Under the pieces are notes generated by a model. It saw only the letters and a list, made by a program, of their open reading frames with translations, did no database searches and was not told the DNA's origin. From a virus, in the IMG/VR virus record IMGVR_UViG_3300028840_008184, positions 1 to 64,000 of that record: DNA of 64,000 nucleotides; one strand, written 5' to 3'. The position numbers were made by a program, and so were the translations under genes. Positions 1 through 64,000 of the stretch are shown in pieces (position 1 is the first letter of the stretch; the number at the start of each line of letters is the position of its first letter).

Positions 1-141
1 ATCCCCGTTTGTCAACACGAGTCCAGTCACGTAGCCATCATTAATGTCTCCACCCGAATATCCATCTATTGTTACCTGCGCAAAACTCCAACTATCGTTG
101 GAATCCAATTGATCTGCGCGTAATACTGAACGGTGAGCCAT
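1..141 (-). CDS. Partial DGY-motif virion protein, N-terminus only
   Basis: The first 47 codons of a gene that runs off the left edge. The start MAHRSVLRAD follows a good ribosome site (TTAGGAGGT) about 9 nt upstream. The visible stretch contains two DGY tripeptides (IDGYSGG and NDGYVTG), a signature repeated through the fibre-type genes of this end. No family is recognised. It is inferred to be a structural or tail-associated protein from the shared motif and its place at the end of the fibre cluster. Confidence 0.7.
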   Translation of the reverse strand, partial: MAHRSVLRADQLDSNDSWSFAQVTIDGYSGGDINDGYVTGLVLTNGD

Positions 142-181
142 GGTTATTAAAACCTCCTAATATTTTTTTCTTGCTCACTTT

Positions 182-436
182 CTAATTATTGAAAATTATT
201 TTCTTCAACGAGCGAATTTCATCGTCATAACGTCTCATATCGCTGTTAATAAACTCTATAGCCAAGCCAGCCGCCCGTTTTTCTGGATCCTTAAAAACAA
301 AGGAAAACTTTTTGTCACGACTGCATTTCAGCAAAACAAGACCCCTGAGTTTGAGATAAGCGGCTAGAGCTATATCACTTGTCTCGTATATTAATGATCC
401 CTTATTCATAGCAGTGTCTTTTTTCTCGTCGCTCAT
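182..436 (-). CDS. Small protein with DUF5659-like domain
   Basis: An 84-residue protein. Its centre (YETSDIALAAYLKLRGLVLL, then a basic stretch and FSFVFKDPE) matches the pattern I know from the small phage family DUF5659: Y.T.D..LAAYL...G......K.F.F. The function of that family is unknown. The start overlaps the stop of the upstream 142-residue gene by 4 nt, so the two are probably translationally coupled. The ribosome site is AGGTGAT. Family assignment is from memory of the motif and moderately secure. Confidence 0.75.
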   Translation of the reverse strand: MSDEKKDTAMNKGSLIYETSDIALAAYLKLRGLVLLKCSRDKKFSFVFKDPEKRAAGLAIEFINSDMRRYDDEIRSLKKIIFNN

Positions 437-861
437 AATACCATCACCTGTATGGTTTCTCCATTTCTCAAAGGAAAATCAAAAACTATTTTGTCATTTG
501 AACTGCCCGGCCATACTTCCACAGGATCTTTATCATCTGTTGGCGGGCCATCTCCATTGAACAAAAGTTGGCCGTTTTTATATATTGCAACCCTCTCGAC
601 AAATAGTAACACATCATAAGATAGGCCGCCAGGTATAATGAAATCAGTATGAGCCGGAACAGTTCCAACTATTTTAATTCTACCTATTGGAGTAGCGCTA
701 GCTAAAAGGCGATCACACAGACCGGGCTCAAGCTTCGCACAGGTGACATTCCCATCTTTAATTTTCTCTGTAATAACAGAGTCTTTGGCCAGATCATCTG
801 ATGTTATTGTTTCATCTTTGATCTGTTTACCTTTTACCAAGGTTCTCTTGCCACACGTCAT
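433..861 (-). CDS. Tail-fibre-like structural protein
   Basis: 142 residues. The N-terminal third has the repeated Ile/Lys/Asp/Thr pattern seen in fibre shafts (KQIKDETITSDDLAKDSVI, then EKIKDGNVTCAKL). The remainder is predicted beta-rich, with a C-terminal segment VFDFPLRNGETIQVMVL. It is the first gene after a putative late promoter at 939-947. The ribosome site is weak (AGAGGG is far upstream of the ATG). Tail fibre or fibre-tip is an inference from composition and position. Confidence 0.65.
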   Translation of the reverse strand: MTCGKRTLVKGKQIKDETITSDDLAKDSVITEKIKDGNVTCAKLEPGLCDRLLASATPIGRIKIVGTVPAHTDFIIPGGLSYDVLLFVERVAIYKNGQLLFNGDGPPTDDKDPVEVWPGSSNDKIVFDFPLRNGETIQVMVL

Positions 862-938
862 TTTTTGTTTACTCTAACCCTCTTTAACTGGAAACATTAA
901 CGGCCTGTAAGCAGGCGATCTTCATCATAATATATTGT

Positions 939-947
939 TATTGATAG
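939..947 (-). promoter_or_regulatory. Putative late promoter motif CTATCAATA
   Basis: On the minus strand the sequence reads AAAAACTATCAATAACAATA. It lies in the gap after the lipoprotein gene and 78 nt upstream of the ATG at 861. It matches the CTAYYAATA element found in seven other intergenic gaps of this window. A copy in the opposite orientation lies at 987-995. Confidence 0.5.
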
Positions 948-953
948 TTTTTA

Positions 954-979
954 ATGCAATTATCAAAATGATAGTGCAT
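954..979. repeat. Imperfect inverted repeat in intergenic gap
   Basis: The arms ATGCAATTATCA and TGATAGTGCAT are separated by 3 nt. The repeat lies immediately downstream of the lipoprotein gene and next to the putative promoter. It could be a weak terminator for the lipoprotein gene or an operator. The stem is AU-rich and lacks a clear U-tract, so the role is uncertain. Confidence 0.35.
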
Positions 980-1059
980 AGGTATGCTATCAATACCCAT
1001 ATAACATAAGTAACAGCTTAAAATTCCTAATGATCTTTATATGTTTCTTTCATTGTATA

Positions 1060-2244
1060 TTAATATGGAACTGCTAAAAATCTAAGTGGCATGTTGCTTC
1101 CACCTGTTGGCATCCATTGCATCCAAAAAGTGAATGAACTTCCTGGGTTATACTTACCGGCCACTGCGCCATTTGTGTTGTCGCCAGTTGATCCAGCATT
1201 TGGTGGAACTAGAAATTTTCCGCCTGGGGTAATTCCGCTTACTGGCCATGCAGCACCGCCCCACTGGCCACCTCTTGGGTTAAACAAAAATCCTAATTTC
1301 TGCCCGTCAGAAGCGGAAGTGTTCAAATGCATCCTGTATAATATGCCATAATTACCAACTAATATCTGCGGAGAACCATCAGTTGCATCTACACCGACCG
1401 CATATGGATCATTCGCCGTATTATATGCAAGGGAAAATTGAACAATGCCATCTGCGGTGTCAATAGCGTATCCTGCCGCACTATCATAAACTTTATCTGC
1501 GTATGGAAAAGTTCCACGCTGGTGAACATCACGCGGAAGAATGCTTAACCTTGGGCATGTTTTTAGAGCCTTGTCCCTTTGATCAATAGCACAAATAGTG
1601 ACTTTGTGGCTCTGATCAAAAGTGTAATCATAAATGCCGTGCATCAGGTAGTTCTCAGCCGCTGGCGTTTCGATATCTGTTATTAGCCTAACTGTGTCTC
1701 CAGCGGGCACGTTCACCGGAGCCGAGGCTGTTGAAGTAAGCCAGCGATGGAACCCGACCTTACCAGCATATAAATAATTAGTTGTAGGACCAGCAGTCCC
1801 TTTCTTTTGTAAGGTAAGCGTGCCACTAGTTGAACTTGTGTTTTTAAGCAAAATGGCAAACTTCATTTTCTTTTTTTGGCCGTTTACATGGTATACGAAC
1901 ACTCTATTACTTTCACTACCAGTTGCAGAAAAGCCGTCGTCTTCATACAGCTTTCCCTTACTTGTTGGTTTTTCTGGACTGTCACTGAAGATAAGTTTTC
2001 CTCCACTCCATGTGTGAGACATTGGAACTTCTGGACATACCAAAGGATTCACACCTGATAGTGGTATTACATCTGCTTGTGAGGCGCCATCCAAATCGGC
2101 TGCGAGCTGGGCTGGTGTCAGACAGGTAGTGGTTCCACTAAACTGAGATTCTTGATAACTTTTCTCGCCCCCGCATGACGTAAAAGAGGGAACAAACAAC
2201 ATCAAGGCCAATAGTAATGCTAGACCCATACGTATACATTTCAT
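1060..2244 (-). CDS. Predicted surface lipoprotein
   Basis: 394 residues. I start it at MKCIRMGLALLLALMLF because GGGGAGG lies 7 nt before that ATG; the longer frame has no ribosome site. A basic N-terminus and hydrophobic core are followed by SFTSCGGE, a lipobox-like site with the cysteine at about residue 26, so export and lipidation are predicted. The mature part contains WSGGKLIFSDSPE, a Y..G..F.Y.HVNG segment and LKNTSSTSGTLTLQKKG. These recall secreted stalk-type or copper-amine-oxidase-N-terminal-like proteins of Bacillales; that likeness is from memory. Lipoproteins in phages often act in superinfection exclusion, but it could also be a host-derived cargo gene. It sits among fibre genes. 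Confidence 0.75.
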   Translation of the reverse strand: MKCIRMGLALLLALMLFVPSFTSCGGEKSYQESQFSGTTTCLTPAQLAADLDGASQADVIPLSGVNPLVCPEVPMSHTWSGGKLIFSDSPEKPTSKGKLYEDDGFSATGSESNRVFVYHVNGQKKKMKFAILLKNTSSTSGTLTLQKKGTAGPTTNYLYAGKVGFHRWLTSTASAPVNVPAGDTVRLITDIETPAAENYLMHGIYDYTFDQSHKVTICAIDQRDKALKTCPRLSILPRDVHQRGTFPYADKVYDSAAGYAIDTADGIVQFSLAYNTANDPYAVGVDATDGSPQILVGNYGILYRMHLNTSASDGQKLGFLFNPRGGQWGGAAWPVSGITPGGKFLVPPNAGSTGDNTNGAVAGKYNPGSSFTFWMQWMPTGGSNMPLRFLAVPY

Positions 2245-2267
2245 TCTCAATCCTCCCCGGATATAGT

Positions 2268-2981
2268 TTATTGCTCCCAAATTATTAGTTCGCCACGAGT
2301 AATTGTCGAAGACGTTTGGTTTGGAACAATAGTAGTTCTAATATATGCTTTCTCAGAAAAAGGCACTCCAATTAGTTTTTTCTCAAACTGAATAAGACCT
2401 GGCGGGGTACTTATGCCCAGCAAATTAACCAAATCCCAGTGTTCATCAACAGTATTTGAGCCATAAGTTGATCTTCCCATCAACTTGGCTTTAACCTCAT
2501 CGCTAACAGTGAGGCTCCATGCCCAAACCCAGCCGCTTTTCCCAGCAGGAACATAATGGTGACATAAGAAAGCATCATAAGTTCCTACACCTATTCCACA
2601 GAACTCTGTGCCTCCACCATCATTTTCTGTCAGTATTTTGATCGCTCCCGCAGCGGCCGATCCTTGAATGACCTGAAACTTCTCAATGAACCTGATGTCC
2701 GTTGCAACAGTGTTAACATCTTTTGATCCGTCGAGAGTAACGTCCTCAGTTTTCAATTCGTAAGCACTATTTAGGTATGTAATTCTGACTGCCCCAGCTC
2801 CACTGCCGGATGGCTTGTCTTGATTTGAAGTCGATTCAATAGATCGTTGTGCCTCACTGCTTTGTTCCACGTATGCTCTGGCAGATAGTAGAACTTCAGA
2901 TGTAGAAGTAGTAGTTTTGTTTCCAAGTCTTCTTATAATATGTGGATTTTGAAAAACAGCGTCGATTTCGTATACTGGCAT
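2268..2981 (-). CDS. Virion structural protein
   Basis: 237 residues, with AAGGAG 6 nt before the ATG. It is beta-rich, with YLNSAYELKTEDVTLDGS and a segment on FIEKFQVIQGSAAAGAIKI. That pattern is common in phage head or fibre proteins that describe a repetitive beta-sandwich. It ends only 4 nt from the next fibre gene's region and lies between the lipoprotein and the repeat-containing fibre. No enzymatic motif is visible. The exact structural role is not assignable from sequence. Confidence 0.65.
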   Translation of the reverse strand: MPVYEIDAVFQNPHIIRRLGNKTTTSTSEVLLSARAYVEQSSEAQRSIESTSNQDKPSGSGAGAVRITYLNSAYELKTEDVTLDGSKDVNTVATDIRFIEKFQVIQGSAAAGAIKILTENDGGGTEFCGIGVGTYDAFLCHHYVPAGKSGWVWAWSLTVSDEVKAKLMGRSTYGSNTVDEHWDLVNLLGISTPPGLIQFEKKLIGVPFSEKAYIRTTIVPNQTSSTITRGELIIWEQ

Positions 2982-2984
2982 AAA

Positions 2985-4325
2985 TCACTCCTTCAAGCCA
3001 TAAACGGTGGCAGTGAGATAATCTAAATTACGTGCAGGCAAGGTCAGATTGTCTTGAATAATTACTTCCACTTTGTCGGCAGTTCCAGCTTTCAATATCA
3101 TGCGACCACCAAAGCTGATAACTCCAACGATGTTGTCAGTTATTCCTCCCTGAGCAATATCTGTATCCAATAGTCGCCTGAAATCTTCGTTTCTTTGAAA
3201 TAGTCCAATGTTAATAGACACGCCATTGTTTACAGTCGCCTGTACTAAGATGCCATTTGCCAAGTCAGTACCGGCGCCCCACGAAGATCCATCCAGGTCC
3301 ACGCTCAGCGCCGACATACAAAGTACAAAGTTCGTCAGAACAATATCATTAGTTGGGTCTGCGTCAAATGAAAAAGTAACTGGTGTTACACTGCCGTTTA
3401 CCAACATATCTTCAGAGCCGCCATTTTTAACAAAATCAATAATAGATGCAGTTGAAACTAGGACTGCTTTAGTGTCTACCATTAATCTATATGATGATCC
3501 GTCGGCAACGGCATTGATGCGCTGTGCGTATCCATCACCATCAATGGCAGTTGTCAATAAGCTTCTGGTATTGGCCGGCACAGGTTCATTTTCGGCCACA
3601 GCAAGCTCGACCCCATTCACGCCATCGATCAAATAGACCGCCTGTGTACCAGCATAACCATCTGGAATTATTGATTCTACTTGTAAACGGTGTACGCCAT
3701 AATCATCAAAAACATCAACGACATTGGTGCCATCTGTAATTTTAACCTGCCCAACGATGTTGTCGCCAGCAGGCAATGCATCAGCGATCTTCTTGATACC
3801 ATCGGTGTCTTTGATGGATGTAAGGGTCGTCTCCGTTGCAAAGTCTTTCGCCTCTAAACTATCAAGTTTGTTATAAGCGTCTAATAAAGTTGCCTCGGTA
3901 GCAAAATCTTTAGTTTCCAAACTTGCTAGAGTGGTTTCTGTAGCAAAGTCTTTGGCCTCTAAACTATCAAGTTTGTTATAAGCATCAACAAGGGTAGCTT
4001 CTGTGGCCAAGGTTTGTTGTGTTGTTTCCGTAGCAAAGTCTTTCGACTCAAGGTCGTCTAGCTTATCATAAGCATCGGACAGTGTTGTTTCTGTAGCCAA
4101 AGTTTGTTGTGTTGTTTCTGTAGCAAAATCTTTAGCTTCTAAACTTGGCGCAGACATACGAAGATAGCCATCACTATCAGCTTGTAGAAAAAATGCATTT
4201 CCTGCCGAATCTTTTATCATGATTGGCAGGCCAGGACTAGTTGCAGTTATATTGTAGCCATCTAAAGTGGCAATAGCATTGCCATAAGCATCAAATAAGA
4301 TGGCAGCAGGTGAGTCGCCAGCCAT
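2985..4325 (-). CDS. Tail fibre with coiled-coil tandem repeats
   Basis: 446 residues. Residues about 60-170 are built from a repeated unit of the form (L/E)(A/S/T)KDFATE(T/A)TL...DAYNKLDSLE, occurring about six times. This heptad-like pattern is expected of a trimeric fibre shaft. N- and C-terminal to it are beta-rich parts containing DGY tripeptides (LDGYN, SDGYL, PDGYA, GDGYA). The C-terminus is likely the receptor- or assembly-facing end. The start overlaps the stop of the upstream gene by 1 nt. AGGAG lies 9 nt before the ATG. Confidence 0.75.
   Translation of the reverse strand: MAGDSPAAILFDAYGNAIATLDGYNITATSPGLPIMIKDSAGNAFFLQADSDGYLRMSAPSLEAKDFATETTQQTLATETTLSDAYDKLDDLESKDFATETTQQTLATEATLVDAYNKLDSLEAKDFATETTLASLETKDFATEATLLDAYNKLDSLEAKDFATETTLTSIKDTDGIKKIADALPAGDNIVGQVKITDGTNVVDVFDDYGVHRLQVESIIPDGYAGTQAVYLIDGVNGVELAVAENEPVPANTRSLLTTAIDGDGYAQRINAVADGSSYRLMVDTKAVLVSTASIIDFVKNGGSEDMLVNGSVTPVTFSFDADPTNDIVLTNFVLCMSALSVDLDGSSWGAGTDLANGILVQATVNNGVSINIGLFQRNEDFRRLLDTDIAQGGITDNIVGVISFGGRMILKAGTADKVEVIIQDNLTLPARNLDYLTATVYGLKE
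3820..4146. repeat. Degenerate tandem repeats inside fibre gene
   Basis: Repeated segments such as CTAAACTATCAAGTTTGTTA (near 3858 and 3960) and GTTGTTTC(C/T)GTAGCAAA alternate through this stretch. They encode the KDFATETTL / DAYNKLDSLE repeats of the fibre shaft. The copies have diverged at third positions, so the array is not recent. Confidence 0.7.
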
Positions 4326-5209
4326 TATGAAATACTCCTAGTTCTATTAATTTCAAATATGCCAGAATATGTAATTGTATCTGTCACAGTTTCTAGCACA
4401 ATAATTCCATCAGAATCAAACATTTTCCATTCTATGGTAGATGGTGTTTTATTGGCATTTCTAGTGATATTCTTTTCAACAATTTTTTTGCCATTAGGAT
4501 CATACCACACAGTTTGAACGGGAAATGGATCCGCTTCTGGATATATTTTTTTGTATCCATCTGTTTCAAATCCACCAGCGGGGCCATCATCAATAAAGTG
4601 TATCAGATGTCTTAATTTTTTATGTTCTTCGTCTTCGATAAAATATCCATCTAGCTCGCCAAAATATGCATCAATGCCAGCCAGATGTGCCGTAAGTTCC
4701 TGATCACTATCAACTTCGGGTGGGCTTGTGTCCGGACTATAAAACGTTGGATCAAAATCAATGTTGAGCTTATCACCGTCGATTTCATCGGATCCACTGT
4801 GTATGTGTGTAAAGGCGTGAGCGTCAGGTAATCCTCCGCCGCCGCCAGCAAGCGTTGTGTTTTTCCACACAGCGAAGCCGGCAGTCTTATCAATTAATAC
4901 AAACTCATAACCATCAGTAGTATCAATCCAGCGCCAGCCAACTTCGTAACCATCATTTTCATCTTCATAAGATGTTGGTGCATTTGGCGATATAACATAA
5001 AATGAATCTGTGCCGTCTGCCAAATGAGATAGTATGTGTTCATGAACATTGGTTCGAACATCAAATAACTCATATCCGTCCTTGGCATAAAAGTGTCCGC
5101 CGCTATACCTAATCTCGCCGGGGGTTCCAGGCGCACCATACCCATCATTTATTAGAAGTAATCCTTCCTCTATGCTAACGCCTGAAAAATCATCGGGAGT
5201 TCTGGGCAC
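4325..5209 (-). CDS. DGY-rich fibre or collar protein
   Basis: 294 residues, initiated at a GTG (GGAGG 9 nt upstream). It has six DGY tripeptides (NDGYGAP, KDGYELF, NDGYEVG, TDGYEFV, LDGYFIE, TDGYKKI) and a central AFTHIHSGSDEIDGDKLNID segment. HAFTHxxGGxDEI-like motifs are frequent at the base of phage fibres. The C-terminal 70 residues form a separate beta domain (VQTVWYDPNGKKIVEK onward). It is probably part of the fibre network with its downstream neighbour, with which it overlaps by one base. Confidence 0.65.
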   Translation of the reverse strand: MPRTPDDFSGVSIEEGLLLINDGYGAPGTPGEIRYSGGHFYAKDGYELFDVRTNVHEHILSHLADGTDSFYVISPNAPTSYEDENDGYEVGWRWIDTTDGYEFVLIDKTAGFAVWKNTTLAGGGGGLPDAHAFTHIHSGSDEIDGDKLNIDFDPTFYSPDTSPPEVDSDQELTAHLAGIDAYFGELDGYFIEDEEHKKLRHLIHFIDDGPAGGFETDGYKKIYPEADPFPVQTVWYDPNGKKIVEKNITRNANKTPSTIEWKMFDSDGIIVLETVTDTITYSGIFEINRTRSIS

Positions 5210-5252
5210 AGCTTAAATCCTCCGTTAATGTGATAATAGAATTGCGGCTATA

Positions 5253-5528
5253 TTATTCTGGGCCCTCTCTTCTTTTGAAAGAAAAACCAACAGAATCAAA
5301 AAACCATTCTTGATCGGCAGGAAGACTTTTGCCCTCAGCAAGCGCCTTAATGTAGGATATATAATCAGCGTTAGCTTTTCCAAGAGCCTCCAGGGCTTTT
5401 CTTTCTGCGACCAAATAGTTTTGACGCAGCATGCCCAGAGATGCTTTTTCTGCTTCTACACTCTGCTGATATATTTTTGTGGTTTCAACCTCTTCAGTTG
5501 TAAGATGAATTACATTGTTTTCTGTCAT
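5253..5528 (-). CDS. Small coiled-coil protein, unknown
   Basis: 91 residues, largely helical. The central stretch (SVEAEKASLGMLRQNYLVAE, then RKALEALGKANADYISYIKAL) has coiled-coil periodicity, and the tail is basic (FKRREGPE). GAGGAG lies 5 nt before the ATG. The stop of the preceding 146-residue gene overlaps this start by one base. No family recognised; chaperone or minor virion component is possible. Confidence 0.6.
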   Translation of the reverse strand: MTENNVIHLTTEEVETTKIYQQSVEAEKASLGMLRQNYLVAERKALEALGKANADYISYIKALAEGKSLPADQEWFFDSVGFSFKRREGPE

Positions 5529-5968
5529 TATTTCTCCTCGTCTTTTTCGTCTTTCTTGGCAACAATAGGAGCCTCTCCTACATCAAAAAGGCCTCCCTCC
5601 TCCTCCAACTGCTTAAGCAACTCGTCATCTTCACTAATCGTAAGTTCTCTAATTTCATCAGTAACATCGCCAACTTCTATAGTTATTGATGACTTAATCC
5701 TCTGCGGAAATATAACCGTGGAAGGATCGGCTAAGCTCTTTTTAAGAGAAGGGGGCACTACTATCTTATCAACTTCAACAAGGAATCCCTTGCGCAGATA
5801 TTTAGAAATGGAGCCGCTTTTAATCGACTCCATTAAATCTTTATGTCTTAGATTAGACTTATGAGACATCAGATCTCTAGACACGCCTGCTGGTATTTTA
5901 TACCGCAAGTCGCCAAGATTGATGTCTCTTTTTGTCGTATTTCTTAGAACATAATTGTTTTTATTCAT
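5528..5968 (-). CDS. Putative minor head/virion protein
   Basis: 146 residues. The N-terminus LRNTTKRDINLGDLRYKIPAG, followed by RDLMSHKSNL and then SIKSGSISKYL, follows a pattern (L.N.T...V.LGDLR..IPAG...DL) that I have seen in conserved phage virion proteins. The C-terminus is very acidic (SEDDELLKQLEEEGG and KKDEKDEEK). Role unknown. It lies between the cold-shock gene and the coiled-coil gene in one tight series. Confidence 0.6.
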   Translation of the reverse strand: MNKNNYVLRNTTKRDINLGDLRYKIPAGVSRDLMSHKSNLRHKDLMESIKSGSISKYLRKGFLVEVDKIVVPPSLKKSLADPSTVIFPQRIKSSITIEVGDVTDEIRELTISEDDELLKQLEEEGGLFDVGEAPIVAKKDEKDEEK

Positions 5969-5976
5969 ACGACCTT

Positions 5977-6228
5977 TTATTCAGCCACCTCTGGGGTTTC
6001 AAGCACCACTACCTGTTCAGCCTGGGGACCTTTGTTATTGGCTCCAACAACAAAGGACACTTGCTGTCCAGCTATGAGTGTTTTAAACTTGTTTGGCTCT
6101 CCGTTAATGTTAGACCAATGCACAAAATAGTCTTTTCCGCCGTCTTCTGGAGCTATATATCCATAGCCACGACTGTTATTAAACCATACTACTGTTCCAT
6201 ACCTAACTTCTCTTACTTCTTCATTCAT
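5977..6228 (-). CDS. Cold-shock-domain protein
   Basis: 83 residues, the usual length of a CspA-type protein. It contains the family hallmarks: GTVVWFNNSRGYGYIAPED (RNP1-like GYGYIAP) and DYFVHWSNI (RNP2-like), then the strand FKTLIAGQQVSFVVGANNKG and PQAEQVVVLE. It is a single-strand nucleic-acid-binding OB fold, expected to act as an RNA chaperone. AGGAG lies 7 nt before the ATG. RNP2 has FVHW rather than the usual FVHF/FVHY. Phage cold-shock proteins are known, but one inside a structural gene cluster is unusual. Confidence 0.9.
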   Translation of the reverse strand: MNEEVREVRYGTVVWFNNSRGYGYIAPEDGGKDYFVHWSNINGEPNKFKTLIAGQQVSFVVGANNKGPQAEQVVVLETPEVAE

Positions 6229-6261
6229 AATCTCTCTCCTCTTTGTATTAGTTACTACTAC

Positions 6262-6471
6262 TTATGATTCTATCGTATTATTCTTAATGATGAAGTTCCC
6301 ATTTCCCGGCACAAATATTACTTCACCTTTTTTCACAATCTTACCTTTCTTAATATACCAGCCGGAAATTATACAATCTTTGTTTTTCGGCACTGTGCCT
6401 CTTATGTCTATTATTCTATATTCGCCATCGCCACATTCTATTACTGGCCGTTGGGAATTAACCACCTTCAT
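6262..6471 (-). CDS. Hypothetical small protein
   Basis: 69 residues, beta-rich and basic (YIKKGKIVKKGEVIFVPGNG). It has an excellent ribosome site (GGAGGAG) and overlaps the end of the upstream 90-residue gene by 14 nt. No family recognised. Confidence 0.55.
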   Translation of the reverse strand: MKVVNSQRPVIECGDGEYRIIDIRGTVPKNKDCIISGWYIKKGKIVKKGEVIFVPGNGNFIIKNNTIES

Positions 6472-6730
6472 CTTCTCCTCCTGGGGCTATAATAATGTCG
6501 TCATTAATCGTTAAGCCATCTTCAGCATGTATGTCTAACATTGCTTGGACTTCTAGTATCGCCATTTTGGACATATCTTCCCTTTCGCTTGGTGGCGCCA
6601 ATGCTATTGCTGTGTCCCATTTGTGGAATAAGTTTTGTAGATCTTCCTCGGCTCCAATTCGGCGGGCGTGTTTAATAAGTTTCGTTCTAGTTTCTTCTTC
6701 GCTCATTGGCTCTTTCTTCTTTTCGTTCAT
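6458..6730 (-). CDS. Hypothetical small helical protein
   Basis: 90 residues, mainly helical and charged (NEKKKEPMSEEETRTKLIKH, then ARRIGAEEDLQNLFHKWDTA). The C-terminus is acidic and glycine-rich (IIIAPGGEDEGG). AAAGGAG precedes the ATG. No known family. It sits second in the short operon that begins with the 99-residue gene. Confidence 0.55.
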   Translation of the reverse strand: MNEKKKEPMSEEETRTKLIKHARRIGAEEDLQNLFHKWDTAIALAPPSEREDMSKMAILEVQAMLDIHAEDGLTINDDIIIAPGGEDEGG

Positions 6731-6744
6731 CTTCTTGTTCTCCT

Positions 6745-7044
6745 TTATGAGTTTGTATCACGGCCCCAGCCGCCCCAAGCTTCAACTCTTACATCTCCAT
6801 ATCCATCAGATCCCCTAAAAAACACTACGCTTTCTTGGCGACCATCAAAAATCATACCAACAGAACCGTCAGAGGGATTCAAATCTCCGTGGAGTGTGGT
6901 TCCATCAAAAGAGTATTCCAGAATCTTAGTTCCGCGATTTAATAGGGAAATTCCCTGGGCTATAAAATTAAACCTTACTTGTGGTTCAGCTGGAAAGCTG
7001 TAGCCGTCTACCGTAACTACTTCAAAGAAATTGAATCTACTCAT
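6745..7044 (-). CDS. Small DGY-containing structural protein
   Basis: 99 residues, starting at MSRFNFFEV because GGGAG lies 10 nt before that ATG; the longer TTG start has no ribosome site. It is beta-rich, with two DGY motifs (TVDGYSF and SDGYGDV) and an internal LEYSFDGTTLHGDLNPSDG stretch. It resembles the receptor-facing or decoration-type proteins of this cluster. It is first in its operon, behind two promoter-like motifs (7081-7089 and 7136-7144) that follow a terminator. Confidence 0.6.
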   Translation of the reverse strand: MSRFNFFEVVTVDGYSFPAEPQVRFNFIAQGISLLNRGTKILEYSFDGTTLHGDLNPSDGSVGMIFDGRQESVVFFRGSDGYGDVRVEAWGGWGRDTNS

Positions 7045-7080
7045 ATGCTTGTCTCCCAATTATCTATAATTATGGTCTAT

Positions 7081-7089
7081 TATTGATAG
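7081..7089 (-). promoter_or_regulatory. Putative late promoter motif CTATCAATA
   Basis: The minus strand reads AAAAATCTATCAATAATAG, 37 nt upstream of the ATG at 7044 and downstream of the terminator at 7153-7179. It is one of eight intergenic matches to CTAYYAATA. Confidence 0.6.
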
Positions 7090-7135
7090 ATTTTTCCTTT
7101 ATCGTAAATAAAAGAACTCCAATATAATCTTAAAT

Positions 7136-7144
7136 TATTAGTAG
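7136..7144 (-). promoter_or_regulatory. Second putative late promoter motif CTACTAATA
   Basis: The minus strand reads TTTAACTACTAATAATTTAAG. It lies between the terminator (7153-7179) and the other motif at 7081-7089, so the downstream operon may have tandem promoters. Confidence 0.45.
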
Positions 7145-7152
7145 TTAAATAA

Positions 7153-7179
7153 AAATGGGCTGCGCGAAGCAGCCCATTT
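7153..7179 (-). terminator. Rho-independent terminator
   Basis: A perfect inverted repeat, ATGGGCTGC ... GCAGCCCAT with a 5-nt loop. On the minus strand it is followed by TTTTTATTT. It lies 44 nt past the stop of the 213-residue structural gene and insulates that highly expressed gene from the next operon. Confidence 0.9.
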
Positions 7180-7222
7180 CTTCTTTGATCATGATTGTTG
7201 TTGTTTGGGGTTATAAACTTAC

Positions 7223-7864
7223 TTACTCAACCCTGTAGCTCAGCACGACGCGAGTAGCCGCTTCGGTAGCACCGACCAGTGAAGGTGGGGTGGTTACCAA
7301 GAATGGGCTAGTCTCGAACTCGACAAAGCGACCAACGGTAACGGCAACTGCAAGAGCAGCACCAGTCAACGTCAGAACACCATCAGCCTGTGGCTGAACG
7401 GCTGCGCCTGGGACACAATTGACATTGGTAAGCACAAGGCCGTCAGCAGCGGTGCTAACAGCGTCAACAGAAACTGCATAAAGACCTGGCTTGTCCCAGC
7501 AAGTTACCTTGCCGCTTGCAGCCGCAGTGTGAGGACCAAGGTTGGTTCCTGTGGTTAGAAGACCGGCTGGTGTTCCAATCACCTGGCCAAACAGAGTTCC
7601 ATATCCACTGGTGCCGTCATCAAGCAGCCAGAGTGGGCGCACAGCAGCAGTGTTGACACGAGGTGCAACAGCCGCACGATGCTGGGAAGTAATATTGTCG
7701 TAGCCATCGAGAACATCGAAAGCAGCCTTCTCAGTTGAGGTTACGGTTCTGGAAGCTCCGAAAAGAGTTCCAACTTCGCCACCTGCTACGAGAGAAAGAT
7801 ACGCATCGAGGCAGTCGAACTGTCCTAGGGGCTGAATCCCCGGTTGATAAATATAAAGAGCCAT
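7223..7864 (-). CDS. Abundant virion protein, possible decoration protein
   Basis: 213 residues of Gly/Ala/Thr/Val-rich beta sequence. It has its own promoter motif (7925-7933), GGAGG before the ATG and its own strong terminator. Its codon use is GC-richer than its neighbours, like the capsid gene, which fits high expression. Motifs include LFGQVIGTPAGL and SGKVTCWDKPGLYAVSVDAV; the latter resembles a recurring phage head-protein segment (SGKVTLWD.PGLYAVT.DA). A capsid decoration or stabilising protein is my best guess; a tail-tube-like role is less likely. Confidence 0.65.
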   Translation of the reverse strand: MALYIYQPGIQPLGQFDCLDAYLSLVAGGEVGTLFGASRTVTSTEKAAFDVLDGYDNITSQHRAAVAPRVNTAAVRPLWLLDDGTSGYGTLFGQVIGTPAGLLTTGTNLGPHTAAASGKVTCWDKPGLYAVSVDAVSTAADGLVLTNVNCVPGAAVQPQADGVLTLTGAALAVAVTVGRFVEFETSPFLVTTPPSLVGATEAATRVVLSYRVE

Positions 7865-7924
7865 TTTTTCCTCCGAGGCACATTCTTTGATCAGCCTCTG
7901 TAAGTATTCGTTATTATGAAAAAA

Positions 7925-7933
7925 TATTAATAG
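7925..7933 (-). promoter_or_regulatory. Putative late promoter motif CTATTAATA
   Basis: The minus strand reads AAAATCTATTAATATTTTTTC, 61 nt upstream of the ATG at 7864, in the gap after the 79-residue gene. It matches the shared CTAYYAATA element. Confidence 0.65.
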
Positions 7934-7954
7934 ATTTTGTATTAAATTGATTCA

Positions 7955-8194
7955 TTATTTAGAAGGTTTGTCTAGCACAATGTCTAAGGTTATGTAATTT
8001 AAAGTTATTTCGGGTTTCCATTCTATATTGAGATAGTTGCCATCTACTTCTATTTTTGTGACCCTTCCCTTGGCAAACTCTTCTAGATGCTTGCACAGAG
8101 CTTCTGTGTCATACACATCTCCGTTCTTGTTAGGCACATTGCATCCCATAGATACTTGATATAGAACATGATCATTGCTATTTAGAAGCTTCAT
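7955..8194 (-). CDS. Hypothetical small protein
   Basis: 79 residues (MKLLNSNDHVLYQVSMGCN ...). It has a central helix (TEALCKHLEEFAKGR) and beta strands around it. The ribosome site AAAGGAG is good. It follows the spike-like gene without a terminator. No family recognised. Confidence 0.55.
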   Translation of the reverse strand: MKLLNSNDHVLYQVSMGCNVPNKNGDVYDTEALCKHLEEFAKGRVTKIEVDGNYLNIEWKPEITLNYITLDIVLDKPSK

Positions 8195-8269
8195 ATTATT
8201 CTCCTTTCATTTTGGTCGTATGGATGCGGCAACATTCTAGTTAAAATGTAAAACAATTTTTGCTAATTT

Positions 8270-9136
8270 TTATGGAGTAGTAACATTAAGTGTGCCGCCG
8301 CTAACGCCCACATTACCACTTACTAGCTCATTGAGAAACATATTGATTGTTCCGCCAGCAACAGCATCGTAAGCAACATTGCCAGCTCCAACGTCTATAG
8401 CTCCTACATTTAAGTTTAGCTCTCCGCCGCCCACACCATGCCATACACCAATAAGACTTGTATGACTACCCTGTGCTACGACATGTTCAACGCTTCCCAC
8501 AATACTAGAGCCGCCGTAATTTGCAATTCCTATAGCACTATCGGCAGTTAGATAAATATCGCCCACATGAACGTGCATATGACCGCCGTCTGACGACTGC
8601 GCCCCAACGCCAATTCTGCCAGTATATACGGCACCTACTCTAGCAATAATAACAGCTGGCTCGGGGACGACACCAACATCAAAATTAAGAATGCCCGAGC
8701 CAACCCCAGTTTGCACAATCTTGTCTGCATGTAGCCAGTTAGTTCCACCATTTCCTGATGCGGTTTTCAAAACTGCGCTTTGCCCAGTAGATTCTATTTT
8801 GCGAAACACAGCAGTTGACTGATCACCAGAAAATTGTACAGTTCCGACACCATATCCTCCACTAGTTGGTCCAATAATAGTGGCATTTGGAGCATGCACT
8901 GAGATATTTGCGGGGATTGTGATGCCTTCTAAGTAAACACCATTGTCCAAACACACAACTGTAAAACCAGCACTACTGGCCGCTATTGCCGCCGTGAACG
9001 TTAGAAAAGCCTTTTCGATTGTTTTACCATCGTTAGAATCACTACCGTGTTTCCCAACCCACCTCATATATTGATTATTTACAAGAGGTGCGAAAGAAGA
9101 GCTTATACTACTTGGTATTCCAAGAAAACCACTCAT
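8270..9136 (-). CDS. Beta-helix tail-spike-like protein
   Basis: 288 residues, starting at MSGFLGIPSS (GGGG just upstream; the longer TTG start is less likely). Residues about 30-60 read VGKHGSDSNDGKTIEKAFLT FTAAIAAS: the entry motif of right-handed parallel beta-helix proteins (pectate-lyase/DUF1565 type). Repeating short Val/Ile/Gly strands follow to the end. Phage proteins of this kind are tail spikes or host-surface glycan-binding or cleaving proteins. No catalytic residues can be assigned. The single-gene unit is flanked by a promoter motif (9179-9187) and sits directly after the capsid gene. Confidence 0.75.
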   Translation of the reverse strand: MSGFLGIPSSISSSFAPLVNNQYMRWVGKHGSDSNDGKTIEKAFLTFTAAIAASSAGFTVVCLDNGVYLEGITIPANISVHAPNATIIGPTSGGYGVGTVQFSGDQSTAVFRKIESTGQSAVLKTASGNGGTNWLHADKIVQTGVGSGILNFDVGVVPEPAVIIARVGAVYTGRIGVGAQSSDGGHMHVHVGDIYLTADSAIGIANYGGSSIVGSVEHVVAQGSHTSLIGVWHGVGGGELNLNVGAIDVGAGNVAYDAVAGGTINMFLNELVSGNVGVSGGTLNVTTP

Positions 9137-9178
9137 AGCGGCCCCCAAAATTAAAGTATCGTTGCATGTATATCATAT

Positions 9179-9187
9179 TATTAATAG
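9179..9187 (-). promoter_or_regulatory. Putative late promoter motif CTATTAATA
   Basis: The minus strand reads GGAGCTATTAATAATATG. It is placed between the capsid-gene terminator (9212-9247) and the spike-like gene start at 9136. The terminator-promoter-gene order supports a promoter role. Confidence 0.65.
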
Positions 9188-9211
9188 CTCCACAAACTCC
9201 GGAGCCAAAAT

Positions 9212-9247
9212 AAAAAACGGGCTACCTATCAAAGATAGCCCGTTTTT
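9212..9247 (-). terminator. Rho-independent terminator of capsid gene
   Basis: The stem CGGGCTA ... TAGCCCG has A/T extensions on both sides. On the minus strand it is followed by TTTTTTATTTT. It lies 24 nt past the capsid gene stop. A T-tract is also present in the other direction, but no plus-strand gene uses it. Confidence 0.9.
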
Positions 9248-9270
9248 ATTAGGTTTTTAGCTACTGGGTA

Positions 9271-10302
9271 TTAGCCAACGGCTACGGACTTGCGACCAAC
9301 AGCGCAACCTCTTGGGTTGACGATGCCGATTCCGATGATCTCGGAAATAACCCAACCAAGCTTAAGCTGCTTTGGTTCGTCTGCTGGGAGCACCTCGATG
9401 TCCTGACGGACAGGCATAACACCAACAAACTCTGGGTCAGCCGTGCCGAACACGGTTCCGGCTGGGACGATCTTGGAAACGATAATGTCGGCTCCCCAGA
9501 TGTGGGCATAAAGACCAGTCTGAAGAATCTCTCTCATCGTAACAGGATCAACCTCGCCGCCACCAGTTCCCTGGCCACCACCAGTTGCCCAATTCAGAAT
9601 GTCATTGAACTCAATGATATTCATGAGGAACTTGGTAGTTACAAGGTCCCAGCGGTCAACCTGAACCTTGATCTCGGAGAGATCGCGCTTCAGGAGGCCA
9701 GCGTCCGCAATGTCCTGAGCGGTGTTCTCGCCGCCAAGAGTAGCGTCGGCTGCGAAATCCAAAGCTGCGAAGATGTTCGCATCCTCTTGAGCCTGGATTT
9801 CCTGACGAGCCTTTTGCTGCGCACGGTCGATGACGTTGAAACGACGCCTTCTGACTTCCGCGATACGAACGGTTGGGTTGGAAACAACCTCAAACTCTGG
9901 AACGGTCACACGGTCACCAAATACGCGGCTCTCTGGAGCCGAACCGTTGCTGGAAACAACAACAGCCGCGACATCAATATCTCGGTCATACACAGGCAGA
10001 GCGCCCTGAGGAAGTGGGTCTACAACAAGAACTCTACGTCCAACACCCTGATAATCCAAGTTCCTACGGATTGGATTAGCCATGGCCTGGCCAAGAGCAA
10101 TCTTGCCTTCCTGCGTCATAAGGGCACGCTTAATAAGCTCGTCTCTTTGCTGATCAGTAAAAGATGGATTCTGAGCTAGACCGGTATTAGCTGGCTGAAG
10201 CTCCTCCAAGACACTAGCATACTTTACAATATTTGATAGGGCATCTTTAACAGAGCTAGCATTCTGTTCACCCTGGCTTCCATATGTGCTGAAAAGAGAC
10301 AT
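9271..10302 (-). CDS. Major capsid protein, HK97 fold
   Basis: 343 residues, forming the icosahedral shell. I start at the second ATG (MSLFSTYG) because AAGGAGG is 9 nt upstream of it but only 3 nt from the first ATG at 10308. Characteristic segments are ANPIRRNLDYQGVGRRVLVV, PLPQGALPVYDRDIDVAAVV (P-domain/E-loop region) and a C-terminal beta-rich A-domain. It has GC-rich, optimised codons, its own promoter motif (10362-10370) and its own terminator, so very high late expression is expected. Near residue 28 it carries NIVKYAS, a match to the window-wide hydrophobic-x-K-x-A motif and a candidate cleavage site of the prohead protease. Confidence 0.93.
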   Translation of the reverse strand: MSLFSTYGSQGEQNASSVKDALSNIVKYASVLEELQPANTGLAQNPSFTDQQRDELIKRALMTQEGKIALGQAMANPIRRNLDYQGVGRRVLVVDPLPQGALPVYDRDIDVAAVVVSSNGSAPESRVFGDRVTVPEFEVVSNPTVRIAEVRRRRFNVIDRAQQKARQEIQAQEDANIFAALDFAADATLGGENTAQDIADAGLLKRDLSEIKVQVDRWDLVTTKFLMNIIEFNDILNWATGGGQGTGGGEVDPVTMREILQTGLYAHIWGADIIVSKIVPAGTVFGTADPEFVGVMPVRQDIEVLPADEPKQLKLGWVISEIIGIGIVNPRGCAVGRKSVAVG

Positions 10303-10361
10303 AAGCATTGTCCTCCTTGTGTAGTTTAGATTTGACTTTCTCTTTCATTTCTATGCGTAAT

Positions 10362-10370
10362 TATTAGTAG
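10362..10370 (-). promoter_or_regulatory. Putative late promoter of capsid gene, CTACTAATA
   Basis: The minus strand reads GAAAATCTACTAATAATTAC, 60 nt upstream of the capsid start. It matches CTAYYAATA. A phage capsid gene is the classic late-promoter target. Confidence 0.65.
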
Positions 10371-10399
10371 ATTTTCTGGAAATATATTAGGCACTTATC

Positions 10400-11794
10400 T
10401 TATTCTTTAGCCTTTTTCTTCATGGCTTGACTAATAAGATGAAGTATCCTTTCTAACTTGCTGGGATCAATAACGATTTTACCCCCTCTTACCACCTTTC
10501 CTTTGAAGCTGCCTTTGCCTTTTATTCCAAGTTTATTAAGGGCTTCGTCTATGTTTTCCTCTAGTTTTGCCGCCGCTGCGACTGTTTTCATGTCCATTTC
10601 GCCCGTTACATCAACACCGAGTATTTCTTGTAGCTTTCTAGTATTATCTTCTGGTTTAATATCTGGGGTTTCCACGGCTCTACGAGCCACATAATCCATC
10701 TTCTTTCCTAGACCTTGTGCTTTTGCTATAAGAGCTTTGGTCTCCTCTATCACATCAACAAAATCTTCATACTTCTCATCCAAGCGAGAAGCAATGTCGA
10801 ACCCAAAATGATACCATCTTCCTGTCCCAAGCTCTATTTTTACTCTAGCCATCAGGGCTTGTAGTCTTGGGAATACTGTTTGTAGTTGATTAAAGTTCGC
10901 CACAAATTTTTTGAAGTTCTTTTCATCCAAAGGCTTTGCTAGTTTTCCCATGAACGGCTTCAATATGAGTGCAGCATCTCCCGCACTTTTCGAACCTTTG
11001 CCCTTGGCAGTTTGTAGAATATCGTGAAGGTCTTTAAGATCTGTTTTCAAATCTTCTTTGCGGCTCGTTATTTTGTTTCCAAAGGCACTAAGAAGAGTCA
11101 TAGCTCCGCCAAGAGCCATAGCTCCTTTGCCCCATCTACCCATGGGTGCCTTACCTTTCATAGTTTTAGTTGTGGTTCTGCCACCAGTACCCTTTTTTCT
11201 TTCAGTCGTAGTAGTTTCACCACCACCCAAGTATTTGAAAGCCATGGGGGCGACCATTGAGACGAGCCCGATTACTGCACCAATCCAGGCCGTCTTGTGA
11301 AGACGGCCATCAACGAAAGGGAGGTCAGCGATCCTCCTGATTGTCTTATCAACCCGGAGCGCTTCCTTAACCTTACCTTCTTCCTCAAGTTGATTTGCCT
11401 TCTTGGCCAGCTCTTTTACAAGCTCCGCATGAATACCAAAAAGAGCACCGCTAGGCATCCTAGTAGCAATCTCAATATCTTTTTTCTGTTGCTCCACTTG
11501 GTTCTCTACAACGCCACCGGCACCCATCGCATCAGCAAGCACTGCCGTCTCAGGATGAGCTTTTTCGATAAGCTCTTCGCCAGTTCCTTTAGTTACGTCG
11601 TATAGTCCAGCATCCTTCCTTTCCTTATCAGTCATACTTACGCCATTGTCTCGGAAAGGACCGACGGGCGATTCACTAGGATTGCCGACCAAATCTTTCT
11701 TTTTTGGATTGAGGTCGGTAGTAATCAAACCAGCGTCGGCAGCAATCTTTTCAAATTCCGCCATGACCGAACTGCCATTCCATTGTTTGCTCAT
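10400..11794 (-). CDS. Tagged head protein with membrane-like helices
   Basis: 464 residues from MSKQWNGSS (AAGGAG 9 nt upstream). The N-terminus SVMAEFEKIAADAGLI is shared with the two genes at 12859-16584 and 16584-16973. Residues about 62-153 (LYDVT.GTGEEL..AHP through VKELAKKANQLEEEGKVKEA and LRVDKTIRRI) are homologous to a block of the 1241-residue neighbour. That block ends in the helical-hairpin tag. LHKTAW (about residue 167) matches the K-x-A motif. Two hydrophobic segments follow (about 169-193 and 222-241), then long helices. I infer an internal head or ejection protein able to enter membranes. Confidence 0.7.
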   Translation of the reverse strand: MSKQWNGSSVMAEFEKIAADAGLITTDLNPKKKDLVGNPSESPVGPFRDNGVSMTDKERKDAGLYDVTKGTGEELIEKAHPETAVLADAMGAGGVVENQVEQQKKDIEIATRMPSGALFGIHAELVKELAKKANQLEEEGKVKEALRVDKTIRRIADLPFVDGRLHKTAWIGAVIGLVSMVAPMAFKYLGGGETTTTERKKGTGGRTTTKTMKGKAPMGRWGKGAMALGGAMTLLSAFGNKITSRKEDLKTDLKDLHDILQTAKGKGSKSAGDAALILKPFMGKLAKPLDEKNFKKFVANFNQLQTVFPRLQALMARVKIELGTGRWYHFGFDIASRLDEKYEDFVDVIEETKALIAKAQGLGKKMDYVARRAVETPDIKPEDNTRKLQEILGVDVTGEMDMKTVAAAAKLEENIDEALNKLGIKGKGSFKGKVVRGGKIVIDPSKLERILHLISQAMKKKAKE

Positions 11795-11798
11795 ATCA

Positions 11799-12869
11799 TT
11801 ACGCTCCTTGTAAGAGTTCTTGTAGCTTCTTAGCCGGTGCGCCACCTTTTGGCTTTGGCATCGCCGTGGGTTTTGCGGCAGGAGCCGGCTCCCCTATCTT
11901 CTCGTATTTTGCTTCTGGTAGAAGCGAACTAGCTATTAATGTCACCGGAGGAATAAGAAAAGCTTGTTCCCTGTTCAATCTCCGAAGTCTTTTGCCATTC
12001 AGTCTTTCTATAACCGAAAGTCTCCCCATCATCTCAGGGGAGCCTTTAAGTGGCCTTCTTTTCACCTGTCTGAAGGCTTGAGAGAAACCTTCTATGGTTG
12101 AATTAAGAAAGTGGATTAATGTGTCTTCAACATTTCCTTTCTCATTTACAATATAAAGATTCCCGGCACGCGCTGCACCAGGGACACCGCTGGGCTTTCT
12201 ACCACTAAGAAGACCACTTATCGAGGGCCCTTCGCCAGGAGCAGCAGCCTCTGGAAGGCCAACTCCAAACTGCCTTTTAGCCAAACCACTAACAGCGCCA
12301 ACAAGACCAAGACCAGCTAAGCCGCCAGCGAATAGTTTTAAAAGAGCATATAGGACATTAGTGAATCCCAATTTCTTTCCACCCTTAACGGCGCTGAGGA
12401 ATTTCCTAAAATATCCACCCCTACCTATAGCTTGTTTCTCTATGGTTTCCGCTGGGAAATATTTGTTTGCACATGCAATAGCAACCAAATCGTGCTCGTC
12501 CAACGTTCCCTTAATTTCAATCATATCTTCCAACATGCTGGTGGACTTGAGCCCTATTGCGCCTTTAACTTTATCCACAACGCTTCCGGCAACATTTTTA
12601 AGACTACCCAAAGAAAGCGCTTGGCCTGGTTTCCAATTCAATTCGTCATCAACCAACCCACCAAGTTTTCCTGGTCCAAATCCAACATACTCTGCAAGAA
12701 GAAGCAACAGTCCTATTTTCCAGCCGAAAATCTTCCAGCCAAGTATAGGGCCAATCGCTCCAAAGATCGTCTCAAATGGATGATCCTTGAAATCTACTTT
12801 CTTAACTACCGTTCCCAGAAAATCTCGGATCATATCCTGACCTTCTTTGACGATAACTTTATCGGACAC
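11799..12869 (-). CDS. Predicted membrane-interacting virion protein
   Basis: 356 residues. I choose the GTG start (MSDKVIVKEG) because GGAGG is 5 nt upstream; it overlaps the end of the previous gene by 11 nt. Two strongly hydrophobic regions lie at about residues 34-63 (FGAIGPILGWKIFGWKIGLL) and 170-195 (ALLKLFAGGLAGLGLVGAVS). IEKQAIGRGG at about 143 matches the K-x-A motif. The C-terminal tail is Pro/Ala/Lys-rich (PAPAAKPTAMPKPKGGAPAK). Its position between two other hydrophobic or cell-wall-binding proteins suggests a pilot/ejection complex. No enzyme motif seen. Confidence 0.65.
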   Translation of the reverse strand: MSDKVIVKEGQDMIRDFLGTVVKKVDFKDHPFETIFGAIGPILGWKIFGWKIGLLLLLAEYVGFGPGKLGGLVDDELNWKPGQALSLGSLKNVAGSVVDKVKGAIGLKSTSMLEDMIEIKGTLDEHDLVAIACANKYFPAETIEKQAIGRGGYFRKFLSAVKGGKKLGFTNVLYALLKLFAGGLAGLGLVGAVSGLAKRQFGVGLPEAAAPGEGPSISGLLSGRKPSGVPGAARAGNLYIVNEKGNVEDTLIHFLNSTIEGFSQAFRQVKRRPLKGSPEMMGRLSVIERLNGKRLRRLNREQAFLIPPVTLIASSLLPEAKYEKIGEPAPAAKPTAMPKPKGGAPAKKLQELLQGA

Positions 12870-15800
12870 GATAGCCTCCAGGTGCTGGCGTTGGAGTTGT
12901 AGCCTTGGCCACAAGCTTTTCATGCAGCACTCTAAGATCGTTTAGATAATTTATAGCATCTGTCCGCATCTTGTTTACGAACGCCTTGGCCTCGCCTGAT
13001 AGTGGCTGGGTTTTAAGGCTTTCCACTTGCCTTAAAATCTTTCCTACTTCGCCTCGCAATTGTCTTGCGTAACCTACTGGTGATTTACCACCAGAGAAAG
13101 CCTCGAAAGCACTTAGACTTTCTATAATTTCCCAATCTGGAAGCTTATCGAAATAGCTTTGCACACTATCTAGAGCAGCCTTTTCACGAGGTCTGCCACG
13201 CAGACCATAAAAAGCACCTCTATCTACCCCAGGCTTTCTGCCTCCAGCAGCAGGTGGGACCGCACCAGGTGCAGCTCCAGGAGCCCCAGGTCTCTCAGTT
13301 CCTGGAATTGGTTTAGCCGCAGGTGCTTTCCATCCACCAGCCAACTGGTTGTAAAGTTTCTGCATCATGCTTACAATCTGGTCAAATTTACCAGGGCTCT
13401 CCAAATCCATCATGGCCTTTTGAGGTTGAATAGCTCCATACATTTCCTGCAACAGCTTGGCTGGGACATCATCATGCTCGCTATCTGGGTCAAACAACTT
13501 CTGTAGTCGAAGCTCGGCAACAAAAGCCTGTGGGCTTTGTAGTGATTTCAAACTAACTTTCTTGCCCCTGAAGTCTATATCGCCAGTAATAGCGGGAGCA
13601 GTCTTCTGTAGATATGCAGCTACTCTCTGTCCAAGATTGAGAACGTTTGCCGGCGGCTTTGCTGATGTAACAGTCGGAGTCTTAAACGCAGGCATGAGAC
13701 CTTTGAGCTTGGCCATCATTTGATTATAAGCGCCGGCAGTATCTTTACCCCATGCTCCATCAACTCCATGTTTGCCCACATCAAAGCCAGCGGCAACCAT
13801 AGCCCGCTGTAGAGCTTCAACCTGCGCATCTTTCGCCTTGGCTGGAGCCCTTCTCCTGCCTCTGTATTTGGTGGGTCTTTTGCCTTTCGCAGCCCGCTGC
13901 CTTTCTTTTAAGCGAGTAAGTAGGCTGCCCAAATCTGCAACTTTGACCAAACTGATGTTTTTCTTACCAGCAAGCTTCTTTAACACATTGTGATATAAAT
14001 ATTTATTTAGAAGCTTCATCTCATTTAAGCTTCTTTTGCGTGCCTTGAGCACAGCCAGCTCTTCCCTTAAGTTCTTTTTCCACTCCTCGGCGTCTTCTCC
14101 AAAAACCTTTGGGTTTGCATCTACTTTGGGAAGAATTTTGTTAATAGTCCCAACTAGAGCATTTTGAGCATTCTTAAATTCTTTCTCGAACTTTTTATAA
14201 GGGTCTTCCCTTGGTGACACTTTTTCTTTCCCAGGCTCTTTTTTCTTCTCTAATTCTCTACTCAAAGGTCTTGTCGAAATAAACATATCTAAATTATCAA
14301 ATGCAGATGACCAAAGATCATATCCTTGGGCGCCCCAGCTTCCAGAATGTGGCTCTTCAGCAGACTCCGCATATTCGTAATACTTTTTTATTTTTTGAAG
14401 AGTATTTTCAATCGTATTGGCAATTTTTAATAGCCTATCAAGCAATTTTTGATCCGCAGCGATTTCTTCAGCTTTTTGCATATAACTAGCTATTTGCCTG
14501 TATGCACCCACTATAAACTCGTCGTATTCGGCATTTGGATCTTTATCGCCCCCAGGAAATGGATTAGAAATTAAAAATCCCTGTGGTTTTGCGGTAAAAG
14601 CGGTTTCTTCATCTGTTTGATCAGATACTGATCCTTCCATGGCTCTTAAACCGCTATTCATAGACTTAAGAATACTATAAAGTCTTCTTGCATCTTGAGC
14701 TTCCTTCTTAAGCGAGGCATCATTCTCCTCGGAGCCAGCCGCCTCGGAAGCTGAGCCCCTATTTACGAAAGGGTCTTCTCCTTCTAACAGTTTATCTCGC
14801 AATGAAGCAATTGTCTTATCTACAATCTGGGCTGCCTCAACATCGCCGTCTTCCTCCAGCAAATTAGCAGTTGCGACGAGCTTAGTCATCATCTCAGCAT
14901 ATTTGCCAGTAGGGTTCTTCAGCGCTTTTTCAACAACCTTCTTGTGCTCTTCAATAAGGGTCTCAACCTTTCCACCCTCTTCCTTTGCTGGAACGATGGT
15001 TGGTCCGCCGCCTGGGTGCGCCTGGTTAACAAGATCATCACCAGTCTCACCGGTCACATCATAAAGCTTATCGGCAGCTTCCTTGTAAAGAACAATCTGC
15101 TTGTCTACGGCAGTCGCGGCACCAGTCTCACCCATTTCCTCAAGGTCATTGGCCAGAGAAATGAGTTCGTTTATTGCTGAAGAGACAATAGCCATATCAT
15201 CTGCTGCTGCCCATTCGGGGAGCTTAAGTTTTGTCTCTGGCTTTGGGCCTGGAGTCTTCTGCCATTTTTGGTGTATGGTTGGCCTTGCAACACCAATTGG
15301 TGGGCCACCACCTTTTTCTCTTTCTTCCATTTCTCTCATAGTTTTCCTCGCCATTTCCTCAACATCAAGGCCAGTCATAAGTTCTTTCATATCTAGTTTA
15401 GGCATAGTCTCTGACCAATGAGCATATGGATCAACCCATTTTGGAGTAATGGGTTTGAAGCCGGTCTCCTCAGATGGAACTAATCCTGGTTTTGGCAACG
15501 GCTTTTCGGCAAACAGCCTTGGATATTTTGTTTTTGCGTATTCTAAAGCATCGCCTGGGTTCAGACCACGCAAATCCATAAGTCTTTGAACTACTGTCTT
15601 TTGCTGCGGAGTAAGAGTCATAGCAGCCTCCTTGTTCACAAAATTGTCGTCTGCTGCCCCACCACGAGGCTTTGTAACATCGCCGCCCACTTCGCGCATC
15701 TTCTTCTTTAGCTCATACTGACGGCGTTCACCAGCATCCATTTTGGCCCACTGTTCAGGGGTAGGCTCGTGACCGACAGCTTGCGGAACAGGCTTTGGCT

Positions 15801-16584
15801 TGGCAGCAGGCGGCGGGCCGGGCTTGGCAGCAGGTTTGGCAGCAGGTTTGGCAGCAGGTTTGGCAGCAGGTTTGGCAGCAGGTTTCCTTTTCGCAGTCTG
15901 CTGTTTTGCTGCATATGGCACCCACTTTTCAAGTAAATACTTCATATCTTCAGCTGAAGGAGCTTTTCTACCACGTATGGGTTTTAGACCAGCACTCTCT
16001 ACTAAACTTGGATTCTTTTCCAAATAAGCATTCCAGGCCGCAGTAGAACGTCCACCCCAAGCTCCATCTGGATTACCTTTGTGAGGCCCCTTGGGATTGC
16101 TGGTTGCTATCCCAGTAGCCTTTTGTATAACAGATTGCACTTGTTTGATAAGCGGCGAGCTTTTCGGCTTTGCCCTGGTCCTACCCGCTCTACCCGATTC
16201 CGTCCCAGGCGTTACAAACTGAGGAGATTTAAGCCATGCTTGATAATCAGCTTTCCACTGTCCCATTACTGTTTCATTAGCCTTCTCTTCACTAATACCT
16301 GCACCCACCATTGTTTCGCGGGCAGCCCTATAAGCTTTATATTTTAGCTGGCCATCTGGATGGGTCCTAAGCCATTTATTAAACTCTTCTCTGGCATCGG
16401 GCGTATCCTTCATAGATCCCCCTTCCTCTTCTGGCGCTGTAGCACCAGCGGGACCACCAGTTTCCCAACTCCAAGGCACACCCTTTCCTCCTTGAGATTC
16501 TTTTACGATCCAGCCCTTCTCAAGAGCCATTTTTGCAAATTCGTCCATTACGGAGCCGCCTAAAAGGTTATCGATTTTAACCAT
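12859..16584 (-). CDS. Large virion protein with peptidoglycan-binding modules
   Basis: 1241 residues. N-terminal GGSVMDEFAKMALEKGW is shared with neighbours. Two peptidoglycan-binding-like motifs are visible: NPDGAWGGRSTAAWNAYL (about 169-186) and LQRAMVAAGFDVG...VDGAWGKDTAGAY (about 918-951). The latter fits the PG_binding_1 pattern LQ..L...G...G..DG..G..T..A. A low-complexity AAKP array lies at about 232-254. Two helical-hairpin tags (LISLANDLEEMGETGAATAV and LVATANLLEEDGDVEAAQIV) flank KLYDVTGETGDDLVNQAHP. Several K-x-A sites occur (VNKEAAM, LYKEAAD, LKKEAQD, LQKTAPA). Probably a processed internal head protein that contacts the cell wall during ejection; the function is inferred. Confidence 0.72.
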   Translation of the reverse strand: MVKIDNLLGGSVMDEFAKMALEKGWIVKESQGGKGVPWSWETGGPAGATAPEEEGGSMKDTPDAREEFNKWLRTHPDGQLKYKAYRAARETMVGAGISEEKANETVMGQWKADYQAWLKSPQFVTPGTESGRAGRTRAKPKSSPLIKQVQSVIQKATGIATSNPKGPHKGNPDGAWGGRSTAAWNAYLEKNPSLVESAGLKPIRGRKAPSAEDMKYLLEKWVPYAAKQQTAKRKPAAKPAAKPAAKPAAKPAAKPGPPPAAKPKPVPQAVGHEPTPEQWAKMDAGERRQYELKKKMREVGGDVTKPRGGAADDNFVNKEAAMTLTPQQKTVVQRLMDLRGLNPGDALEYAKTKYPRLFAEKPLPKPGLVPSEETGFKPITPKWVDPYAHWSETMPKLDMKELMTGLDVEEMARKTMREMEEREKGGGPPIGVARPTIHQKWQKTPGPKPETKLKLPEWAAADDMAIVSSAINELISLANDLEEMGETGAATAVDKQIVLYKEAADKLYDVTGETGDDLVNQAHPGGGPTIVPAKEEGGKVETLIEEHKKVVEKALKNPTGKYAEMMTKLVATANLLEEDGDVEAAQIVDKTIASLRDKLLEGEDPFVNRGSASEAAGSEENDASLKKEAQDARRLYSILKSMNSGLRAMEGSVSDQTDEETAFTAKPQGFLISNPFPGGDKDPNAEYDEFIVGAYRQIASYMQKAEEIAADQKLLDRLLKIANTIENTLQKIKKYYEYAESAEEPHSGSWGAQGYDLWSSAFDNLDMFISTRPLSRELEKKKEPGKEKVSPREDPYKKFEKEFKNAQNALVGTINKILPKVDANPKVFGEDAEEWKKNLREELAVLKARKRSLNEMKLLNKYLYHNVLKKLAGKKNISLVKVADLGSLLTRLKERQRAAKGKRPTKYRGRRRAPAKAKDAQVEALQRAMVAAGFDVGKHGVDGAWGKDTAGAYNQMMAKLKGLMPAFKTPTVTSAKPPANVLNLGQRVAAYLQKTAPAITGDIDFRGKKVSLKSLQSPQAFVAELRLQKLFDPDSEHDDVPAKLLQEMYGAIQPQKAMMDLESPGKFDQIVSMMQKLYNQLAGGWKAPAAKPIPGTERPGAPGAAPGAVPPAAGGRKPGVDRGAFYGLRGRPREKAALDSVQSYFDKLPDWEIIESLSAFEAFSGGKSPVGYARQLRGEVGKILRQVESLKTQPLSGEAKAFVNKMRTDAINYLNDLRVLHEKLVAKATTPTPAPGGYRVR
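15823..15890. repeat. 12-bp tandem repeat encoding AAKP
   Basis: About five near-perfect copies of GGCAGCAGGTTT encode (AAKP)n in the 1241-residue protein. It is a flexible linker between the N-terminal peptidoglycan-binding-like module and the rest. Confidence 0.85.
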
Positions 16585-16973
16585 TATTCTCCCTCCTTGA
16601 ATAGATCTTCAAGCTCGTGTAGGGCCATCTCAACCCTGTAAGCTGCCTTCACGTTCTTGCCATCTGCGAGTTCATTGGCGATCTTCTCAAGATTCTCAAT
16701 AAGCATCTTGTCGTAAGCTGTCTTAAGCTCTGCCACCAAGGTTGGCTTTTCAAACTGCTCTAGAGCCTCATCGAACCTTTTCATAGGTTCCTCTTCCTCC
16801 CAGAACTTTTCCTCTTCCTCTTTAGTTACCTTTGCCTCTTTCTCAAGAGGAAGGGGCTCAAAAGCCTCGGGAGGTGGGCCCTCAAGGACATTATCCTTTT
16901 GGGCAACCTTCTCAAGCTCCTTCATAACCTCGCTGTCGAGCCAAGCAGCTTTATCTTCTTTTGAGAAACTCAT
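16584..16973 (-). CDS. Small tagged head protein
   Basis: 129 residues. N-terminal WLDSEVMKELEKVAQKDN matches the SVM.EF.K.A motif of the next two genes. The acidic middle is followed by one helical-hairpin tag at the C-terminus (LEKIANELADGKNVKAAYRV, then EMALHELEDL). K-x-A sites are LEKVAQ and LEKEAK. It is essentially an N-terminal motif plus tag with no enzymatic domain, so it may be a scaffold or assembly adaptor. One-base overlap with the 1241-residue gene; GGAGG before the ATG. Confidence 0.65.
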   Translation of the reverse strand: MSFSKEDKAAWLDSEVMKELEKVAQKDNVLEGPPPEAFEPLPLEKEAKVTKEEEEKFWEEEEPMKRFDEALEQFEKPTLVAELKTAYDKMLIENLEKIANELADGKNVKAAYRVEMALHELEDLFKEGE

Positions 16974-16994
16974 AGACGCCTCCGCGTAAAATAT

Positions 16995-17696
16995 TTACAG
17001 CCACATAAACTCAAGCGTGTTAACTATAGCACTGGGTGGCCCGGTGACTATCGCTACGCCTGGATGTGTCTCTGTTAATTGACTTGTCGTAAGTTGTCCC
17101 GTTGCGTTGACGAACAATGTAGCGTTCACCGGGTATCTCTGTAATGTATCATACTGATCCGTCGCAAAAATACCACGCTGAAACCAAATCGTCGCCCTAT
17201 TGCTTCCAATGGTCGAATCATCACCAGGAAGCGATGGGACCTGATAAACATAATTCACTACTGTTCTTACACTATCGTTTTTTCCATTCCCAGTGCTATC
17301 ATAATTTAGCCTACTATCCTTGGGCAAGGTCAAAATTCCATTAACAGGATTGAGAATCAAACCCTCATAGTCGGCCACGAAACTGCTTTGTATCAAACCA
17401 CCATTAGCTAGTGGTGCAGTGAAATCCACGCTGTTGAAAAAATTGTATCCATCGGTGTAGATCAAACTTGGATCGGGAGCCGATAGAAGCACGATTTCAT
17501 CAACCACGGGCATCGTGAAAGCATTAGTTCTTACATCATCAATAATTCCAAGTGGCGCAGTTCCGTCAGATAAGCCCAAAACTATATCCTGGCCAACCAG
17601 TTTAAGCTGACCTATGGCCCCTGGCTGAAACGAAGCCGAGGGGTCAACTGGATATGAGAACGGCAGGGCGTTGCCCGTTTGAATAAGTCTTAACAT
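16995..17696 (-). CDS. Virion structural protein
   Basis: 233 residues, beta-rich. It contains APLGIIDDVRTNAFTMPVVD followed by EIVLL, a pattern I know from conserved phage head/neck proteins of large phages (PLGIIDD.RT.AF..P..DE.V), and one DGY (YTDGYNF). The ribosome site AGGAGG is strong. It has neither the K-x-A nor the hairpin tag, unlike its neighbours, so it may be an outer component. Confidence 0.6.
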   Translation of the reverse strand: MLRLIQTGNALPFSYPVDPSASFQPGAIGQLKLVGQDIVLGLSDGTAPLGIIDDVRTNAFTMPVVDEIVLLSAPDPSLIYTDGYNFFNSVDFTAPLANGGLIQSSFVADYEGLILNPVNGILTLPKDSRLNYDSTGNGKNDSVRTVVNYVYQVPSLPGDDSTIGSNRATIWFQRGIFATDQYDTLQRYPVNATLFVNATGQLTTSQLTETHPGVAIVTGPPSAIVNTLEFMWL

Positions 17697-17711
17697 ACTT
17701 CCTCCTATTTG

Positions 17712-18356
17712 TTAACGGGGCATACCTCGCTCTTTTAACATTTTAAAAGTTGCGTTGGCCGCTTCTAATTCTTTTTGAAGCTCTAATAATCTTTCATAAT
17801 CAGGTTCCTCTTCCCTATAAACCATTCCTATTGCGTCCAAAACGCCTAGTGCCTTGGCCTTGGCCTCATCAATGTCAGGCTCTCCAGTAGCCTCATACTC
17901 TTCCGCAGCCTCAAACCTTTCCTCAGCTTCGGCCTCTTCTTTTCTTTGTTCAGCAAAATACTCTGGGCTTATAGCCACCTTTTCAATAGATTCGTCGAGA
18001 ATATTAGCAAGCTCAGTGAAACCTTGCTTGTCAAGAGTATCGGCAACGGCAGCAAGGCTTTTCAAAGCATATTCCTCGGCTTCTGCCTTTTTACAAACAT
18101 CACACACTTTTGCGCCAGGGCACTCATGGGTATCTGCTTTTTGCTCTTTATTTTTCTTTTCTTTCTTTTTCTTCATTTCTTCTTTATATTTCTTCACTTT
18201 TGGACAATTCTTTTGCTCGTGGCCAAACTTTCCACAAAAAGTACACGGCCCCATACCAGCAGTCTTATGGAAAAGCTCTTTTAAAGAATCGCTGCCTAGA
18301 TTGTCTACCATAGCCTCTACAATCTCGTCAACGCTATGCTTTTTTGTAACAGTCAT
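17712..18356 (-). CDS. Zinc-knuckle protein with helical tag
   Basis: 214 residues, starting at MTVTKKHSVDE (AAGGAG 8 nt upstream). The N-terminus (HSVDEIVEAMVDNLGSDSL, then KELFHKTA) is paralogous to the upstream gene's (HADEILEAMAEQLGDESFTD, then LFHKEA). Residues about 36-49, CTFCGKFGHEQKNC, form a perfect CCHC zinc knuckle (C-x2-C-x4-H-x4-C), as in retroviral nucleocapsids. Lys-rich sequence and a second Cys cluster (CPGAKVCDVC) follow, so nucleic-acid binding is likely. The helical-hairpin tag lies at about 100-128 (ADTLDKQGFTELANILDESI) and ends in IEKVAIS. Possibly a packaged nucleic-acid-binding protein. Confidence 0.7.
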   Translation of the reverse strand: MTVTKKHSVDEIVEAMVDNLGSDSLKELFHKTAGMGPCTFCGKFGHEQKNCPKVKKYKEEMKKKKEKKNKEQKADTHECPGAKVCDVCKKAEAEEYALKSLAAVADTLDKQGFTELANILDESIEKVAISPEYFAEQRKEEAEAEERFEAAEEYEATGEPDIDEAKAKALGVLDAIGMVYREEEPDYERLLELQKELEAANATFKMLKERGMPR

Positions 18357-18380
18357 TTGCATTTCTCCTTGGCAGGCTCA

Positions 18381-18640
18381 TTAGTCTTTCTTCTTTTTCT
18401 TGTCTTTCTTACCATAGCGCTTTTTGATTTCAGCGCGTTTCTTGTCGCTAAGCTCATTGTCCCAGATGTCGCCAACAATTTCACTAACTCTCTTGGTGGA
18501 ATAATCTGGATTTTTCTTCTTCACATCTTTCACAGTTTTATCCCACCACCCCTTTGGTGCTTTTTCCTCAGCGCCCTCTGGCGGCTTTTCATCTTTGCCC
18601 TTCCAAGTTTTATACTTAGTCTTCTTTACTTTTTTTTTTT
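18381..18640 (-). CDS. Frameshifted 3' extension of upstream gene
   Basis: From the A11 run to a TAA at 18381-18383, a frame encodes 82 residues of coherent protein (TKYKTWKGKDEKPPEG ... WWDKTVKDVKKKNPDYSTKR, then VSEIVGDIWDNELSDKK and a Lys-rich tail). It has no ATG, a stop codon (TAG) directly upstream in its own frame at the poly-A, and no ribosome site. It can only be made by a +1-type shift from the 161-residue upstream frame at the A11 run. With ten A residues the two frames would be one gene of about 242 residues. Slippage, or a one-base sequencing or assembly error, explains it. Confidence 0.75.
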
Positions 18641-19110
18641 GCTACTCTCTCGATTGTCTCATCAAGAAGACTGGCCATTGCGTCAAAGCCCTGTTTGTCG
18701 AGGGTGTCGGCAACCTTAACCAAGTGCTTCAGCGCAAAGTCCGCTGCAATAGCCTCACGGTCATCAACTAGCTGGCCGTCGGCTGCGGCAGGAGGCATTG
18801 TCTCGCCTGGCTTCTTAAGTTCTTTGAGTTTGTCTTGTCTTGCTTGAGTAGCCGCATCAACATTGCCGCCTGCTCCCGCCTCCTTATCCGCTGCTTTCAA
18901 TGCGTCCAAGTGCTTGTTATAAATTTGCGTAACCTGATTTGCGTCTTTCGCGCCCGCAAGCTCCTTCTTAAAAGCAGCGAGTGCTCCAGCAGCTTCCTTC
19001 TTAAGAGAAGCCTCTTTGTGAAACAGATCCGTAAAAGACTCGTCGCCTAGCTGTTCAGCCATAGCTTCAAGAATCTCATCTGCATGTTTATTTTTAAGGC
19101 TGGTGCTCAT
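18616..19110 (-). CDS. Tagged head protein ending at A11 slippery run
   Basis: 164 residues in the unshifted frame. The N-terminus HADEILEAMAEQLGDESFTD then LFHKEASLKKEAA is paralogous to the zinc-knuckle gene downstream and has two K-x-A motifs in tandem. The middle is helical (AALAAFKKELAGAKDANQVT). The helical-hairpin tag lies near the C-terminus (LVKVADTLDKQGFDAMASLL, then DETIERVA). The frame ends KKKSKED right after a run of 11 A; a frame change there adds 82 residues. AGGAGG lies before the ATG. Inferred head-assembly protein. Confidence 0.75.
   Translation of the reverse strand: MSTSLKNKHADEILEAMAEQLGDESFTDLFHKEASLKKEAAGALAAFKKELAGAKDANQVTQIYNKHLDALKAADKEAGAGGNVDAATQARQDKLKELKKPGETMPPAAADGQLVDDREAIAADFALKHLVKVADTLDKQGFDAMASLLDETIERVAKKKSKED
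18630..18640 (-). other. A11 homopolymer, candidate slippage site
   Basis: Eleven T on the plus strand, so A11 in the mRNA (codons GCA AAA AAA AAA AGT). Runs of nine or more A are known sites of RNA-polymerase slippage in bacteria. Removing or gaining bases here switches between the 164-residue product and the 242-residue fusion. Confidence 0.7.
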
Positions 19111-19127
19111 ATTAAGCCTCCTAATAT

Positions 19128-19295
19128 TTATTTGTTTTCTTCCTTAGAACCTATATTTATCACTCTTATACCATCTGCTATTTCCTTGACTTCTTCAATA
19201 TGCTCATCAAAAAACTCAAGGAAGCCTTCAATTTCCTCGTCGGTCAACCCAAAATCTTTCTTAAGAGAATCAACTTCATCATTAGGATAATTCAT
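19128..19295 (-). CDS. Small acidic protein, 55 residues
   Basis: MNYPNDEVDSLKKDFGLTDE followed by an acidic helix (EIEGFLEFFDEHIEEVKEIA) and a short tail. GAGGAG lies 5 nt upstream of the ATG. It occupies the gap between the terminator of the protease/scaffold gene and the next head gene. Acidic helical composition suggests a small assembly factor; no family recognised. Confidence 0.7.
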   Translation of the reverse strand: MNYPNDEVDSLKKDFGLTDEEIEGFLEFFDEHIEEVKEIADGIRVINIGSKEENK

Positions 19296-19319
19296 AAGTT
19301 CTCCTCAGAAATAAGAAGA

Positions 19320-19347
19320 GGTCCCGGAGCCCAATTGCTCCGGGACC
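19320..19347 (-). terminator. GC-rich hairpin after protease/scaffold gene
   Basis: A perfect 11-bp stem GGTCCCGGAGC ... GCTCCGGGACC with a 6-nt loop. On the minus strand it is followed by TCTTCTTATTT. The T-tract is interrupted, so it could be a partial terminator setting the ratio of scaffold to downstream genes, or an mRNA-stabilising 3' hairpin. Confidence 0.75.
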
Positions 19348-19357
19348 GTATTAACAA

Positions 19358-22300
19358 TTAATCCCACAGTTTAAGAACTTGAGTGGAAAGATCTTCCGAC
19401 ACTACGCCTTCACCAAGGTCGTCGCTCGTCACGCCAACCTGAAGTGCTGGGGCAGCAGTCTTAACTGGAGATGGCTTCGTTGCGCGGCCAAGGGCACGCT
19501 TAAACGATTCAAAGCTCTCAGCATCGATCTTCATGAGATCGTCTACCTGCTTGTCAAGAGCAGCCTTCCCATCAGGAAGAAGGCCCTTCTCTTGCATCTC
19601 AAGAGCAACAGCAAAGGCTCTCTTCATGCGAACCTTCTGCTCCTCAAGATCCGAAGCTGTTTTCTTCTGGGCATATTCCTTGGTCAGTTCGGCGCCGAAA
19701 GTCTTGCTCTCGGAATCTCCCTCACCAAAATAATCCTTCCAGTATTTAGCAGCGGCAGGATCTACTGCAAAAGCCTTAAGCTTCTCTTCATCGCTTAGGT
19801 CTCCCAGATTTAGAGCACCCTCTTTAAGCAATCCACCAAGGTGTTCCATGGCTTCGCGGACCTTTGGAAGATTCTGAACTGCCTTCATAATCTCCTCATG
19901 CATCTCCACGAGGCCCTCCACAGTGGCTTCTGGGGTCTTAGTATCAAGCTGACCAAGACCAAAGCTCTTACCAAGCGGCATGTCTGTATCTACCGTGGTC
20001 TGTGGATCCAACTTGAGCTGATACTTGGCTCCAACCTCGGCTGCGATCTTCTCACGCCACGCGCGGCGGTCTTCAGCGGTGACTTCAAGATCATCAGCTT
20101 CGGCTTCATCAAGCATCTGAATAAGCTCGTCATCGAGCATATTTACATCATCAGCAAGCTGCTCATCATCGGCCATACCTTCAAGCTCTCCCTCAAGCAG
20201 AGCCTCTGGTTCTTCGTCTTCCATAACCTCGACTCCTGCCATCTCTGGGCCACCATGCTCCTCTTCCTTCATTTCCTCTTCCATGAATTCTTCGGTAAGA
20301 CCCTTCTCTTCTAGAACCTTCTCTACAATCGCCTTGATGGCTTCCTCGTCTGCGGCCATGCACTCACCACTACCCTCTTCCCCTTCCTGAGCTTGACGGA
20401 CCATTTCACGACGACGCTCGGCGCGAGCCTCTAGAAGCTTCTCAACGATAAGCTCAGCCTTGCTCTTTTTCTTATCCTCTTTCTCTTCCTTCTTTTCTTT
20501 CTTTTCCTTCTTTTTCTCTATGGCTTCCTCAAGAGCAGGAGGCAGTTTGCCCTTTTTGCCCTTCTTCTTTTTCTTTGGCTTCTCTTCCTTTTCTTCCTTC
20601 TCTTCCTTCTCTTCCTTCTCTTCCTTCTCTTCCTTTTCTCCATTCTCTTCCTCTTCTTCCTTCTCTTCCCCCTTAGCTGCATCAACTATCAACGAGGCCT
20701 CTTTACGAAGCTCAACGTTTTCGTCAACAGCATCCTTGGAAAGTCTAAGAAGCTCGGCTACAACAATATCTTCCTCGCCCTTTCCAGCCTTCTTGCGGCT
20801 TTCAAGCGATTCGGCAAGCATAGCGAGTTCATCTGCACTCTCATCGAGAGCGGCGTAGGTGGACTGAATTTTATCGGTCACTTCAGCAGTAGCCAGCATT
20901 TCTGGGTCATCGGCAGCGTCGTCTGCATCGTCGGCGTCATCTGCATCGTCAGCCTCAGTTGGAGATGGAAGCTCGGCCTCACCCTTTCCGGTAGTTTCCT
21001 CAAGGGCATCCTTGAGATCGCCAAGGGCCTTCTCAGCCTCTTCCAGATTTTCAGTAAGGGTCTCAACAGCCTGATCCACTGGATCTTTTGCAGGCTCTTT
21101 TTCCTCTACTTCTTCTGGGCCAGGTTCACCACCGAGATCCATTGGGGGCATCTCTGGGGCACCAGCGGCAGGTGGGGGTGCTGGAGGTGCTGGAGGTGCA
21201 GGTGGTTGGGCGGTCTTAGTAAGACCGTCGCCCTTAAGAACGTAAGCCACCTTTGCAAGACCATCCTTACGAATAGCCTTAAGAACCTCGCGACCATAGC
21301 GTTTGCTGGTAAAAATATCCCACTGGTCATCAAGCTGATCTTCCCAAACCTCTCCACCAGTAGCCTCAAGAACCTTGTCGGGACCAGCATAAACTTCCCA
21401 ACGAGACTTCTCCTTGTTCACAGAGGTCTTCGCATCGTCATTGAAAGCCATGACGAACTTGGCGCGAAGCTTCTGGTCAGCGCGGAGGTGCTTCTTCTTC
21501 TCAGCAAGCTCAGCTGCGCCGCCACCAAGATTCTCTGGATTCTCGTCCAGATACATACCAACCATCTGCTTGTCTTCTTTCTTTTTGACATTATCATTGG
21601 TTGGATCGACCGGATAGGTCTGTGGCTCATTGACGCCACCGCCGCCCTGGTGATAGGCCCTCTTCTCACCGAAGACCTCTTCCATTGAATAGGCATTCTG
21701 CTCTGGATCATCAACGGCATCGTCGGCTGCACCGGAAGCGACTTCCTTATAGACGGTTTTTCCATCGGCGCCTTGCATAGGAACCAACTTCTTTCCATCG
21801 GTGGTGGTAATCATACCCTCGCCGCTAGAAAGAAAAGCGTGCCTCTTCAGCCTGCGCTCCTCAAGCTCTGCCCTAGACAGTTGCTTCTTAAGTCCAAGTT
21901 CCTTAGAACCACCACCAAGGTTCTCTGGATTTTCATCGAGATACATCCCGACCATTTGCTTATCTTCTTTCGCTTTCACTTGATCGTTCAATGGGTCCAC
22001 TGGGTAGGTCTGTGGTTCATTTGCTCCACCACCTCCCTGATGATAAGCGGACTTCTTGAACTCTGCACGACGGGCCTCAGCCCTTTCACGAAGCTCTTTT
22101 TCAGACATAGTATGCTCCTCCTTTTTTATCTGGACGCCACTGGCTAAGTCTCGAAGTGCATTTTCCAAAGCGTCCACTTTGTTATATATATTAGTTACTT
22201 CACTTGCGAATCGAACATCAAATCCCGTTGGGTCGTTATAGTTGTCGGGGCCGGATTTAAGATCCTGTATGTATCCATGGCCGCCCCTACCGCTGGTCAT

Positions 22301-23470
22301 CGCTTTATTCCCAGCAAGACCATACGGTGGATGTATTACTTCCACGTCTGCCGCCTGGGCTACTGGAGGCGTTGGGGGCGCCTCTGGTGCTGCTTCTTCT
22401 GGTGGCCCCTCAGCAGATGCTAATTCAACAATCTTATTCATTAGCATCTCTCTAACCTGAGGAGGCAGATCCGGATTATCCTTGAGGATGTTGCTCCAGT
22501 TACGTGCCTCTTCATCAGCTCCAGCAGCTTCCTTGACTAAGCCCTGTGATAAATTGGCGACAGTCTCGCGAAGGTCTTTAACATCCTTGGCCAAACTATC
22601 AAGTTCGCCAGGAGTAACACAACCAGCAGCCCTAAGCTCATTAATTCTATCTTCCTTTTCCTCAGAATATTTATTGAGGCTGGCTATTACGCTTCTTAGT
22701 TGTGCGCCTGGATCTGCGCCGGTCACCACGAGGCTAAGCTCAATTGGAGAAAGATCAACGTTAATTTCTCCATATGTTTGCTTACCCTTAACACAAGGAC
22801 AATAATCGGCTTCTACCTTTGCGACATTGCCGCACTCAAAACAGATAGACTTTCCAACAGCCGTTCCCATAGAGACGTTATTGGCATATCCCGTAGAAAC
22901 CTTTCTGGCCAAGTCCGGATAGTTAATCTTATCCAAAGCACATAGGGCGATGACGCGTTTGCGGGTTTCATCATAGTGAGTGTCAATTATGATGCCCCTA
23001 ATTCCATCGACAGAGCTGCTTTGGTGATCTTTGCAGAGGGGCCTTCCAATCCATTTCCTATAGGCTAATTTAAGTTCTGACTCTGGGAAAATATCGCCAT
23101 TGTTGTTTTTGTATGGCTTGATGCTTGAATCACTACATTTCCATTTCCAAGAGCCGTTCTTTTTGTTGACGACCCACTCACAAGTAACTGGATCATCACC
23201 AACTTTTTTGATTTCTCCATTTGCATCTAACAAAGCGGCTTCTGCCGCATGCATCATTACGCAACTGAAATACAAAAAATCTTTAGCCTTTGGTGCTACG
23301 CGCTTCAAATGATTAGCATATTTCAAGAAGCGCTTTCTGATTTGTGCGTCCGCCTCTGCAACTTTGGGACTAAGCAATAGTTCTTTTACGTCAGGATTAG
23401 ACAACGCCGAACAGGGAGAGTGAATCTCATCAGTGCTGAATTGTGCTTCAGCATATTTAATTATGGACAT
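19358..23470 (-). CDS. Prohead protease fused to scaffold-like protein
   Basis: 1370 residues. I start at MSIIKYAEAQFS (GGAG 7 nt upstream). The 36 residues before it in the longer frame are a Lys/Arg-rich shadow of an overlapping small gene. Residues about 140-300 fit phage maturation proteases: LCKDHQ with candidate catalytic His about 149, NNVSMG with Ser about 200, an embedded C..C/C.C zinc site (CFECG, YCPC) and a closing PIELSLVVTGADPGA. The rest is scaffold-like: a 43-residue module (YHQGGGG.NEPQTYPVDP) occurs twice (about 473-518, 604-650). Pro/Ala-rich and Asp/Ala-rich linkers, a Glu/Lys EEK array (about 943-963) and a helical C-terminus follow. Many K-x-A motifs suggest self-processing. 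Confidence 0.8.
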   Translation of the reverse strand: MSIIKYAEAQFSTDEIHSPCSALSNPDVKELLLSPKVAEADAQIRKRFLKYANHLKRVAPKAKDFLYFSCVMMHAAEAALLDANGEIKKVGDDPVTCEWVVNKKNGSWKWKCSDSSIKPYKNNNGDIFPESELKLAYRKWIGRPLCKDHQSSSVDGIRGIIIDTHYDETRKRVIALCALDKINYPDLARKVSTGYANNVSMGTAVGKSICFECGNVAKVEADYCPCVKGKQTYGEINVDLSPIELSLVVTGADPGAQLRSVIASLNKYSEEKEDRINELRAAGCVTPGELDSLAKDVKDLRETVANLSQGLVKEAAGADEEARNWSNILKDNPDLPPQVREMLMNKIVELASAEGPPEEAAPEAPPTPPVAQAADVEVIHPPYGLAGNKAMTSGRGGHGYIQDLKSGPDNYNDPTGFDVRFASEVTNIYNKVDALENALRDLASGVQIKKEEHTMSEKELRERAEARRAEFKKSAYHQGGGGANEPQTYPVDPLNDQVKAKEDKQMVGMYLDENPENLGGGSKELGLKKQLSRAELEERRLKRHAFLSSGEGMITTTDGKKLVPMQGADGKTVYKEVASGAADDAVDDPEQNAYSMEEVFGEKRAYHQGGGGVNEPQTYPVDPTNDNVKKKEDKQMVGMYLDENPENLGGGAAELAEKKKHLRADQKLRAKFVMAFNDDAKTSVNKEKSRWEVYAGPDKVLEATGGEVWEDQLDDQWDIFTSKRYGREVLKAIRKDGLAKVAYVLKGDGLTKTAQPPAPPAPPAPPPAAGAPEMPPMDLGGEPGPEEVEEKEPAKDPVDQAVETLTENLEEAEKALGDLKDALEETTGKGEAELPSPTEADDADDADDADDAADDPEMLATAEVTDKIQSTYAALDESADELAMLAESLESRKKAGKGEEDIVVAELLRLSKDAVDENVELRKEASLIVDAAKGEEKEEEEENGEKEEKEEKEEKEEKEEKEEKPKKKKKGKKGKLPPALEEAIEKKKEKKEKKEEKEDKKKSKAELIVEKLLEARAERRREMVRQAQEGEEGSGECMAADEEAIKAIVEKVLEEKGLTEEFMEEEMKEEEHGGPEMAGVEVMEDEEPEALLEGELEGMADDEQLADDVNMLDDELIQMLDEAEADDLEVTAEDRRAWREKIAAEVGAKYQLKLDPQTTVDTDMPLGKSFGLGQLDTKTPEATVEGLVEMHEEIMKAVQNLPKVREAMEHLGGLLKEGALNLGDLSDEEKLKAFAVDPAAAKYWKDYFGEGDSESKTFGAELTKEYAQKKTASDLEEQKVRMKRAFAVALEMQEKGLLPDGKAALDKQVDDLMKIDAESFESFKRALGRATKPSPVKTAAPALQVGVTSDDLGEGVVSEDLSTQVLKLWD
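20580..20640. repeat. 9-bp repeat encoding (EEK)n
   Basis: Tandem CTTCTCTTC units encode Glu-Glu-Lys repeats in the scaffold part of the protease fusion. The charged region probably forms a single helix or a flexible spacer. Confidence 0.8.
21530..22050. repeat. Duplicated 43-residue module in scaffold region
   Basis: Two direct copies of about 130 bp (about 21530-21657 and 21915-22050) encode YHQGGGG(A/V)NEPQTYPVDP, ending MVGMYLDENPENLGGG. Each copy is preceded by a basic motif (FKKSAYHQ or EKRAYHQ). The copies differ mostly at third positions, so the duplication is old and protein-selected. Confidence 0.85.
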
Positions 23471-23612
23471 TGCGTTCTCCGCCGTTTGGATTTTCTTTCT
23501 CTTTCTCTGTTTTCTCATCGTCAAGGCCAGCTTGTTTTCTAATTTCCTTTTCTGCTTCTTCTTTGTCGTCATAGACATTATCGATTTTGGTTGTGGATCT
23601 TTTGATAATCAT
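23457..23612 (-). CDS. Small protein overlapping protease start
   Basis: 51 residues: MIIKRSTTKIDNVYDDKEEA followed by a charged helix and ending NPNGGERNVHN. The ribosome site GGAG is 9 nt upstream. It overlaps the protease start by 14 nt, in a different frame. Its existence explains why the N-terminal extension of the protease frame is Lys/Arg nonsense. Function unknown; translational coupling to the protease is likely. Confidence 0.7.
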   Translation of the reverse strand: MIIKRSTTKIDNVYDDKEEAEKEIRKQAGLDDEKTEKEKENPNGGERNVHN

Positions 23613-23615
23613 AGC

Positions 23616-24260
23616 TTAACGCTCCATCATTTTAATCAAACGGGCACGCCTAATAATATGCCCACGGATTTCACTAGCGTTTTTTCTTCCCAAAATGTTC
23701 TTACGAAAGTGAGTTTTCATTTGTTTGTCTATAATATTTTCGATACTCCTAATTATCTTGTCAGCCCTGTCCGAGGTGGCCATGATCTTGTTCACCTGTT
23801 CTGGATCTCCAAAGTCTTCGAAAGCCTCGATGAACTCCTCCAGAAACTCAGTAAGCTGTTGCATGCCATCCTGAAGAGCTGACTTAATTTGTCTTGTAGC
23901 AGTATCTTTTTCTAAAGGTTTAAGGATATGAATATATCCTGTATTTTGTTGAGGGGTTTCGGTCAAATCTTTTTCTTCTTCTTTTTGACCAGCGAAATCA
24001 ATAATCAGTTTTGTATATCTATCTTTAACTTCTCTTTGAAATCTTCGAAGCAAATGTCTTATGCCGTATAGGTCTTCAGTGGAGGCACCCTGATTTTTCT
24101 TCAGCACATTAATGAGCCTATTGTCATGCTGTCTCGCAGCCCAAAGGTCTTTCAGGAATTTATCAAACATACGAATAGCCTCTTTGGCCGTCTGCTTTTC
24201 GGCATCAGAAATCTCGTATGAACGAAGTAAAGGTTGTTGAGCTTGCTTGTCAATACCCAT
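23616..24260 (-). CDS. Helical hypothetical protein of head operon
   Basis: 214 residues, nearly all helical (KQTAKEAIRMFDKFLKDLWA; TRQIKSALQDGMQQLTEFLE; then a basic C-terminus, RGHIIRRARLIKMMER). It is the first gene after the promoter motif at 24310-24318 and precedes the protease/scaffold, so it is probably a head-assembly or portal-associated protein. It lacks the hairpin tag. No family recognised. Confidence 0.6.
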   Translation of the reverse strand: MGIDKQAQQPLLRSYEISDAEKQTAKEAIRMFDKFLKDLWAARQHDNRLINVLKKNQGASTEDLYGIRHLLRRFQREVKDRYTKLIIDFAGQKEEEKDLTETPQQNTGYIHILKPLEKDTATRQIKSALQDGMQQLTEFLEEFIEAFEDFGDPEQVNKIMATSDRADKIIRSIENIIDKQMKTHFRKNILGRKNASEIRGHIIRRARLIKMMER

Positions 24261-24309
24261 TAACAGACCTCGCGTATCAAAATATAACTCGTCAAAATTA
24301 ATGGATAAA

Positions 24310-24318
24310 TATTAATAG
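24310..24318 (-). promoter_or_regulatory. Putative late promoter motif CTATTAATA
   Basis: The minus strand reads GAAATCTATTAATATTTATC, 50 nt upstream of the ATG at 24260, in the only sizeable gap of this region. It would drive the protease/scaffold operon. Confidence 0.65.
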
Positions 24319-24346
24319 ATTTCAGCTATTTCCATCTAACAAAATG

Positions 24347-24607
24347 CTACTGTGTGCTAATGTATTGGGAGGAAAATCCTTCCCAGGCAAACCCTTGATT
24401 CATGTCTTGAACAGTGCTGTCTCTTAAACCTACGATATTTTTAGCAAGTTCCGCGACCTCTTTATTATACTCTGGATCGTTGGTTTCGTTCTCCATGATG
24501 AAGCTGTGCAGAATATCCGTAACAACAGATGCGGCGCGTATGAATTTTTTGCGGCTTAGCTCATCAATTAGGTTAGACAGATCGCCTATGACCTCGTTTT
24601 TTATCAT
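24347..24607 (-). CDS. Hypothetical protein with degenerate hairpin tag
   Basis: 86 residues. LSNLIDELSRKKFIRAASVV followed by TDIL resembles a degenerate form of the helical-hairpin tag (L..L.D.L...G...AA..VTD.L). It overlaps the stop of the metallopeptidase/phosphatase gene by 4 nt, with AGGAGG upstream. Perhaps a free tag-like adaptor; no enzymatic motif. Confidence 0.55.
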   Translation of the reverse strand: MIKNEVIGDLSNLIDELSRKKFIRAASVVTDILHSFIMENETNDPEYNKEVAELAKNIVGLRDSTVQDMNQGFAWEGFSSQYISTQ

Positions 24608-26106
24608 TTTATGCCGCCTCCTGGTGCAAACGGTATAGACATGATTCCAGTTGGAACCGTGCTAGTTATGTAGGTTGTGTATCCAACACTGGCGGGCTCC
24701 GGGAAAGGAACGTCGTTTCTTGCGGGTGTTGGGAGGGAACATTCTTGCTCTTGCTCTTCTAACTCTGGATTTTCATAAGGTTCTTTATCACCCAATGATT
24801 CTCTAATCTTATCTGTATCAACTGGCTTTTCGCCGCAAGGCTCAGAGAACCAATCGATGAGATCGACAAACATATCTTTAAATCCATAAGCTTTTGCTTC
24901 GGCGTATGCTGCCTTACATGGCCATCCGTTCTCGGTTCTAAATCTGGCTATGACGCCGCCCGTTCTATCTTGGCCAAAATAGCAATGAACATAACAGGGT
25001 TTTTGAACTAAAAGCTTTGTGACGCAGTTTCCAAGAATATTTCTGCCGTATTCTTCTGGGCGTCCGCTCTCTAGAAATGCTGGGACATGCTCTAAGCCTA
25101 CATCGTTGCACATTCGAGCGATGTCTGGATTCGCATGCAACGAGATCACCCTTTCTACTCCAAGTGATTTCATAGCTTCCAATTGTGCGTGGTCATCAAT
25201 CATTCCGCCCCTATACACCATCCCAGGAACGACCACTGCAAAATTCCTGGGAAGCGACCTAGGGTTTGGTCTCAAATCTCCAATTTTATTCAAGGTTTCT
25301 ACATCGAGCTTTCCTGTGGGTTGCAAGCCACTCTTTGCCTGCCAGCTAGCCAGCCCAACCACAAAATCAGCATCTAGTTGGGCAGTCTTACAAATATCTG
25401 TAATTATTCCAAACAAATCCATAACTGTCTTGCTGTGGGAAACTTTTTGATTAAATTCTACAGCATCCTCTATATCAAACGCTGCAAGTCTCGGCTCACC
25501 TTTTAACAAAAGTGCGACACCTGTTTTGACCATCTGGTATTGATTCTTGTTAGCCGTGTGAGCTACAAATTCCAGATCCGGCTCGCCTATTGGGCTGTCG
25601 GGCAAATATTTCTGCCTGATGTCTTCAAGCTGCGAAGCAGCTTCTACGAGAGACGCCATAGCTCTTGGACGCATTCTGAGTCTTTGCATGAATTGTCTCG
25701 CCTCTGTCTCCGCCTCTGGCTCTCCTAGGAATGGAGATGTGACAGGGCGCGGTGCGCCCCTTCCAAGATGGCCCATCTCATGAACGATGGTTTCCATCAA
25801 GCCGTCGAGAACAGCGTTTTCAAGCTCGCCTGAAGTTACAGTCTGCTTTGTTGCTTGGCCAGAATTGCGCATTGTGATCTCTCTAATCCTATCCTTGAAG
25901 ATGTGGATCTCGCGCGGGTTTTTATTGGGGCCACTTTCCACATGACCCAATTGCCCAGAGCCACCTCCAGAGTGAACCTTGATTCTTATGTCTGGAGGCA
26001 GAAGACCTGGGCTGATTTGGTCAATCATATTCACTGCCTTATCAACAGCGGGATCCCAAGGCTCAATGACTATCCTGGCTGCTCGTTTGCTAAATGAAAA
26101 GCTCAC
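24604..26106 (-). CDS. Metallopeptidase / dual-specificity phosphatase fusion
   Basis: 500 residues, from a GTG with AAGGAG 6 nt upstream (MSFSFSKRAARIVIEP). Three parts are visible. Residues about 20-160: a zinc-metallopeptidase-like domain with METIVHEMGHLGRG (HExxH about 107-111) and acidic EPEAETEA downstream as possible third ligand. Residues about 252-272: a short peptidoglycan-binding-like motif (ASWQAKSGLQPTGKLDVETL). Residues about 295-430: a cysteine phosphatase domain (VYRGGMIDD at its start; HCYFGQDRTG, the HCx5R loop, about 373-382). The proline-rich tail ends in PFAPGGGIK. K-x-A sites are FSKRAAR and ICKTAQL, the second between the two enzymes. Substrates unknown; packaging into the virion is inferred. 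Confidence 0.8.
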   Translation of the reverse strand: MSFSFSKRAARIVIEPWDPAVDKAVNMIDQISPGLLPPDIRIKVHSGGGSGQLGHVESGPNKNPREIHIFKDRIREITMRNSGQATKQTVTSGELENAVLDGLMETIVHEMGHLGRGAPRPVTSPFLGEPEAETEARQFMQRLRMRPRAMASLVEAASQLEDIRQKYLPDSPIGEPDLEFVAHTANKNQYQMVKTGVALLLKGEPRLAAFDIEDAVEFNQKVSHSKTVMDLFGIITDICKTAQLDADFVVGLASWQAKSGLQPTGKLDVETLNKIGDLRPNPRSLPRNFAVVVPGMVYRGGMIDDHAQLEAMKSLGVERVISLHANPDIARMCNDVGLEHVPAFLESGRPEEYGRNILGNCVTKLLVQKPCYVHCYFGQDRTGGVIARFRTENGWPCKAAYAEAKAYGFKDMFVDLIDWFSEPCGEKPVDTDKIRESLGDKEPYENPELEEQEQECSLPTPARNDVPFPEPASVGYTTYITSTVPTGIMSIPFAPGGGIK

Positions 26107-26116
26107 TTCAATCTCC

Positions 26117-26443
26117 TTATACGGTTCCAAGTATTTTGCCCAACTCGATTATCACCTGACCAACGAACCCTGGGTCAAGGCCCATTAGCAAGTTTTTGGT
26201 AATTCCAATAGCCTGACCAATAGCCGATGATGGCGGCAACCTTTTAGCACCCAGATCAACAGAAGATATTCTAAGCACTTTGCCTCTTAGCCTGCGCAAA
26301 AAGCGCCCGCGAAGTCTTACTGGAACACGGTGAAACATAAACTGAATAATCTTAAAGATAGACGCAGCCGCTTGGTCGGGTCTTGTGCCCGGCTGCTGAG
26401 CTTCCTTGCAAATGTCTCTTATGGAAAGTTTAATATCGGTCAT
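26117..26443 (-). CDS. Hypothetical basic protein
   Basis: 108 residues with a strongly basic centre (FHRVPVRLRGRFLRRLRGKV) and a hydrophobic, Gly-containing C-terminus (IGITKNLLMGLDPGFVGQVI). The start lies directly after the previous gene's stop. The ribosome site is poor, so coupling is likely. The basic centre suggests nucleic-acid or membrane binding. No family recognised. Confidence 0.5.
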   Translation of the reverse strand: MTDIKLSIRDICKEAQQPGTRPDQAAASIFKIIQFMFHRVPVRLRGRFLRRLRGKVLRISSVDLGAKRLPPSSAIGQAIGITKNLLMGLDPGFVGQVIIELGKILGTV

Positions 26444-28114
26444 TTATTCATCAACCCTTTTGCCCTTTCTCCACTGATAGCAAGACCAGTATTTTGCTTT
26501 CGTTTTATTCTTGGCAGATTCGGTGTCACATTTGTGCCTAGCTCTGAAAGATTTACGACGCTTGGGGTCATCCCTCTTTATTTCGAGTCCAGGATCGCCA
26601 AATTGAACCTTCTTTACCTTTTTTGTTTTGGGATCCATCACAAACACATGAAACTTCTTTTTACTACCAGATGGATTTCTTATTGGGTCATTAAGTTTCA
26701 CCTTTTTGCCTTGATATTCGGCAGCTAGCACAGTTTTCTTCTTTGCAGATTTGTCTATACCATCATCAGCCCTAAAATCTTCTTCAGTAAGTTCTTGCGG
26801 CATATCCTTTTGTGTAAGTTCTTGCGGCATATCTCTTCGTGTAAGCGGCTGCGGAAACTGTCCCCTCTGTGGAGCAGGAGCAGGCTGCTTTTGCTGCTGT
26901 TGTTGTTGCTGTTGCGGCTGTTTTCCATACATTCTTCTCATATATTCCTGAAACTTAGCCGGATCTCTCAAACTCGTGCTTGGCCTAGCAGGAGGCTGTT
27001 GTTTAGCTGGTTGAGGAGCCGGTTGTCTTGGCTGTGGTTGAGGAGCCGGTTGTCTTGGCTGTGGTTGAGGTGCTGGTTGAGGTGCTGGTTGAGGTGCCGG
27101 CTGCCTCTGAGCTGGTTGCTGCTGTTGCCTCGCTCTGGTATTCTGAAGCCTAAAGTGATTGGCCCACTGATGAGCAAGACCTTTATTTCTTATTGCCCTC
27201 ACCCTTCTCTTTTGTTCCTCGGTCAACCCCTCCAGGTTTTGAGCCTCTTTTTCTATCCCATCGTCGGATTTTTGCCGTGATTCAGCACGCATTATGTTTT
27301 GAAACACACCTTCAACCACCGCTTTACCTTTTTGTTCCCACATTTTTCTTAAAAGATCAAGAGCATTTGCGATTTTTGCTGGCTTGTAGCGCAGCATTAA
27401 GGCCTGAAAATATGTAATGTCCTGACTGTTAAGCCACTTGTCGAACTCAGTGTTTTTATTTACAAATTCTTTTCTCCATTGCATCCATTTTGCTTCTTGT
27501 TGTGCTGGTTTCGTCGGTTGATTGCGTTTTGCTTGCTGGGGCGCTTTCCATGGCGTACCAGGATATCCTAAATAACTATGCAACATTTTCCTAGTCAAAT
27601 CTTTGATACGCCCTTTTTTCAAACTCGAAATTATATCTACTCCAGTTGCTTCCTGATATTGCTTAGCTCTCTGTGCCATTTCCGGGTTGGCTTTAAAGTA
27701 TCTATCAACCCAATCTCCCTGAGCCTCTTTTTCTATGCCCAAAGAAGCCATAACATCCATAACATCTTGCTCTCCTTCAAACAAATCCAGAAGATCGTAT
27801 TCGGATCCACTGATCTCCTCTTCCTCTTCTATTTCATATGCAGGGGCTTCCTCCATAAAGGGAAGGACGCTTCTCTCTTTTTCCCTCTCTTCTTCCTCAC
27901 GCCTTCCTTCATGGCGCTCAAACAAATAGGGCAGATCAAAGGGCTTTTTATTAGCAAGCCGCTTAAGGCGAATAGCTCTTGCTTCTTTTCTGCCTTGCTC
28001 TTCCAAAACCTTTGTGTGCTTTTTGACATATTCATCAATAATATCAGCCGCGTCAAAGAATCCCCTCTTATCGAGATAGTTTGCTAGGGCCACAAAATCT
28101 TTTAAGTTACTCAT
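26444..28114 (-). CDS. Tagged head protein with RHKCD..YWSC domain
   Basis: 556 residues. The hairpin tag is at the very N-terminus (FVALANYLDKRGFFDAADII, then DEYV). Three near-identical K-x-A motifs (SLGIEKEAQ, DDGIEKEAQ, DDGIDKSAK) divide the rest. A Pro/Gln-rich linker contains a 33-bp direct repeat and a Q8 run. Residues about 470-555 form a domain with VQFGDPGLEIKRDDPKRRKS, FRARHKCD and YWSCYQW. I know this C-terminal domain from many phage head-region proteins, where it is annotated only as a DUF; its function is not known. Processing would release the domain from the tag. Confidence 0.7.
   Translation of the reverse strand: MSNLKDFVALANYLDKRGFFDAADIIDEYVKKHTKVLEEQGRKEARAIRLKRLANKKPFDLPYLFERHEGRREEEEREKERSVLPFMEEAPAYEIEEEEEISGSEYDLLDLFEGEQDVMDVMASLGIEKEAQGDWVDRYFKANPEMAQRAKQYQEATGVDIISSLKKGRIKDLTRKMLHSYLGYPGTPWKAPQQAKRNQPTKPAQQEAKWMQWRKEFVNKNTEFDKWLNSQDITYFQALMLRYKPAKIANALDLLRKMWEQKGKAVVEGVFQNIMRAESRQKSDDGIEKEAQNLEGLTEEQKRRVRAIRNKGLAHQWANHFRLQNTRARQQQQPAQRQPAPQPAPQPAPQPQPRQPAPQPQPRQPAPQPAKQQPPARPSTSLRDPAKFQEYMRRMYGKQPQQQQQQQQKQPAPAPQRGQFPQPLTRRDMPQELTQKDMPQELTEEDFRADDGIDKSAKKKTVLAAEYQGKKVKLNDPIRNPSGSKKKFHVFVMDPKTKKVKKVQFGDPGLEIKRDDPKRRKSFRARHKCDTESAKNKTKAKYWSCYQWRKGKRVDE
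26880..27110. repeat. Pro/Gln low-complexity repeats
   Basis: A Q-rich run (CTGTTGTTGTTGCTG units) and a 33-bp direct repeat near 27012-27078 encode QPAPQPQPR units of the tagged head protein. A linker; no CRISPR-like spacing. Confidence 0.8.
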
Positions 28115-28785
28115 TTATTTACCCCTTTTTTGCAGAAGTGCTCCCACCAATTGTCCGCATCCTTGGGCAATGCCCTATAGCTTTTTGGTGGCGGAAGTAA
28201 GAACCCAGTCCTAAGCATAGAAATTAACTCTTTCATCTTTTCGTATTCAAAGTCTCTATCATCAATCAAACCAACTGTATATTTGTCGTATAGCTTTGAA
28301 GCCATTAAGTATGCTCTGTCCGCAGAAACCATTTTGCGAGTCTTTGGTTTTTTAACAACTTCACCAAAGTCTTCAAACTCCAACACTTCAGGAACAAGAG
28401 CATCAATTCTTTCCGACAGATCCGTTTCGCCCTTGCTTTCCAAAAGGCTGGCCACTTTGCCCAGCCCAATAAGACATTCTTCTTTGGGTTTGCCTGATAT
28501 AAAATGTTCTATACAATTGTTTATGGCATCGGCTATATGAACCATACCTTTATTTTCCAAAGCGTCTGAGACATAAGTCATAGAGTCAAGAATAGAAGCT
28601 TTTGAATATTTAAAACCACGCACTTGTTTTAAGCGCTCTTCTGCCCGCTTTTTACCCGATTCTCCACCATAACAGCCAAATTCTTGGTATTTGCCCTTCT
28701 TGGTTTTTTTATGTCCTATGACACAATAAACCGTTTTGCCTTTTCTTTTCCTAGTGACTATCTTGGCGAGCTTCGTAATACTCAT
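28111..28785 (-). CDS. Head protein with hairpin tag
   Basis: 224 residues, from MSITKLAKIV (GGAG 5 nt upstream). The N-terminal 50 residues (RKRKGKTVYCVIGHKKTKKG then YQEFGCYGG) are basic with two Cys, resembling a small DNA-binding or beta-hairpin domain. The tag motif follows (YVSDALENKGMVHIADAINN). A second weaker one is LGKVASLLESKGETDLSERI. The rest is helical. No enzyme signature. The 4-nt overlap with the 556-residue gene suggests they are co-translated. Confidence 0.6.
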   Translation of the reverse strand: MSITKLAKIVTRKRKGKTVYCVIGHKKTKKGKYQEFGCYGGESGKKRAEERLKQVRGFKYSKASILDSMTYVSDALENKGMVHIADAINNCIEHFISGKPKEECLIGLGKVASLLESKGETDLSERIDALVPEVLEFEDFGEVVKKPKTRKMVSADRAYLMASKLYDKYTVGLIDDRDFEYEKMKELISMLRTGFLLPPPKSYRALPKDADNWWEHFCKKGVNK

Positions 28786-28795
28786 ATCCTCTCCA

Positions 28796-29113
28796 TTATT
28801 TATTATACTTTCTGGAACCAAACATTTTATTAGTCAAAGAAGCATTTACGGCCTTATGGAAATCAAACTCAGGAAGCCATATTGCTTTAATGTTTCCTCC
28901 AGATGAATCACAGTTTATGTAAATTTCTCCAACATCGGGCACGTCAAGGGTCAACATATCACTATCAATATCCACATCTACAACCGTTCCTCTAAAGAAA
29001 CCGGTGTTATTCAGTGAGAACTGGTCAAAGTTAATGGATTCAATGTCTACACCCATCCACACACATATTTCTCTACCTAAAAATTTATCTCTAATGAAAG
29101 TAGCCATACCCAT
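28796..29113 (-). CDS. Hypothetical beta-rich protein
   Basis: 105 residues, from MGMATFIRDKFL (GAGGG 7 nt upstream). The centre alternates strands (GTVVDVDIDSDMLTLDVPDV) like an OB or SH3-type barrel. It sits between the giant multidomain gene and the tagged head gene. No family recognised. Confidence 0.55.
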   Translation of the reverse strand: MGMATFIRDKFLGREICVWMGVDIESINFDQFSLNNTGFFRGTVVDVDIDSDMLTLDVPDVGEIYINCDSSGGNIKAIWLPEFDFHKAVNASLTNKMFGSRKYNK

Positions 29114-29162
29114 GATTATGCCCTCATAAGTCTTCAATTTCTATGATCATTTATTATAAGAT

Positions 29163-32100
29163 TTATGCCGCCAAAAGTCTCTGCAATTTTCCCTTTAAGT
29201 TCAAATACCTGGGGACATTTTCTCTAAACTCATACACCAAGGCCCATCTTCTTCCTGCTGCGCTTGGGTGTTTGTCTTTTTTGGCTTCTTCGTATCTGGA
29301 CTTCAGCCTTTCAATCTCTTCTTCTATAGACTCAATCATGCCAGAAATCTCTTCTTTTTTTAAGAACCTTATCCTTTCATCTGGATCTGGAACATTCAAA
29401 AGATTTTTCCATCTTTTCACAACATTAGGTTCTCTTTGCTCGGGTCTTATATAGAGCGGATCCCAACGAAGTGGGCGCTCCCTATCTAAAATCTTCCCGG
29501 CAGTTTTCTGATCTATTTTGCCCAAAAACTTAATGTCTTTTTTATACTTGTTCCAGATCTCCTCCGAGAATAATATCTCATGGACACCCTCTAATTTATG
29601 CAAGCCGCCGGCTTCTTTAATCATTTTCATAGGAACTTTATATGTATAGACATTTCCAAAAATGCCGTGGCGTGGGCCAACTGTTCTCCAATTGGAAGTC
29701 ATAAATAAGCCTACACTAATGGGCTCTTCTGTTTGCCTTGATCTTACCCAAGAGTGCTGACCAAGTTCAGCGTATTCTGGGTCTATCTTTTCCCAAAGCT
29801 CAGGATCAGGCAACCATCGTGTCTTGGGTCTGGGAATAGGTGGTCTTGGCCCTACGTGATACAATATTTTGTATTCTCCTTCCCTACGCACAGCCTCTTT
29901 CACAAACTCCCCTTTAGCAAATAGAAAGTCGTCCGCCATGTCCTCGCTTTCACCTATCTTGCTCCAATCCGCATCTGGCGGCATTAACCTATGTTTTTTG
30001 TATAGGTCTAGTTTGACTTCTTTATATCTTTCCATATCCCCTTCTTGTAATGCCCTGTGCTTTTCAAGTATTTGTCTATGCCTCTCTTCAACCGGGGCAT
30101 CTAAGATGCGCTTGAGACCTTTAAGCTGATATTCCACATGCTCTTTGGGTCTTACTTTAAGATCTATAGAAATCCCTTCAGATGTCTCATATGTGTGCTC
30201 AACATAAGCGCCCTCTTTCACATTGGAAAATGGTATGCCCGCCTCTGTTAGCATCTTGCTGGTTCTCTCAACATCGTCGGTTCCAACTTGAAAGTCTATG
30301 TCCGATACGCCGGGGATGTTAATTCCAGCCGCCGTTGAACTAACACAAACAGGATCAATCCCAAGTTCCTTGAGTCTCTCTTGCTCTCTTTTCATTATCC
30401 TGAACATCTTGCGGCGTTCTCTGGCGCTCTTTAGCAAGACTTCATATTCTTCTTTGGTGTATTTTGCCGCTTTCTTGAATAGTTCTTTTTTCCTGTCCTC
30501 ATCTATTCTTGCGGCATCCATCTGCTTGTCTGTGGCCACCACCGCCTTGATGGTCTTTTTCTTCTGCATCACGGCTTTGGCTAGTCGATGGTAGCCGTCA
30601 ATAACCTCGCCCTTATATACCAAGATCGGATATTTCAAATCCGCGTCCTTTATTCTTTTAGTATCATCCTTATATTTCTTAGGATTCTCAAGCACCTCTT
30701 CTGGACTATGGGCACCCTTCCCTGGACCAACCTCATCACCCCATACTTTTTCTTTCATGTTCCATTCAAGAGTGCTAATGGGGACATTCTCCGCTTTGTT
30801 GTCCGCAGTGATTTCTATTAACATATCCACGGAATATGCTCTATCACTATCCGTGTAAGTCTGCCCAGCCTTCTTCTCAAGATCATCTTCCTTGGCTTCC
30901 ATGATCATCCACTTGTTTCCATCAGTCTTGAAGACCTTGTAGGCGCCCTTTTCCTTTTTGCCCTTCAACTTAAAGACAATTTTGCTGCCGCTCCAGGAGA
31001 TTTCATTATAGGTTCCAGAGTCATAAACTTCCACTTTTCCAGCACCATATTCGCCCTTGGGAATCTCTCCCTTGAACTTCATGTATGAAATTGGGTGATC
31101 TTCCGTCTTCATGGCCAACAGCTTTTCTTTGCCTTTGGGAAGCTTGTGTTTTGGGATTGCCCATGAAGACATAGCACCCTGATCGTTTTCAAGTCTCAAA
31201 TCGAAGTGTTCCCCAGCCCTCTCAGCCTTGTGGCGTTGAATTACAAACCTGTGCTTATTCTTTCCTTCTTCTTTGCCCTCTGGTTCTGGGGTCTCTTCAA
31301 ACTCTCTTTTTTTTTTGTAAGTTGAAAGCGGGTCTTTCGCTGCCAATCTCAATTGGGCTTTCTTTCTACCCTTCATTTTGAAAAGTTCCATATCCAGAAT
31401 ATCCTCTATATTATATGGATATTCCTTCATAGTTCTTTCAATCTGCTTAGAGAACCTGGCCCAGAATTCTGGATTGTCTTTTTGAAGCACAACAAGCTCA
31501 TGGAACTTATCCCAGAAATCAGCACCTATCTTATTATTCTCAAGCTCGTTTATCGCCTTGATTGGCATCCAGTCATACTTCCCAGGCATTACCAAAGCTC
31601 TCACAAGCATATATTTGCCCGGAGTAAACTGATTGGTCTTGGTGGTTAATGAGATTCCATTGTAGTCGTGTTCTTTCATGCCGCTAATGTCATCTTCCTT
31701 ACCAGCCACCATTTTCTCAGCTTGCCATTTTGGTACAGCCTCAAGGCCGCCAATTTGTCTTGGTTCCAATCCTTCCAGATCGGTTTCGTCTAAGTTCCAG
31801 ATGTCCAATACTCTAAGCAACCTTGGCGTAGTTCCTTTTCTCCTCTGGCGTATTTCTTTACCCTGTAGGTTAAACCTGGCACCAAGCGGAATGGCATCCT
31901 TGCGAGGAAGCTTCAGTCCATCTTCAACTTTCGTTATGAAATATGTGCCTGGGCCATCAGAGGATATACCATCTCTCTTCATGGATACAAGCCACTCATC
32001 TAAACCAAACCTTTCATATGGGTTCTCAACGGACAACATTTTATCCACCCAACGCTGAAGTAGAGGTATAGAAACTTCTTGTTTTTTGAATTTCTCATTG

Positions 32101-35100
32101 ATCTTCTTCTTCCTCTCTTCAAGTTTGTTCTGCATTTCCGACGAGCCCGTGCCCTTATTTTTCTTGACCTCTGCCTCAAGCATAGCCCTGGCCATCCAAC
32201 CAACATAATGTAGTGGATCGTCAAAGGCATAGTCCTTTGTGGCACTCAAAAGAAATAGTTTTCTCAGAAGAGCAGCTCGTCTCTTTGCGGATGGCGCTTT
32301 AACCTCCCCTTCCTCTATTTTCTCTTGTAGGAAACTCAGCTCGTCATAATAGTCATAGTATTGTCGAACGGCACAGCTTTGGCCTATTGGAGCCACTTCG
32401 TTAAAAGCAACCATCAAATCTGCATGAGGATTTTGCTCTCTATGCTCTTGCGGAATCTCTTCCCTTCTCAGCTCTTTTTCAACCGTTCCCCACATATCTC
32501 TTGTGTGAGGTCCCCACAAAAAACCAGCAGCCGGAACCTTTTGTTCCTTTCTGGCTCGGCCAATGGTAAATCTTACACCATCATGCGGACAGATAAAGGG
32601 AACCTCGTCCAGCCATGCTGGCGGAGTTCTTCCCTCTCCCTCGGGAGATGGCACAGCCTCTTCTTCTCTGGCTTCCTGTTCTGTTATTTCTTCTTCCATT
32701 GGGGGCACAAGTCCGTAATATCTTTTAAGCTTTGCTTTGATTTCCTGGCCTCTGCCTGTTTTCCAAATGTGGTGGTTCCAATCAATAGAATTCAAGGGAA
32801 CCCTACCACCTGGACAAGTTGGATTTGGGCACCAAGTATGAGACCAAGGCACTGCGGCTTGGGCTGAATATATTCCCATCTTTCTTTCTATATCTTTTTT
32901 CTCCTGCGCCAATCCACTTATTTTTTCATTAAGGTTTGTGAGCAATCTGTTCAGATCTCGTATCTTGCGCTCACCACTTTCTTTATCTTTAGGATCTGTA
33001 TATGTGTCCTTGGCCTTGGAAAAGAATCTCAAAAGCTTGTTGGCTTTCTCTTGTTCTCTTTGCATAGTAGTTAATTTGCTATCCAAGCGAGGCAGTTCTA
33101 CGTTCCTCAGGCCTTCTACTCTTCCGGCGCAGTCTGGACACGCCCAGGTGCGTTTTTTTGTCTTTTGCATCTTGGGTGGAAGGGAGTTTTTCTCAAGGGT
33201 TTTACATATAGAGCACACTGGATTTTTTGATACTGTGTAGCCCTTATCCTTGGCCACTTCCTTGACCATCTGTCTGTCCAGGATTTTATAAATCCATTTA
33301 TCCATGTTTATTGGTTCTACATTAGCCCTGTCCTCAGAGAAATATTCATTGGCCAAATCTGTGGTTTTCTCTATAATCTTCTGGATATAAGGTTTGGCCT
33401 CAGGCTGCTCTTCGAAATCAAGTTCTTGATTTCTTAGTTTTCTGGCCCTCTTCGTATCTATATCATCAAACATGCCAAATGGCGCGTCAGGGAAAGTTCC
33501 AAATTGCTTGTTCAACCTGCCAGAATTTCTTATAAACCACATGCGACCTATAGATCTAACTATGTAAGGCAGAATCCAGCTCTGTAGGAGATGAGGCTCC
33601 TTCTTCAATATTTCCCAAGCTTTTGGATCATTAAGCAATTTTCTAAACTTAGGCCCTTCTTCCATTTTGTCTGGTGTAAAAAAGTCAAGCGCCTCCGAGG
33701 ACATAGGGGGCGGATCTGGTTCTTTCCAAGTAGCCGTGCCCTTTTCGTCCACAGGAACCTCAAGTTTGGGGGCAAAGTATGGCTTTGCCTCCGCAAGATG
33801 CCTTGCCTCTTCTTCTAGAGCTTCCATGCTATATTCTTCTACTACGTCCTCTTCTTCTTCCTTTTTGGCTTCTTTCTCCTCCTCGGACATCAGTTTTGAA
33901 ATTTCTTCCCAGCGCTCTTCGAACTTTTCAGGATTGGCAAGCTCAACAAGCTCGCCGGCCATCTTTCCAGGGACAGCGGCGTATAGCTCAAAGCCGTTCA
34001 TCATTCTATTATATCCCTTCTCCGCTTCTATGTCGGCTGCTTCTATATCATCCATATCAATGAAGGATTTGTTTAAATACTCCGTTAAAGCTTCTGGATC
34101 AAGCGTCATTATTCTCTTCACTTCCTCATTGGCCTTACGAGCAAGGTATTCGTCTATTAGTTTTTTGATGGTGTGCTTTTGTTTTTCTGTAATCTCTCTG
34201 ACTGCAGGAGGAACAACCTCTTTCTCCCTTTCAGCTTTTCTTTCTCGTCCAAGCAAATATGCAACCTCTTCTGGAGTCAAATCTTCTAGTTCTGTAAATT
34301 CTTCCTCTTCTTCCAGCTCCTCTTCTTCCTCTTCAGGAATGGCAACTTCTTCCAGCTCTTCTTCCTCAAAAGCAACCTCTTCTGGCTCTGGCTCTGGCTC
34401 TGGCTCTGGCTCAGGTTCTGGCTTGGGAGCTTCTTCTACAACCGGAGGCTTTTCCTTAATCTCTTCTGGAACGGGAGCTGGAATTGGCTCCTCGCTTACA
34501 TCCTCCCATTCGTCATCCTCCTCTTCCTCGGAGATTTCCTCAAGAAACTCCTCTTCCTCTTTCGGAAGCTCTTCAGGGAGCGCCTCTTCCTCTTCAAGTT
34601 TGGCCAACTCCTCTTCCTTTTCTTTTAGAAACTCCTGGTATGGTTGCTTCATGCCCTCAAGCAAACCCTGTTCTTCTTTTTCTTTTCTCCACTTCAGAAA
34701 CTCATCAAGTTCTTCTTTACCTGGCGCCTCTCTTTTTGGCTTGGGCTCTACCCCTTCTTCCTCAAGTTCTTCGTATGTTCCACCATAGGGCTTCATCTTT
34801 TCGCCAAACATCTCAACGGCTTTTTCGCTTGGAAGTGGTCTTGGCTCAGTTGGCTCCACGAAGCCCTCTTCTTCCCTTTCGCGTCTTTGTTCCTCTTTAA
34901 GCCTCTCGATTTCAGCTTCGTCAAGCCCAGCTGCGAATTTTTCTATTCTATCTAAAACCTCACTAGCTTTTAGCCATGCTTCATATTTTTGTTTGGCTGG
35001 CCCCAAAGTCTCTGCGCCATTAAGGAAATTGGCGAACACCCAGGCAAAATTCTCTGAGTCGTCTGGGCCAATAGCCGTGAACAACAAACCATCTTTTTCA

Positions 35101-38100
35101 ATAGGGAGCCCCGTCCAAATACCCTTGGAACGGCGGACACTGCCCATAATCTCTGGCCAACCAGTAACTTCTCTTCCTTTCATAACGCCTGCCTCGGCAG
35201 CAAGAAGTGGGGCGTGGCAAATCATAGCGACGGGTTTCTTCTGACGCACGAATTTCCTAAGGAGTTTCTGTGCTTTCTTATCCTTGGAATATTTAACCAT
35301 GCCCATGCCGCCAACTACAAAGAGGGCATCATAATCTCCAACATCAACACTAGCAACCTTTTTGCTTATATCTACGGCTGTGCCCCTATCTCCAGTGGCT
35401 TTCAGCCCAGATGAAGCAGTATCAACATCAAACTTAAACTTCTCTACAAATAGATTGAGCGGAGTGGTATATTCAATCTCACAAAAATCTTCTGGAGAAA
35501 GTATCATTAAAATCTTTTTGGCTTTGGCCTCTTTTATTATTTCTCTTCTAGATAAAGCCATTTTATCATCCGCATCAAAATAAGTGCCGATTTCGCCAAA
35601 ATCCACTCCCTTGGTTGGGAAGAAAGGAATTGCTCCCGTGTCTAAGCCACCGGGCTCTTTATCAAGATTTTCTGGGAGCATGGTGTATTTCTTTCCATAT
35701 GATTGTGGGAACTGATCCGAATCATCCTGCTTTCCGCCCATTGGCCCTTTCACTTTGCCTTGGGTCTCTCCAATGGAACCGGGAACACGGATGCTGCCTT
35801 TATTATGGAGCGTAGAAATATCACTCCTCATGCCGTCGCCTTTTACGACGCCAGTCTTCACATCTGGCCAATCCTCATTAAGCTCGTTCAGAAGCGTTTT
35901 AAGCTCTGCTCTGAGCTTATCGATTCCAACCTCTTTGTCGAGCTTGAACTCTACGTGTAGCCCCGTTCCGCCACTCTGGAAGATGGTTGGCGTGGAACCA
36001 TACTTGGCCTTCAGCTTTTTGGCGAGCGCCCTGGCATACTTCTTGGCTTGGTCTAATGAATATTTGCCGTGAATATCCAAATCAACAAAGCCCAGGTTTG
36101 TCTTTGTTCCGAATACCTGGTGGAACGAAAGAATGCGCCTTTTGACCCAGTAGAAATAGTTGTTTGGGTTCTCGGAGTTTCCAGGGTCATCGTTGGTTAT
36201 TTTGATTTCTTTTCCATCATGATTTCTCTTGAGTATTTTCTGGTTCTTGCCTATGCCAATATACACCAATACCGGCTTGTCTTTGATGCGAGACATGATT
36301 TTCTTACGGATTTCCGGCTTTTCATAATGGCTTTTAATCTGACCACGAGTAAGCTTGGTTCCTTCTTTGTCAATTAGCACCTCAGACATTTTCTCCTGAT
36401 CTTCATCGCCATCGTCATCCGCCATCTGAACGCCTTCATAAACATCAAATCTAATAACCATATAACGCTTATTAGTACCGAATCTTCTTTCAAGCGCCTT
36501 GGCTATACGCTTGCCAAAAGCCTTTTCTATGCGCTTGCTGCTCATCCTCTCTTTGGCAGTAATAAGCAGATCACAAACATGCGCTCCGCCATAAGTGCGA
36601 CACTTCACCACTTCTTCGACACTCACGGGAACGTCACTTGTGCGAATAGTCATCCTGCGCTTCCCGTTTTTAATCGCATCTACATATTGAGCAGGGAAAT
36701 AAAGAGCACCTGGCTCGGCATAAATGGCAGCGTGTTTAGACAAAGTTAGGCTCGCCTCTCTTCTTTCTTCACCGCTCCACTTTCCAGGGGCAAACTTATC
36801 CTTTAAAGTTTCCCAATTTTCCAATACAAAATTAGCTATTTCTCTGCTAAGATAATAACCAAACTCCTCATCTGTGATTTCTTTACCATATATTTGACTA
36901 TACTCTTTGCGAGCCTGCTCTTTGAGAGCCGGGTTCATCTCAAACTCTTTTTCGGTCTTATGATATAGTTCGCCAATCACTTCTCGCTGAATAGGATTAA
37001 TGACAATTTCCATCGTGTCTTCTTCCACAAACTCGTCTTCATCCTGCGCTCTTTTACTAAGTATCGAAAGCTCGCCTACCAGTCGTCTGGATGGAAATCC
37101 ACCCATACCACGACCACCTGGAACACCCCTTAGCAACTCGCTTGCTATAGGAGCCAGGTCGGGTTGGGTTTGCATCAGCTTGGTAAGAACTTTCTTAAAC
37201 CTGGAAGAATATAGATAATGTAGGTGTCCTGGTCCAAAAGGTTTTCTGCCATACAGGAATCTCTGCACACGACCAGGGCCGCTTCCATTGGATATGATGA
37301 TTAACTGGTAGATATTGTAGGCGTTGGGCGCAGTAGTATCATAGCCAGACTTTTGCACATATCTGGTTGTAGCTCTAATCTTGTTCATAAAATCTTGTCT
37401 TGAAGTGTTTTCTATTAGATTGCCTACAGCCTTATCTTTTCTTATGTTTTTGGAGTTAAACTTACGCTTAAACTTGGCGAAGGAACTTGGGTTATTCTTC
37501 ATCACGATGAGCCCTGCAAGCTTACTGCGTGCTACATTTTCCGTAATGTAAGTTGTGAATATTTTTTGCACCTCTCTTCTAACGGCAGGTGAGTCCGCGC
37601 CCAATTGCCTAAGAATCTCTGGCTTAAGTGTCTTGCCGACATACCTTCCATCCTTTTCCAACACAACCATGTTTGGGCTGTATCTTATGAAAGTTCCTTC
37701 TCTGCGCCTTACTCTGGATCTTGGGTTCTTTTCTAAGAAGGCTTTGATAATTCTTGGATTAATGTCTTGATAATCCCAAATATTTTGCTTGCGAACCGCC
37801 TTCAAAGCCCTCTTCCAATCACTAGACATTTTCTTAAATTCGCTAGGAGAAATGCCAGTTGCGCTTTGAGCATTGGGCATTCTAGAAAGCATCCCCATAA
37901 AATACGGACCATGAACCTGAGTTGGGCCAAAGGAAGTTCCAGAGTCTCCAATAACATGCGTTCTTCCACCCGATTCCAACTGAGCCATGATTCTAAACAT
38001 TTTTTCGCCATCGACACCGCCTATCGTCCCAAGCCTGCCCGGAGCATGCGTGATGCCCAGCATCTTTTCAAGCCTTCGTATAATAGTATCTACATAAGAG

Positions 38101-39587
38101 GCAGTCTTAACAAGCATAGCTCTTTTGGATAGATGCTCTTTAAGCAATTCAATATCTCCCTGATCCTTTGGCCTGTTCATTTTCTCCTTCCACTCTAATA
38201 CATGTTCGGGCGCCCAATGTTTGAATCCAAGATGTTCTCTGGTAGTGACACCCTCGCTCATAAAATCTTTGTCTCCCACCATCCAAGGCCCAGTAAATAT
38301 TTCTATTTCTCCCACATCAGTTTGGAAAGACGCCCTGGGATTTCCTGGTCTTATTTCATCAACGACCGCATCGGGATGCTGCTCAATTTTCTTAAACTCA
38401 TCTGGGTCCGCATGGACATCTAAATCATTAATGCTTTTTACACCCAAGGCCCCAAGAACGCCGCTTCCACCAATAGTGATTTTGTTGATGTCTACTCCAA
38501 CCTCATCGAGTATTTCCTTGAGGTTTCTAATGAACGCCTCGTGCTTTTCTTTTTCTGGATCTCTGGGCAAATCATCGGCGTCACTCTTTTTAGCTTCCTT
38601 GAACTTATCTATGTTTTTAGAATGAAACTCATGCATGGTTGCGTCCTTAGGGCTTTTGTCTTCCCTGAATCTCACAAACTTTTGGTGCCTAAGACCGCCA
38701 GGCTGTCGCTCTTGGAAACCTATCTCAATTACAAAAGGCCCTTTCTTGAGCTTACTTTTAATCTTCCCCTCGTCTTCTTTGGAGAAGTTGCTAATCTCGC
38801 TCATATGATAGAGCTTCCCTTTATAATATTGCCCATAGAGAGCCTTTAGCTTATCTTTTTCGCTCATCTCGTAATCAAATACGACATAATCATCACTTTC
38901 GCTTTTACCAGCACCACCTTTATATTTATACATAATCTTAGGTGGCTTGGGCTCAGTTTCACCCTTGCTCTTATATTCATATGGTTTATCTTTCAGCTTT
39001 AGCACAATACCTTCTCCGCCAGTGTTGACGGCTGTGTTCATGGCTTTCTGCCAATCTCCAAAGCTATAATTCTTAGTAAGTTTTACCTTATCACTCTCTT
39101 TCACAAGACTTTGTAGTGCCTTGCGGCGCTCTCCAAAGCCCTTGTCTGCTACTTTGTTGCCCTTGCTCCAAAGCACATCGTAGAGATGTATCTTCACGGA
39201 ACCCGGAAGTTCCTTGGCCTTTTCAGCAGATTTTTCTGGCGAACTACCAGCTAAAGAAGTGACCTTGCCTACGTCTTGTTTATTTTTATCCCAATATACC
39301 AACTCACCTTCAACGTGCGTTCCTTCAGGAAGAAAGCTAAGCGCCTCAACAAGCTCGGGGAAGTTTTCGGTTTTCTCATCACCTCTGCGGCTATAAAGAC
39401 GAACCTTTCCACCAGTTTTGATGATCTGAACTTTCCAGCCATCCAACTTCTCTTCTACCACAATATTTTCACGATTGAAATCCTTTAGGAGTTCATCCAC
39501 ATCTTTAATCTCAGTGAGACGCATTAAGGACACTGGCCCAAGGCCATCTGGAGACGCTCGTAGAGATAAGGCAAGCTTGGTAGTCAT
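29163..39587 (-). CDS. Giant polyprotein with dispersed LigD modules
   Basis: 3474 residues in one uninterrupted frame (GGAG 9 nt before the ATG). Approximate modules: 1-345 ATP-dependent DNA ligase (EEKLDGWK motif I about 45-52; EGELVYWD; GGEGIVLK; OB domain). 350-490 nucleotidyltransferase (GGSG, then DLDVHAD). 497-840 lysozyme/transglycosylase-like (LESGGRTHVIGDSGTSFGP). 955-1055 ASCH-like. 1070-1330 LigD-type polymerase/primase (DLDIHG about 1166; SGGTGLHVEF about 1205). 1354-1545 DJ-1/PfpI (AMICHAP). 1555-1940 acidic. 1940-2740 unknown with zinc ribbons. 2748-2900 LigD-type 3'-phosphoesterase (RFVIQRHKAERAGEHFDLRL, TEDHP). 2905-3035 ParB-like. 3045-3220 second nucleotidyltransferase. 3228-3474 possible ADP-ribosyltransferase-like. 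K-x-A motifs lie at most junctions. Role inferred: packaged DNA-repair and host-entry enzymes. Confidence 0.85.
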   Translation of the reverse strand: MTTKLALSLRASPDGLGPVSLMRLTEIKDVDELLKDFNRENIVVEEKLDGWKVQIIKTGGKVRLYSRRGDEKTENFPELVEALSFLPEGTHVEGELVYWDKNKQDVGKVTSLAGSSPEKSAEKAKELPGSVKIHLYDVLWSKGNKVADKGFGERRKALQSLVKESDKVKLTKNYSFGDWQKAMNTAVNTGGEGIVLKLKDKPYEYKSKGETEPKPPKIMYKYKGGAGKSESDDYVVFDYEMSEKDKLKALYGQYYKGKLYHMSEISNFSKEDEGKIKSKLKKGPFVIEIGFQERQPGGLRHQKFVRFREDKSPKDATMHEFHSKNIDKFKEAKKSDADDLPRDPEKEKHEAFIRNLKEILDEVGVDINKITIGGSGVLGALGVKSINDLDVHADPDEFKKIEQHPDAVVDEIRPGNPRASFQTDVGEIEIFTGPWMVGDKDFMSEGVTTREHLGFKHWAPEHVLEWKEKMNRPKDQGDIELLKEHLSKRAMLVKTASYVDTIIRRLEKMLGITHAPGRLGTIGGVDGEKMFRIMAQLESGGRTHVIGDSGTSFGPTQVHGPYFMGMLSRMPNAQSATGISPSEFKKMSSDWKRALKAVRKQNIWDYQDINPRIIKAFLEKNPRSRVRRREGTFIRYSPNMVVLEKDGRYVGKTLKPEILRQLGADSPAVRREVQKIFTTYITENVARSKLAGLIVMKNNPSSFAKFKRKFNSKNIRKDKAVGNLIENTSRQDFMNKIRATTRYVQKSGYDTTAPNAYNIYQLIIISNGSGPGRVQRFLYGRKPFGPGHLHYLYSSRFKKVLTKLMQTQPDLAPIASELLRGVPGGRGMGGFPSRRLVGELSILSKRAQDEDEFVEEDTMEIVINPIQREVIGELYHKTEKEFEMNPALKEQARKEYSQIYGKEITDEEFGYYLSREIANFVLENWETLKDKFAPGKWSGEERREASLTLSKHAAIYAEPGALYFPAQYVDAIKNGKRRMTIRTSDVPVSVEEVVKCRTYGGAHVCDLLITAKERMSSKRIEKAFGKRIAKALERRFGTNKRYMVIRFDVYEGVQMADDDGDEDQEKMSEVLIDKEGTKLTRGQIKSHYEKPEIRKKIMSRIKDKPVLVYIGIGKNQKILKRNHDGKEIKITNDDPGNSENPNNYFYWVKRRILSFHQVFGTKTNLGFVDLDIHGKYSLDQAKKYARALAKKLKAKYGSTPTIFQSGGTGLHVEFKLDKEVGIDKLRAELKTLLNELNEDWPDVKTGVVKGDGMRSDISTLHNKGSIRVPGSIGETQGKVKGPMGGKQDDSDQFPQSYGKKYTMLPENLDKEPGGLDTGAIPFFPTKGVDFGEIGTYFDADDKMALSRREIIKEAKAKKILMILSPEDFCEIEYTTPLNLFVEKFKFDVDTASSGLKATGDRGTAVDISKKVASVDVGDYDALFVVGGMGMVKYSKDKKAQKLLRKFVRQKKPVAMICHAPLLAAEAGVMKGREVTGWPEIMGSVRRSKGIWTGLPIEKDGLLFTAIGPDDSENFAWVFANFLNGAETLGPAKQKYEAWLKASEVLDRIEKFAAGLDEAEIERLKEEQRREREEEGFVEPTEPRPLPSEKAVEMFGEKMKPYGGTYEELEEEGVEPKPKREAPGKEELDEFLKWRKEKEEQGLLEGMKQPYQEFLKEKEEELAKLEEEEALPEELPKEEEEFLEEISEEEEDDEWEDVSEEPIPAPVPEEIKEKPPVVEEAPKPEPEPEPEPEPEPEEVAFEEEELEEVAIPEEEEEELEEEEEFTELEDLTPEEVAYLLGRERKAEREKEVVPPAVREITEKQKHTIKKLIDEYLARKANEEVKRIMTLDPEALTEYLNKSFIDMDDIEAADIEAEKGYNRMMNGFELYAAVPGKMAGELVELANPEKFEERWEEISKLMSEEEKEAKKEEEEDVVEEYSMEALEEEARHLAEAKPYFAPKLEVPVDEKGTATWKEPDPPPMSSEALDFFTPDKMEEGPKFRKLLNDPKAWEILKKEPHLLQSWILPYIVRSIGRMWFIRNSGRLNKQFGTFPDAPFGMFDDIDTKRARKLRNQELDFEEQPEAKPYIQKIIEKTTDLANEYFSEDRANVEPINMDKWIYKILDRQMVKEVAKDKGYTVSKNPVCSICKTLEKNSLPPKMQKTKKRTWACPDCAGRVEGLRNVELPRLDSKLTTMQREQEKANKLLRFFSKAKDTYTDPKDKESGERKIRDLNRLLTNLNEKISGLAQEKKDIERKMGIYSAQAAVPWSHTWCPNPTCPGGRVPLNSIDWNHHIWKTGRGQEIKAKLKRYYGLVPPMEEEITEQEAREEEAVPSPEGEGRTPPAWLDEVPFICPHDGVRFTIGRARKEQKVPAAGFLWGPHTRDMWGTVEKELRREEIPQEHREQNPHADLMVAFNEVAPIGQSCAVRQYYDYYDELSFLQEKIEEGEVKAPSAKRRAALLRKLFLLSATKDYAFDDPLHYVGWMARAMLEAEVKKNKGTGSSEMQNKLEERKKKINEKFKKQEVSIPLLQRWVDKMLSVENPYERFGLDEWLVSMKRDGISSDGPGTYFITKVEDGLKLPRKDAIPLGARFNLQGKEIRQRRKGTTPRLLRVLDIWNLDETDLEGLEPRQIGGLEAVPKWQAEKMVAGKEDDISGMKEHDYNGISLTTKTNQFTPGKYMLVRALVMPGKYDWMPIKAINELENNKIGADFWDKFHELVVLQKDNPEFWARFSKQIERTMKEYPYNIEDILDMELFKMKGRKKAQLRLAAKDPLSTYKKKREFEETPEPEGKEEGKNKHRFVIQRHKAERAGEHFDLRLENDQGAMSSWAIPKHKLPKGKEKLLAMKTEDHPISYMKFKGEIPKGEYGAGKVEVYDSGTYNEISWSGSKIVFKLKGKKEKGAYKVFKTDGNKWMIMEAKEDDLEKKAGQTYTDSDRAYSVDMLIEITADNKAENVPISTLEWNMKEKVWGDEVGPGKGAHSPEEVLENPKKYKDDTKRIKDADLKYPILVYKGEVIDGYHRLAKAVMQKKKTIKAVVATDKQMDAARIDEDRKKELFKKAAKYTKEEYEVLLKSARERRKMFRIMKREQERLKELGIDPVCVSSTAAGINIPGVSDIDFQVGTDDVERTSKMLTEAGIPFSNVKEGAYVEHTYETSEGISIDLKVRPKEHVEYQLKGLKRILDAPVEERHRQILEKHRALQEGDMERYKEVKLDLYKKHRLMPPDADWSKIGESEDMADDFLFAKGEFVKEAVRREGEYKILYHVGPRPPIPRPKTRWLPDPELWEKIDPEYAELGQHSWVRSRQTEEPISVGLFMTSNWRTVGPRHGIFGNVYTYKVPMKMIKEAGGLHKLEGVHEILFSEEIWNKYKKDIKFLGKIDQKTAGKILDRERPLRWDPLYIRPEQREPNVVKRWKNLLNVPDPDERIRFLKKEEISGMIESIEEEIERLKSRYEEAKKDKHPSAAGRRWALVYEFRENVPRYLNLKGKLQRLLAA
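34381..34422. repeat. 6-bp repeat encoding (EP)n
   Basis: TCTGGC units encode a Pro-Glu run (EPEPEPEPEP) within the acidic linker of the giant polyprotein. Such runs form stiff extended spacers. Confidence 0.85.
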
Positions 39588-39593
39588 GTTTAT

Positions 39594-40934
39594 TTACTCC
39601 TTAGCTTGTTTCATTATAGATATTAGCCTCAACATACGGGCCGTTCTTTCTGGGGCTTCAGGTGCTTCAGGCTTAACTTCAACCTCTTCTCTAATATCTT
39701 CAGGCTTAACTGGCCTTAATCTTCTACCCTCGTAAGTTCTAATAAACCATTCGTTAAGCTTTTTGATAAAATCTTCATCTGTGATCAACTCGTGGTAAAT
39801 GCCCTTGGGCTGTTTGACCAGAGCTATTCTACCAGCATATTGGCTTCCAGGCTTATATACAACCCATCTCCTACTCTTGAGTATGTCTTCCGCTGTGACT
39901 TCCTCTTTTGGTGCTTCTTCAGGCTTCGCTGCCTCTTCAGGCGGAGGCGGAGCCAGGCTTGGTTCTGGAATCTCTGATGGCGGCGGAACTTCAGGCTTGG
40001 CTTCTTCGGGTTTAGCCTCTTCCGGTTCTTTACCTTTAATCTTGGTAAGCTCCTCCACTTTCATCAAATATACCCATTTTGAATCTTGCAGGACAACCTG
40101 CCAGAGTGTTCCCTTACCAAATATTTTTGCAAACCCAACTGGGTATTTTCCTTCGTGTGGAATTACCTTAACCACATCATTTTCTGGGTCATCTTCTACA
40201 ATGTGTCTGCCCAAGTATTTGTTAAACCTTTCCTTACTCACTCTTACTTGTCCAAGAGCGTCATTTTTCTCTACAGAGCTGACTCGTGGATCTGGAGTAT
40301 ACCAACCCTTTTCTCTTTTCAGCCCTTCCTCTGGAGCAGAAACTTCTGGTTTGCCAGGCTCACTGACCTTTTCCTCTTCTATGTCTTTGGGATCTTCGCC
40401 GCTTTCAGTCACCCAAGAAGGCTGCGGAACTTTTTCAAGCTCGCTTTTTGGAACAAGCCCCTTCTTTTCCGCTTGCTCTTTTACGCCAAGCAGATAAGCA
40501 GCAATCTTGCTATAGCCTTCGTCAAAATCTCTCATGATTTTGGGCACATCTTTCGTGTAGAAGTTTTGAAGTTCGGCAACCTTATTTCTCCAATCAAAAA
40601 GCTCATGGTTTTTAAGGTGCTTCTTAATCTCCTTGTTTATATTTTGCATATCATCAAGGCGCTCTTCTAATTCTTCTTGTGCCTCCTTGGCTCTTCTAAA
40701 CAACTCTTTATATTCGCCATAGAAGAACATTTTGATTTTGCCTTTAAGGCGTTTCCAAATGGTTGAAAAAATACCTGCCTGCTTTTTGAGATCGCCATCA
40801 AACGCGGCGCACTTAACAACATACTCATCTAGTAGGCTGGCTGCCTCAACCTCACCAATTTCATCGAAGAAGTTGGCCATGGCCACTGCCTCTTCAGGTG
40901 TAGGTGGTTCAGGAACTCCTCTTTTATAAGCCAT
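39594..40934 (-). CDS. Tagged coiled-coil head protein
   Basis: 446 residues. The hairpin tag is at the N-terminus (AVAMANFFDEIGEVEAASLL, then DEYVVKCAA), followed by DLKKQAG, so two K-x-A motifs lie within the first 55 residues. Residues about 60-165 are a long coiled coil (LFRRAKEAQEELEERLDDMQ). The C-terminal half has two SH3/KOW-like segments (GKYPVGFAKIFGKGTLWQVV and YKPGSQYAGRIALVKQPKG) separated by a Pro/Glu linker. It lies between portal and giant polyprotein and 6 nt from each. Probably a scaffold or core protein; the function is inferred. Confidence 0.65.
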   Translation of the reverse strand: MAYKRGVPEPPTPEEAVAMANFFDEIGEVEAASLLDEYVVKCAAFDGDLKKQAGIFSTIWKRLKGKIKMFFYGEYKELFRRAKEAQEELEERLDDMQNINKEIKKHLKNHELFDWRNKVAELQNFYTKDVPKIMRDFDEGYSKIAAYLLGVKEQAEKKGLVPKSELEKVPQPSWVTESGEDPKDIEEEKVSEPGKPEVSAPEEGLKREKGWYTPDPRVSSVEKNDALGQVRVSKERFNKYLGRHIVEDDPENDVVKVIPHEGKYPVGFAKIFGKGTLWQVVLQDSKWVYLMKVEELTKIKGKEPEEAKPEEAKPEVPPPSEIPEPSLAPPPPEEAAKPEEAPKEEVTAEDILKSRRWVVYKPGSQYAGRIALVKQPKGIYHELITDEDFIKKLNEWFIRTYEGRRLRPVKPEDIREEVEVKPEAPEAPERTARMLRLISIMKQAKE

Positions 40935-40946
40935 AAGTTTCCTCCA

Positions 40947-42917
40947 TTATATTCCTCCGAGGCCACCGCCTCCACCGCCGCCTGGGCCACCAGGACCAAG
41001 TGGCGGGGCTCCGCCTGGAACTTCTGGTGCGCCACCGCCAGGAGGCCCACCACCCATCTCTCCACCAGGAGGCGGCGCAAGTTCGCCAAGACCACCAGGC
41101 ATTGCCATCTCTCCGCCAGGAGGCGGCATGCCAGGCATTCCAGCTGCCTCTGGCGGAGCACCAGCTGCTGCGCGTTCCTTATCATCGATGGGTTCCATAA
41201 CTTCCTTCTCTGGATCTAGAGTTCTAAGCTCAGCAATTGTCATCTTCCTGAGACTTTCATTTTCTCTGTTTCTAATTTCATCATTGATCATCTCTTGCCT
41301 GATACTGACTCTTTCATCCTCATAGCTAAGACCAAGGCTCTTGTATAGAGTCTGTAGCGACACCTGCTTGTTGGCCACAAGACCAGAGATGTTGGCAATG
41401 TAATCCTGAAGGTCATATAGATTCATTTGGTTCCACTCAACCTCGGGAACAATAAGTCTCTTTGTGCCACCCTCGTAGTCATAGAAGTCATTAATCTCGC
41501 TAATAGGCGCGAAGATTTTACTCTGTAGCCACTGAGCCATCATATGCCTGAAGTTAAAGTAGCGCTGTCTCAATACTTCCAAACCAATGGAAGCAGAGGC
41601 ATACACTGCACTCTCAGTATCTACGACCGCTGGGGGCACCATCAAACCTGTGTAGATGTTTTTGATGATTAGCTCCATGTCGGGGCCAATATCTAATACC
41701 TGACCAGAAGCGCCGACTCTTTCCACGGTGACACCGGCATGTGTGATCAACTTGAAATCTTTATCATATTGGGCTTCCTCAAACATTTGGCGGAAAAATT
41801 CCAAGTCTTCCTGAGTTGCTCTGTATTCACCATCAGTGTTTCCGCCAACCTTAACGATGGTTATTGGATTAACAAGGCCGTCTGCCTGGGCAAACTTGGC
41901 CTCTCTTAGTTTATCATAAAGCATTAGGTCTTTGAAGGTGCTTACAATAACACTCGTCCCTCTAACATCATACGGGCTCGAAAGCATCTTCAAATGCGAA
42001 ACATTAAAGTTGTCCAAAGGAATATCTTCACCCTTTCTTACGTGATAGATAATCTTCTCTGGTATTTGCTTTCTAAGCTGAACATCCGCAGGGTTGCTAC
42101 TCATCACAAGCCTTTGGAGAACAGCGTCAGGCTTTAGTGAAACAATTGGCTCGCCTGATAGAACCGTCTTCTTGACGTGTATATAGTCTGGGTTCTGGAT
42201 TACAATATTGCTCCACTTACCCGTTTCCTCGTTAAGTTCTGCATATGGGAACACTTCTCCCATCTTCCAGTATTCCAACGACAAATCTCCAAGCGCCTGC
42301 ATAAGTGACATCTCTTCAGCCATATCTTCAAAGAATTGAAGAACCTTTTTGTTGTGGCACTTGAAGTTAATCTTGCTTATTGGATATGTCGCGTGCAACG
42401 TAATTGCGTTTCTAACTATTGGGTGCAACTGGAAAAAGTTTCTAATCCAGGCATTTACCGTAATCCTGTCTCGCGGCAGGTTAAGGTTGGCCATTGTAAA
42501 CAATGGCGAATAAACTTCTGGAGCAAGTCGCTCAACAGAAGAGCCCGCTGTAGTTCCAGCGCCAGTACTTGAAGAGCTAAAGGCTGCCCCTTGTGCTTGT
42601 TTAACAAAAGCTTCGCTGTGGGCAATAGCACCTACAGCAGTGGCGGTGTTGCTAAACGATTTCTTATCTTCGCTCCTTCCTGGAAGCCAAGCCCCACGTT
42701 GTAGATTTTCTGGGTCGGTGGTTCGTGGTGCATCACCACTTTTGTAAAGATTGCTTGCACCATAATTTCTTCCCTCTTGCATATCTCCACCTTCAATTTC
42801 TCTTTCAATTGCCTCCTTTCTAAATTGAGACAGACCATCAGCAGACTTTGGGGAGATCCTCAAAGTTTGCTTTTGGTCGGTGGGTCCTCTGGACCCTCTT
42901 CTCTTACCATCGATCAT
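40947..42917 (-). CDS. Portal protein
   Basis: 656 residues, directly downstream of TerL, as expected. The dodecameric ring through which DNA enters the head. Supporting segments: HPIVRNAITLHATYPISKIN, LEYWKMGEVFPYAELNEETG, QNPDYIHVKK, SVIVSTFKDLMLYDKLREAK and LMVPPAVVDTESAVYASASI, the usual portal core. The N-terminal 110 residues are an extension ending in EAFVKQAQG, a K-x-A match, so it may be trimmed. The C-terminal 70 residues are a Pro/Gly/Met-rich tail (PGMPPPGGEMAMPGGLG), unusual for portals. Resembles the SPO1-type portal family rather than lambda. Confidence 0.9.
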   Translation of the reverse strand: MIDGKRRGSRGPTDQKQTLRISPKSADGLSQFRKEAIEREIEGGDMQEGRNYGASNLYKSGDAPRTTDPENLQRGAWLPGRSEDKKSFSNTATAVGAIAHSEAFVKQAQGAAFSSSSTGAGTTAGSSVERLAPEVYSPLFTMANLNLPRDRITVNAWIRNFFQLHPIVRNAITLHATYPISKINFKCHNKKVLQFFEDMAEEMSLMQALGDLSLEYWKMGEVFPYAELNEETGKWSNIVIQNPDYIHVKKTVLSGEPIVSLKPDAVLQRLVMSSNPADVQLRKQIPEKIIYHVRKGEDIPLDNFNVSHLKMLSSPYDVRGTSVIVSTFKDLMLYDKLREAKFAQADGLVNPITIVKVGGNTDGEYRATQEDLEFFRQMFEEAQYDKDFKLITHAGVTVERVGASGQVLDIGPDMELIIKNIYTGLMVPPAVVDTESAVYASASIGLEVLRQRYFNFRHMMAQWLQSKIFAPISEINDFYDYEGGTKRLIVPEVEWNQMNLYDLQDYIANISGLVANKQVSLQTLYKSLGLSYEDERVSIRQEMINDEIRNRENESLRKMTIAELRTLDPEKEVMEPIDDKERAAAGAPPEAAGMPGMPPPGGEMAMPGGLGELAPPPGGEMGGGPPGGGAPEVPGGAPPLGPGGPGGGGGGGLGGI

Positions 42918-42930
42918 TAGTATTCACCTC

Positions 42931-44781
42931 TTACAGTCTTTTTGGAAAATAAGCCAAAATTGGCTTGGGAAGCATAGAGCGCTCGGCTGCGTGGGCAGTT
43001 AGTTTAAAACCTTTGGTCTTATCATACTTATACGCCAGATAGGCATATATGAGCGCCATGAGCCCGTCGTTCTGGCTCTTTCCCTTTACATATGTTTTAT
43101 GCGGCTCACCCCTACGGGTGACCCATTTGCTCTCCATGGAAGTGCAGTGCTTCACGAGCCAAGCAATTCTTTCATAACTGGCCCAAGGAAATCTAAACCT
43201 GCCCTTTCTGAGGAGAGCGAAAATCTCTTCAATAATCTTGTCTTTATCTACCACTACTTCCATCTCATCTTTGTTATACTTAACGCCGCCAGCAACCATG
43301 CTTGAACTCCTAACGGTCTTATATTTTTCTCCATAAGTAACTTTCAATTCTCCCGAGAGATCCTCGGCAAAGCCGATGTCGCCCATGGCTGAGCGAGCAC
43401 CATAAAGTCTAAACATATTGTCCACAAACTCTTTCTTGGATTCAAAATTAGATTGCTTGAGCTTGGCTGCATACTCAATTACGAATCTTTCGTCGTGATC
43501 GACAGACAGGACCAAGCCACAAGAGAAAGAGTGGCCTCGCTTAACACCATCAATATCAGGCTTACCACCCCAGTCAAACCCCAAATATACGTGCTTGTCG
43601 CCGTGTGGGATGGACTTAGCCATGTGTCTGTCGGGATCCCTGCACATAGTATAAATCTCTTCGAAGGTAATGGGCATCCCTTCACCAGAGTGAAACTCTC
43701 CTAAAACCTCATTATTCCAAGCGATCTCAGAGTTAATTGGGTTATTTTCTGGCTTCTCCTTAACGATTACTTCTTTCGTGAATTCTGGAATAAATAGCTG
43801 ATTGAAATGAAAACCAATTACATCAGCGTTTTCTCTGCCCGGTGTTGCAATCCACTTGCCTCTTTCTACTGCATCAATTTTACTCTGCTCTTCTCCACAA
43901 GAGGGACACTTAACCATATTCTCATACAACCATATTTCAGTTTCCCACTTGTCGGATCCTGGTGTGTAAAGAAGGAAGTAGTCATTGCAGTTTCCACACT
44001 TAAGATAGTATCTGCGCTGATCCGAGTTCTCCCACATACGCCAGAAGAAAGTTCCTTTTTGTCGCGGAGTTCCAAAAAATACTTGAACGCCGCCAGGTTG
44101 CGGGCCAAACTGGGCACGAGTGAGACACTTAATAGTCTTACCAATCGCCACCTCGGTCATATCCTGAACCTCGTCAAAGAATATAACGTCAAGGGTTCTA
44201 CCAAGAACTCTGGTTCCCTCATTACCAATGGAATCACACCAGAGCGTATTGGCGTGCTTGAATTGCTTATAAAGCAACGTGTCGGTTGAATCTTTTGTGC
44301 CCGCTTTTTGAGCCTCTACGAAAGGTCTCAGTTTTCCAGGTTGTCTCTTGAAATCAAAATCAGGAGTGGCCACAGAGTTATTAATCATCTTTTCAAGTTT
44401 GTCTTTTGAGAAAGAGTGCATGATTTCCAACTGTGGAAAAGCGTGTAACACTCTCACCGGAGGAATATTATTCACTCCAAACATCCCACTGGAAACTAAG
44501 TAAAGTTCCACTGCTGAAGCCATGGTTGTAGCGCCCACCTGACGGCCCTTAACTATTACGATGGGTTTTCCGCTGTTTGACATCGCCACGGTCACAATGT
44601 GGCGATAAATATCGGCAATGAATTTCCATCCATTGTTCGTAATTCGCATAGGAGCGCCGTCCAATGTAAGATAGGTCTCCGCAAAGGAGACCGGATCCAA
44701 CTTCATTAGCTCTCTTTTTAATGAATCAAAACTGTTTTCTGGGCGCCAAATATCATTGGCGTTCAACATCTTGGTAACCAT
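42931..44781 (-). CDS. terL: Terminase large subunit
   Basis: 616 residues, from MVTKMLNAND (AAGGTG upstream; the longer frame has no start support). The packaging motor ATPase plus headful nuclease. Walker A-like VIVKGRQVGATT at about 73-84, Walker B VIFFDEVQDM at about 197-206, and nuclease acidic motif GFDWGGKPD at about 402-409. A zinc-ribbon pair (CGNC at about 264 and CPSC about 40 residues on) is inserted between the ATPase and nuclease, as in GpA-like terminases. It starts 1 nt after the stop of the cupin-containing gene and is followed by the portal. Confidence 0.93.
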   Translation of the reverse strand: MVTKMLNANDIWRPENSFDSLKRELMKLDPVSFAETYLTLDGAPMRITNNGWKFIADIYRHIVTVAMSNSGKPIVIVKGRQVGATTMASAVELYLVSSGMFGVNNIPPVRVLHAFPQLEIMHSFSKDKLEKMINNSVATPDFDFKRQPGKLRPFVEAQKAGTKDSTDTLLYKQFKHANTLWCDSIGNEGTRVLGRTLDVIFFDEVQDMTEVAIGKTIKCLTRAQFGPQPGGVQVFFGTPRQKGTFFWRMWENSDQRRYYLKCGNCNDYFLLYTPGSDKWETEIWLYENMVKCPSCGEEQSKIDAVERGKWIATPGRENADVIGFHFNQLFIPEFTKEVIVKEKPENNPINSEIAWNNEVLGEFHSGEGMPITFEEIYTMCRDPDRHMAKSIPHGDKHVYLGFDWGGKPDIDGVKRGHSFSCGLVLSVDHDERFVIEYAAKLKQSNFESKKEFVDNMFRLYGARSAMGDIGFAEDLSGELKVTYGEKYKTVRSSSMVAGGVKYNKDEMEVVVDKDKIIEEIFALLRKGRFRFPWASYERIAWLVKHCTSMESKWVTRRGEPHKTYVKGKSQNDGLMALIYAYLAYKYDKTKGFKLTAHAAERSMLPKPILAYFPKRL

Positions 44782-44782
44782 T

Positions 44783-47398
44783 TTACACCTTGGCCGGCAT
44801 GCTGAATACCTCGGCATTCTGATCGTCGTTCATATCCACTTCTTCGCTTCCACGACCAATTACATCATCGTCTTTGGAAGGTTTAGCTTCCGGCTTATTT
44901 TCTTTAATTTGTTCTTTCACATACTCCTTAATCTCCTCTAATTCTTTGTCCGTTAAATTCTCTGGGCGACTCTTGATCATCTGCATAAGAGCAGGAGTGT
45001 CTACATGACCCTCACGAGATTCGCAAACATTTTTAATATGCTTCTTGATTCCTGGGTGCTTTTCGAATACGCTTTTCTCGTCACCATCACCATCATTAGC
45101 CATTTGTCCATCGTCGGCTTCTTCATCACTTAGATCAGTTATACCATACACATCCTCGAACTTGCCTAGGCCCCAATCCTTAATATTTTGAAGTAGGTCG
45201 CGTATTTCAAGCTCCCTTTCTCTCATTCTTTCTATAACGTGTTTCGGTAAAACTTCAGACAACTTTTCTCTATGAGAGGCCCACTTGTAATCCTCTAGGT
45301 CTTTGACATCTTTATCAAGCAGCTCAGGATCTATTGGCTCTTTGGTGTTAAATGGCTTGACCCATACAGCAATATTCGCAATATTTCCCCTAATGCCTCT
45401 GAAATCATAATTGTCGCGAAGGTTTTCCATTTTTGCTGCAAATTCCAACCCTTTGCCTCTTGTTGCTGGTGTGGAAAACAAAATTTCATATACTATGTCT
45501 GGACCTCTTGAAGTCTCAACCATGAAAGCTCGTTTTAGCTCCCCAAAGTCACCAAGAGCATCTAAATCTTCAGAATATATGTTTATTGGAACGCCCCCAA
45601 CACCTAGAAGCCAGTATGAGTTTTCACCATGAACCTCCTCCAGCGTGGGTTTTTCTTCCATTGGGGTTGGTTCTGGCTCTGGTTCCTCAAACCTTTCCCT
45701 TTCTTTTCTGGCCTCATACTCTTCAACCGTAGGGAAGGGGGACTTGGGCTGAAGCATCGTGCCCGCTCTAGGAGGCAGCTTATGGCTTCTCCATGGCCCT
45801 GCCACGGGTGCGGTTTCTCTTGGCGTATACCACTTGATTGCTCGCTTTGAAAGTTGGAATCCAACATCCCTGCTGGAAAGTCTAACATCATCAGCCATCT
45901 CGCTTGGATCCCACTTCTTTCCTTTGTGGCGCTCATAATCAACCTTTTTGGCCACTCTCTGTGCAGCATCTTCCACAAACTCACCCTGAGCATCAGCTTC
46001 CCCTGCGTGCTGCTCGGAAAGCGCGTCATCAAAAACATCCAAAAATTCCTCTGGAGAAGCATCTATGTTTTCGTATGCCTTGCGGGCAGTTTGCCTTGTT
46101 GGCTTAGCCCCCTTAACTTGTGCATCTGGAACGGGCTCAAAGCCGTCTGGAGCCTTGTACACACCCATGGCTTTTTCCGCATATTCCTTTCGTGCTTTGT
46201 TATTGCGATCTGGCCTCAATATATTTTCGACTTCTTTGTTAGTATATTCCCGAATCTTACGGCTGTCTGTTCCTATATCAATCCAGTAATATGCCTCATC
46301 ATCTATTCTCTGGCGTATCTCACTCTTTTTATAAGGAAAGGCTTCTGGAAACTCTCCTGTTTCTGCAAACTCTCTAACAAGCTGAGCCTTAGTAAGCTCA
46401 GCCTGCGACTTGCTGTTAAAGAAACCCATGGGTTCGTGGCCCCAAGTTAAAAGGAACCAGCCGCGTTCCACGCCCCACTCGCCAATATCCGTTGGTCTTA
46501 GCCCCACTCGCTTTGCTTTTTCTTTCACTCTTGTCTCAAATGTCGCCTTAGCTTTTTCCCATTTGGCTTTTTCTTCTGGGCTCGTAGCCAATCCTGGATT
46601 CTTTACAACTTGAGCAAGTTGCAGATCGGACCACATTTCCACAGGCATAATGGGCATGCGCGTCAGTTCTTCTAATATGATTTCATCAGCAAGCTTCCTG
46701 ATTCTACTATCTATTAATATGGCTGCTTTGAATTTACCCTCATCCTCCAGCTTATTGGCCAACACAATAAGATCTTCAATAAGATCTGCCTTCACTTCGG
46801 CTTCTTCAGCGTCTTCCTTGGTCTTATGAATCGTGCCATCTGGGTGATTCGGTGGGCTATAGATCGTATACATTTTTAGTGGCTTAGTTTTCGAGGCGTT
46901 TATTACATTGTGCTTTGTGCCACCAGGAACGATGATTGCCTCATCTTCCTTAACACTCTTTTTAGTGCCGTTCAAGACAAAAGTTGCCTCACCTTCCTCG
47001 ACGCGGAAGAACTGATCAACGGTTTTATGCACCTCTTCACCAATCTCTTCCCCTCCTTGTAAAGTCATCAACACAAGCTGAGCATGTTTTCCTGTGAACA
47101 GCACTTTGCGGAAAGATTTATTTTTCTCCGTTTGCTCTTCAATTGGTCCAACATAGCCAGCAGCGCTCTCGCTTTTCAACGACGCTTGCTTTTCAATCAT
47201 ATTTAGCCCAACACGATCACACAACTCTTCCACCTTGGCCTCAACAGCCTCCTTGGCTTCCTTGTGTTTGTTCTTCCCCCTGAAAATCTCTTTGATGTCA
47301 TCAAAGGGGGAGCTACTTTTAAGCTGCTTGTCCGCAAAGCCTTTCAACCAATCAGGCAAAGGCGCAGATGGAGCATACTCACGATCATTAGAACCCAT
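44783..47398 (-). CDS. Cupin-containing tagged head protein
   Basis: 871 residues. Residues about 98-200 are a complete cupin_2 domain: VLMTLQGGEEIGEEVHKTVD then QFFRVEEGEATFVLNGT and IIVPGGTKHNVINA. Motif 1 has H (EEVH) and E-x5-G; motif 2 has the PxGTxH histidine, so metal binding is possible. Cupins of this kind bind sugars or act as sugar-phosphate isomerases in bacteria. MIEKQASL (about 70) precedes it and the hairpin tag follows (LIVLANKLEDEGKFKAAILI, about 210-230). Further K-x-A sites include LSKRAIK. The remaining 600 residues are unassigned. Its place just before TerL and its tag suggest a packaged, processed protein. Confidence 0.75.
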   Translation of the reverse strand: MGSNDREYAPSAPLPDWLKGFADKQLKSSSPFDDIKEIFRGKNKHKEAKEAVEAKVEELCDRVGLNMIEKQASLKSESAAGYVGPIEEQTEKNKSFRKVLFTGKHAQLVLMTLQGGEEIGEEVHKTVDQFFRVEEGEATFVLNGTKKSVKEDEAIIVPGGTKHNVINASKTKPLKMYTIYSPPNHPDGTIHKTKEDAEEAEVKADLIEDLIVLANKLEDEGKFKAAILIDSRIRKLADEIILEELTRMPIMPVEMWSDLQLAQVVKNPGLATSPEEKAKWEKAKATFETRVKEKAKRVGLRPTDIGEWGVERGWFLLTWGHEPMGFFNSKSQAELTKAQLVREFAETGEFPEAFPYKKSEIRQRIDDEAYYWIDIGTDSRKIREYTNKEVENILRPDRNNKARKEYAEKAMGVYKAPDGFEPVPDAQVKGAKPTRQTARKAYENIDASPEEFLDVFDDALSEQHAGEADAQGEFVEDAAQRVAKKVDYERHKGKKWDPSEMADDVRLSSRDVGFQLSKRAIKWYTPRETAPVAGPWRSHKLPPRAGTMLQPKSPFPTVEEYEARKERERFEEPEPEPTPMEEKPTLEEVHGENSYWLLGVGGVPINIYSEDLDALGDFGELKRAFMVETSRGPDIVYEILFSTPATRGKGLEFAAKMENLRDNYDFRGIRGNIANIAVWVKPFNTKEPIDPELLDKDVKDLEDYKWASHREKLSEVLPKHVIERMRERELEIRDLLQNIKDWGLGKFEDVYGITDLSDEEADDGQMANDGDGDEKSVFEKHPGIKKHIKNVCESREGHVDTPALMQMIKSRPENLTDKELEEIKEYVKEQIKENKPEAKPSKDDDVIGRGSEEVDMNDDQNAEVFSMPAKV

Positions 47399-47413
47399 TT
47401 TCAGCACTCTCCA

Positions 47414-48235
47414 TTATCCGTAGTATTGGCTCTGCCATTCTCCAAACCCTTCGGTTCTGGTAGGATCATTATCGTCGCCAAGACGCAGACGATCTTTGAA
47501 CTCTGGGTATCCCATATCAGCTAGAATCTGAAGAATTTCCAACTCCTCACGATCCTCCATCTTGTACTTCTTTTTGGCATCCTTCCAAAGCTCTTCAAGA
47601 TTTCTACCACCAGACACCTTGCCGTTAATCAAAGCGCTAGCAATGGCCCTCTGGAACGGCGTAATGAGCATTTGGAATCCATTGAAGTGTGGAGCCGTAG
47701 CTTCCTTCTTAAGATCAGGATCCTCTTCTTCGCCGCGACGACGCATCTTTTTCCTTTCCTTCTTGAGGTTCTTAAGACCCTCAAGCGCATCTTCTAGCTC
47801 ATCAATATTTTGCTCTATGACCTTACGCATGGCGTCAATGCTCTTAACATTGATGACGCCATCGTAATCAGAATGCATAGCATTTGAGATATAAGCATTG
47901 AGCTTTTTGAACTGCCCAAGTGCCCTTTCCATCTCGGACAAATTACCCCTAATTTGAGATGGCTTAGGGATGCGCTGTAGGTCTTTAGTCAAGAAGACCA
48001 GGAAGTGCTCGGGTTTCTTGGAAACACGCCAATCCTTACTTTCCTCTTTTTTTGGACATGGAGCATTGCCAAAGCCACGGGGACCAAGACCAAGGCCCAT
48101 TCCTGGGCCAAGACCAAACCCATCTACGGCTTCTGCCGTTAGAGGAGATTCAATCTCATCCTCGGCAATGGAGATGACCTCTTTTTCCAAATCGTTTTCG
48201 CCTACTGTGAAGACACTCTCTTCTTTTACCATCAT
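47414..48235 (-). CDS. Putative head structural protein
   Basis: 273 residues from MMVKEESVFT (GGAGG 5 nt upstream). The N-terminus is Gly-rich (FGLGPGMGLGLGPRGFG), then CPKK. The middle is a coiled coil (DELEDALEGLKNLKKERKKM). DLKKEATAPHF (about 192) matches the K-x-A motif and precedes a compact C-terminal domain (FQRAIASALINGKVSGGRNL). Cleavage there would release an 80-residue C-terminal domain. No family recognised. Confidence 0.6.
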   Translation of the reverse strand: MMVKEESVFTVGENDLEKEVISIAEDEIESPLTAEAVDGFGLGPGMGLGLGPRGFGNAPCPKKEESKDWRVSKKPEHFLVFLTKDLQRIPKPSQIRGNLSEMERALGQFKKLNAYISNAMHSDYDGVINVKSIDAMRKVIEQNIDELEDALEGLKNLKKERKKMRRRGEEEDPDLKKEATAPHFNGFQMLITPFQRAIASALINGKVSGGRNLEELWKDAKKKYKMEDREELEILQILADMGYPEFKDRLRLGDDNDPTRTEGFGEWQSQYYG

Positions 48236-48246
48236 TATTTCCTCCA

Positions 48247-48420
48247 TTACATGGATAGTTTTTCTATAACTTTTTCGAGATCTTCAATAACTCTCTTCTG
48301 TAATTCCAATAATTCATCGACCTTTCCATTTAGGGATCGTTCCAAAACCTCAACAATGGAGAGGGCTCTTGGTTCTTTACTCTTTGCAGCAAGAGCCAGC
48401 ATCTCTTCTCCGTTGGCCAT
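48247..48420 (-). CDS. Small coiled-coil protein, 57 residues
   Basis: MANGEEMLALAAKSKEPRAL, then a heptad-rich helix (VDELLELQKRVIEDLEKVIE). GGAGG lies 9 nt before the ATG. It shares one base with the upstream gene's stop and overlaps the leader of the next gene. Probably an oligomerising accessory factor. Confidence 0.75.
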   Translation of the reverse strand: MANGEEMLALAAKSKEPRALSIVEVLERSLNGKVDELLELQKRVIEDLEKVIEKLSM

Positions 48421-48857
48421 TATTTTGAACCTCCATTAGGAAACTTTCTCAAAGCAGAAATCAAGTCTCCCAATCGCTCAGTCATTATCTTATTGGAACT
48501 GATAAGATCGGTCATTTTATCTACAACAATAGATTGTCCGCCCTTTATATCGTCCAAGTTGTCGTCTAACTCTTTCTTAACCATTTCCAGACAACTGTGA
48601 TTTTCTCTAATTAGTTTCATAAGCTCCGGTGGAATGATCCACATTGGGGTGCGATTCTCGTCATAAACATCATGCATTTCGAAAAGGTTTTTGGAATAAT
48701 CGCGAGATTCCTGGAGCAACTCCTCTTGTTTTTCAGTAAGGCCTGGTTCGGGTTCCTTACTTTTCTTATACTTTGTTATAAAAAACTCCACCACCCTGAT
48801 CAAAGCCCAAGCCATGCCCAAAAAAAGCGCTGTTAAAGCAGGACCCTCGATAGTCAT
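48420..48857 (-). CDS. N-terminally membrane-anchored protein
   Basis: 145 residues. One predicted transmembrane helix lies at about 8-28 (LTALFLGMAWALIRVVEFFI) followed by basic KYKKSK. A coiled coil then spans the rest. DENRTPMWIIPPEL in the middle is a motif I have seen in holin-like phage proteins of this shape. Holin, membrane-anchored assembly factor or lysis regulator are all possible; the genomic place within the head module favours none. AGGAGG before the ATG. Confidence 0.6.
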   Translation of the reverse strand: MTIEGPALTALFLGMAWALIRVVEFFITKYKKSKEPEPGLTEKQEELLQESRDYSKNLFEMHDVYDENRTPMWIIPPELMKLIRENHSCLEMVKKELDDNLDDIKGGQSIVVDKMTDLISSNKIMTERLGDLISALRKFPNGGSK

Positions 48858-48866
48858 ATAACCCTC

Positions 48867-49490
48867 CTAATTTTTGCCTTGCTCTCTGGATAGTTGGCCT
48901 GCCTTTGCTGGATCCGTTCTCTCATCCTCAAACTTTCGCTTACACGCATCCATTTTATTTTCCAGATCCAATCTTTCTTCGGTAGTTAATTTCTCGCCAG
49001 TCTCAAGCTTTCTCTTAATTTCCTTGGAGAGAGCCTCTTTAACAAGTTTGCCATGCTCCGTGCCTATCAACGAGAATAAACCCTCGAAAAGATTACGGCT
49101 TTGATTGTTGTCCGCATAAAAGCCAAGCGGAAAAGCATATAGGCCATCGAGACCGATCCCGGCAAAAGTCTGTGCATATAGAGGACTTCCCTGAAATGCT
49201 GGAGCATGCATTCCGGCACCCACATCTCCAAAGTCACAATTTACCGCGTCTTTGCCTTCAATTATGTCAGCGGCGTATAAACAACGGCTATTAGTTTTGT
49301 GGTATATATAAACTCTCTGATTTGCTTTCTTGGTCTGCTCGCGCCTTTCTTCAGGCACCATTTCTAACGGGCACATGTGAGCAACGCAGTTGCCCGCATA
49401 ATTGCACCCTCCAGTGATAGGGAGCCCGAAAGGGCATTGCCTATCTCCTTTTGTGTCGCTGCGAATATAGCACTTCTTTTTAATGGTCAT
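48867..49490 (-). CDS. Cys-rich N-terminus protein, unknown
   Basis: 207 residues. Five cysteines occur in the first 41 residues (KKC, QCPFG, GGCNYAGNC, HMCPLE), a likely zinc or Fe-S site. A Gly/Ala/Phe-rich core follows (FQGSPLYAQTFAGIGLDGLY) and then a charged helical tail. No family recognised. It is between the membrane-anchored protein and a basic head protein. Confidence 0.55.
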   Translation of the reverse strand: MTIKKKCYIRSDTKGDRQCPFGLPITGGCNYAGNCVAHMCPLEMVPEERREQTKKANQRVYIYHKTNSRCLYAADIIEGKDAVNCDFGDVGAGMHAPAFQGSPLYAQTFAGIGLDGLYAFPLGFYADNNQSRNLFEGLFSLIGTEHGKLVKEALSKEIKRKLETGEKLTTEERLDLENKMDACKRKFEDERTDPAKAGQLSREQGKN

Positions 49491-49494
49491 TGTT

Positions 49495-50631
49495 TTATCC
49501 CTTCTGCTCTTTCACTACTGACACATTTTTATATTTATTCTTCCATTCAGCAATTTTGGTCTGCCTCTGTTGTTCTAATTTAGAAGCATCCGTGCCCTGC
49601 ACCTTAAGCGCATCGACAACAGCAGAAGTTTCGTTATTTACCAATCTTGCCATAAGCACTATGGATCCCATAATCTTGAGGTCGCTGGTAAATGCCGTAT
49701 AAGTGTTTGCTTGTGCGGCCTTCTTCATCTTTCCCTTTACTTTCTCCAAGCATTTTTCAAGACACTTAAGATTGGTCTTCAATATTTCATCAGCGCCCTT
49801 CTTTGTGCCTTTGTCATCTTTTGCCTTTCCAAGTTCAAACATCCTGCCCTCAAGTGCTATTTTTAGGGCTTGTAGATCTTTTGCACTCAAGCCATCTAAA
49901 TCTTTATCTTTCAAAGGCTTCAGGTCATCTATTTGCTTTCTTAGCTTGTTCACTTTGGCCTTATTTTCTTTAATGTCCAGGGCGGCTCTCTTTTTCCTGC
50001 CCCTTCTCTTTTTCCTTATCTCTGGAACCTTCTGAAGCAGTTTCCAGTAATCTATAAATTCTTTGACCACATCTCTGCTCACATCTCTGGCTTCCGACTC
50101 GCGCCACCTCTTTCTTTCTTTTCTGAACTCTTCGATACTTCCAACCTCTTCCAGCCCCTCATCGGAGTATAGAAGCGGCTCCTTTTCAAACTTCTTCACA
50201 TCATCGGGGCCAATGGGGACAAAGTGGCCGTCTTTAGAGATTCCAGTAAGTTCCGTTATTCTCTTCATCCTTTCCTTCACAGAAGCTTTCTTGAGTCCCA
50301 TCTCGCCCTTGGTTGGTCCCTCGCTCCACATCTGGTTACGCTCTTTTTTGGTCTCCTCTCTCCACTCCCTCCACTCTTTAATGCCTCCTGGGAATCTTGC
50401 CAAGAAGTCACCTACCTTTCCGTAATAAGGAGAGTTCTCATAAGACGCATAATCCATTTGCCTTCTCCAAGGATTTGGAGTTTTACCATCGTTATGTGGC
50501 CTGTAGTGCGCTATACAATGTTTCCTGGCAAAACATTCAAACTGAGCTTCAAGGCGTTTGATAGACGTTTCATCCTCGGAATCATATACAGCCTCGGCCA
50601 ATTTTAACAAACGATACAAAGAGTTAGACAT
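49495..50631 (-). CDS. Basic helical head protein
   Basis: 378 residues, strongly Lys/Arg-rich (KKRRGRKKRAALDIKENKA). LKKASVKER and MKKAAQANT match the K-x-A motif. The second, at about residue 313, is followed by a short hydrophobic domain (LKIMGSIVLMARLVNNETSA). Probably a DNA-binding internal head protein; no known family. The ribosome site GGGAG is adequate, and the start is 1 nt from the CCA-adding-enzyme-like gene's stop. Confidence 0.6.
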   Translation of the reverse strand: MSNSLYRLLKLAEAVYDSEDETSIKRLEAQFECFARKHCIAHYRPHNDGKTPNPWRRQMDYASYENSPYYGKVGDFLARFPGGIKEWREWREETKKERNQMWSEGPTKGEMGLKKASVKERMKRITELTGISKDGHFVPIGPDDVKKFEKEPLLYSDEGLEEVGSIEEFRKERKRWRESEARDVSRDVVKEFIDYWKLLQKVPEIRKKRRGRKKRAALDIKENKAKVNKLRKQIDDLKPLKDKDLDGLSAKDLQALKIALEGRMFELGKAKDDKGTKKGADEILKTNLKCLEKCLEKVKGKMKKAAQANTYTAFTSDLKIMGSIVLMARLVNNETSAVVDALKVQGTDASKLEQQRQTKIAEWKNKYKNVSVVKEQKG

Positions 50632-51411
50632 TTATATCTCCCATCCATCAAGTAAGTGTTGAACCATTCTTTTCTTAGCCAGCTCTACAGTCATTAACTT
50701 ACTCAGCGGCAACACTGGTAGTAATTTAAACTCTACTAATAAATCAAGAGCTTTTTGTGAATCAGCTTTCAACATTTCATTAACTTGCTTTTTGATATAT
50801 CCCAGAGAAATATCTTTGATATTCCCCTTATATTTCTCAATAGCGTCCTTAAGTTCATCGTCAATTTTAAGGTCAAACTTAATAGACAATTTGAGCGCTC
50901 GAATGATTCTGCGAGGATCGTATCCTATTGTAAGCTCTGCATTTACCGGCGTTCTTAGCACTCGATTTTTAATATCTTCCAATCCCTTACCTGTTCTATC
51001 TATGAGATCTTTTTTCAAATCAGTGGGTTGGAGCAAAGTATTTATGGTGAAGTCTCTACTATACACTTCTTTGTCCAAGTCAGTCGGATCCTCTATACCC
51101 ATCTTTTTGAGTTCCTCGGTTATTCCAGGAAGCACAAAGTTGTTAGAGAAATCCAACCTAATGTTCTTGAAGTCCAAAGAAGAGTGGCCATCTTCATACG
51201 ATCTGTAATTGGCGGCGGGCCATTCTTTGCTGGCCATAAGACCCAACACATATGATCCTCTATCTCCGGTGGTGATGTCAATATCACTAGCGCCTGAGAT
51301 GTCCATGCCAAAAGCCTTGTCTCTTGGCAGACCGCCAACTATATAAGGAGTGGCTAGATCCTTCCCCTTTGCTATTGCTTCTAGCGTGCTTAGAAGATCC
51401 TGAACAAGCAT
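50632..51411 (-). CDS. tRNA nucleotidyltransferase (CCA-adding)-like protein
   Basis: 259 residues. The class II polymerase-beta signature is clear: YIVGGLPRDKAFG, SDIDITTGD (DxD catalytic pair), YSRDFTINTLL, LIDRTGKGLEDI and YDPRRIIRALKLSIKFDL. This covers the head and neck domains of CCA-adding enzyme/poly(A) polymerase. The C-terminal tail domain is short, so the protein is smaller than cellular enzymes (about 400). It could repair tRNA 3' ends against host cleavage, or have been retooled. No tRNA genes are seen in this window. AGGAG before the ATG. Confidence 0.85.
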   Translation of the reverse strand: MLVQDLLSTLEAIAKGKDLATPYIVGGLPRDKAFGMDISGASDIDITTGDRGSYVLGLMASKEWPAANYRSYEDGHSSLDFKNIRLDFSNNFVLPGITEELKKMGIEDPTDLDKEVYSRDFTINTLLQPTDLKKDLIDRTGKGLEDIKNRVLRTPVNAELTIGYDPRRIIRALKLSIKFDLKIDDELKDAIEKYKGNIKDISLGYIKKQVNEMLKADSQKALDLLVEFKLLPVLPLSKLMTVELAKKRMVQHLLDGWEI

Positions 51412-51414
51412 TTA

Positions 51415-53064
51415 TTACGCTCCTGGTACTGGGGGCGCCCCTTCTGCTGGAGGTGCCTCTGGAGGAGGTGCCTCTGGAGGAGGTGCAGCCATCTCTGCCG
51501 CTGTCTCAGCTGGAACAGGCGCTTCTTCTTCCTCAACCTCAAACATCTCTTCTTCCTTCATTTCTACTGATGGTGCCTCGGCACCTTCTTCGCCCTCTTC
51601 TTTAAGTCCGCCCTTCAACTTATTAATTATTTTTTCAATTCTCGTAGCCACATATAGATTAAGCTCCAGGGCTTTTGCCTGAGCCTCACCCAGTTCTGGA
51701 AAGTGTGATGCAATATTCAAGCCGTCAAGCATCATGTCTGCTTTGGACAATTCCCTGACGAACTCTCTTTCGCTAAGCTTTTGAGCCAAAGGCTCAAGAA
51801 CGCCCAGAACATCTTTGACGGTCTTGCCCTCAAAGGGGCCACCCTCGGCTGCTTCTGGTGGCGCCTCTTCCTCCGGAGGTGGTGGCGGCGCTTCAGGTGG
51901 CGGCAGTTTTTCTTCTACGCCTGCGGGCACGCCCGCACCTTCCTCTGCCCCTTCCTCGGCTGGAGGAGGAGGTGGCAACTCTTCCATACCACCCATCATC
52001 TCTTCCATAGGAGGCATACCTTCCTCTTCTGGCTTCTTTTTGCTTTCGTATTCCCTTCCAGTGAGGGCCTTCTCGATTTGTGAAGCCACATCACCAGCGG
52101 GTGCTGGCGGCTGTGCTACTTTGCGAAGTGCATGCGCTCCCTCATAAAAACCCTCTTTTTCAAGCTTATTTGCCGTGCGAATTATACAATCTTGCATGGT
52201 CGTTGCAGTTTTAAGAGGAATGATTTCCCTCTGCAAAAACGAAAGCATTTCATCAAGATGAGTCCATTTATCAACGGGCCAAACATTAGCGAACTCTCTA
52301 AGCAGCTTTCTTGCTGAATCAAGCCTGCTTATTAACCCACGCTTAGAATCATCTACCGTTCTTTCCACCTTTCTTGGTCTGCCCGGTCTTCTTGTCTTGG
52401 CCAGTTCTATTTTTGGTTCCACTTCTGCCTTAGGTTTTGACTCCGGTTCTGGCTTTTGTTCTTCTTCAAATATTTCCCCTTTAAAAGGAATAGAGGGCGG
52501 AGTAAACTCGGCGGCAGATTTTTGTAGATTATACTTTTCCTGATCGCCGTTTTCATAATATCTTGCCCAACCTTCAAAGTCGAATTTTTCCATTGGGTCC
52601 CATCCCTCCGTAACTTTTTGAGTGGCTTCAGCACGACCTTTACCCCTCTTCATGGCGGCGTATATAGAAGCAAGCGCTTGGATCCATTTAGCTATATCTC
52701 TGAGCGGCCCTTTGTTTGAGCTTCTTATTCCAATATTGTTGGGATAAGCGACCGTCTCTTTATTTTGCAGGGCCTCATGAACCGCCCTGCGAATGTCGGT
52801 TAGATCTACTTTCTCTTCATCGCGAAGTTTGGCGAAGGCACAAGCGAGCACCTTTTCTTTGGGCACAGCCTCTTCCAGCTCAAACTCCTCAACCAAATCT
52901 TCATAAAAGTTGTCCAAATAAAAATATAGGTTTCTTTCTCTGTCGCTCTTGGCTCCCAATTCTGACAGCATGCCAGCATCACCATGAGCCAATTCCCACA
53001 GCTCTTCGGTCATGCCTTCGTCGGACATATTAATCAAAACATCTTTAGCATAATTAGTCGCCAT
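51415..53064 (-). CDS. Scaffold-like protein with hairpin tag
   Basis: 549 residues, from MATNYAKDVL (GAGG 6 nt upstream). WIQALASIYAAMKRGKGRAE and DPMEKFDFEGWARYYENGD form a conserved block, then LQKSAAE (K-x-A). KTRRPGRPRKVE (about 222-233) resembles an AT-hook. The hairpin tag (RTANKLEKEGFYEGAHALRK) ends in LRKVAQPPAPAG. The C-terminal 220 residues are Pro/Glu/Ala-rich with one helical block, like phage scaffold tails. Together with the protease/scaffold fusion it may form the prohead core. Role inferred. Confidence 0.65.
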   Translation of the reverse strand: MATNYAKDVLINMSDEGMTEELWELAHGDAGMLSELGAKSDRERNLYFYLDNFYEDLVEEFELEEAVPKEKVLACAFAKLRDEEKVDLTDIRRAVHEALQNKETVAYPNNIGIRSSNKGPLRDIAKWIQALASIYAAMKRGKGRAEATQKVTEGWDPMEKFDFEGWARYYENGDQEKYNLQKSAAEFTPPSIPFKGEIFEEEQKPEPESKPKAEVEPKIELAKTRRPGRPRKVERTVDDSKRGLISRLDSARKLLREFANVWPVDKWTHLDEMLSFLQREIIPLKTATTMQDCIIRTANKLEKEGFYEGAHALRKVAQPPAPAGDVASQIEKALTGREYESKKKPEEEGMPPMEEMMGGMEELPPPPPAEEGAEEGAGVPAGVEEKLPPPEAPPPPPEEEAPPEAAEGGPFEGKTVKDVLGVLEPLAQKLSEREFVRELSKADMMLDGLNIASHFPELGEAQAKALELNLYVATRIEKIINKLKGGLKEEGEEGAEAPSVEMKEEEMFEVEEEEAPVPAETAAEMAAPPPEAPPPEAPPAEGAPPVPGA

Positions 53065-53803
53065 ATCCATCCTCTATTTCGGCTTCCAGCATTTTCACAT
53101 CTGTATGTATTTTCTCAAACTTGGCTGGCTTATTGCGATATGAAAGATCCCTCATCTTCACGTCCAGCCTTTCAAGGAACTTCGCCGCCAGTCCAGGATC
53201 CATCTCCATCATCGTCTCTCTTACAGCCTCTCTAATCAAGGCCATCTGGTCTTCAATAACAGTCACATTAATATTGGTCTCTATCCTTTGGTCGGCAACC
53301 TTGTCTATATATTTAGCCCACTTCTCAATTACCGCAATATAAGTGGTGAAATATCCCTGCAAGTTTCTTTCTTGGTTTGTAGTCGCCTCACCATCTTGAG
53401 CCTTGTTGAAAAGATCTTCCATTCGGGACTCAATTACTAAAGAAAGCTTTGCCAATTGCTCTCTAATATCCAGGTGTAAATCTACAGCCTCTTTAACTTT
53501 CTCTTTGTAAGAAGGTAGATACTTAACTTGCGTGTGCTCCTTTTTAACATCCTTTTCTAACTTTTGTTCTCTGGCCACGTCTTTCATGTATTTGAGAGCT
53601 TCACCATCAACCGCCAGATGCTCTTTTCTAAACTTCTGCAATGTGCCGGGAGAAAGCCACTTGTCTTTTTCATCTGGAAACATTTCCTTAAGTGCTTCCG
53701 ACAGCTTCCTTACTCCCATTGGCCCCTTGAGCATCTTCACAATCCAATTTTTTTTCGGATGCCCCATCACTTTCGGGAACGTTTGTTTTTTCTTTTTAGG
53801 CAT
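53054..53803 (-). CDS. Putative small terminase or DNA-binding protein
   Basis: 249 residues from MPKKKKQTFP; MREKMPKKKK at 53815 is an alternative, but neither has a strong ribosome site. The N-terminus is basic (KKKKQTFPKVMGHPKKNW). A helix-turn-helix-like part follows (VRKLSEALKEMFPDEKDKW; SPGTLQKFRKEHL). The remainder is a long coiled coil ending in KMRDLSYRNKPAKFEK. This architecture (HTH plus oligomerising helices, upstream of TerL in the same transcript) fits a small terminase, but no diagnostic motif proves it. Confidence 0.5.
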   Translation of the reverse strand: MPKKKKQTFPKVMGHPKKNWIVKMLKGPMGVRKLSEALKEMFPDEKDKWLSPGTLQKFRKEHLAVDGEALKYMKDVAREQKLEKDVKKEHTQVKYLPSYKEKVKEAVDLHLDIREQLAKLSLVIESRMEDLFNKAQDGEATTNQERNLQGYFTTYIAVIEKWAKYIDKVADQRIETNINVTVIEDQMALIREAVRETMMEMDPGLAAKFLERLDVKMRDLSYRNKPAKFEKIHTDVKMLEAEIEDGYGD

Positions 53804-53815
53804 TTTTTCTCTCAT

Positions 53816-53871
53816 AAAAAAGGCCCAACTAGACACTCTTACTGTAATGCCTATAAGAGATCCAATTGGGC
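53816..53871 (-). terminator. Hairpin terminator abutting next gene start
   Basis: The arms GCCCAATTGGATCTCTTA and TAAGAGTGTCTAGTTGGGC pair with a few G-U or mismatch positions across a 12-nt loop. On the minus strand CTTTTTT follows. It lies 10 nt past the stop of the 338-residue gene, and the T-tract runs directly into the first possible ATG of the next gene. It could be a terminator, an attenuator or a leader hairpin. Confidence 0.7.
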
Positions 53872-53880
53872 GTTCTCACC

Positions 53881-54897
53881 TTAAGTAAGTCTGGACAACA
53901 CATCTGATCTTGAATCGTAAAAGCGCATAGGTATTCCGCCATAATTGCTTTCCATGGGTGTCTGCGCCGCTACGCTGCCGCCCGGAACCCCTTGGCCCTC
54001 ATAATTAACATAGCCGGTCTCATAATTGTATTCCTTGCCGTCTAAAGGACATTGATAAGTATGATCATCGATCCTAACCGCCTGAACTCCTATGTGATCT
54101 GGACAGTATCTTGTAGAGAGCGATCCTTCATGTATGGGCTGAAGCGGAGGTTGGTTCTCACTTGCTTTCCCAGCTTGAGGACAATATCCATAATCCTCGG
54201 CAGTCTTAATTAGCCCAAGACTCTCATCAACTTTGTCAGCCAGTGCATAGAAACCGTTTTCATCTAACCAATTGGCAAGCCTAGTTAAATCATAGGTGGC
54301 GCTGGAGAAAGTTTGAACATCTTTTATTCTATCAGCGTGTTTCCACAGCACCTTAGCCATGTGACGCATATCTTCGTAAATTTTCGGTTTTAATTCTTCA
54401 GTTTTGCCCCACTCAAGCTGATCCGCATGTTGCTTCAACCTCTCAGCTATTAGGCCCATCAACGTGGCTAGCACATAACCGTCGCCTCTGCTCTCCGAAA
54501 TAACCTCATATTCTTTCTCTTTCTCCTTGCTTTTTCTGGCCTTCTCAATTGGGATAATATCAGCCTCGTCAGCTTTTTTAACCAAAGCCACCATGTCAGT
54601 AATCTTATCGGCCAGAGCATGAAATCCACTTTCATCAAGATAGTCAGCGAACTTAACCAACTCTTCAACAGAAGAAGAAGCGACCTTGGCTTTTTGATGC
54701 GCTGCCATTAATTTTTGCTGATAGTTCCTCACGAACTGCCCAAGATGGCCAACATTTTCAACCATCCTGTTAATGGCGGCTTGCCGCTGCTGAGGAGTTC
54801 CAGTATTTACCTGCCTCGTCAGCGGCACAAGATTCATACCATGGAACTGGGTTAAGTTCCTTAGCAGTTCTTGCAGAACCTCCTGATAAGGATTCAT
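53881..54897 (-). CDS. Protein with two hairpin tags and zinc ribbon
   Basis: 338 residues. Two clear hairpin tags: LVKFADYLDESGFHALADKI (about 80-100, ending LVKKADEAD) and LTRLANWLDENGFYALADKV (about 203-223, ending LIKTAED). Between them is a helical block; C-terminal to the second is a zinc-ribbon-like part (YCPDHIG ... YQCPLDGKEYNYETGY). GGIPMRFYDSRSDVLSRLT closes the protein. It is the best template for the tag consensus because both copies are in one chain. Probably a core or internal head protein. Confidence 0.7.
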   Translation of the reverse strand: MNPYQEVLQELLRNLTQFHGMNLVPLTRQVNTGTPQQRQAAINRMVENVGHLGQFVRNYQQKLMAAHQKAKVASSSVEELVKFADYLDESGFHALADKITDMVALVKKADEADIIPIEKARKSKEKEKEYEVISESRGDGYVLATLMGLIAERLKQHADQLEWGKTEELKPKIYEDMRHMAKVLWKHADRIKDVQTFSSATYDLTRLANWLDENGFYALADKVDESLGLIKTAEDYGYCPQAGKASENQPPLQPIHEGSLSTRYCPDHIGVQAVRIDDHTYQCPLDGKEYNYETGYVNYEGQGVPGGSVAAQTPMESNYGGIPMRFYDSRSDVLSRLT

Positions 54898-54899
54898 TA

Positions 54900-56579
54900 T
54901 TAGTCACCTACCAAAACCTTAGCGTTGCTGAAGAAAGCTCCCTCCTCATTTTGCTTCTGTCTGGCATCATAAGTGGACTTAAGGTGATAAACACCATTTT
55001 CATCCCTTACAAGATCATGAGCGGGGCGACCCAACTTCTTATGGATTGGGTAAAGTGAGTTAGGCGTCCTAACAAACTGGCTACTATCGTCAAAAGACTG
55101 GGCCAATTTTTCTCTAACATCACCAATATTCATAAGCATTTCGTGGTAATCAGCAATCACATTTCTGTAGGTTTCCTCATCAAACTTCTGGGCAACAACT
55201 TCAATTGCCTCATCACAAGCTGGGAAGTTATTTTCCATAGCGGACTTCACAATAACATCCTTAAGTTCTGACAGGTTAAGGCCATAGAGACTGCTGTCGC
55301 TAGCGACGATAGTCTCGTTCCTCATGCCAGTTTTACTCAGCACGAAGGCTTGAAGTTTCGCGGCGGAGAAATCATCAACGTAATCGCCATGAGCAAACAC
55401 AGAAGGTAGAAGTGGAATACCACCGTTCATTTCCGTGGGAAGCTCAATGGTTAGTTTGCCGTTAGGCGTGTGTAGATCGGCTTCGCAGATAAAGCCATCT
55501 GACATAGATGCGGCTACTCTAATCTGGGATCCCTTGAATCCCATGGAGGCAAGTTCAGCAACCAACATCCCTTTTGCCAACCTCACAGAAGCCTGCGGGT
55601 AACCAAGTGTGGTTTCCAGCACACTCTCCTCGACCTCAGATGCAATAACCTTGAGTGGCTCAGGTGGCGCAGTCCTGGGGATTTCCACGTCTTTAAGGTC
55701 ATTAGACGGATCTGGCAAAGAAGCGAAGACACCAGTTCCAGAGAGACCTTCACTGCCGTTGGCTTCGGGGATTCCGGAAGCAACCTTGGTGAATTCCTCT
55801 TCGGATACGGCATTTTTCACATTGCCAGTAATAACGTCTAGGGAGTTGAGAATTGTTGATACTTCTGGTAGGCGCTCTTCGCGAAGTGATGCTCTTGATA
55901 TATAGTTGTCTAGGTTTGGTCTGCTAAGTTCATCGAAACGATCTCCAGCTACAAACACGCTAGGAAGCTGCTGTCCAGATGCATCAGCCGGGACATAGAC
56001 TCTCACGGCGCCCTGGTTGGTGTCCAAATCGGACGCAAACACTAGGAACCTTGAATTCCCACCGGCTAGTTTTACTCTGGCTCTATCAAAACCCAGGGTT
56101 CTTAATTCCATTTCCACTTTGCTCCGGGCGAAGACAGCATTTTGTGGATCATACTTATTAGATGTGGGCTCAAAAAAGTGATCAAATCCTTCCTTAACTT
56201 CTTGATCAATATCATAGTTAAGAAAGCCTTCGGTCGGATCTCTCATTTTCCCAATATACTCCTCATTAACCACCTGAGCCTTAGGCCCTTCGGATATGAG
56301 TAAGTCTCCAAGAACCTCTCTAAATCGGGTTCCAGAAGCATTGAGTCCAACTAACTCTTGATAGAGCTTCTCCACATCGCCCTGACTAATAAGCTGTTCA
56401 GGGTTTTTAGTATGGATTTGATCCACAACATTCGCCATAGCCTTAATTACAGTGTCCTGGGGGTTTTCTTCCGCAGCCACTTGCAGCCTTTCGTTAAGAT
56501 CACTAAGCAGAAACCTCTTGCCTTCCGTTAATTTAGCCAGCGCCAACTCTGCTTGTTCTTTTAGAGAGGTAATACTCAT
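54900..56579 (-). CDS. Virion protein with internal domain duplication
   Basis: 559 residues, from MSITSLKEQA (GGAGG 8 nt upstream). Two copies of an approximately 85-residue domain: about 150-233 (LRTLGFDRARVKLAGGNSRF ... LPSVFVAGDRFDELS) and about 330-413 (LASMGFKGSQIRVAASMSDG ... LPSVFAHGDYVDDFS). FTKVASG (K-x-A) lies between them. The C-terminus (NSLYPIHKKLGRPAHDLVRD) is a separate conserved-looking block. It is probably a structural protein with a repeated beta-domain. No catalytic motif seen. Confidence 0.65.
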   Translation of the reverse strand: MSITSLKEQAELALAKLTEGKRFLLSDLNERLQVAAEENPQDTVIKAMANVVDQIHTKNPEQLISQGDVEKLYQELVGLNASGTRFREVLGDLLISEGPKAQVVNEEYIGKMRDPTEGFLNYDIDQEVKEGFDHFFEPTSNKYDPQNAVFARSKVEMELRTLGFDRARVKLAGGNSRFLVFASDLDTNQGAVRVYVPADASGQQLPSVFVAGDRFDELSRPNLDNYISRASLREERLPEVSTILNSLDVITGNVKNAVSEEEFTKVASGIPEANGSEGLSGTGVFASLPDPSNDLKDVEIPRTAPPEPLKVIASEVEESVLETTLGYPQASVRLAKGMLVAELASMGFKGSQIRVAASMSDGFICEADLHTPNGKLTIELPTEMNGGIPLLPSVFAHGDYVDDFSAAKLQAFVLSKTGMRNETIVASDSSLYGLNLSELKDVIVKSAMENNFPACDEAIEVVAQKFDEETYRNVIADYHEMLMNIGDVREKLAQSFDDSSQFVRTPNSLYPIHKKLGRPAHDLVRDENGVYHLKSTYDARQKQNEEGAFFSNAKVLVGD

Positions 56580-56619
56580 TTTACTCGCCTCCAAGTATAT
56601 TTAGTCTTTCGATTTGCTA

Positions 56620-56628
56620 TATTAATAT
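56620..56628 (-). promoter_or_regulatory. Weak promoter-like motif ATATTAATA
   Basis: The minus strand reads ACATATATTAATATAGC, 41 nt upstream of the ATG at 56579, in the gap after the 722-residue gene. It lacks the leading C of the CTAYYAATA consensus, so it is a lower-confidence member. Confidence 0.3.
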
Positions 56629-56678
56629 ATGTCTTTATCAATTTTTTCAACTTCTCTTTCCATTGTTATTCTGAGATA

Positions 56679-58847
56679 TTATTCGTCATCCGCCTCAAGC
56701 TCTTCAAAGTATTCTTCAGCGGTCGGCAGAAACTCTGATTTTGAGAAACCCTTGCTGTGATATAGATGGGTTGGCTTCTTGGTGCCAAACTCACTTTCAG
56801 CAATGTCGGCAAGCTCCATCTTAAGTTCGTTCAGTTTTTCTCTGAGGATGCTCTTCTCATTTTCAGGCGTATCTTGTCTTCTAAGCCTGTGCTTGATGTC
56901 CCTCATATCGTCCAGTATTTCATCGATTCTTTCAGCACCAGGCTTTTCCTCTTCTTCCTCAAAGGACAGTTCTTCTCCTGGTTCCAACTGCTCCTCTTCC
57001 GCAAGCTCTCTGAAACTAAGAGGAACCCCCTCAGGTTCGTCCACGAGCTGCATCCCTTCCTCATCGGGCTCCTCTTCCTTAGCCTCTTCTCTTTCTTCAA
57101 GCTCTTCTACCATTCTTCTAAGCATGCCCACATTGCCAGAGCCTGCTTCCACATCATATATAAGACCAGACAAATCAACAGCTTCCTCGCTGCCTGGGTC
57201 TAAGTAATGTTCAAGAGCGTAATAGGCTTTCTCCAAAAGCTCTTCGTCTTTGTCTTCAACTTTCTGCTCACACTGGCCACACATGGATCTTTTAGAAAGA
57301 CAAAGATCATCGGCGGCTTTGACAGGGATTCCAACACAATCGCATTCGCCTGGGGAACCACCACATATATTACATTTGGGGCACATACATCCCTCTGGTG
57401 ATTTTCCACACTTGGGGCAATTTTTACACTTACACAATTTGCCAGGGTCGCCACATTTGGGGCAGATGCACTCACACAATTCTTTGGGACTACCACACTG
57501 CAAACAAGTTTTTATGTCTTCAGCCATTTTGGAAAGCTCAAGATCTAAGAAAGCAAGGCTCCATTGATCGGCGGCAAGGAGTCCAGGCTCCATACACTCG
57601 CTCTCGGTTTCTTCTATACCAAGCTCGGATTCTCCGGTTTCCACGCTAGATGGTTCTTTCGAATACTCTGGATCCCAAGGAATATATCTACCATCATCTT
57701 CCATCTCTTTTTTCCAAACCTTAAATGCTCGCTCAGGTGCATCTTTAATGGCGTTGGCCATTCTCCATCGCAGCTTTTCCATTTTTTCTGGAGTGTTTAC
57801 ATCATACTTAACTTCACTCCAGGACTGATAAGCAATAAATATTCTCTTCTGGTCGTGGGTGAGATCCAACTCTTCCAGTATTTCTTCTGCGGTGGGCTCC
57901 TTTTCCTTTTCACCAAAAGGCCAAACCGCATGCTTTTTGAGCCTAATCATATGATTGGCCATGGCCCATTGATCGGAAGCTTCGGCTTCGTCTTCCTCGT
58001 CATATTCGTCCCACCACGCATGGGGCTGCTCAAGCATCGGCAAGCTGCCATATTCAAGCGTCCCCAATCTTTTGCCAACCGCAGCAAGCTCAGAAACATC
58101 AACAATAAATACACCCTGCTCATCATTGGAGACCCCAATCATTCTGGGATTCACATCTTTGCCTTCTGCATCTTTCACCATGCACTCAACCGAATCCCAC
58201 CTCTCGCCTTCCAATGGTTCCTCTTTGACTGAAACATCACCCATGCCCTCACCATAAGGAATAGAGCTAAGTTTGTATCCATTAGGATAAGAAGTTAAAT
58301 AGCTGAATCCATGAGTGGTTGGCCTATATTCTACGGAGCCACCACTCTGCTCTAAAATAGACTTTATCTCCTCGGCTGTAAAATCATCCCAGGCGACAAT
58401 CTCTTTTAAAGCGGCTTGCTTATCAGAAGGAAGACTAAAATAAAAACTCCTAATAAACTTCTGGTCGCTATTAAGTCTCTCATAAATGGTATCCCTAAGC
58501 ATCCAAGCTTCTTTTGTATTAGTGGCTCCATACTCTTTACAGGCCACGCGCTTGATAGGAATATTTTGATAAGCGACAGTGATGTTCTCTTCTTTCTTAT
58601 CGAGCATAACTTTCCAGTTGCTCGTCACCACATTTTCCTCATCGCCTATATCAAAAGTGCGAACAAGGAACTCGCCATCGTCATTAGACTGAATCTGCCA
58701 GAGTTCCTCGGGGCCACTGTCTTTAAATCGCACCATATCAAAAGCAACTCTAATGATACGGTGCTCGTTCCCCTTTAGTGGGATGCGGCTTGTGTCCGGA
58801 TCCACGACATTGCTAAGGGACTTATAATCTAGTTCAAACTTTTCCAT
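56679..58847 (-). CDS. Large protein with tandem cysteine array
   Basis: 722 residues, first gene after the terminator/promoter gap. The N-terminal 270 residues are a beta/alpha part (IIRVAFDMVRFKDSGPEELW). RLKKHAVWPFG (about 300) matches the K-x-A motif. At about 445-503 a tandem array of Cys doublets repeats: CLQCGSPKELCEC, CPKCGDPGKLCKC, CPKCGKSPEGCMC, CNICGGSPGECDC. This is a four-unit zinc-finger array with unit CxxCGxxxxxCxC. VKAADD follows. The C-terminus is acidic and coiled coil. Nucleic-acid or protein binding by the array is inferred; no family recognised. Confidence 0.65.
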   Translation of the reverse strand: MEKFELDYKSLSNVVDPDTSRIPLKGNEHRIIRVAFDMVRFKDSGPEELWQIQSNDDGEFLVRTFDIGDEENVVTSNWKVMLDKKEENITVAYQNIPIKRVACKEYGATNTKEAWMLRDTIYERLNSDQKFIRSFYFSLPSDKQAALKEIVAWDDFTAEEIKSILEQSGGSVEYRPTTHGFSYLTSYPNGYKLSSIPYGEGMGDVSVKEEPLEGERWDSVECMVKDAEGKDVNPRMIGVSNDEQGVFIVDVSELAAVGKRLGTLEYGSLPMLEQPHAWWDEYDEEDEAEASDQWAMANHMIRLKKHAVWPFGEKEKEPTAEEILEELDLTHDQKRIFIAYQSWSEVKYDVNTPEKMEKLRWRMANAIKDAPERAFKVWKKEMEDDGRYIPWDPEYSKEPSSVETGESELGIEETESECMEPGLLAADQWSLAFLDLELSKMAEDIKTCLQCGSPKELCECICPKCGDPGKLCKCKNCPKCGKSPEGCMCPKCNICGGSPGECDCVGIPVKAADDLCLSKRSMCGQCEQKVEDKDEELLEKAYYALEHYLDPGSEEAVDLSGLIYDVEAGSGNVGMLRRMVEELEEREEAKEEEPDEEGMQLVDEPEGVPLSFRELAEEEQLEPGEELSFEEEEEKPGAERIDEILDDMRDIKHRLRRQDTPENEKSILREKLNELKMELADIAESEFGTKKPTHLYHSKGFSKSEFLPTAEEYFEELEADDE

Positions 58848-58902
58848 AGTGAATGATCTCCTAATGAAAAATAATTACACGTATTCGTTAATAATATTGG
58901 GA

Positions 58903-58911
58903 TATTGATAG
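58903..58911 (-). promoter_or_regulatory. Putative late promoter motif CTATCAATA
   Basis: The minus strand reads AGTTTCTATCAATATCCC, 56 nt upstream of the ATG at 58847 and well after the terminator at 59090-59123. It would begin the structural transcription unit. The rest of the 295-nt gap (58848-59142) shows no gene or other element that I can support. Confidence 0.6.
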
Positions 58912-59089
58912 AAACTCATACACAATGTTCAGCACTCCGCTGCGCGTATCAGTGTTTTGGCCAGCAATCTAATACGCGTAAAATCCCGAAATTAAAGAAA
59001 ATGATATAAATCCGCGATATTATTGTTTTGACGCACCGAGTCGCATACGATTTTTGAGCAAAAAATGGCCATGGCTGTGGCATGAAGAC

Positions 59090-59123
59090 AAAAAAATGGC
59101 CGGGGCGCGTGGCCCCGGCCATA
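59090..59123 (-). terminator. Strong rho-independent terminator
   Basis: The stem TGGCCGGGGC ... GCCCCGGCCA (10 GC-rich pairs) has a 5-nt loop. On the minus strand TTTTTTT follows. It ends the RuvC/DnaJ/RecA/primase/sigma-like operon 20 nt past the last stop. Confidence 0.92.
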
Positions 59124-59142
59124 TAAGCGTAATTATTAAATT

Positions 59143-59682
59143 TTATTCTTCCCAACTATCTTCTAGAGGATCTCGCGTTCTCAAGTCTTCTATTTTGCTA
59201 AGTATTTCCAATATATTTTCGTCATCAGCACAGAGCTTCTTGAGTTTCTTTATAGCGCCGCCATACCGCTTTTTGCCGTTGGCGTAATCTATATTTCCCA
59301 TGAGAAGCTTATGAACCGTGGTTTGATGTATTCCTAAATCCTCAGCTATTTGAGTTTGTGTTTTGCCCTGCAACCGCAACAGCACTACCTCTCGCTGTCG
59401 CTTCGTAAGGTCATTATTCACAATCCTCAAGACTTCCTCTATAAGTTGTTGTCTCAAGTCGTAGAATTCCTCCGAATATTTTGCAAGATTAACCTGTGCC
59501 CCCAAGCCATTGGCCATAGGGAAGTCATTTAAGATGACTGGATCCACAGAAATCTCAACAATTTTATATTGATAAGAGTCCGATTTGTTTTTTTTACGGG
59601 GCATTAACAAAACCTCAGCGGTAGTAATATTATCTTTCACACTTTCTTCTTCATCACTCCCATAAGGGTTCAACATTATCAT
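59143..59682 (-). CDS. Sigma-region-4-like transcription regulator
   Basis: 179 residues. A C-terminal helix-turn-helix of the sigma-70 region 4/LuxR type is clear: NDLTKRQREVVLLRLQGKTQ then TQIAEDLGIHQTTVHKLL. The N-terminal part lacks recognisable region 2, so it may be a partial sigma factor or a late-gene activator. The frame overlaps the primase by 29 nt; a start at MPRKKNKSD (59604, GAGG upstream) is an alternative giving about 153 residues. It is the last gene before the terminator and is the best local candidate to recognise the CTAYYAATA motif. Confidence 0.8.
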   Translation of the reverse strand: MIMLNPYGSDEEESVKDNITTAEVLLMPRKKNKSDSYQYKIVEISVDPVILNDFPMANGLGAQVNLAKYSEEFYDLRQQLIEEVLRIVNNDLTKRQREVVLLRLQGKTQTQIAEDLGIHQTTVHKLLMGNIDYANGKKRYGGAIKKLKKLCADDENILEILSKIEDLRTRDPLEDSWEE

Positions 59683-60424
59683 AACTTTCCTTTTCCTCTA
59701 ATTTAGAAAGCAGATTTTCCAAAGGGTGTGTTCTAAGATATTGATCTATATCCTTAATGTCCTTGGGAAACGGGTTTGCCGCTCGCAGTGTGATTCCATC
59801 ATATTGTCTTCTGTTGACTATTTTGGTGGCCTTTTCCTGTGCATCTTCTTCGTTGTCCAGCAAAAGAACAATGCTGTCTGTATAGCGAGAGAGCAAAGCT
59901 ATGTGCCTTGCGGATAGGAACGAGCCACAAGTGGCCGCAACGTTCTCCATGCCCTTCTGATGCGGCATAATTACGTCGTAGTATCCTTCTACCACATAAA
60001 CTTTGTTTTCCTTGATTACGCTGTCCTTCGCAAAGTTGAGGCCATACAAGTGTTGAGTCTTTGGATAGACTGAGTTCATGTATTTGGGGATGCCCTGGCG
60101 GTCTCTCTCCTCTTCAGACATCATTGTTCTGCCCGCTAGTGCTACATAGTTCCCATATACATCTCTGATAGGCATCACCAGGTTCCAAAGCCTAAACATA
60201 CTCTTAGACGCATGCTTAATAAGACCCGCTGCTCGTAGCTCCTTGGGATCTACTATTTCAAACAATTCCCTCAAATCATGAGGGAATAGTCCAATCTGAA
60301 ACTTCTCAATAGAATCAAGAGTAAGTTGCCTCTTCTCCGTCAAATATTTTAAAGTCTTGTCATCTTTCAGCAGCCTTTTCCGACAAAATTTCGCCACTTG
60401 CTCAACAATTTTGTCTTGTTCCAC
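59654..60424 (-). CDS. DnaG-type primase core (TOPRIM) without zinc domain
   Basis: 256 residues from a GTG (AGAGG 5 nt upstream). N-terminal fold motif KYLTEKRQLTLDSIEKFQIG followed by LF, then MPIRDVYGNYVALAGR. TOPRIM catalytic region: KVYVVEGYYDVIMPHQKG (Glu), then VAATCGSFLSARHIALL and IVLLLDNEEDAQ (DxD-like metal site). It lacks the N-terminal CHC2 zinc domain and the helicase-binding domain of cellular DnaG. A separate zinc-ribbon protein is encoded immediately upstream with zero gap, so the zinc function may have been split off. Confidence 0.88.
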   Translation of the reverse strand: MEQDKIVEQVAKFCRKRLLKDDKTLKYLTEKRQLTLDSIEKFQIGLFPHDLRELFEIVDPKELRAAGLIKHASKSMFRLWNLVMPIRDVYGNYVALAGRTMMSEEERDRQGIPKYMNSVYPKTQHLYGLNFAKDSVIKENKVYVVEGYYDVIMPHQKGMENVAATCGSFLSARHIALLSRYTDSIVLLLDNEEDAQEKATKIVNRRQYDGITLRAANPFPKDIKDIDQYLRTHPLENLLSKLEEKESYDNVEPLWE

Positions 60425-60754
60425 TTATTCCTCTTTTTCTTCATCTTCCAAGTGCATCTCCAAGCCTTTTAGAAATGCGGCAGTCACCCGAACTTGCGTT
60501 CCGCAAGTCTTACAGAACGCCTGACCATTTTCGATATAGAGTGGCCTGCCCGCTCTACACTGGTGGCACTGTGCCTGGAAGGCCGTCTTAGGGCTGCGCA
60601 TAACTTGCTTGGCATCCTCAAGCGCCTTCTTGATAAAACTTGTGATTCCCTCAATTGGATTCTCACATGCTTCACAAATCACCTCGCCGGTTGCTTTGTT
60701 AAGCTTTGCTTCAGTTTGCTGTAGGCAGCCTTTCTTCGTGCAGTTAATTAACAT
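60425..60754 (-). CDS. Zinc-ribbon protein preceding primase
   Basis: 109 residues. Two cysteine pairs at the N-terminus (CTKKGC ... CEAC) and two more in the middle (CHQCRAG ... CKTCG) form two zinc ribbons. An acidic tail follows. The stop codon directly abuts the primase GTG start, and its own start overlaps the recA stop by 1 nt, so the set is translated together. It may serve as primase zinc partner or a transcription factor. GAGGAGG upstream. Confidence 0.72.
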   Translation of the reverse strand: MLINCTKKGCLQQTEAKLNKATGEVICEACENPIEGITSFIKKALEDAKQVMRSPKTAFQAQCHQCRAGRPLYIENGQAFCKTCGTQVRVTAAFLKGLEMHLEDEEKEE

Positions 60755-61860
60755 TACTCTTCCTCCTCTATTGGTTCCTCTGCTTTTGCACCAGAGGCTC
60801 TTGCTTCATTAGCCTTTTGAACAAGTTCCTCAGTAATTCCCTTTTGTTCAATATAATCATAAAAGTTTTTCTTTCCCTTTATCTTCTGGTCGCCATATTC
60901 ATACATCACATTGTTTGGTCTTACCACTACTCCATATTTTATAGCCAAGTCCGCCGCTTCAATGTGTCTATTGGTCAAACCCTCTGTATATCTAATATCA
61001 AACTCCCCAGAACGGAAAGGGGGCGCAACCTTATTCTTATCTATACGAGCCTTTACTCTGTGGCCAACTTGCACATCACCTTCCGTAATCCTAGTGTCAG
61101 CGGACGACAAGGGCAAGAAGTGAACCATTACAGAGCAGTAGTGCTTCCAAGCAGAGCCGCCCGTTGTGGTGGTTGGATCGCCCCACATCTTACCAGGGTC
61201 GGTCCTAACTTGATTGATGGCGATGAACACAACTCCGGTCTCAGACAGCAATGGCGTTAGTTTCCTAAGCTCTGGCGGCAAGAATCTTCCCATCAGGGCC
61301 ATGTTGTTTTTACCAGACACGCTCGCTAGCTCCATCGGAGGAGCCACAGCAGCTATACTGTCCAATATAATTAGGCCAAGCCCCGACTCCTCTGCGCCGC
61401 CCTGAACTCTAACCAAATCCAGAAGGCCAGGTTTCAGTTTATTTTTGCCTGGTTCCTTATGCGGAACTCCACATAGCCTAGAGAATATCTTTGCGCCGTT
61501 ATTTTCTTTATACAATATCAAACGATCAGGGCTTGTATCCACTCCAAGTAGCTTGGCCCAATCCATATCGAAAGTATATTCTGCGTCTATAAAGAGAACA
61601 TAGTTTTTTGGATCCTTCTGCTGCCACTCTCTAGCGGCCATGAGACTCATGAGAGTCTTGCCGCTGCTCTCTTTTCCGGCATACTGAGTAATCCTGCCCA
61701 TGGGCAAGCCACCAACCCCCAGGGCGTCATCTACGGCTGGGCTCCCTGATGTTATTGCTTTTACATCAGCAATCAGGTCGTCATCTCCTCTATAAAATCC
61801 ATCATCTCCATATTGTTTGATCATCTCGGACCATAGTGCTTCTACTTTGCTTTTAGCCAT
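60754..61860 (-). CDS. recA: RecA-family recombinase
   Basis: 368 residues. Strand-exchange ATPase for recombination and replication restart. Walker A GKESSGKT (about 57-64), Walker B LGLIILDSIAAV, the L2-like AINQVRTDPGKMWGDPTTTT region and GGSAWKHYCSVMVHF. It is closer to bacterial RecA than to T4 UvsX, judged from the GGxxxGRITQYAGKE and INQVR segments. The acidic C-terminus (EEPIEEEE) is typical. It is coupled (1-nt overlap) to both neighbours. Confidence 0.93.
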   Translation of the reverse strand: MAKSKVEALWSEMIKQYGDDGFYRGDDDLIADVKAITSGSPAVDDALGVGGLPMGRITQYAGKESSGKTLMSLMAAREWQQKDPKNYVLFIDAEYTFDMDWAKLLGVDTSPDRLILYKENNGAKIFSRLCGVPHKEPGKNKLKPGLLDLVRVQGGAEESGLGLIILDSIAAVAPPMELASVSGKNNMALMGRFLPPELRKLTPLLSETGVVFIAINQVRTDPGKMWGDPTTTTGGSAWKHYCSVMVHFLPLSSADTRITEGDVQVGHRVKARIDKNKVAPPFRSGEFDIRYTEGLTNRHIEAADLAIKYGVVVRPNNVMYEYGDQKIKGKKNFYDYIEQKGITEELVQKANEARASGAKAEEPIEEEE

Positions 61861-62822
61861 TATTTTTGTTCTCCTTTTTCTAATGATTTTTTAAGCTTAC
61901 TGAGCAATTCGGTTTGTTCTTCAGTGAGATTTTTGGGCAATTCTATTTTAACTTCTATTAGGTGATCACCCCAATGGCCAAATTTATCCTTCATACCTCC
62001 GTCTTTAATTCGTATGACTGAGCTGGGTTGTGTGCCTGGAGCAATCTTTAGTTTCTTTTTACCTCCCAGAGTTTTTATTTCTATCGTATTTCCAAGTAAA
62101 GCATCAAACATACTTATTTTTAGTGAACTTAATATATCAGATCCATTATCCATCAGGCGGAACTCTTTGTGCGGAGCGTATATTACCACAAAGTCAATTT
62201 CTTTCGTGGCTGGTATTACCTGACCATACGCTGTGCCCGCAGGGATCGAGATTTCTATTTCATCTGAAACAATCTTGCCCCCACGACCATTGCACTCTTC
62301 ACAATGACCCTTAACTTCTTTACCCATGCCCCTGCAATATCCGCAGGAGCTTCGCATCTTAATGACACCCCTATCTACAATCTGCTCACCAAGTCCGTTG
62401 CAATTAGGGCAGTTCTTGTCTCCAAAGAGGATGCCCTGGGTGCATTTATCGCAATTAACCGTAGTGTCTATCCTAACCTTCTTCTTGCCGCCATTAAAAG
62501 CATCTTCCATGGGGACGGCAATATTTGCCGTTCTTTTCCGTTGTCTTCTAACTCTTGGGTTTTGAAACGGGCTTTGAAAGCCAAAACCCCCAAATGTTTG
62601 ACTAAACAGATCGTTTAAGTCTTGCATGGGGTTAGGGCCATGAACCGTGCCATTCTTAATCGAATCATAAGCGGCATTGATTTCTTTGAACTTTTCTTCT
62701 GCGTCCTTGCTTCCCTGATTCTTATCAGGATGCCATTTCTGGGCAAGCTCTTTCCAAGCTTTCTTGGCATCTTCCTTAGAGGCTCCTGGGCTCAAGCCTA
62801 GCACTTTATACGGATCTTGCAT
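61860..62822 (-). CDS. dnaJ: DnaJ (Hsp40) co-chaperone
   Basis: 320 residues with the complete type I architecture. J-domain (DPYKVLGLSPGASKEDAKKA; HPD at about 30-32 in KWHPDKN). Short Gly/Phe-rich linker (FGGFGFQSPFQ). Four zinc motifs at about 122-180 (CDKCTQG, CPNCNGLG, CGYCRGMG, CEECNGRG). The C-terminal client domain follows (LGNTIEIKTLGGKKKLKIAP). Phage-encoded DnaJ is uncommon; it probably recruits host DnaK for protein folding or replication. The start is inside the RuvC-like gene's end (17-nt overlap). Confidence 0.95.
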   Translation of the reverse strand: MQDPYKVLGLSPGASKEDAKKAWKELAQKWHPDKNQGSKDAEEKFKEINAAYDSIKNGTVHGPNPMQDLNDLFSQTFGGFGFQSPFQNPRVRRQRKRTANIAVPMEDAFNGGKKKVRIDTTVNCDKCTQGILFGDKNCPNCNGLGEQIVDRGVIKMRSSCGYCRGMGKEVKGHCEECNGRGGKIVSDEIEISIPAGTAYGQVIPATKEIDFVVIYAPHKEFRLMDNGSDILSSLKISMFDALLGNTIEIKTLGGKKKLKIAPGTQPSSVIRIKDGGMKDKFGHWGDHLIEVKIELPKNLTEEQTELLSKLKKSLEKGEQK

Positions 62823-63423
62823 CTTTCAACTCCAGAACACATGCCCAAGCGGCTGCAATTCCATCAGCCTCGTCATAAGCTTCTTTGGCTACATTGCCCT
62901 TTCTATTTATGAGTGTTTCAAATGTCGGTTCCAGTTTGTCGATAATCAGATCTGGTATTCCTTCTTTTTCTATCTTCTTGGGAAGCTTACAAGCATTCTT
63001 GATAATCTTTCTAATCGTCTGGGACGGATAGAATATAATCTCTGCATCGCTATTTTTATGAGCAGAGAGGGCTGCGACTCTGTTGAACGTAGCTAAAATC
63101 GTGATTGTCTTTGCCTGAGACTTCCCTTTCATGAATAACAATATGTCTTCTATGGAAACGTGCGTGGGCTCAAGCTCCTCGCACAGGGTCTTTATAGTTT
63201 CATAGACGCCATCCAGTCGCTCTATAAGTCCATGTTTGCTGTCGAGCGGCTTGATATGGCCATAAGCTAATAGATGGGGCTCGTCGTTCAAGTCAACAAG
63301 ACCCCATCCAATTGTAGATGAACTACAATCTAATCCCAATACTTTAATGTCAGCTTTAGAATCGGCTACTTTAACGAGCCGACTCTTTTTTATACATTTC
63401 TCTTCTTTTTCTAATTTCCTCAT
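62806..63423 (-). CDS. RuvC-like Holliday junction nuclease
   Basis: 205 residues as drawn. RNase H-fold acidic residues are visible: KVLGLDCSSSTIGWGLVDL (first Asp), HVSIEDILLF (Glu) and EAYDEADGIAAAWACVLEL (final Asp pair). This is typical of RuvC-type resolvases, in phages used to trim branched DNA before packaging. The first 15 residues overlap the upstream gene by 53 nt with a poor ribosome site, so the true start may be later (around KVLGLDC), but no ATG lies there. Confidence 0.85.
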   Translation of the reverse strand: MRKLEKEEKCIKKSRLVKVADSKADIKVLGLDCSSSTIGWGLVDLNDEPHLLAYGHIKPLDSKHGLIERLDGVYETIKTLCEELEPTHVSIEDILLFMKGKSQAKTITILATFNRVAALSAHKNSDAEIIFYPSQTIRKIIKNACKLPKKIEKEGIPDLIIDKLEPTFETLINRKGNVAKEAYDEADGIAAAWACVLELKDARSV

Positions 63424-63808
63424 TAATATCTAATCTGTGAAAGACTCCCATGGTTTTACCTTCTAAGACCCTTTTATCATACAACCTTTTCATATTAACT
63501 ATATCATTGACGCGCCTCTGGTCGATATTACCACACCTCTCAACCTCGGGCTCTACTTTGCACAGCTTAGAAAGAGCATCAATTATATAATCCCTATGTT
63601 CGCCAGACATAAATTCAAGTAGATTATCTATGTGTTCCCATTTACTCCAATAAGAACTCACTCTTTCTTTTGCTTTGGACATCTTTTTGTCCCAAGTTTC
63701 CTTGTCGTCATCAACATTTAGGTCGCTGATCAATGCCTTCATAAATTCTTCAAACATCTCTCTTTCGTTTTCCCACCTTCTCATTTCTTCTATCCAATTG
63801 TCAGACAT
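63371..63808 (-). CDS. Hypothetical FHR(L/I)D-motif protein
   Basis: 145 residues from MSDNWIEEMRR (AAGGTG 6 nt upstream). Acidic helical N-terminal half (EMFEEFMKALISDLNVDDDK), basic C-terminal half. The segment MKRLYDKRVLEGKTMGVFHR then LDINEE is matched in the truncated upstream gene (AKRDSDKRHIKKGSIGCFHR then IDPEEG), so the two are tandem paralogues. No family recognised. Confidence 0.65.
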   Translation of the reverse strand: MSDNWIEEMRRWENEREMFEEFMKALISDLNVDDDKETWDKKMSKAKERVSSYWSKWEHIDNLLEFMSGEHRDYIIDALSKLCKVEPEVERCGNIDQRRVNDIVNMKRLYDKRVLEGKTMGVFHRLDINEEIRKRREMYKKESAR

Positions 63809-63809
63809 C

Positions 63810-64000
63810 TCAATCACCTTCTTCGGGGTCTATTCTATGAAAGCACCCTATACTACCCTTTTTTATATGTCTTTTATCACTATCTCTTTTTGCATTGATA
63901 AGCTTATCTATAATCTTTTGATCCACAACACTGTCAAAGGATTCCATGCGATTCGCAAAGTCGGCTATTTTCAACAAAGTTTCTTCGACATTTTCTACAT
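63810..64000 (-). CDS. Partial FHR(L/I)D-motif paralogue
   Basis: The C-terminal 62 residues of a gene running off the right edge, ending GCFHRIDPEEGD with TGA at 63810-63812. The C-terminus matches that of the next gene at the K..G.(G)..FHR.D motif. The final bases provide the ribosome site (GAAGGTG) of the next gene. The visible helix (LLKIADFANRMESFDSVVDQ) recalls a degenerate hairpin tag. Confidence 0.75.
   Translation of the reverse strand, partial: VENVEETLLKIADFANRMESFDSVVDQKIIDKLINAKRDSDKRHIKKGSIGCFHRIDPEEGD

Follow-up and report, generated by a model that had tools for sequence, protein, structure and literature searches.

Can a metallopeptidase and a tyrosine-type phosphatase, joined in one chain and encoded among the head genes of a large uncultured phage, be cargo that the virion carries into its host, and does such a chain stay in one piece? 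The question is raised by one gene of the window, by which we mean the whole stretch of 64,000 nucleotides analysed here (positions 1 to 64,000 of IMG/VR record IMGVR_UViG_3300028840_008184). A sequence-only reading had placed this gene at 24604-26106 and proposed that its product is a precursor of two virion-delivered effectors. The coordinates are correct: inspection of the sequence places a GTG at 26106 shortly after AAGGAG, and the product has 500 residues. The motifs on which that reading relied are all present, HEMGH at residues 109-113 (it had given about 107), HCYFGQDRTG at 374-383 (373-382) and ICKTAQ at 238-243; the chain does hold two unrelated catalytic modules, and the gene does lie within a head-gene cluster (Table 1). 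HExxH and HCx5R occur together in only this gene of the 116,048-base virus record, and with the catalytic residues invariant as well, the co-occurrence of peptidase and phosphatase exceeds chance. An AlphaFold2 model of the whole chain has a mean pLDDT of 74.

Table 1. Positions in the window of the peptidase-phosphatase gene, its parts and its conserved neighbours.
Feature	Position	Strand	Basis or remark
Head maturation protease domain, N-terminal part of a 1406-aa chain	19358..23578	-	phrog_18299, E 1.9e-12
H214, helical gene, conserved downstream neighbour of the phosphatase	23616..24260	-	Synteny
Phosphatase-peptidase gene, whole	24604..26106	-	500 aa, GTG start, SD AAGGAG upstream
Disordered C-terminal tail, residues 445-500, last letters GIMSIPFAPGGGIK	24607..24774	-	pLDDT <50
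PTP/DSP-type phosphatase domain, about residues 286-444	24775..25251	-	PF03162 and PF13350 above cut-off; Foldseek
Peptidoglycan-binding-1-like helical stretch, residues 216-275	25282..25461	-	Weak PF01471 in 5/5
Zincin-like metallopeptidase domain, about residues 10-149	25660..26079	-	Invariant residues, predicted topology
Leader VSFSFSKRA, residues 1-9, KxA motif at its end	26080..26106	-	KxA before zincin in 7/7; pLDDT <50
N108, 108 aa, leader ICKEA|Q	26117..26443	-	Fused ahead of the same protein in L006 and L007
G113, upstream marker of the syntenic block	28796..29137	-	Conserved

The phosphatase half is, by profile and by model, a PTP/DSP-fold cysteine phosphatase with predicted activity. 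It exceeds the Pfam cut-offs for Y_phosphatase2 (PF03162; 29.0 bits, cut-off 27) and Y_phosphatase3 (PF13350; 23.3 bits, cut-off 22.2), and a five-relative profile picks out TpbA and Siw14 among solved structures. A Foldseek search with the whole-chain model returned AtPFA-DSP1, TpbA, Siw14 and other DSPs, with E values from 2.6e-5 (best) to 2e-4, and among viral proteins the model best matches one from an uncultured Caudovirales phage that carries the name SIW14-like phosphatase. The predicted fold fits the PFA-DSP/Siw14/TpbA phosphatases. Every lineage phosphatase that was examined keeps the Cys and Arg of HCx5R, as do five outgroup ones, and HCxxGxDR is unbroken in every phosphatase member of the set of relatives. 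Cys375 would be the nucleophile and Arg381 the phosphate-binding residue, with Asp380, inside the P-loop, the probable general acid. A match to the Pfam family named "Swiss Army Knife" (PTP-SAK) was considered as a sign of injected megaproteins and set aside, being below the Pfam cut-off; the name is probably an allusion to RNA-repair proteins.

The P-loop resembles that of the MptpB-type atypical lipid phosphatases (HCXXGKDR) in keeping its Asp, but the window protein (HCYFGQDRTG) has Gln where the Lys stands. In that group the Lys is important for substrate binding, and the count of basic P-loop residues is critical for activity on poly-phosphoinositides (PMC3091653). Relatives that lack the zincin mostly retain the Lys (HCxxGKDRTG) and so are like the MptpB type at this position, whereas members of the zincin-bearing clade mostly have Gln or Ala, a replacement that suggests a changed substrate in that clade. 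Lipid phosphatase activity cannot be claimed for the window protein, and since the Lys of HCXXGKDR is lost, the proposal that the enzyme acts on signalling nucleotides or the like finds no particular signalling substrate in its favour.

The peptidase half probably adopts a zincin fold, on the evidence of its conserved residues and of its model. H109, E110, H113 and E129 are invariant in seven zincin sequences, E129, downstream on the next helix, being probably the third ligand. The model of this half (pLDDT 73) has a helix, three strands, the HExxH helix and then the helix that carries E129, and the same order of helix and strand elements has been described for the zincins of polyvalent proteins (PMC5512222). 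The topology anticipated for this half was recovered in the prediction; a match to a solved fold was not, and the fold is likely rather than shown because the first-ranked entry of the PDB, the matrix metalloproteinase MMP10, has an E value of 0.21, which is not significant. No Pfam family exceeds its cut-off on the zincin half (DUF4344, "putative metallopeptidase", E 0.05).

Relatives were gathered by five scans of IMG/VR. Whole-chain relatives are present in L005, L006, L008, L012, L018 and L045, several of the close ones sharing with the window protein a GI.SIP-like C-terminal ending. Phosphatases that stand alone, about 250-400 aa long, are present in L021, L022, L033, L034-L036, L038, L040, L042 and L043. 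L007 lacks the zincin and has N108 fused ahead of the phosphatase part; L014 keeps the zincin and lacks the phosphatase, about 800 residues of other modules being inserted right after an SKTA motif. Across many independent contigs, and for most of the relatives, profile searches recovered a shared order of genes, G113 - N108 - phosphatase - H214 - head protease, with N108 or G113 undetected in a few, and the head protease in nearly all syntenic loci whose flank extends to its position; the standalone phosphatase of L033 lies outside the syntenic block, and its flanks hold no head protease. A small gene between the phosphatase and H214 (24347-24607, minus strand) has an ending like NIVGLRGD...PFF that is common to relatives. 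In the phosphatase tree all zincin-bearing members together with L007 form one group (support 100/99), and in the deep group the phosphatase stands alone. Given that grouping, the history of these sequences would be simplest if the zincin was gained once and lost once, in L007; on the same comparisons the phosphatase is a long-standing member of the lineage's head gene cluster.

The phage records contained no match to the protein, to a standalone phosphatase relative or to H214, and that collection therefore includes no cultured phage with a relative of it. Among bacterial genomes no relative of the peptidase-phosphatase protein turned up, an MCP search of bacterial genomes gave one distant contig with no hint of a host, and a defence-system library gave no match. 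For the phages of L008 (301 kb) and L021 (139 kb), matches to the MCP gene fall into four separate segments that extend over several kilobases (L025-L030), as if the gene were interrupted by introns or inserts.

A short motif recurs among the head genes. Hydrophobic-x-K-x-A (hxKxA) occurs 81 times in the head block (8-59 kb; 8000-58900) against 31.9 expected, and a strict KxA form occurs 43 times against 9.5, a count reached in 0 of 200 shuffles; in the rest of the contig the strict form is not in excess (8 against 7.1). The motif falls within the first 50 residues in 14 of 31 head-block genes and in 8 of 63 genes elsewhere (p 0.0013), and it lies near the N-termini of MCP (IVKYA|S, conserved in two relatives), of the portal and of the cargo. 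Pooled zincin-less relatives show the same excess (162 against 69.7), and phage G is enriched too, with the motif at the N-termini of the portal and other head proteins. There is no enrichment in Rctr197k, nor in L033. The text of the paper on the phage G capsid (PMC5646251) contains no cleavage site data. Because the motif is enriched only in the head block, and also in relatives without the zincin, we assign it to the conserved head maturation protease, of which it is probably the cleavage site. Past its protease domain, the 1406-aa chain continues in a long acidic and lysine-rich region with many KxA motifs, and it probably combines protease with scaffold. In the deep group, most of the standalone phosphatases have no KxA leader; if packaged, they would need another signal.

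Other chains of the head block also combine domains. A 3474-aa chain (29163-39587, minus strand) has ATP-dependent DNA ligase, LigD 3'-phosphoesterase and DJ-1/PfpI domains and a weak LigD prim-pol-like one, with KxA motifs between domains; modules of the LigD of bacterial NHEJ are thus distributed along what is probably a polyprotein. A cupin domain occurs in an 874-aa protein (44783-47407, minus strand) adjoining the terminase, and a protein with a poly(A)-polymerase head domain is encoded at 50632-51411 (minus strand). Some genes of the block may not be virion genes.

We suggest, giving it about an even chance, that the protein is a two-enzyme head cargo that is trimmed of its leader, stays one chain and is injected to act on host targets. 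Its core would be the old phosphatase of the head-gene block, in front of which one clade would have added two domains, the zincin-like metallopeptidase and a small helical one that resembles peptidoglycan-binding domains. As the head is assembled, its maturation protease would remove the short leader after FSKRA; the trimmed protein would most likely remain a single chain, be packaged and be ejected along with the DNA. Once inside the cell, the phosphatase would dephosphorylate a host target, most likely phosphoproteins or, as the next candidate, a small metabolite or nucleotide that bears phosphate, and the peptidase would perhaps cut a host protein. We favour injected cargo acting on phosphorylated host targets because the protein has diverged while the capsid has stayed nearly constant: MCP is 95% identical to that of the L005 phage and 89% to that of the L006 phage, against 49% and 37% for this protein.

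The sequence-only reading went further, to a separation of the two halves, for which ICKTA|Q or an equivalent site in the linker would be cut and two virion effectors would act apart. ICKTAQ matches the motif, hxKxA stands at the same place in L018 (IEKIAG) and L014 (FIKTAN) and elsewhere in the linker in L008 and L045, and the modules have been lost independently in L007 and L014. However, the motif is missing from that place in 5 of 8 sequences, L005, L006 and L012 have no hxKxA anywhere in the linker, and the sites that exist (4 of 7 proteins, in differing places) are within chance, with 1.9 expected and 48 of 500 shuffles as high; ICKTAQ was rejected as a conserved cut between the halves. 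The site also lies in a loop between two confidently predicted helices of the peptidoglycan-binding-like domain (helices at 232-239, 246-258 and 269-276 in the AlphaFold2 model), a fold that a cut there would break. The peptidoglycan-binding-like fragment, noted earlier at 252-272, is present at 250-275, although as a partial PF01471 (PG_binding_1) match below the curated cut-off (E 0.0095; 16.5 against 23 bits); all five relatives match that family weakly (best E 0.0026). In contrast to the linker sites, hxKxA directly precedes the zincin in all 7 proteins that have both domains (FSKRA|A in the window). Conservation thus gives good support to removal of the leader and none to separation of the halves. 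Of the earlier proposal, the two modules, a nearby KxA motif and plausible packaging stand, ICKTAQ as separator does not, and we regard a split precursor as unlikely.

It has been put forward for the zincins of polyvalent proteins that they process polyproteins (PMC5512222), and with the 3474-aa and other multi-domain chains bearing KxA sites in the window, the zincin here might serve the phage's own polyproteins and the phosphatase be incidental. Relatives whose locus has no zincin are nevertheless just as enriched in KxA, nearly all syntenic loci that reach far enough hold the head protease, and L033, non-syntenic and with no protease in its flanks, shows no enrichment; the zincin is disfavoured as the KxA protease, and this role is very improbable. 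A role at the cell wall during entry, shared by the zincin and the peptidoglycan-binding-like domain with the phosphatase as a separate passenger, draws on the position of the PF01471-like stretch between the two enzymes in two-domain relatives, but PF01471 is matched only in part and under its cut-off, L007 has lost the zincin yet keeps this domain beside the phosphatase, and the gene is among head rather than tail genes; we consider it equally doubtful. Finally, the phosphatase has long been syntenic with the head block, where it adjoins the protease, and it could act in head assembly within the producing cell, dephosphorylating a virion protein, and never be injected. We give this very little credence, because a search that was not exhaustive revealed no phosphorylated head protein or phage kinase, and the fast divergence described above fits a host-facing role better.

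Cargo of this general kind has precedents. The polyvalent proteins of phages and conjugative elements (Iyer et al. 2017, PMC5512222) likewise join a zincin-like metallopeptidase to unrelated enzymatic domains and are packaged or transferred, as we infer for the window protein; unlike them, the window chain is short and carries a recurrent KxA motif at its leader, and the word phosphatase is absent from the text of that paper. Internal head proteins can lose an N-terminal propeptide, cut at a short motif, as the head is assembled, and enzymes occur among them (PMC10052503). The window protein is like the substrates of SPN3US gp245 and the T4 internal proteins in having an N-terminal leader with a short motif, at which we infer cleavage; the SPN3US motif is A-X-E, whereas K-x-A is deduced from enrichment only. 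The protein resembles the PFA-DSP/Siw14 and TpbA phosphatases (PF03162) in predicted fold and HCx5R loop, and differs from them in identity (about 20%), in its zincin fusion and in its P-loop, HCxxGxDRTGG. Among isolates, Bacillus phage G has the closest MCP (52% identical), and its head cluster has a related protease and KxA motifs, but no phosphatase or zincin of this kind was found in phage records, phage G included.

Packaged multi-enzyme head proteins are thus known, and the zincin-phosphatase architecture, of which no cultured carrier was found in phage records, is new. More tentatively, at somewhat less than an even chance, the PTP-fold phosphatase may be a core virion-delivered part of an uncultured lineage related to phage G by its capsid, and K-x-A head-protease sites may be the borders of cassettes that hold interchangeable injected enzymes. 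The modules concerned would be the zincin, topoisomerase IB, 2H phosphoesterase and LigD-like ones; in L008 (6384-9437) and L014 (6606-11351) one chain carries topoisomerase IB and 2H phosphoesterase ahead of the zincin, its parts separated by LSKRA motifs. The KxA motif offers a simple rule for predicting processed head cargo in a large group of uncultured phages. If the protein is packaged, a phage-delivered phosphatase of tyrosine or dual-specificity type would be present at the moment of entry, and the erasure of host phospho-signalling before phage genes are expressed would become testable.
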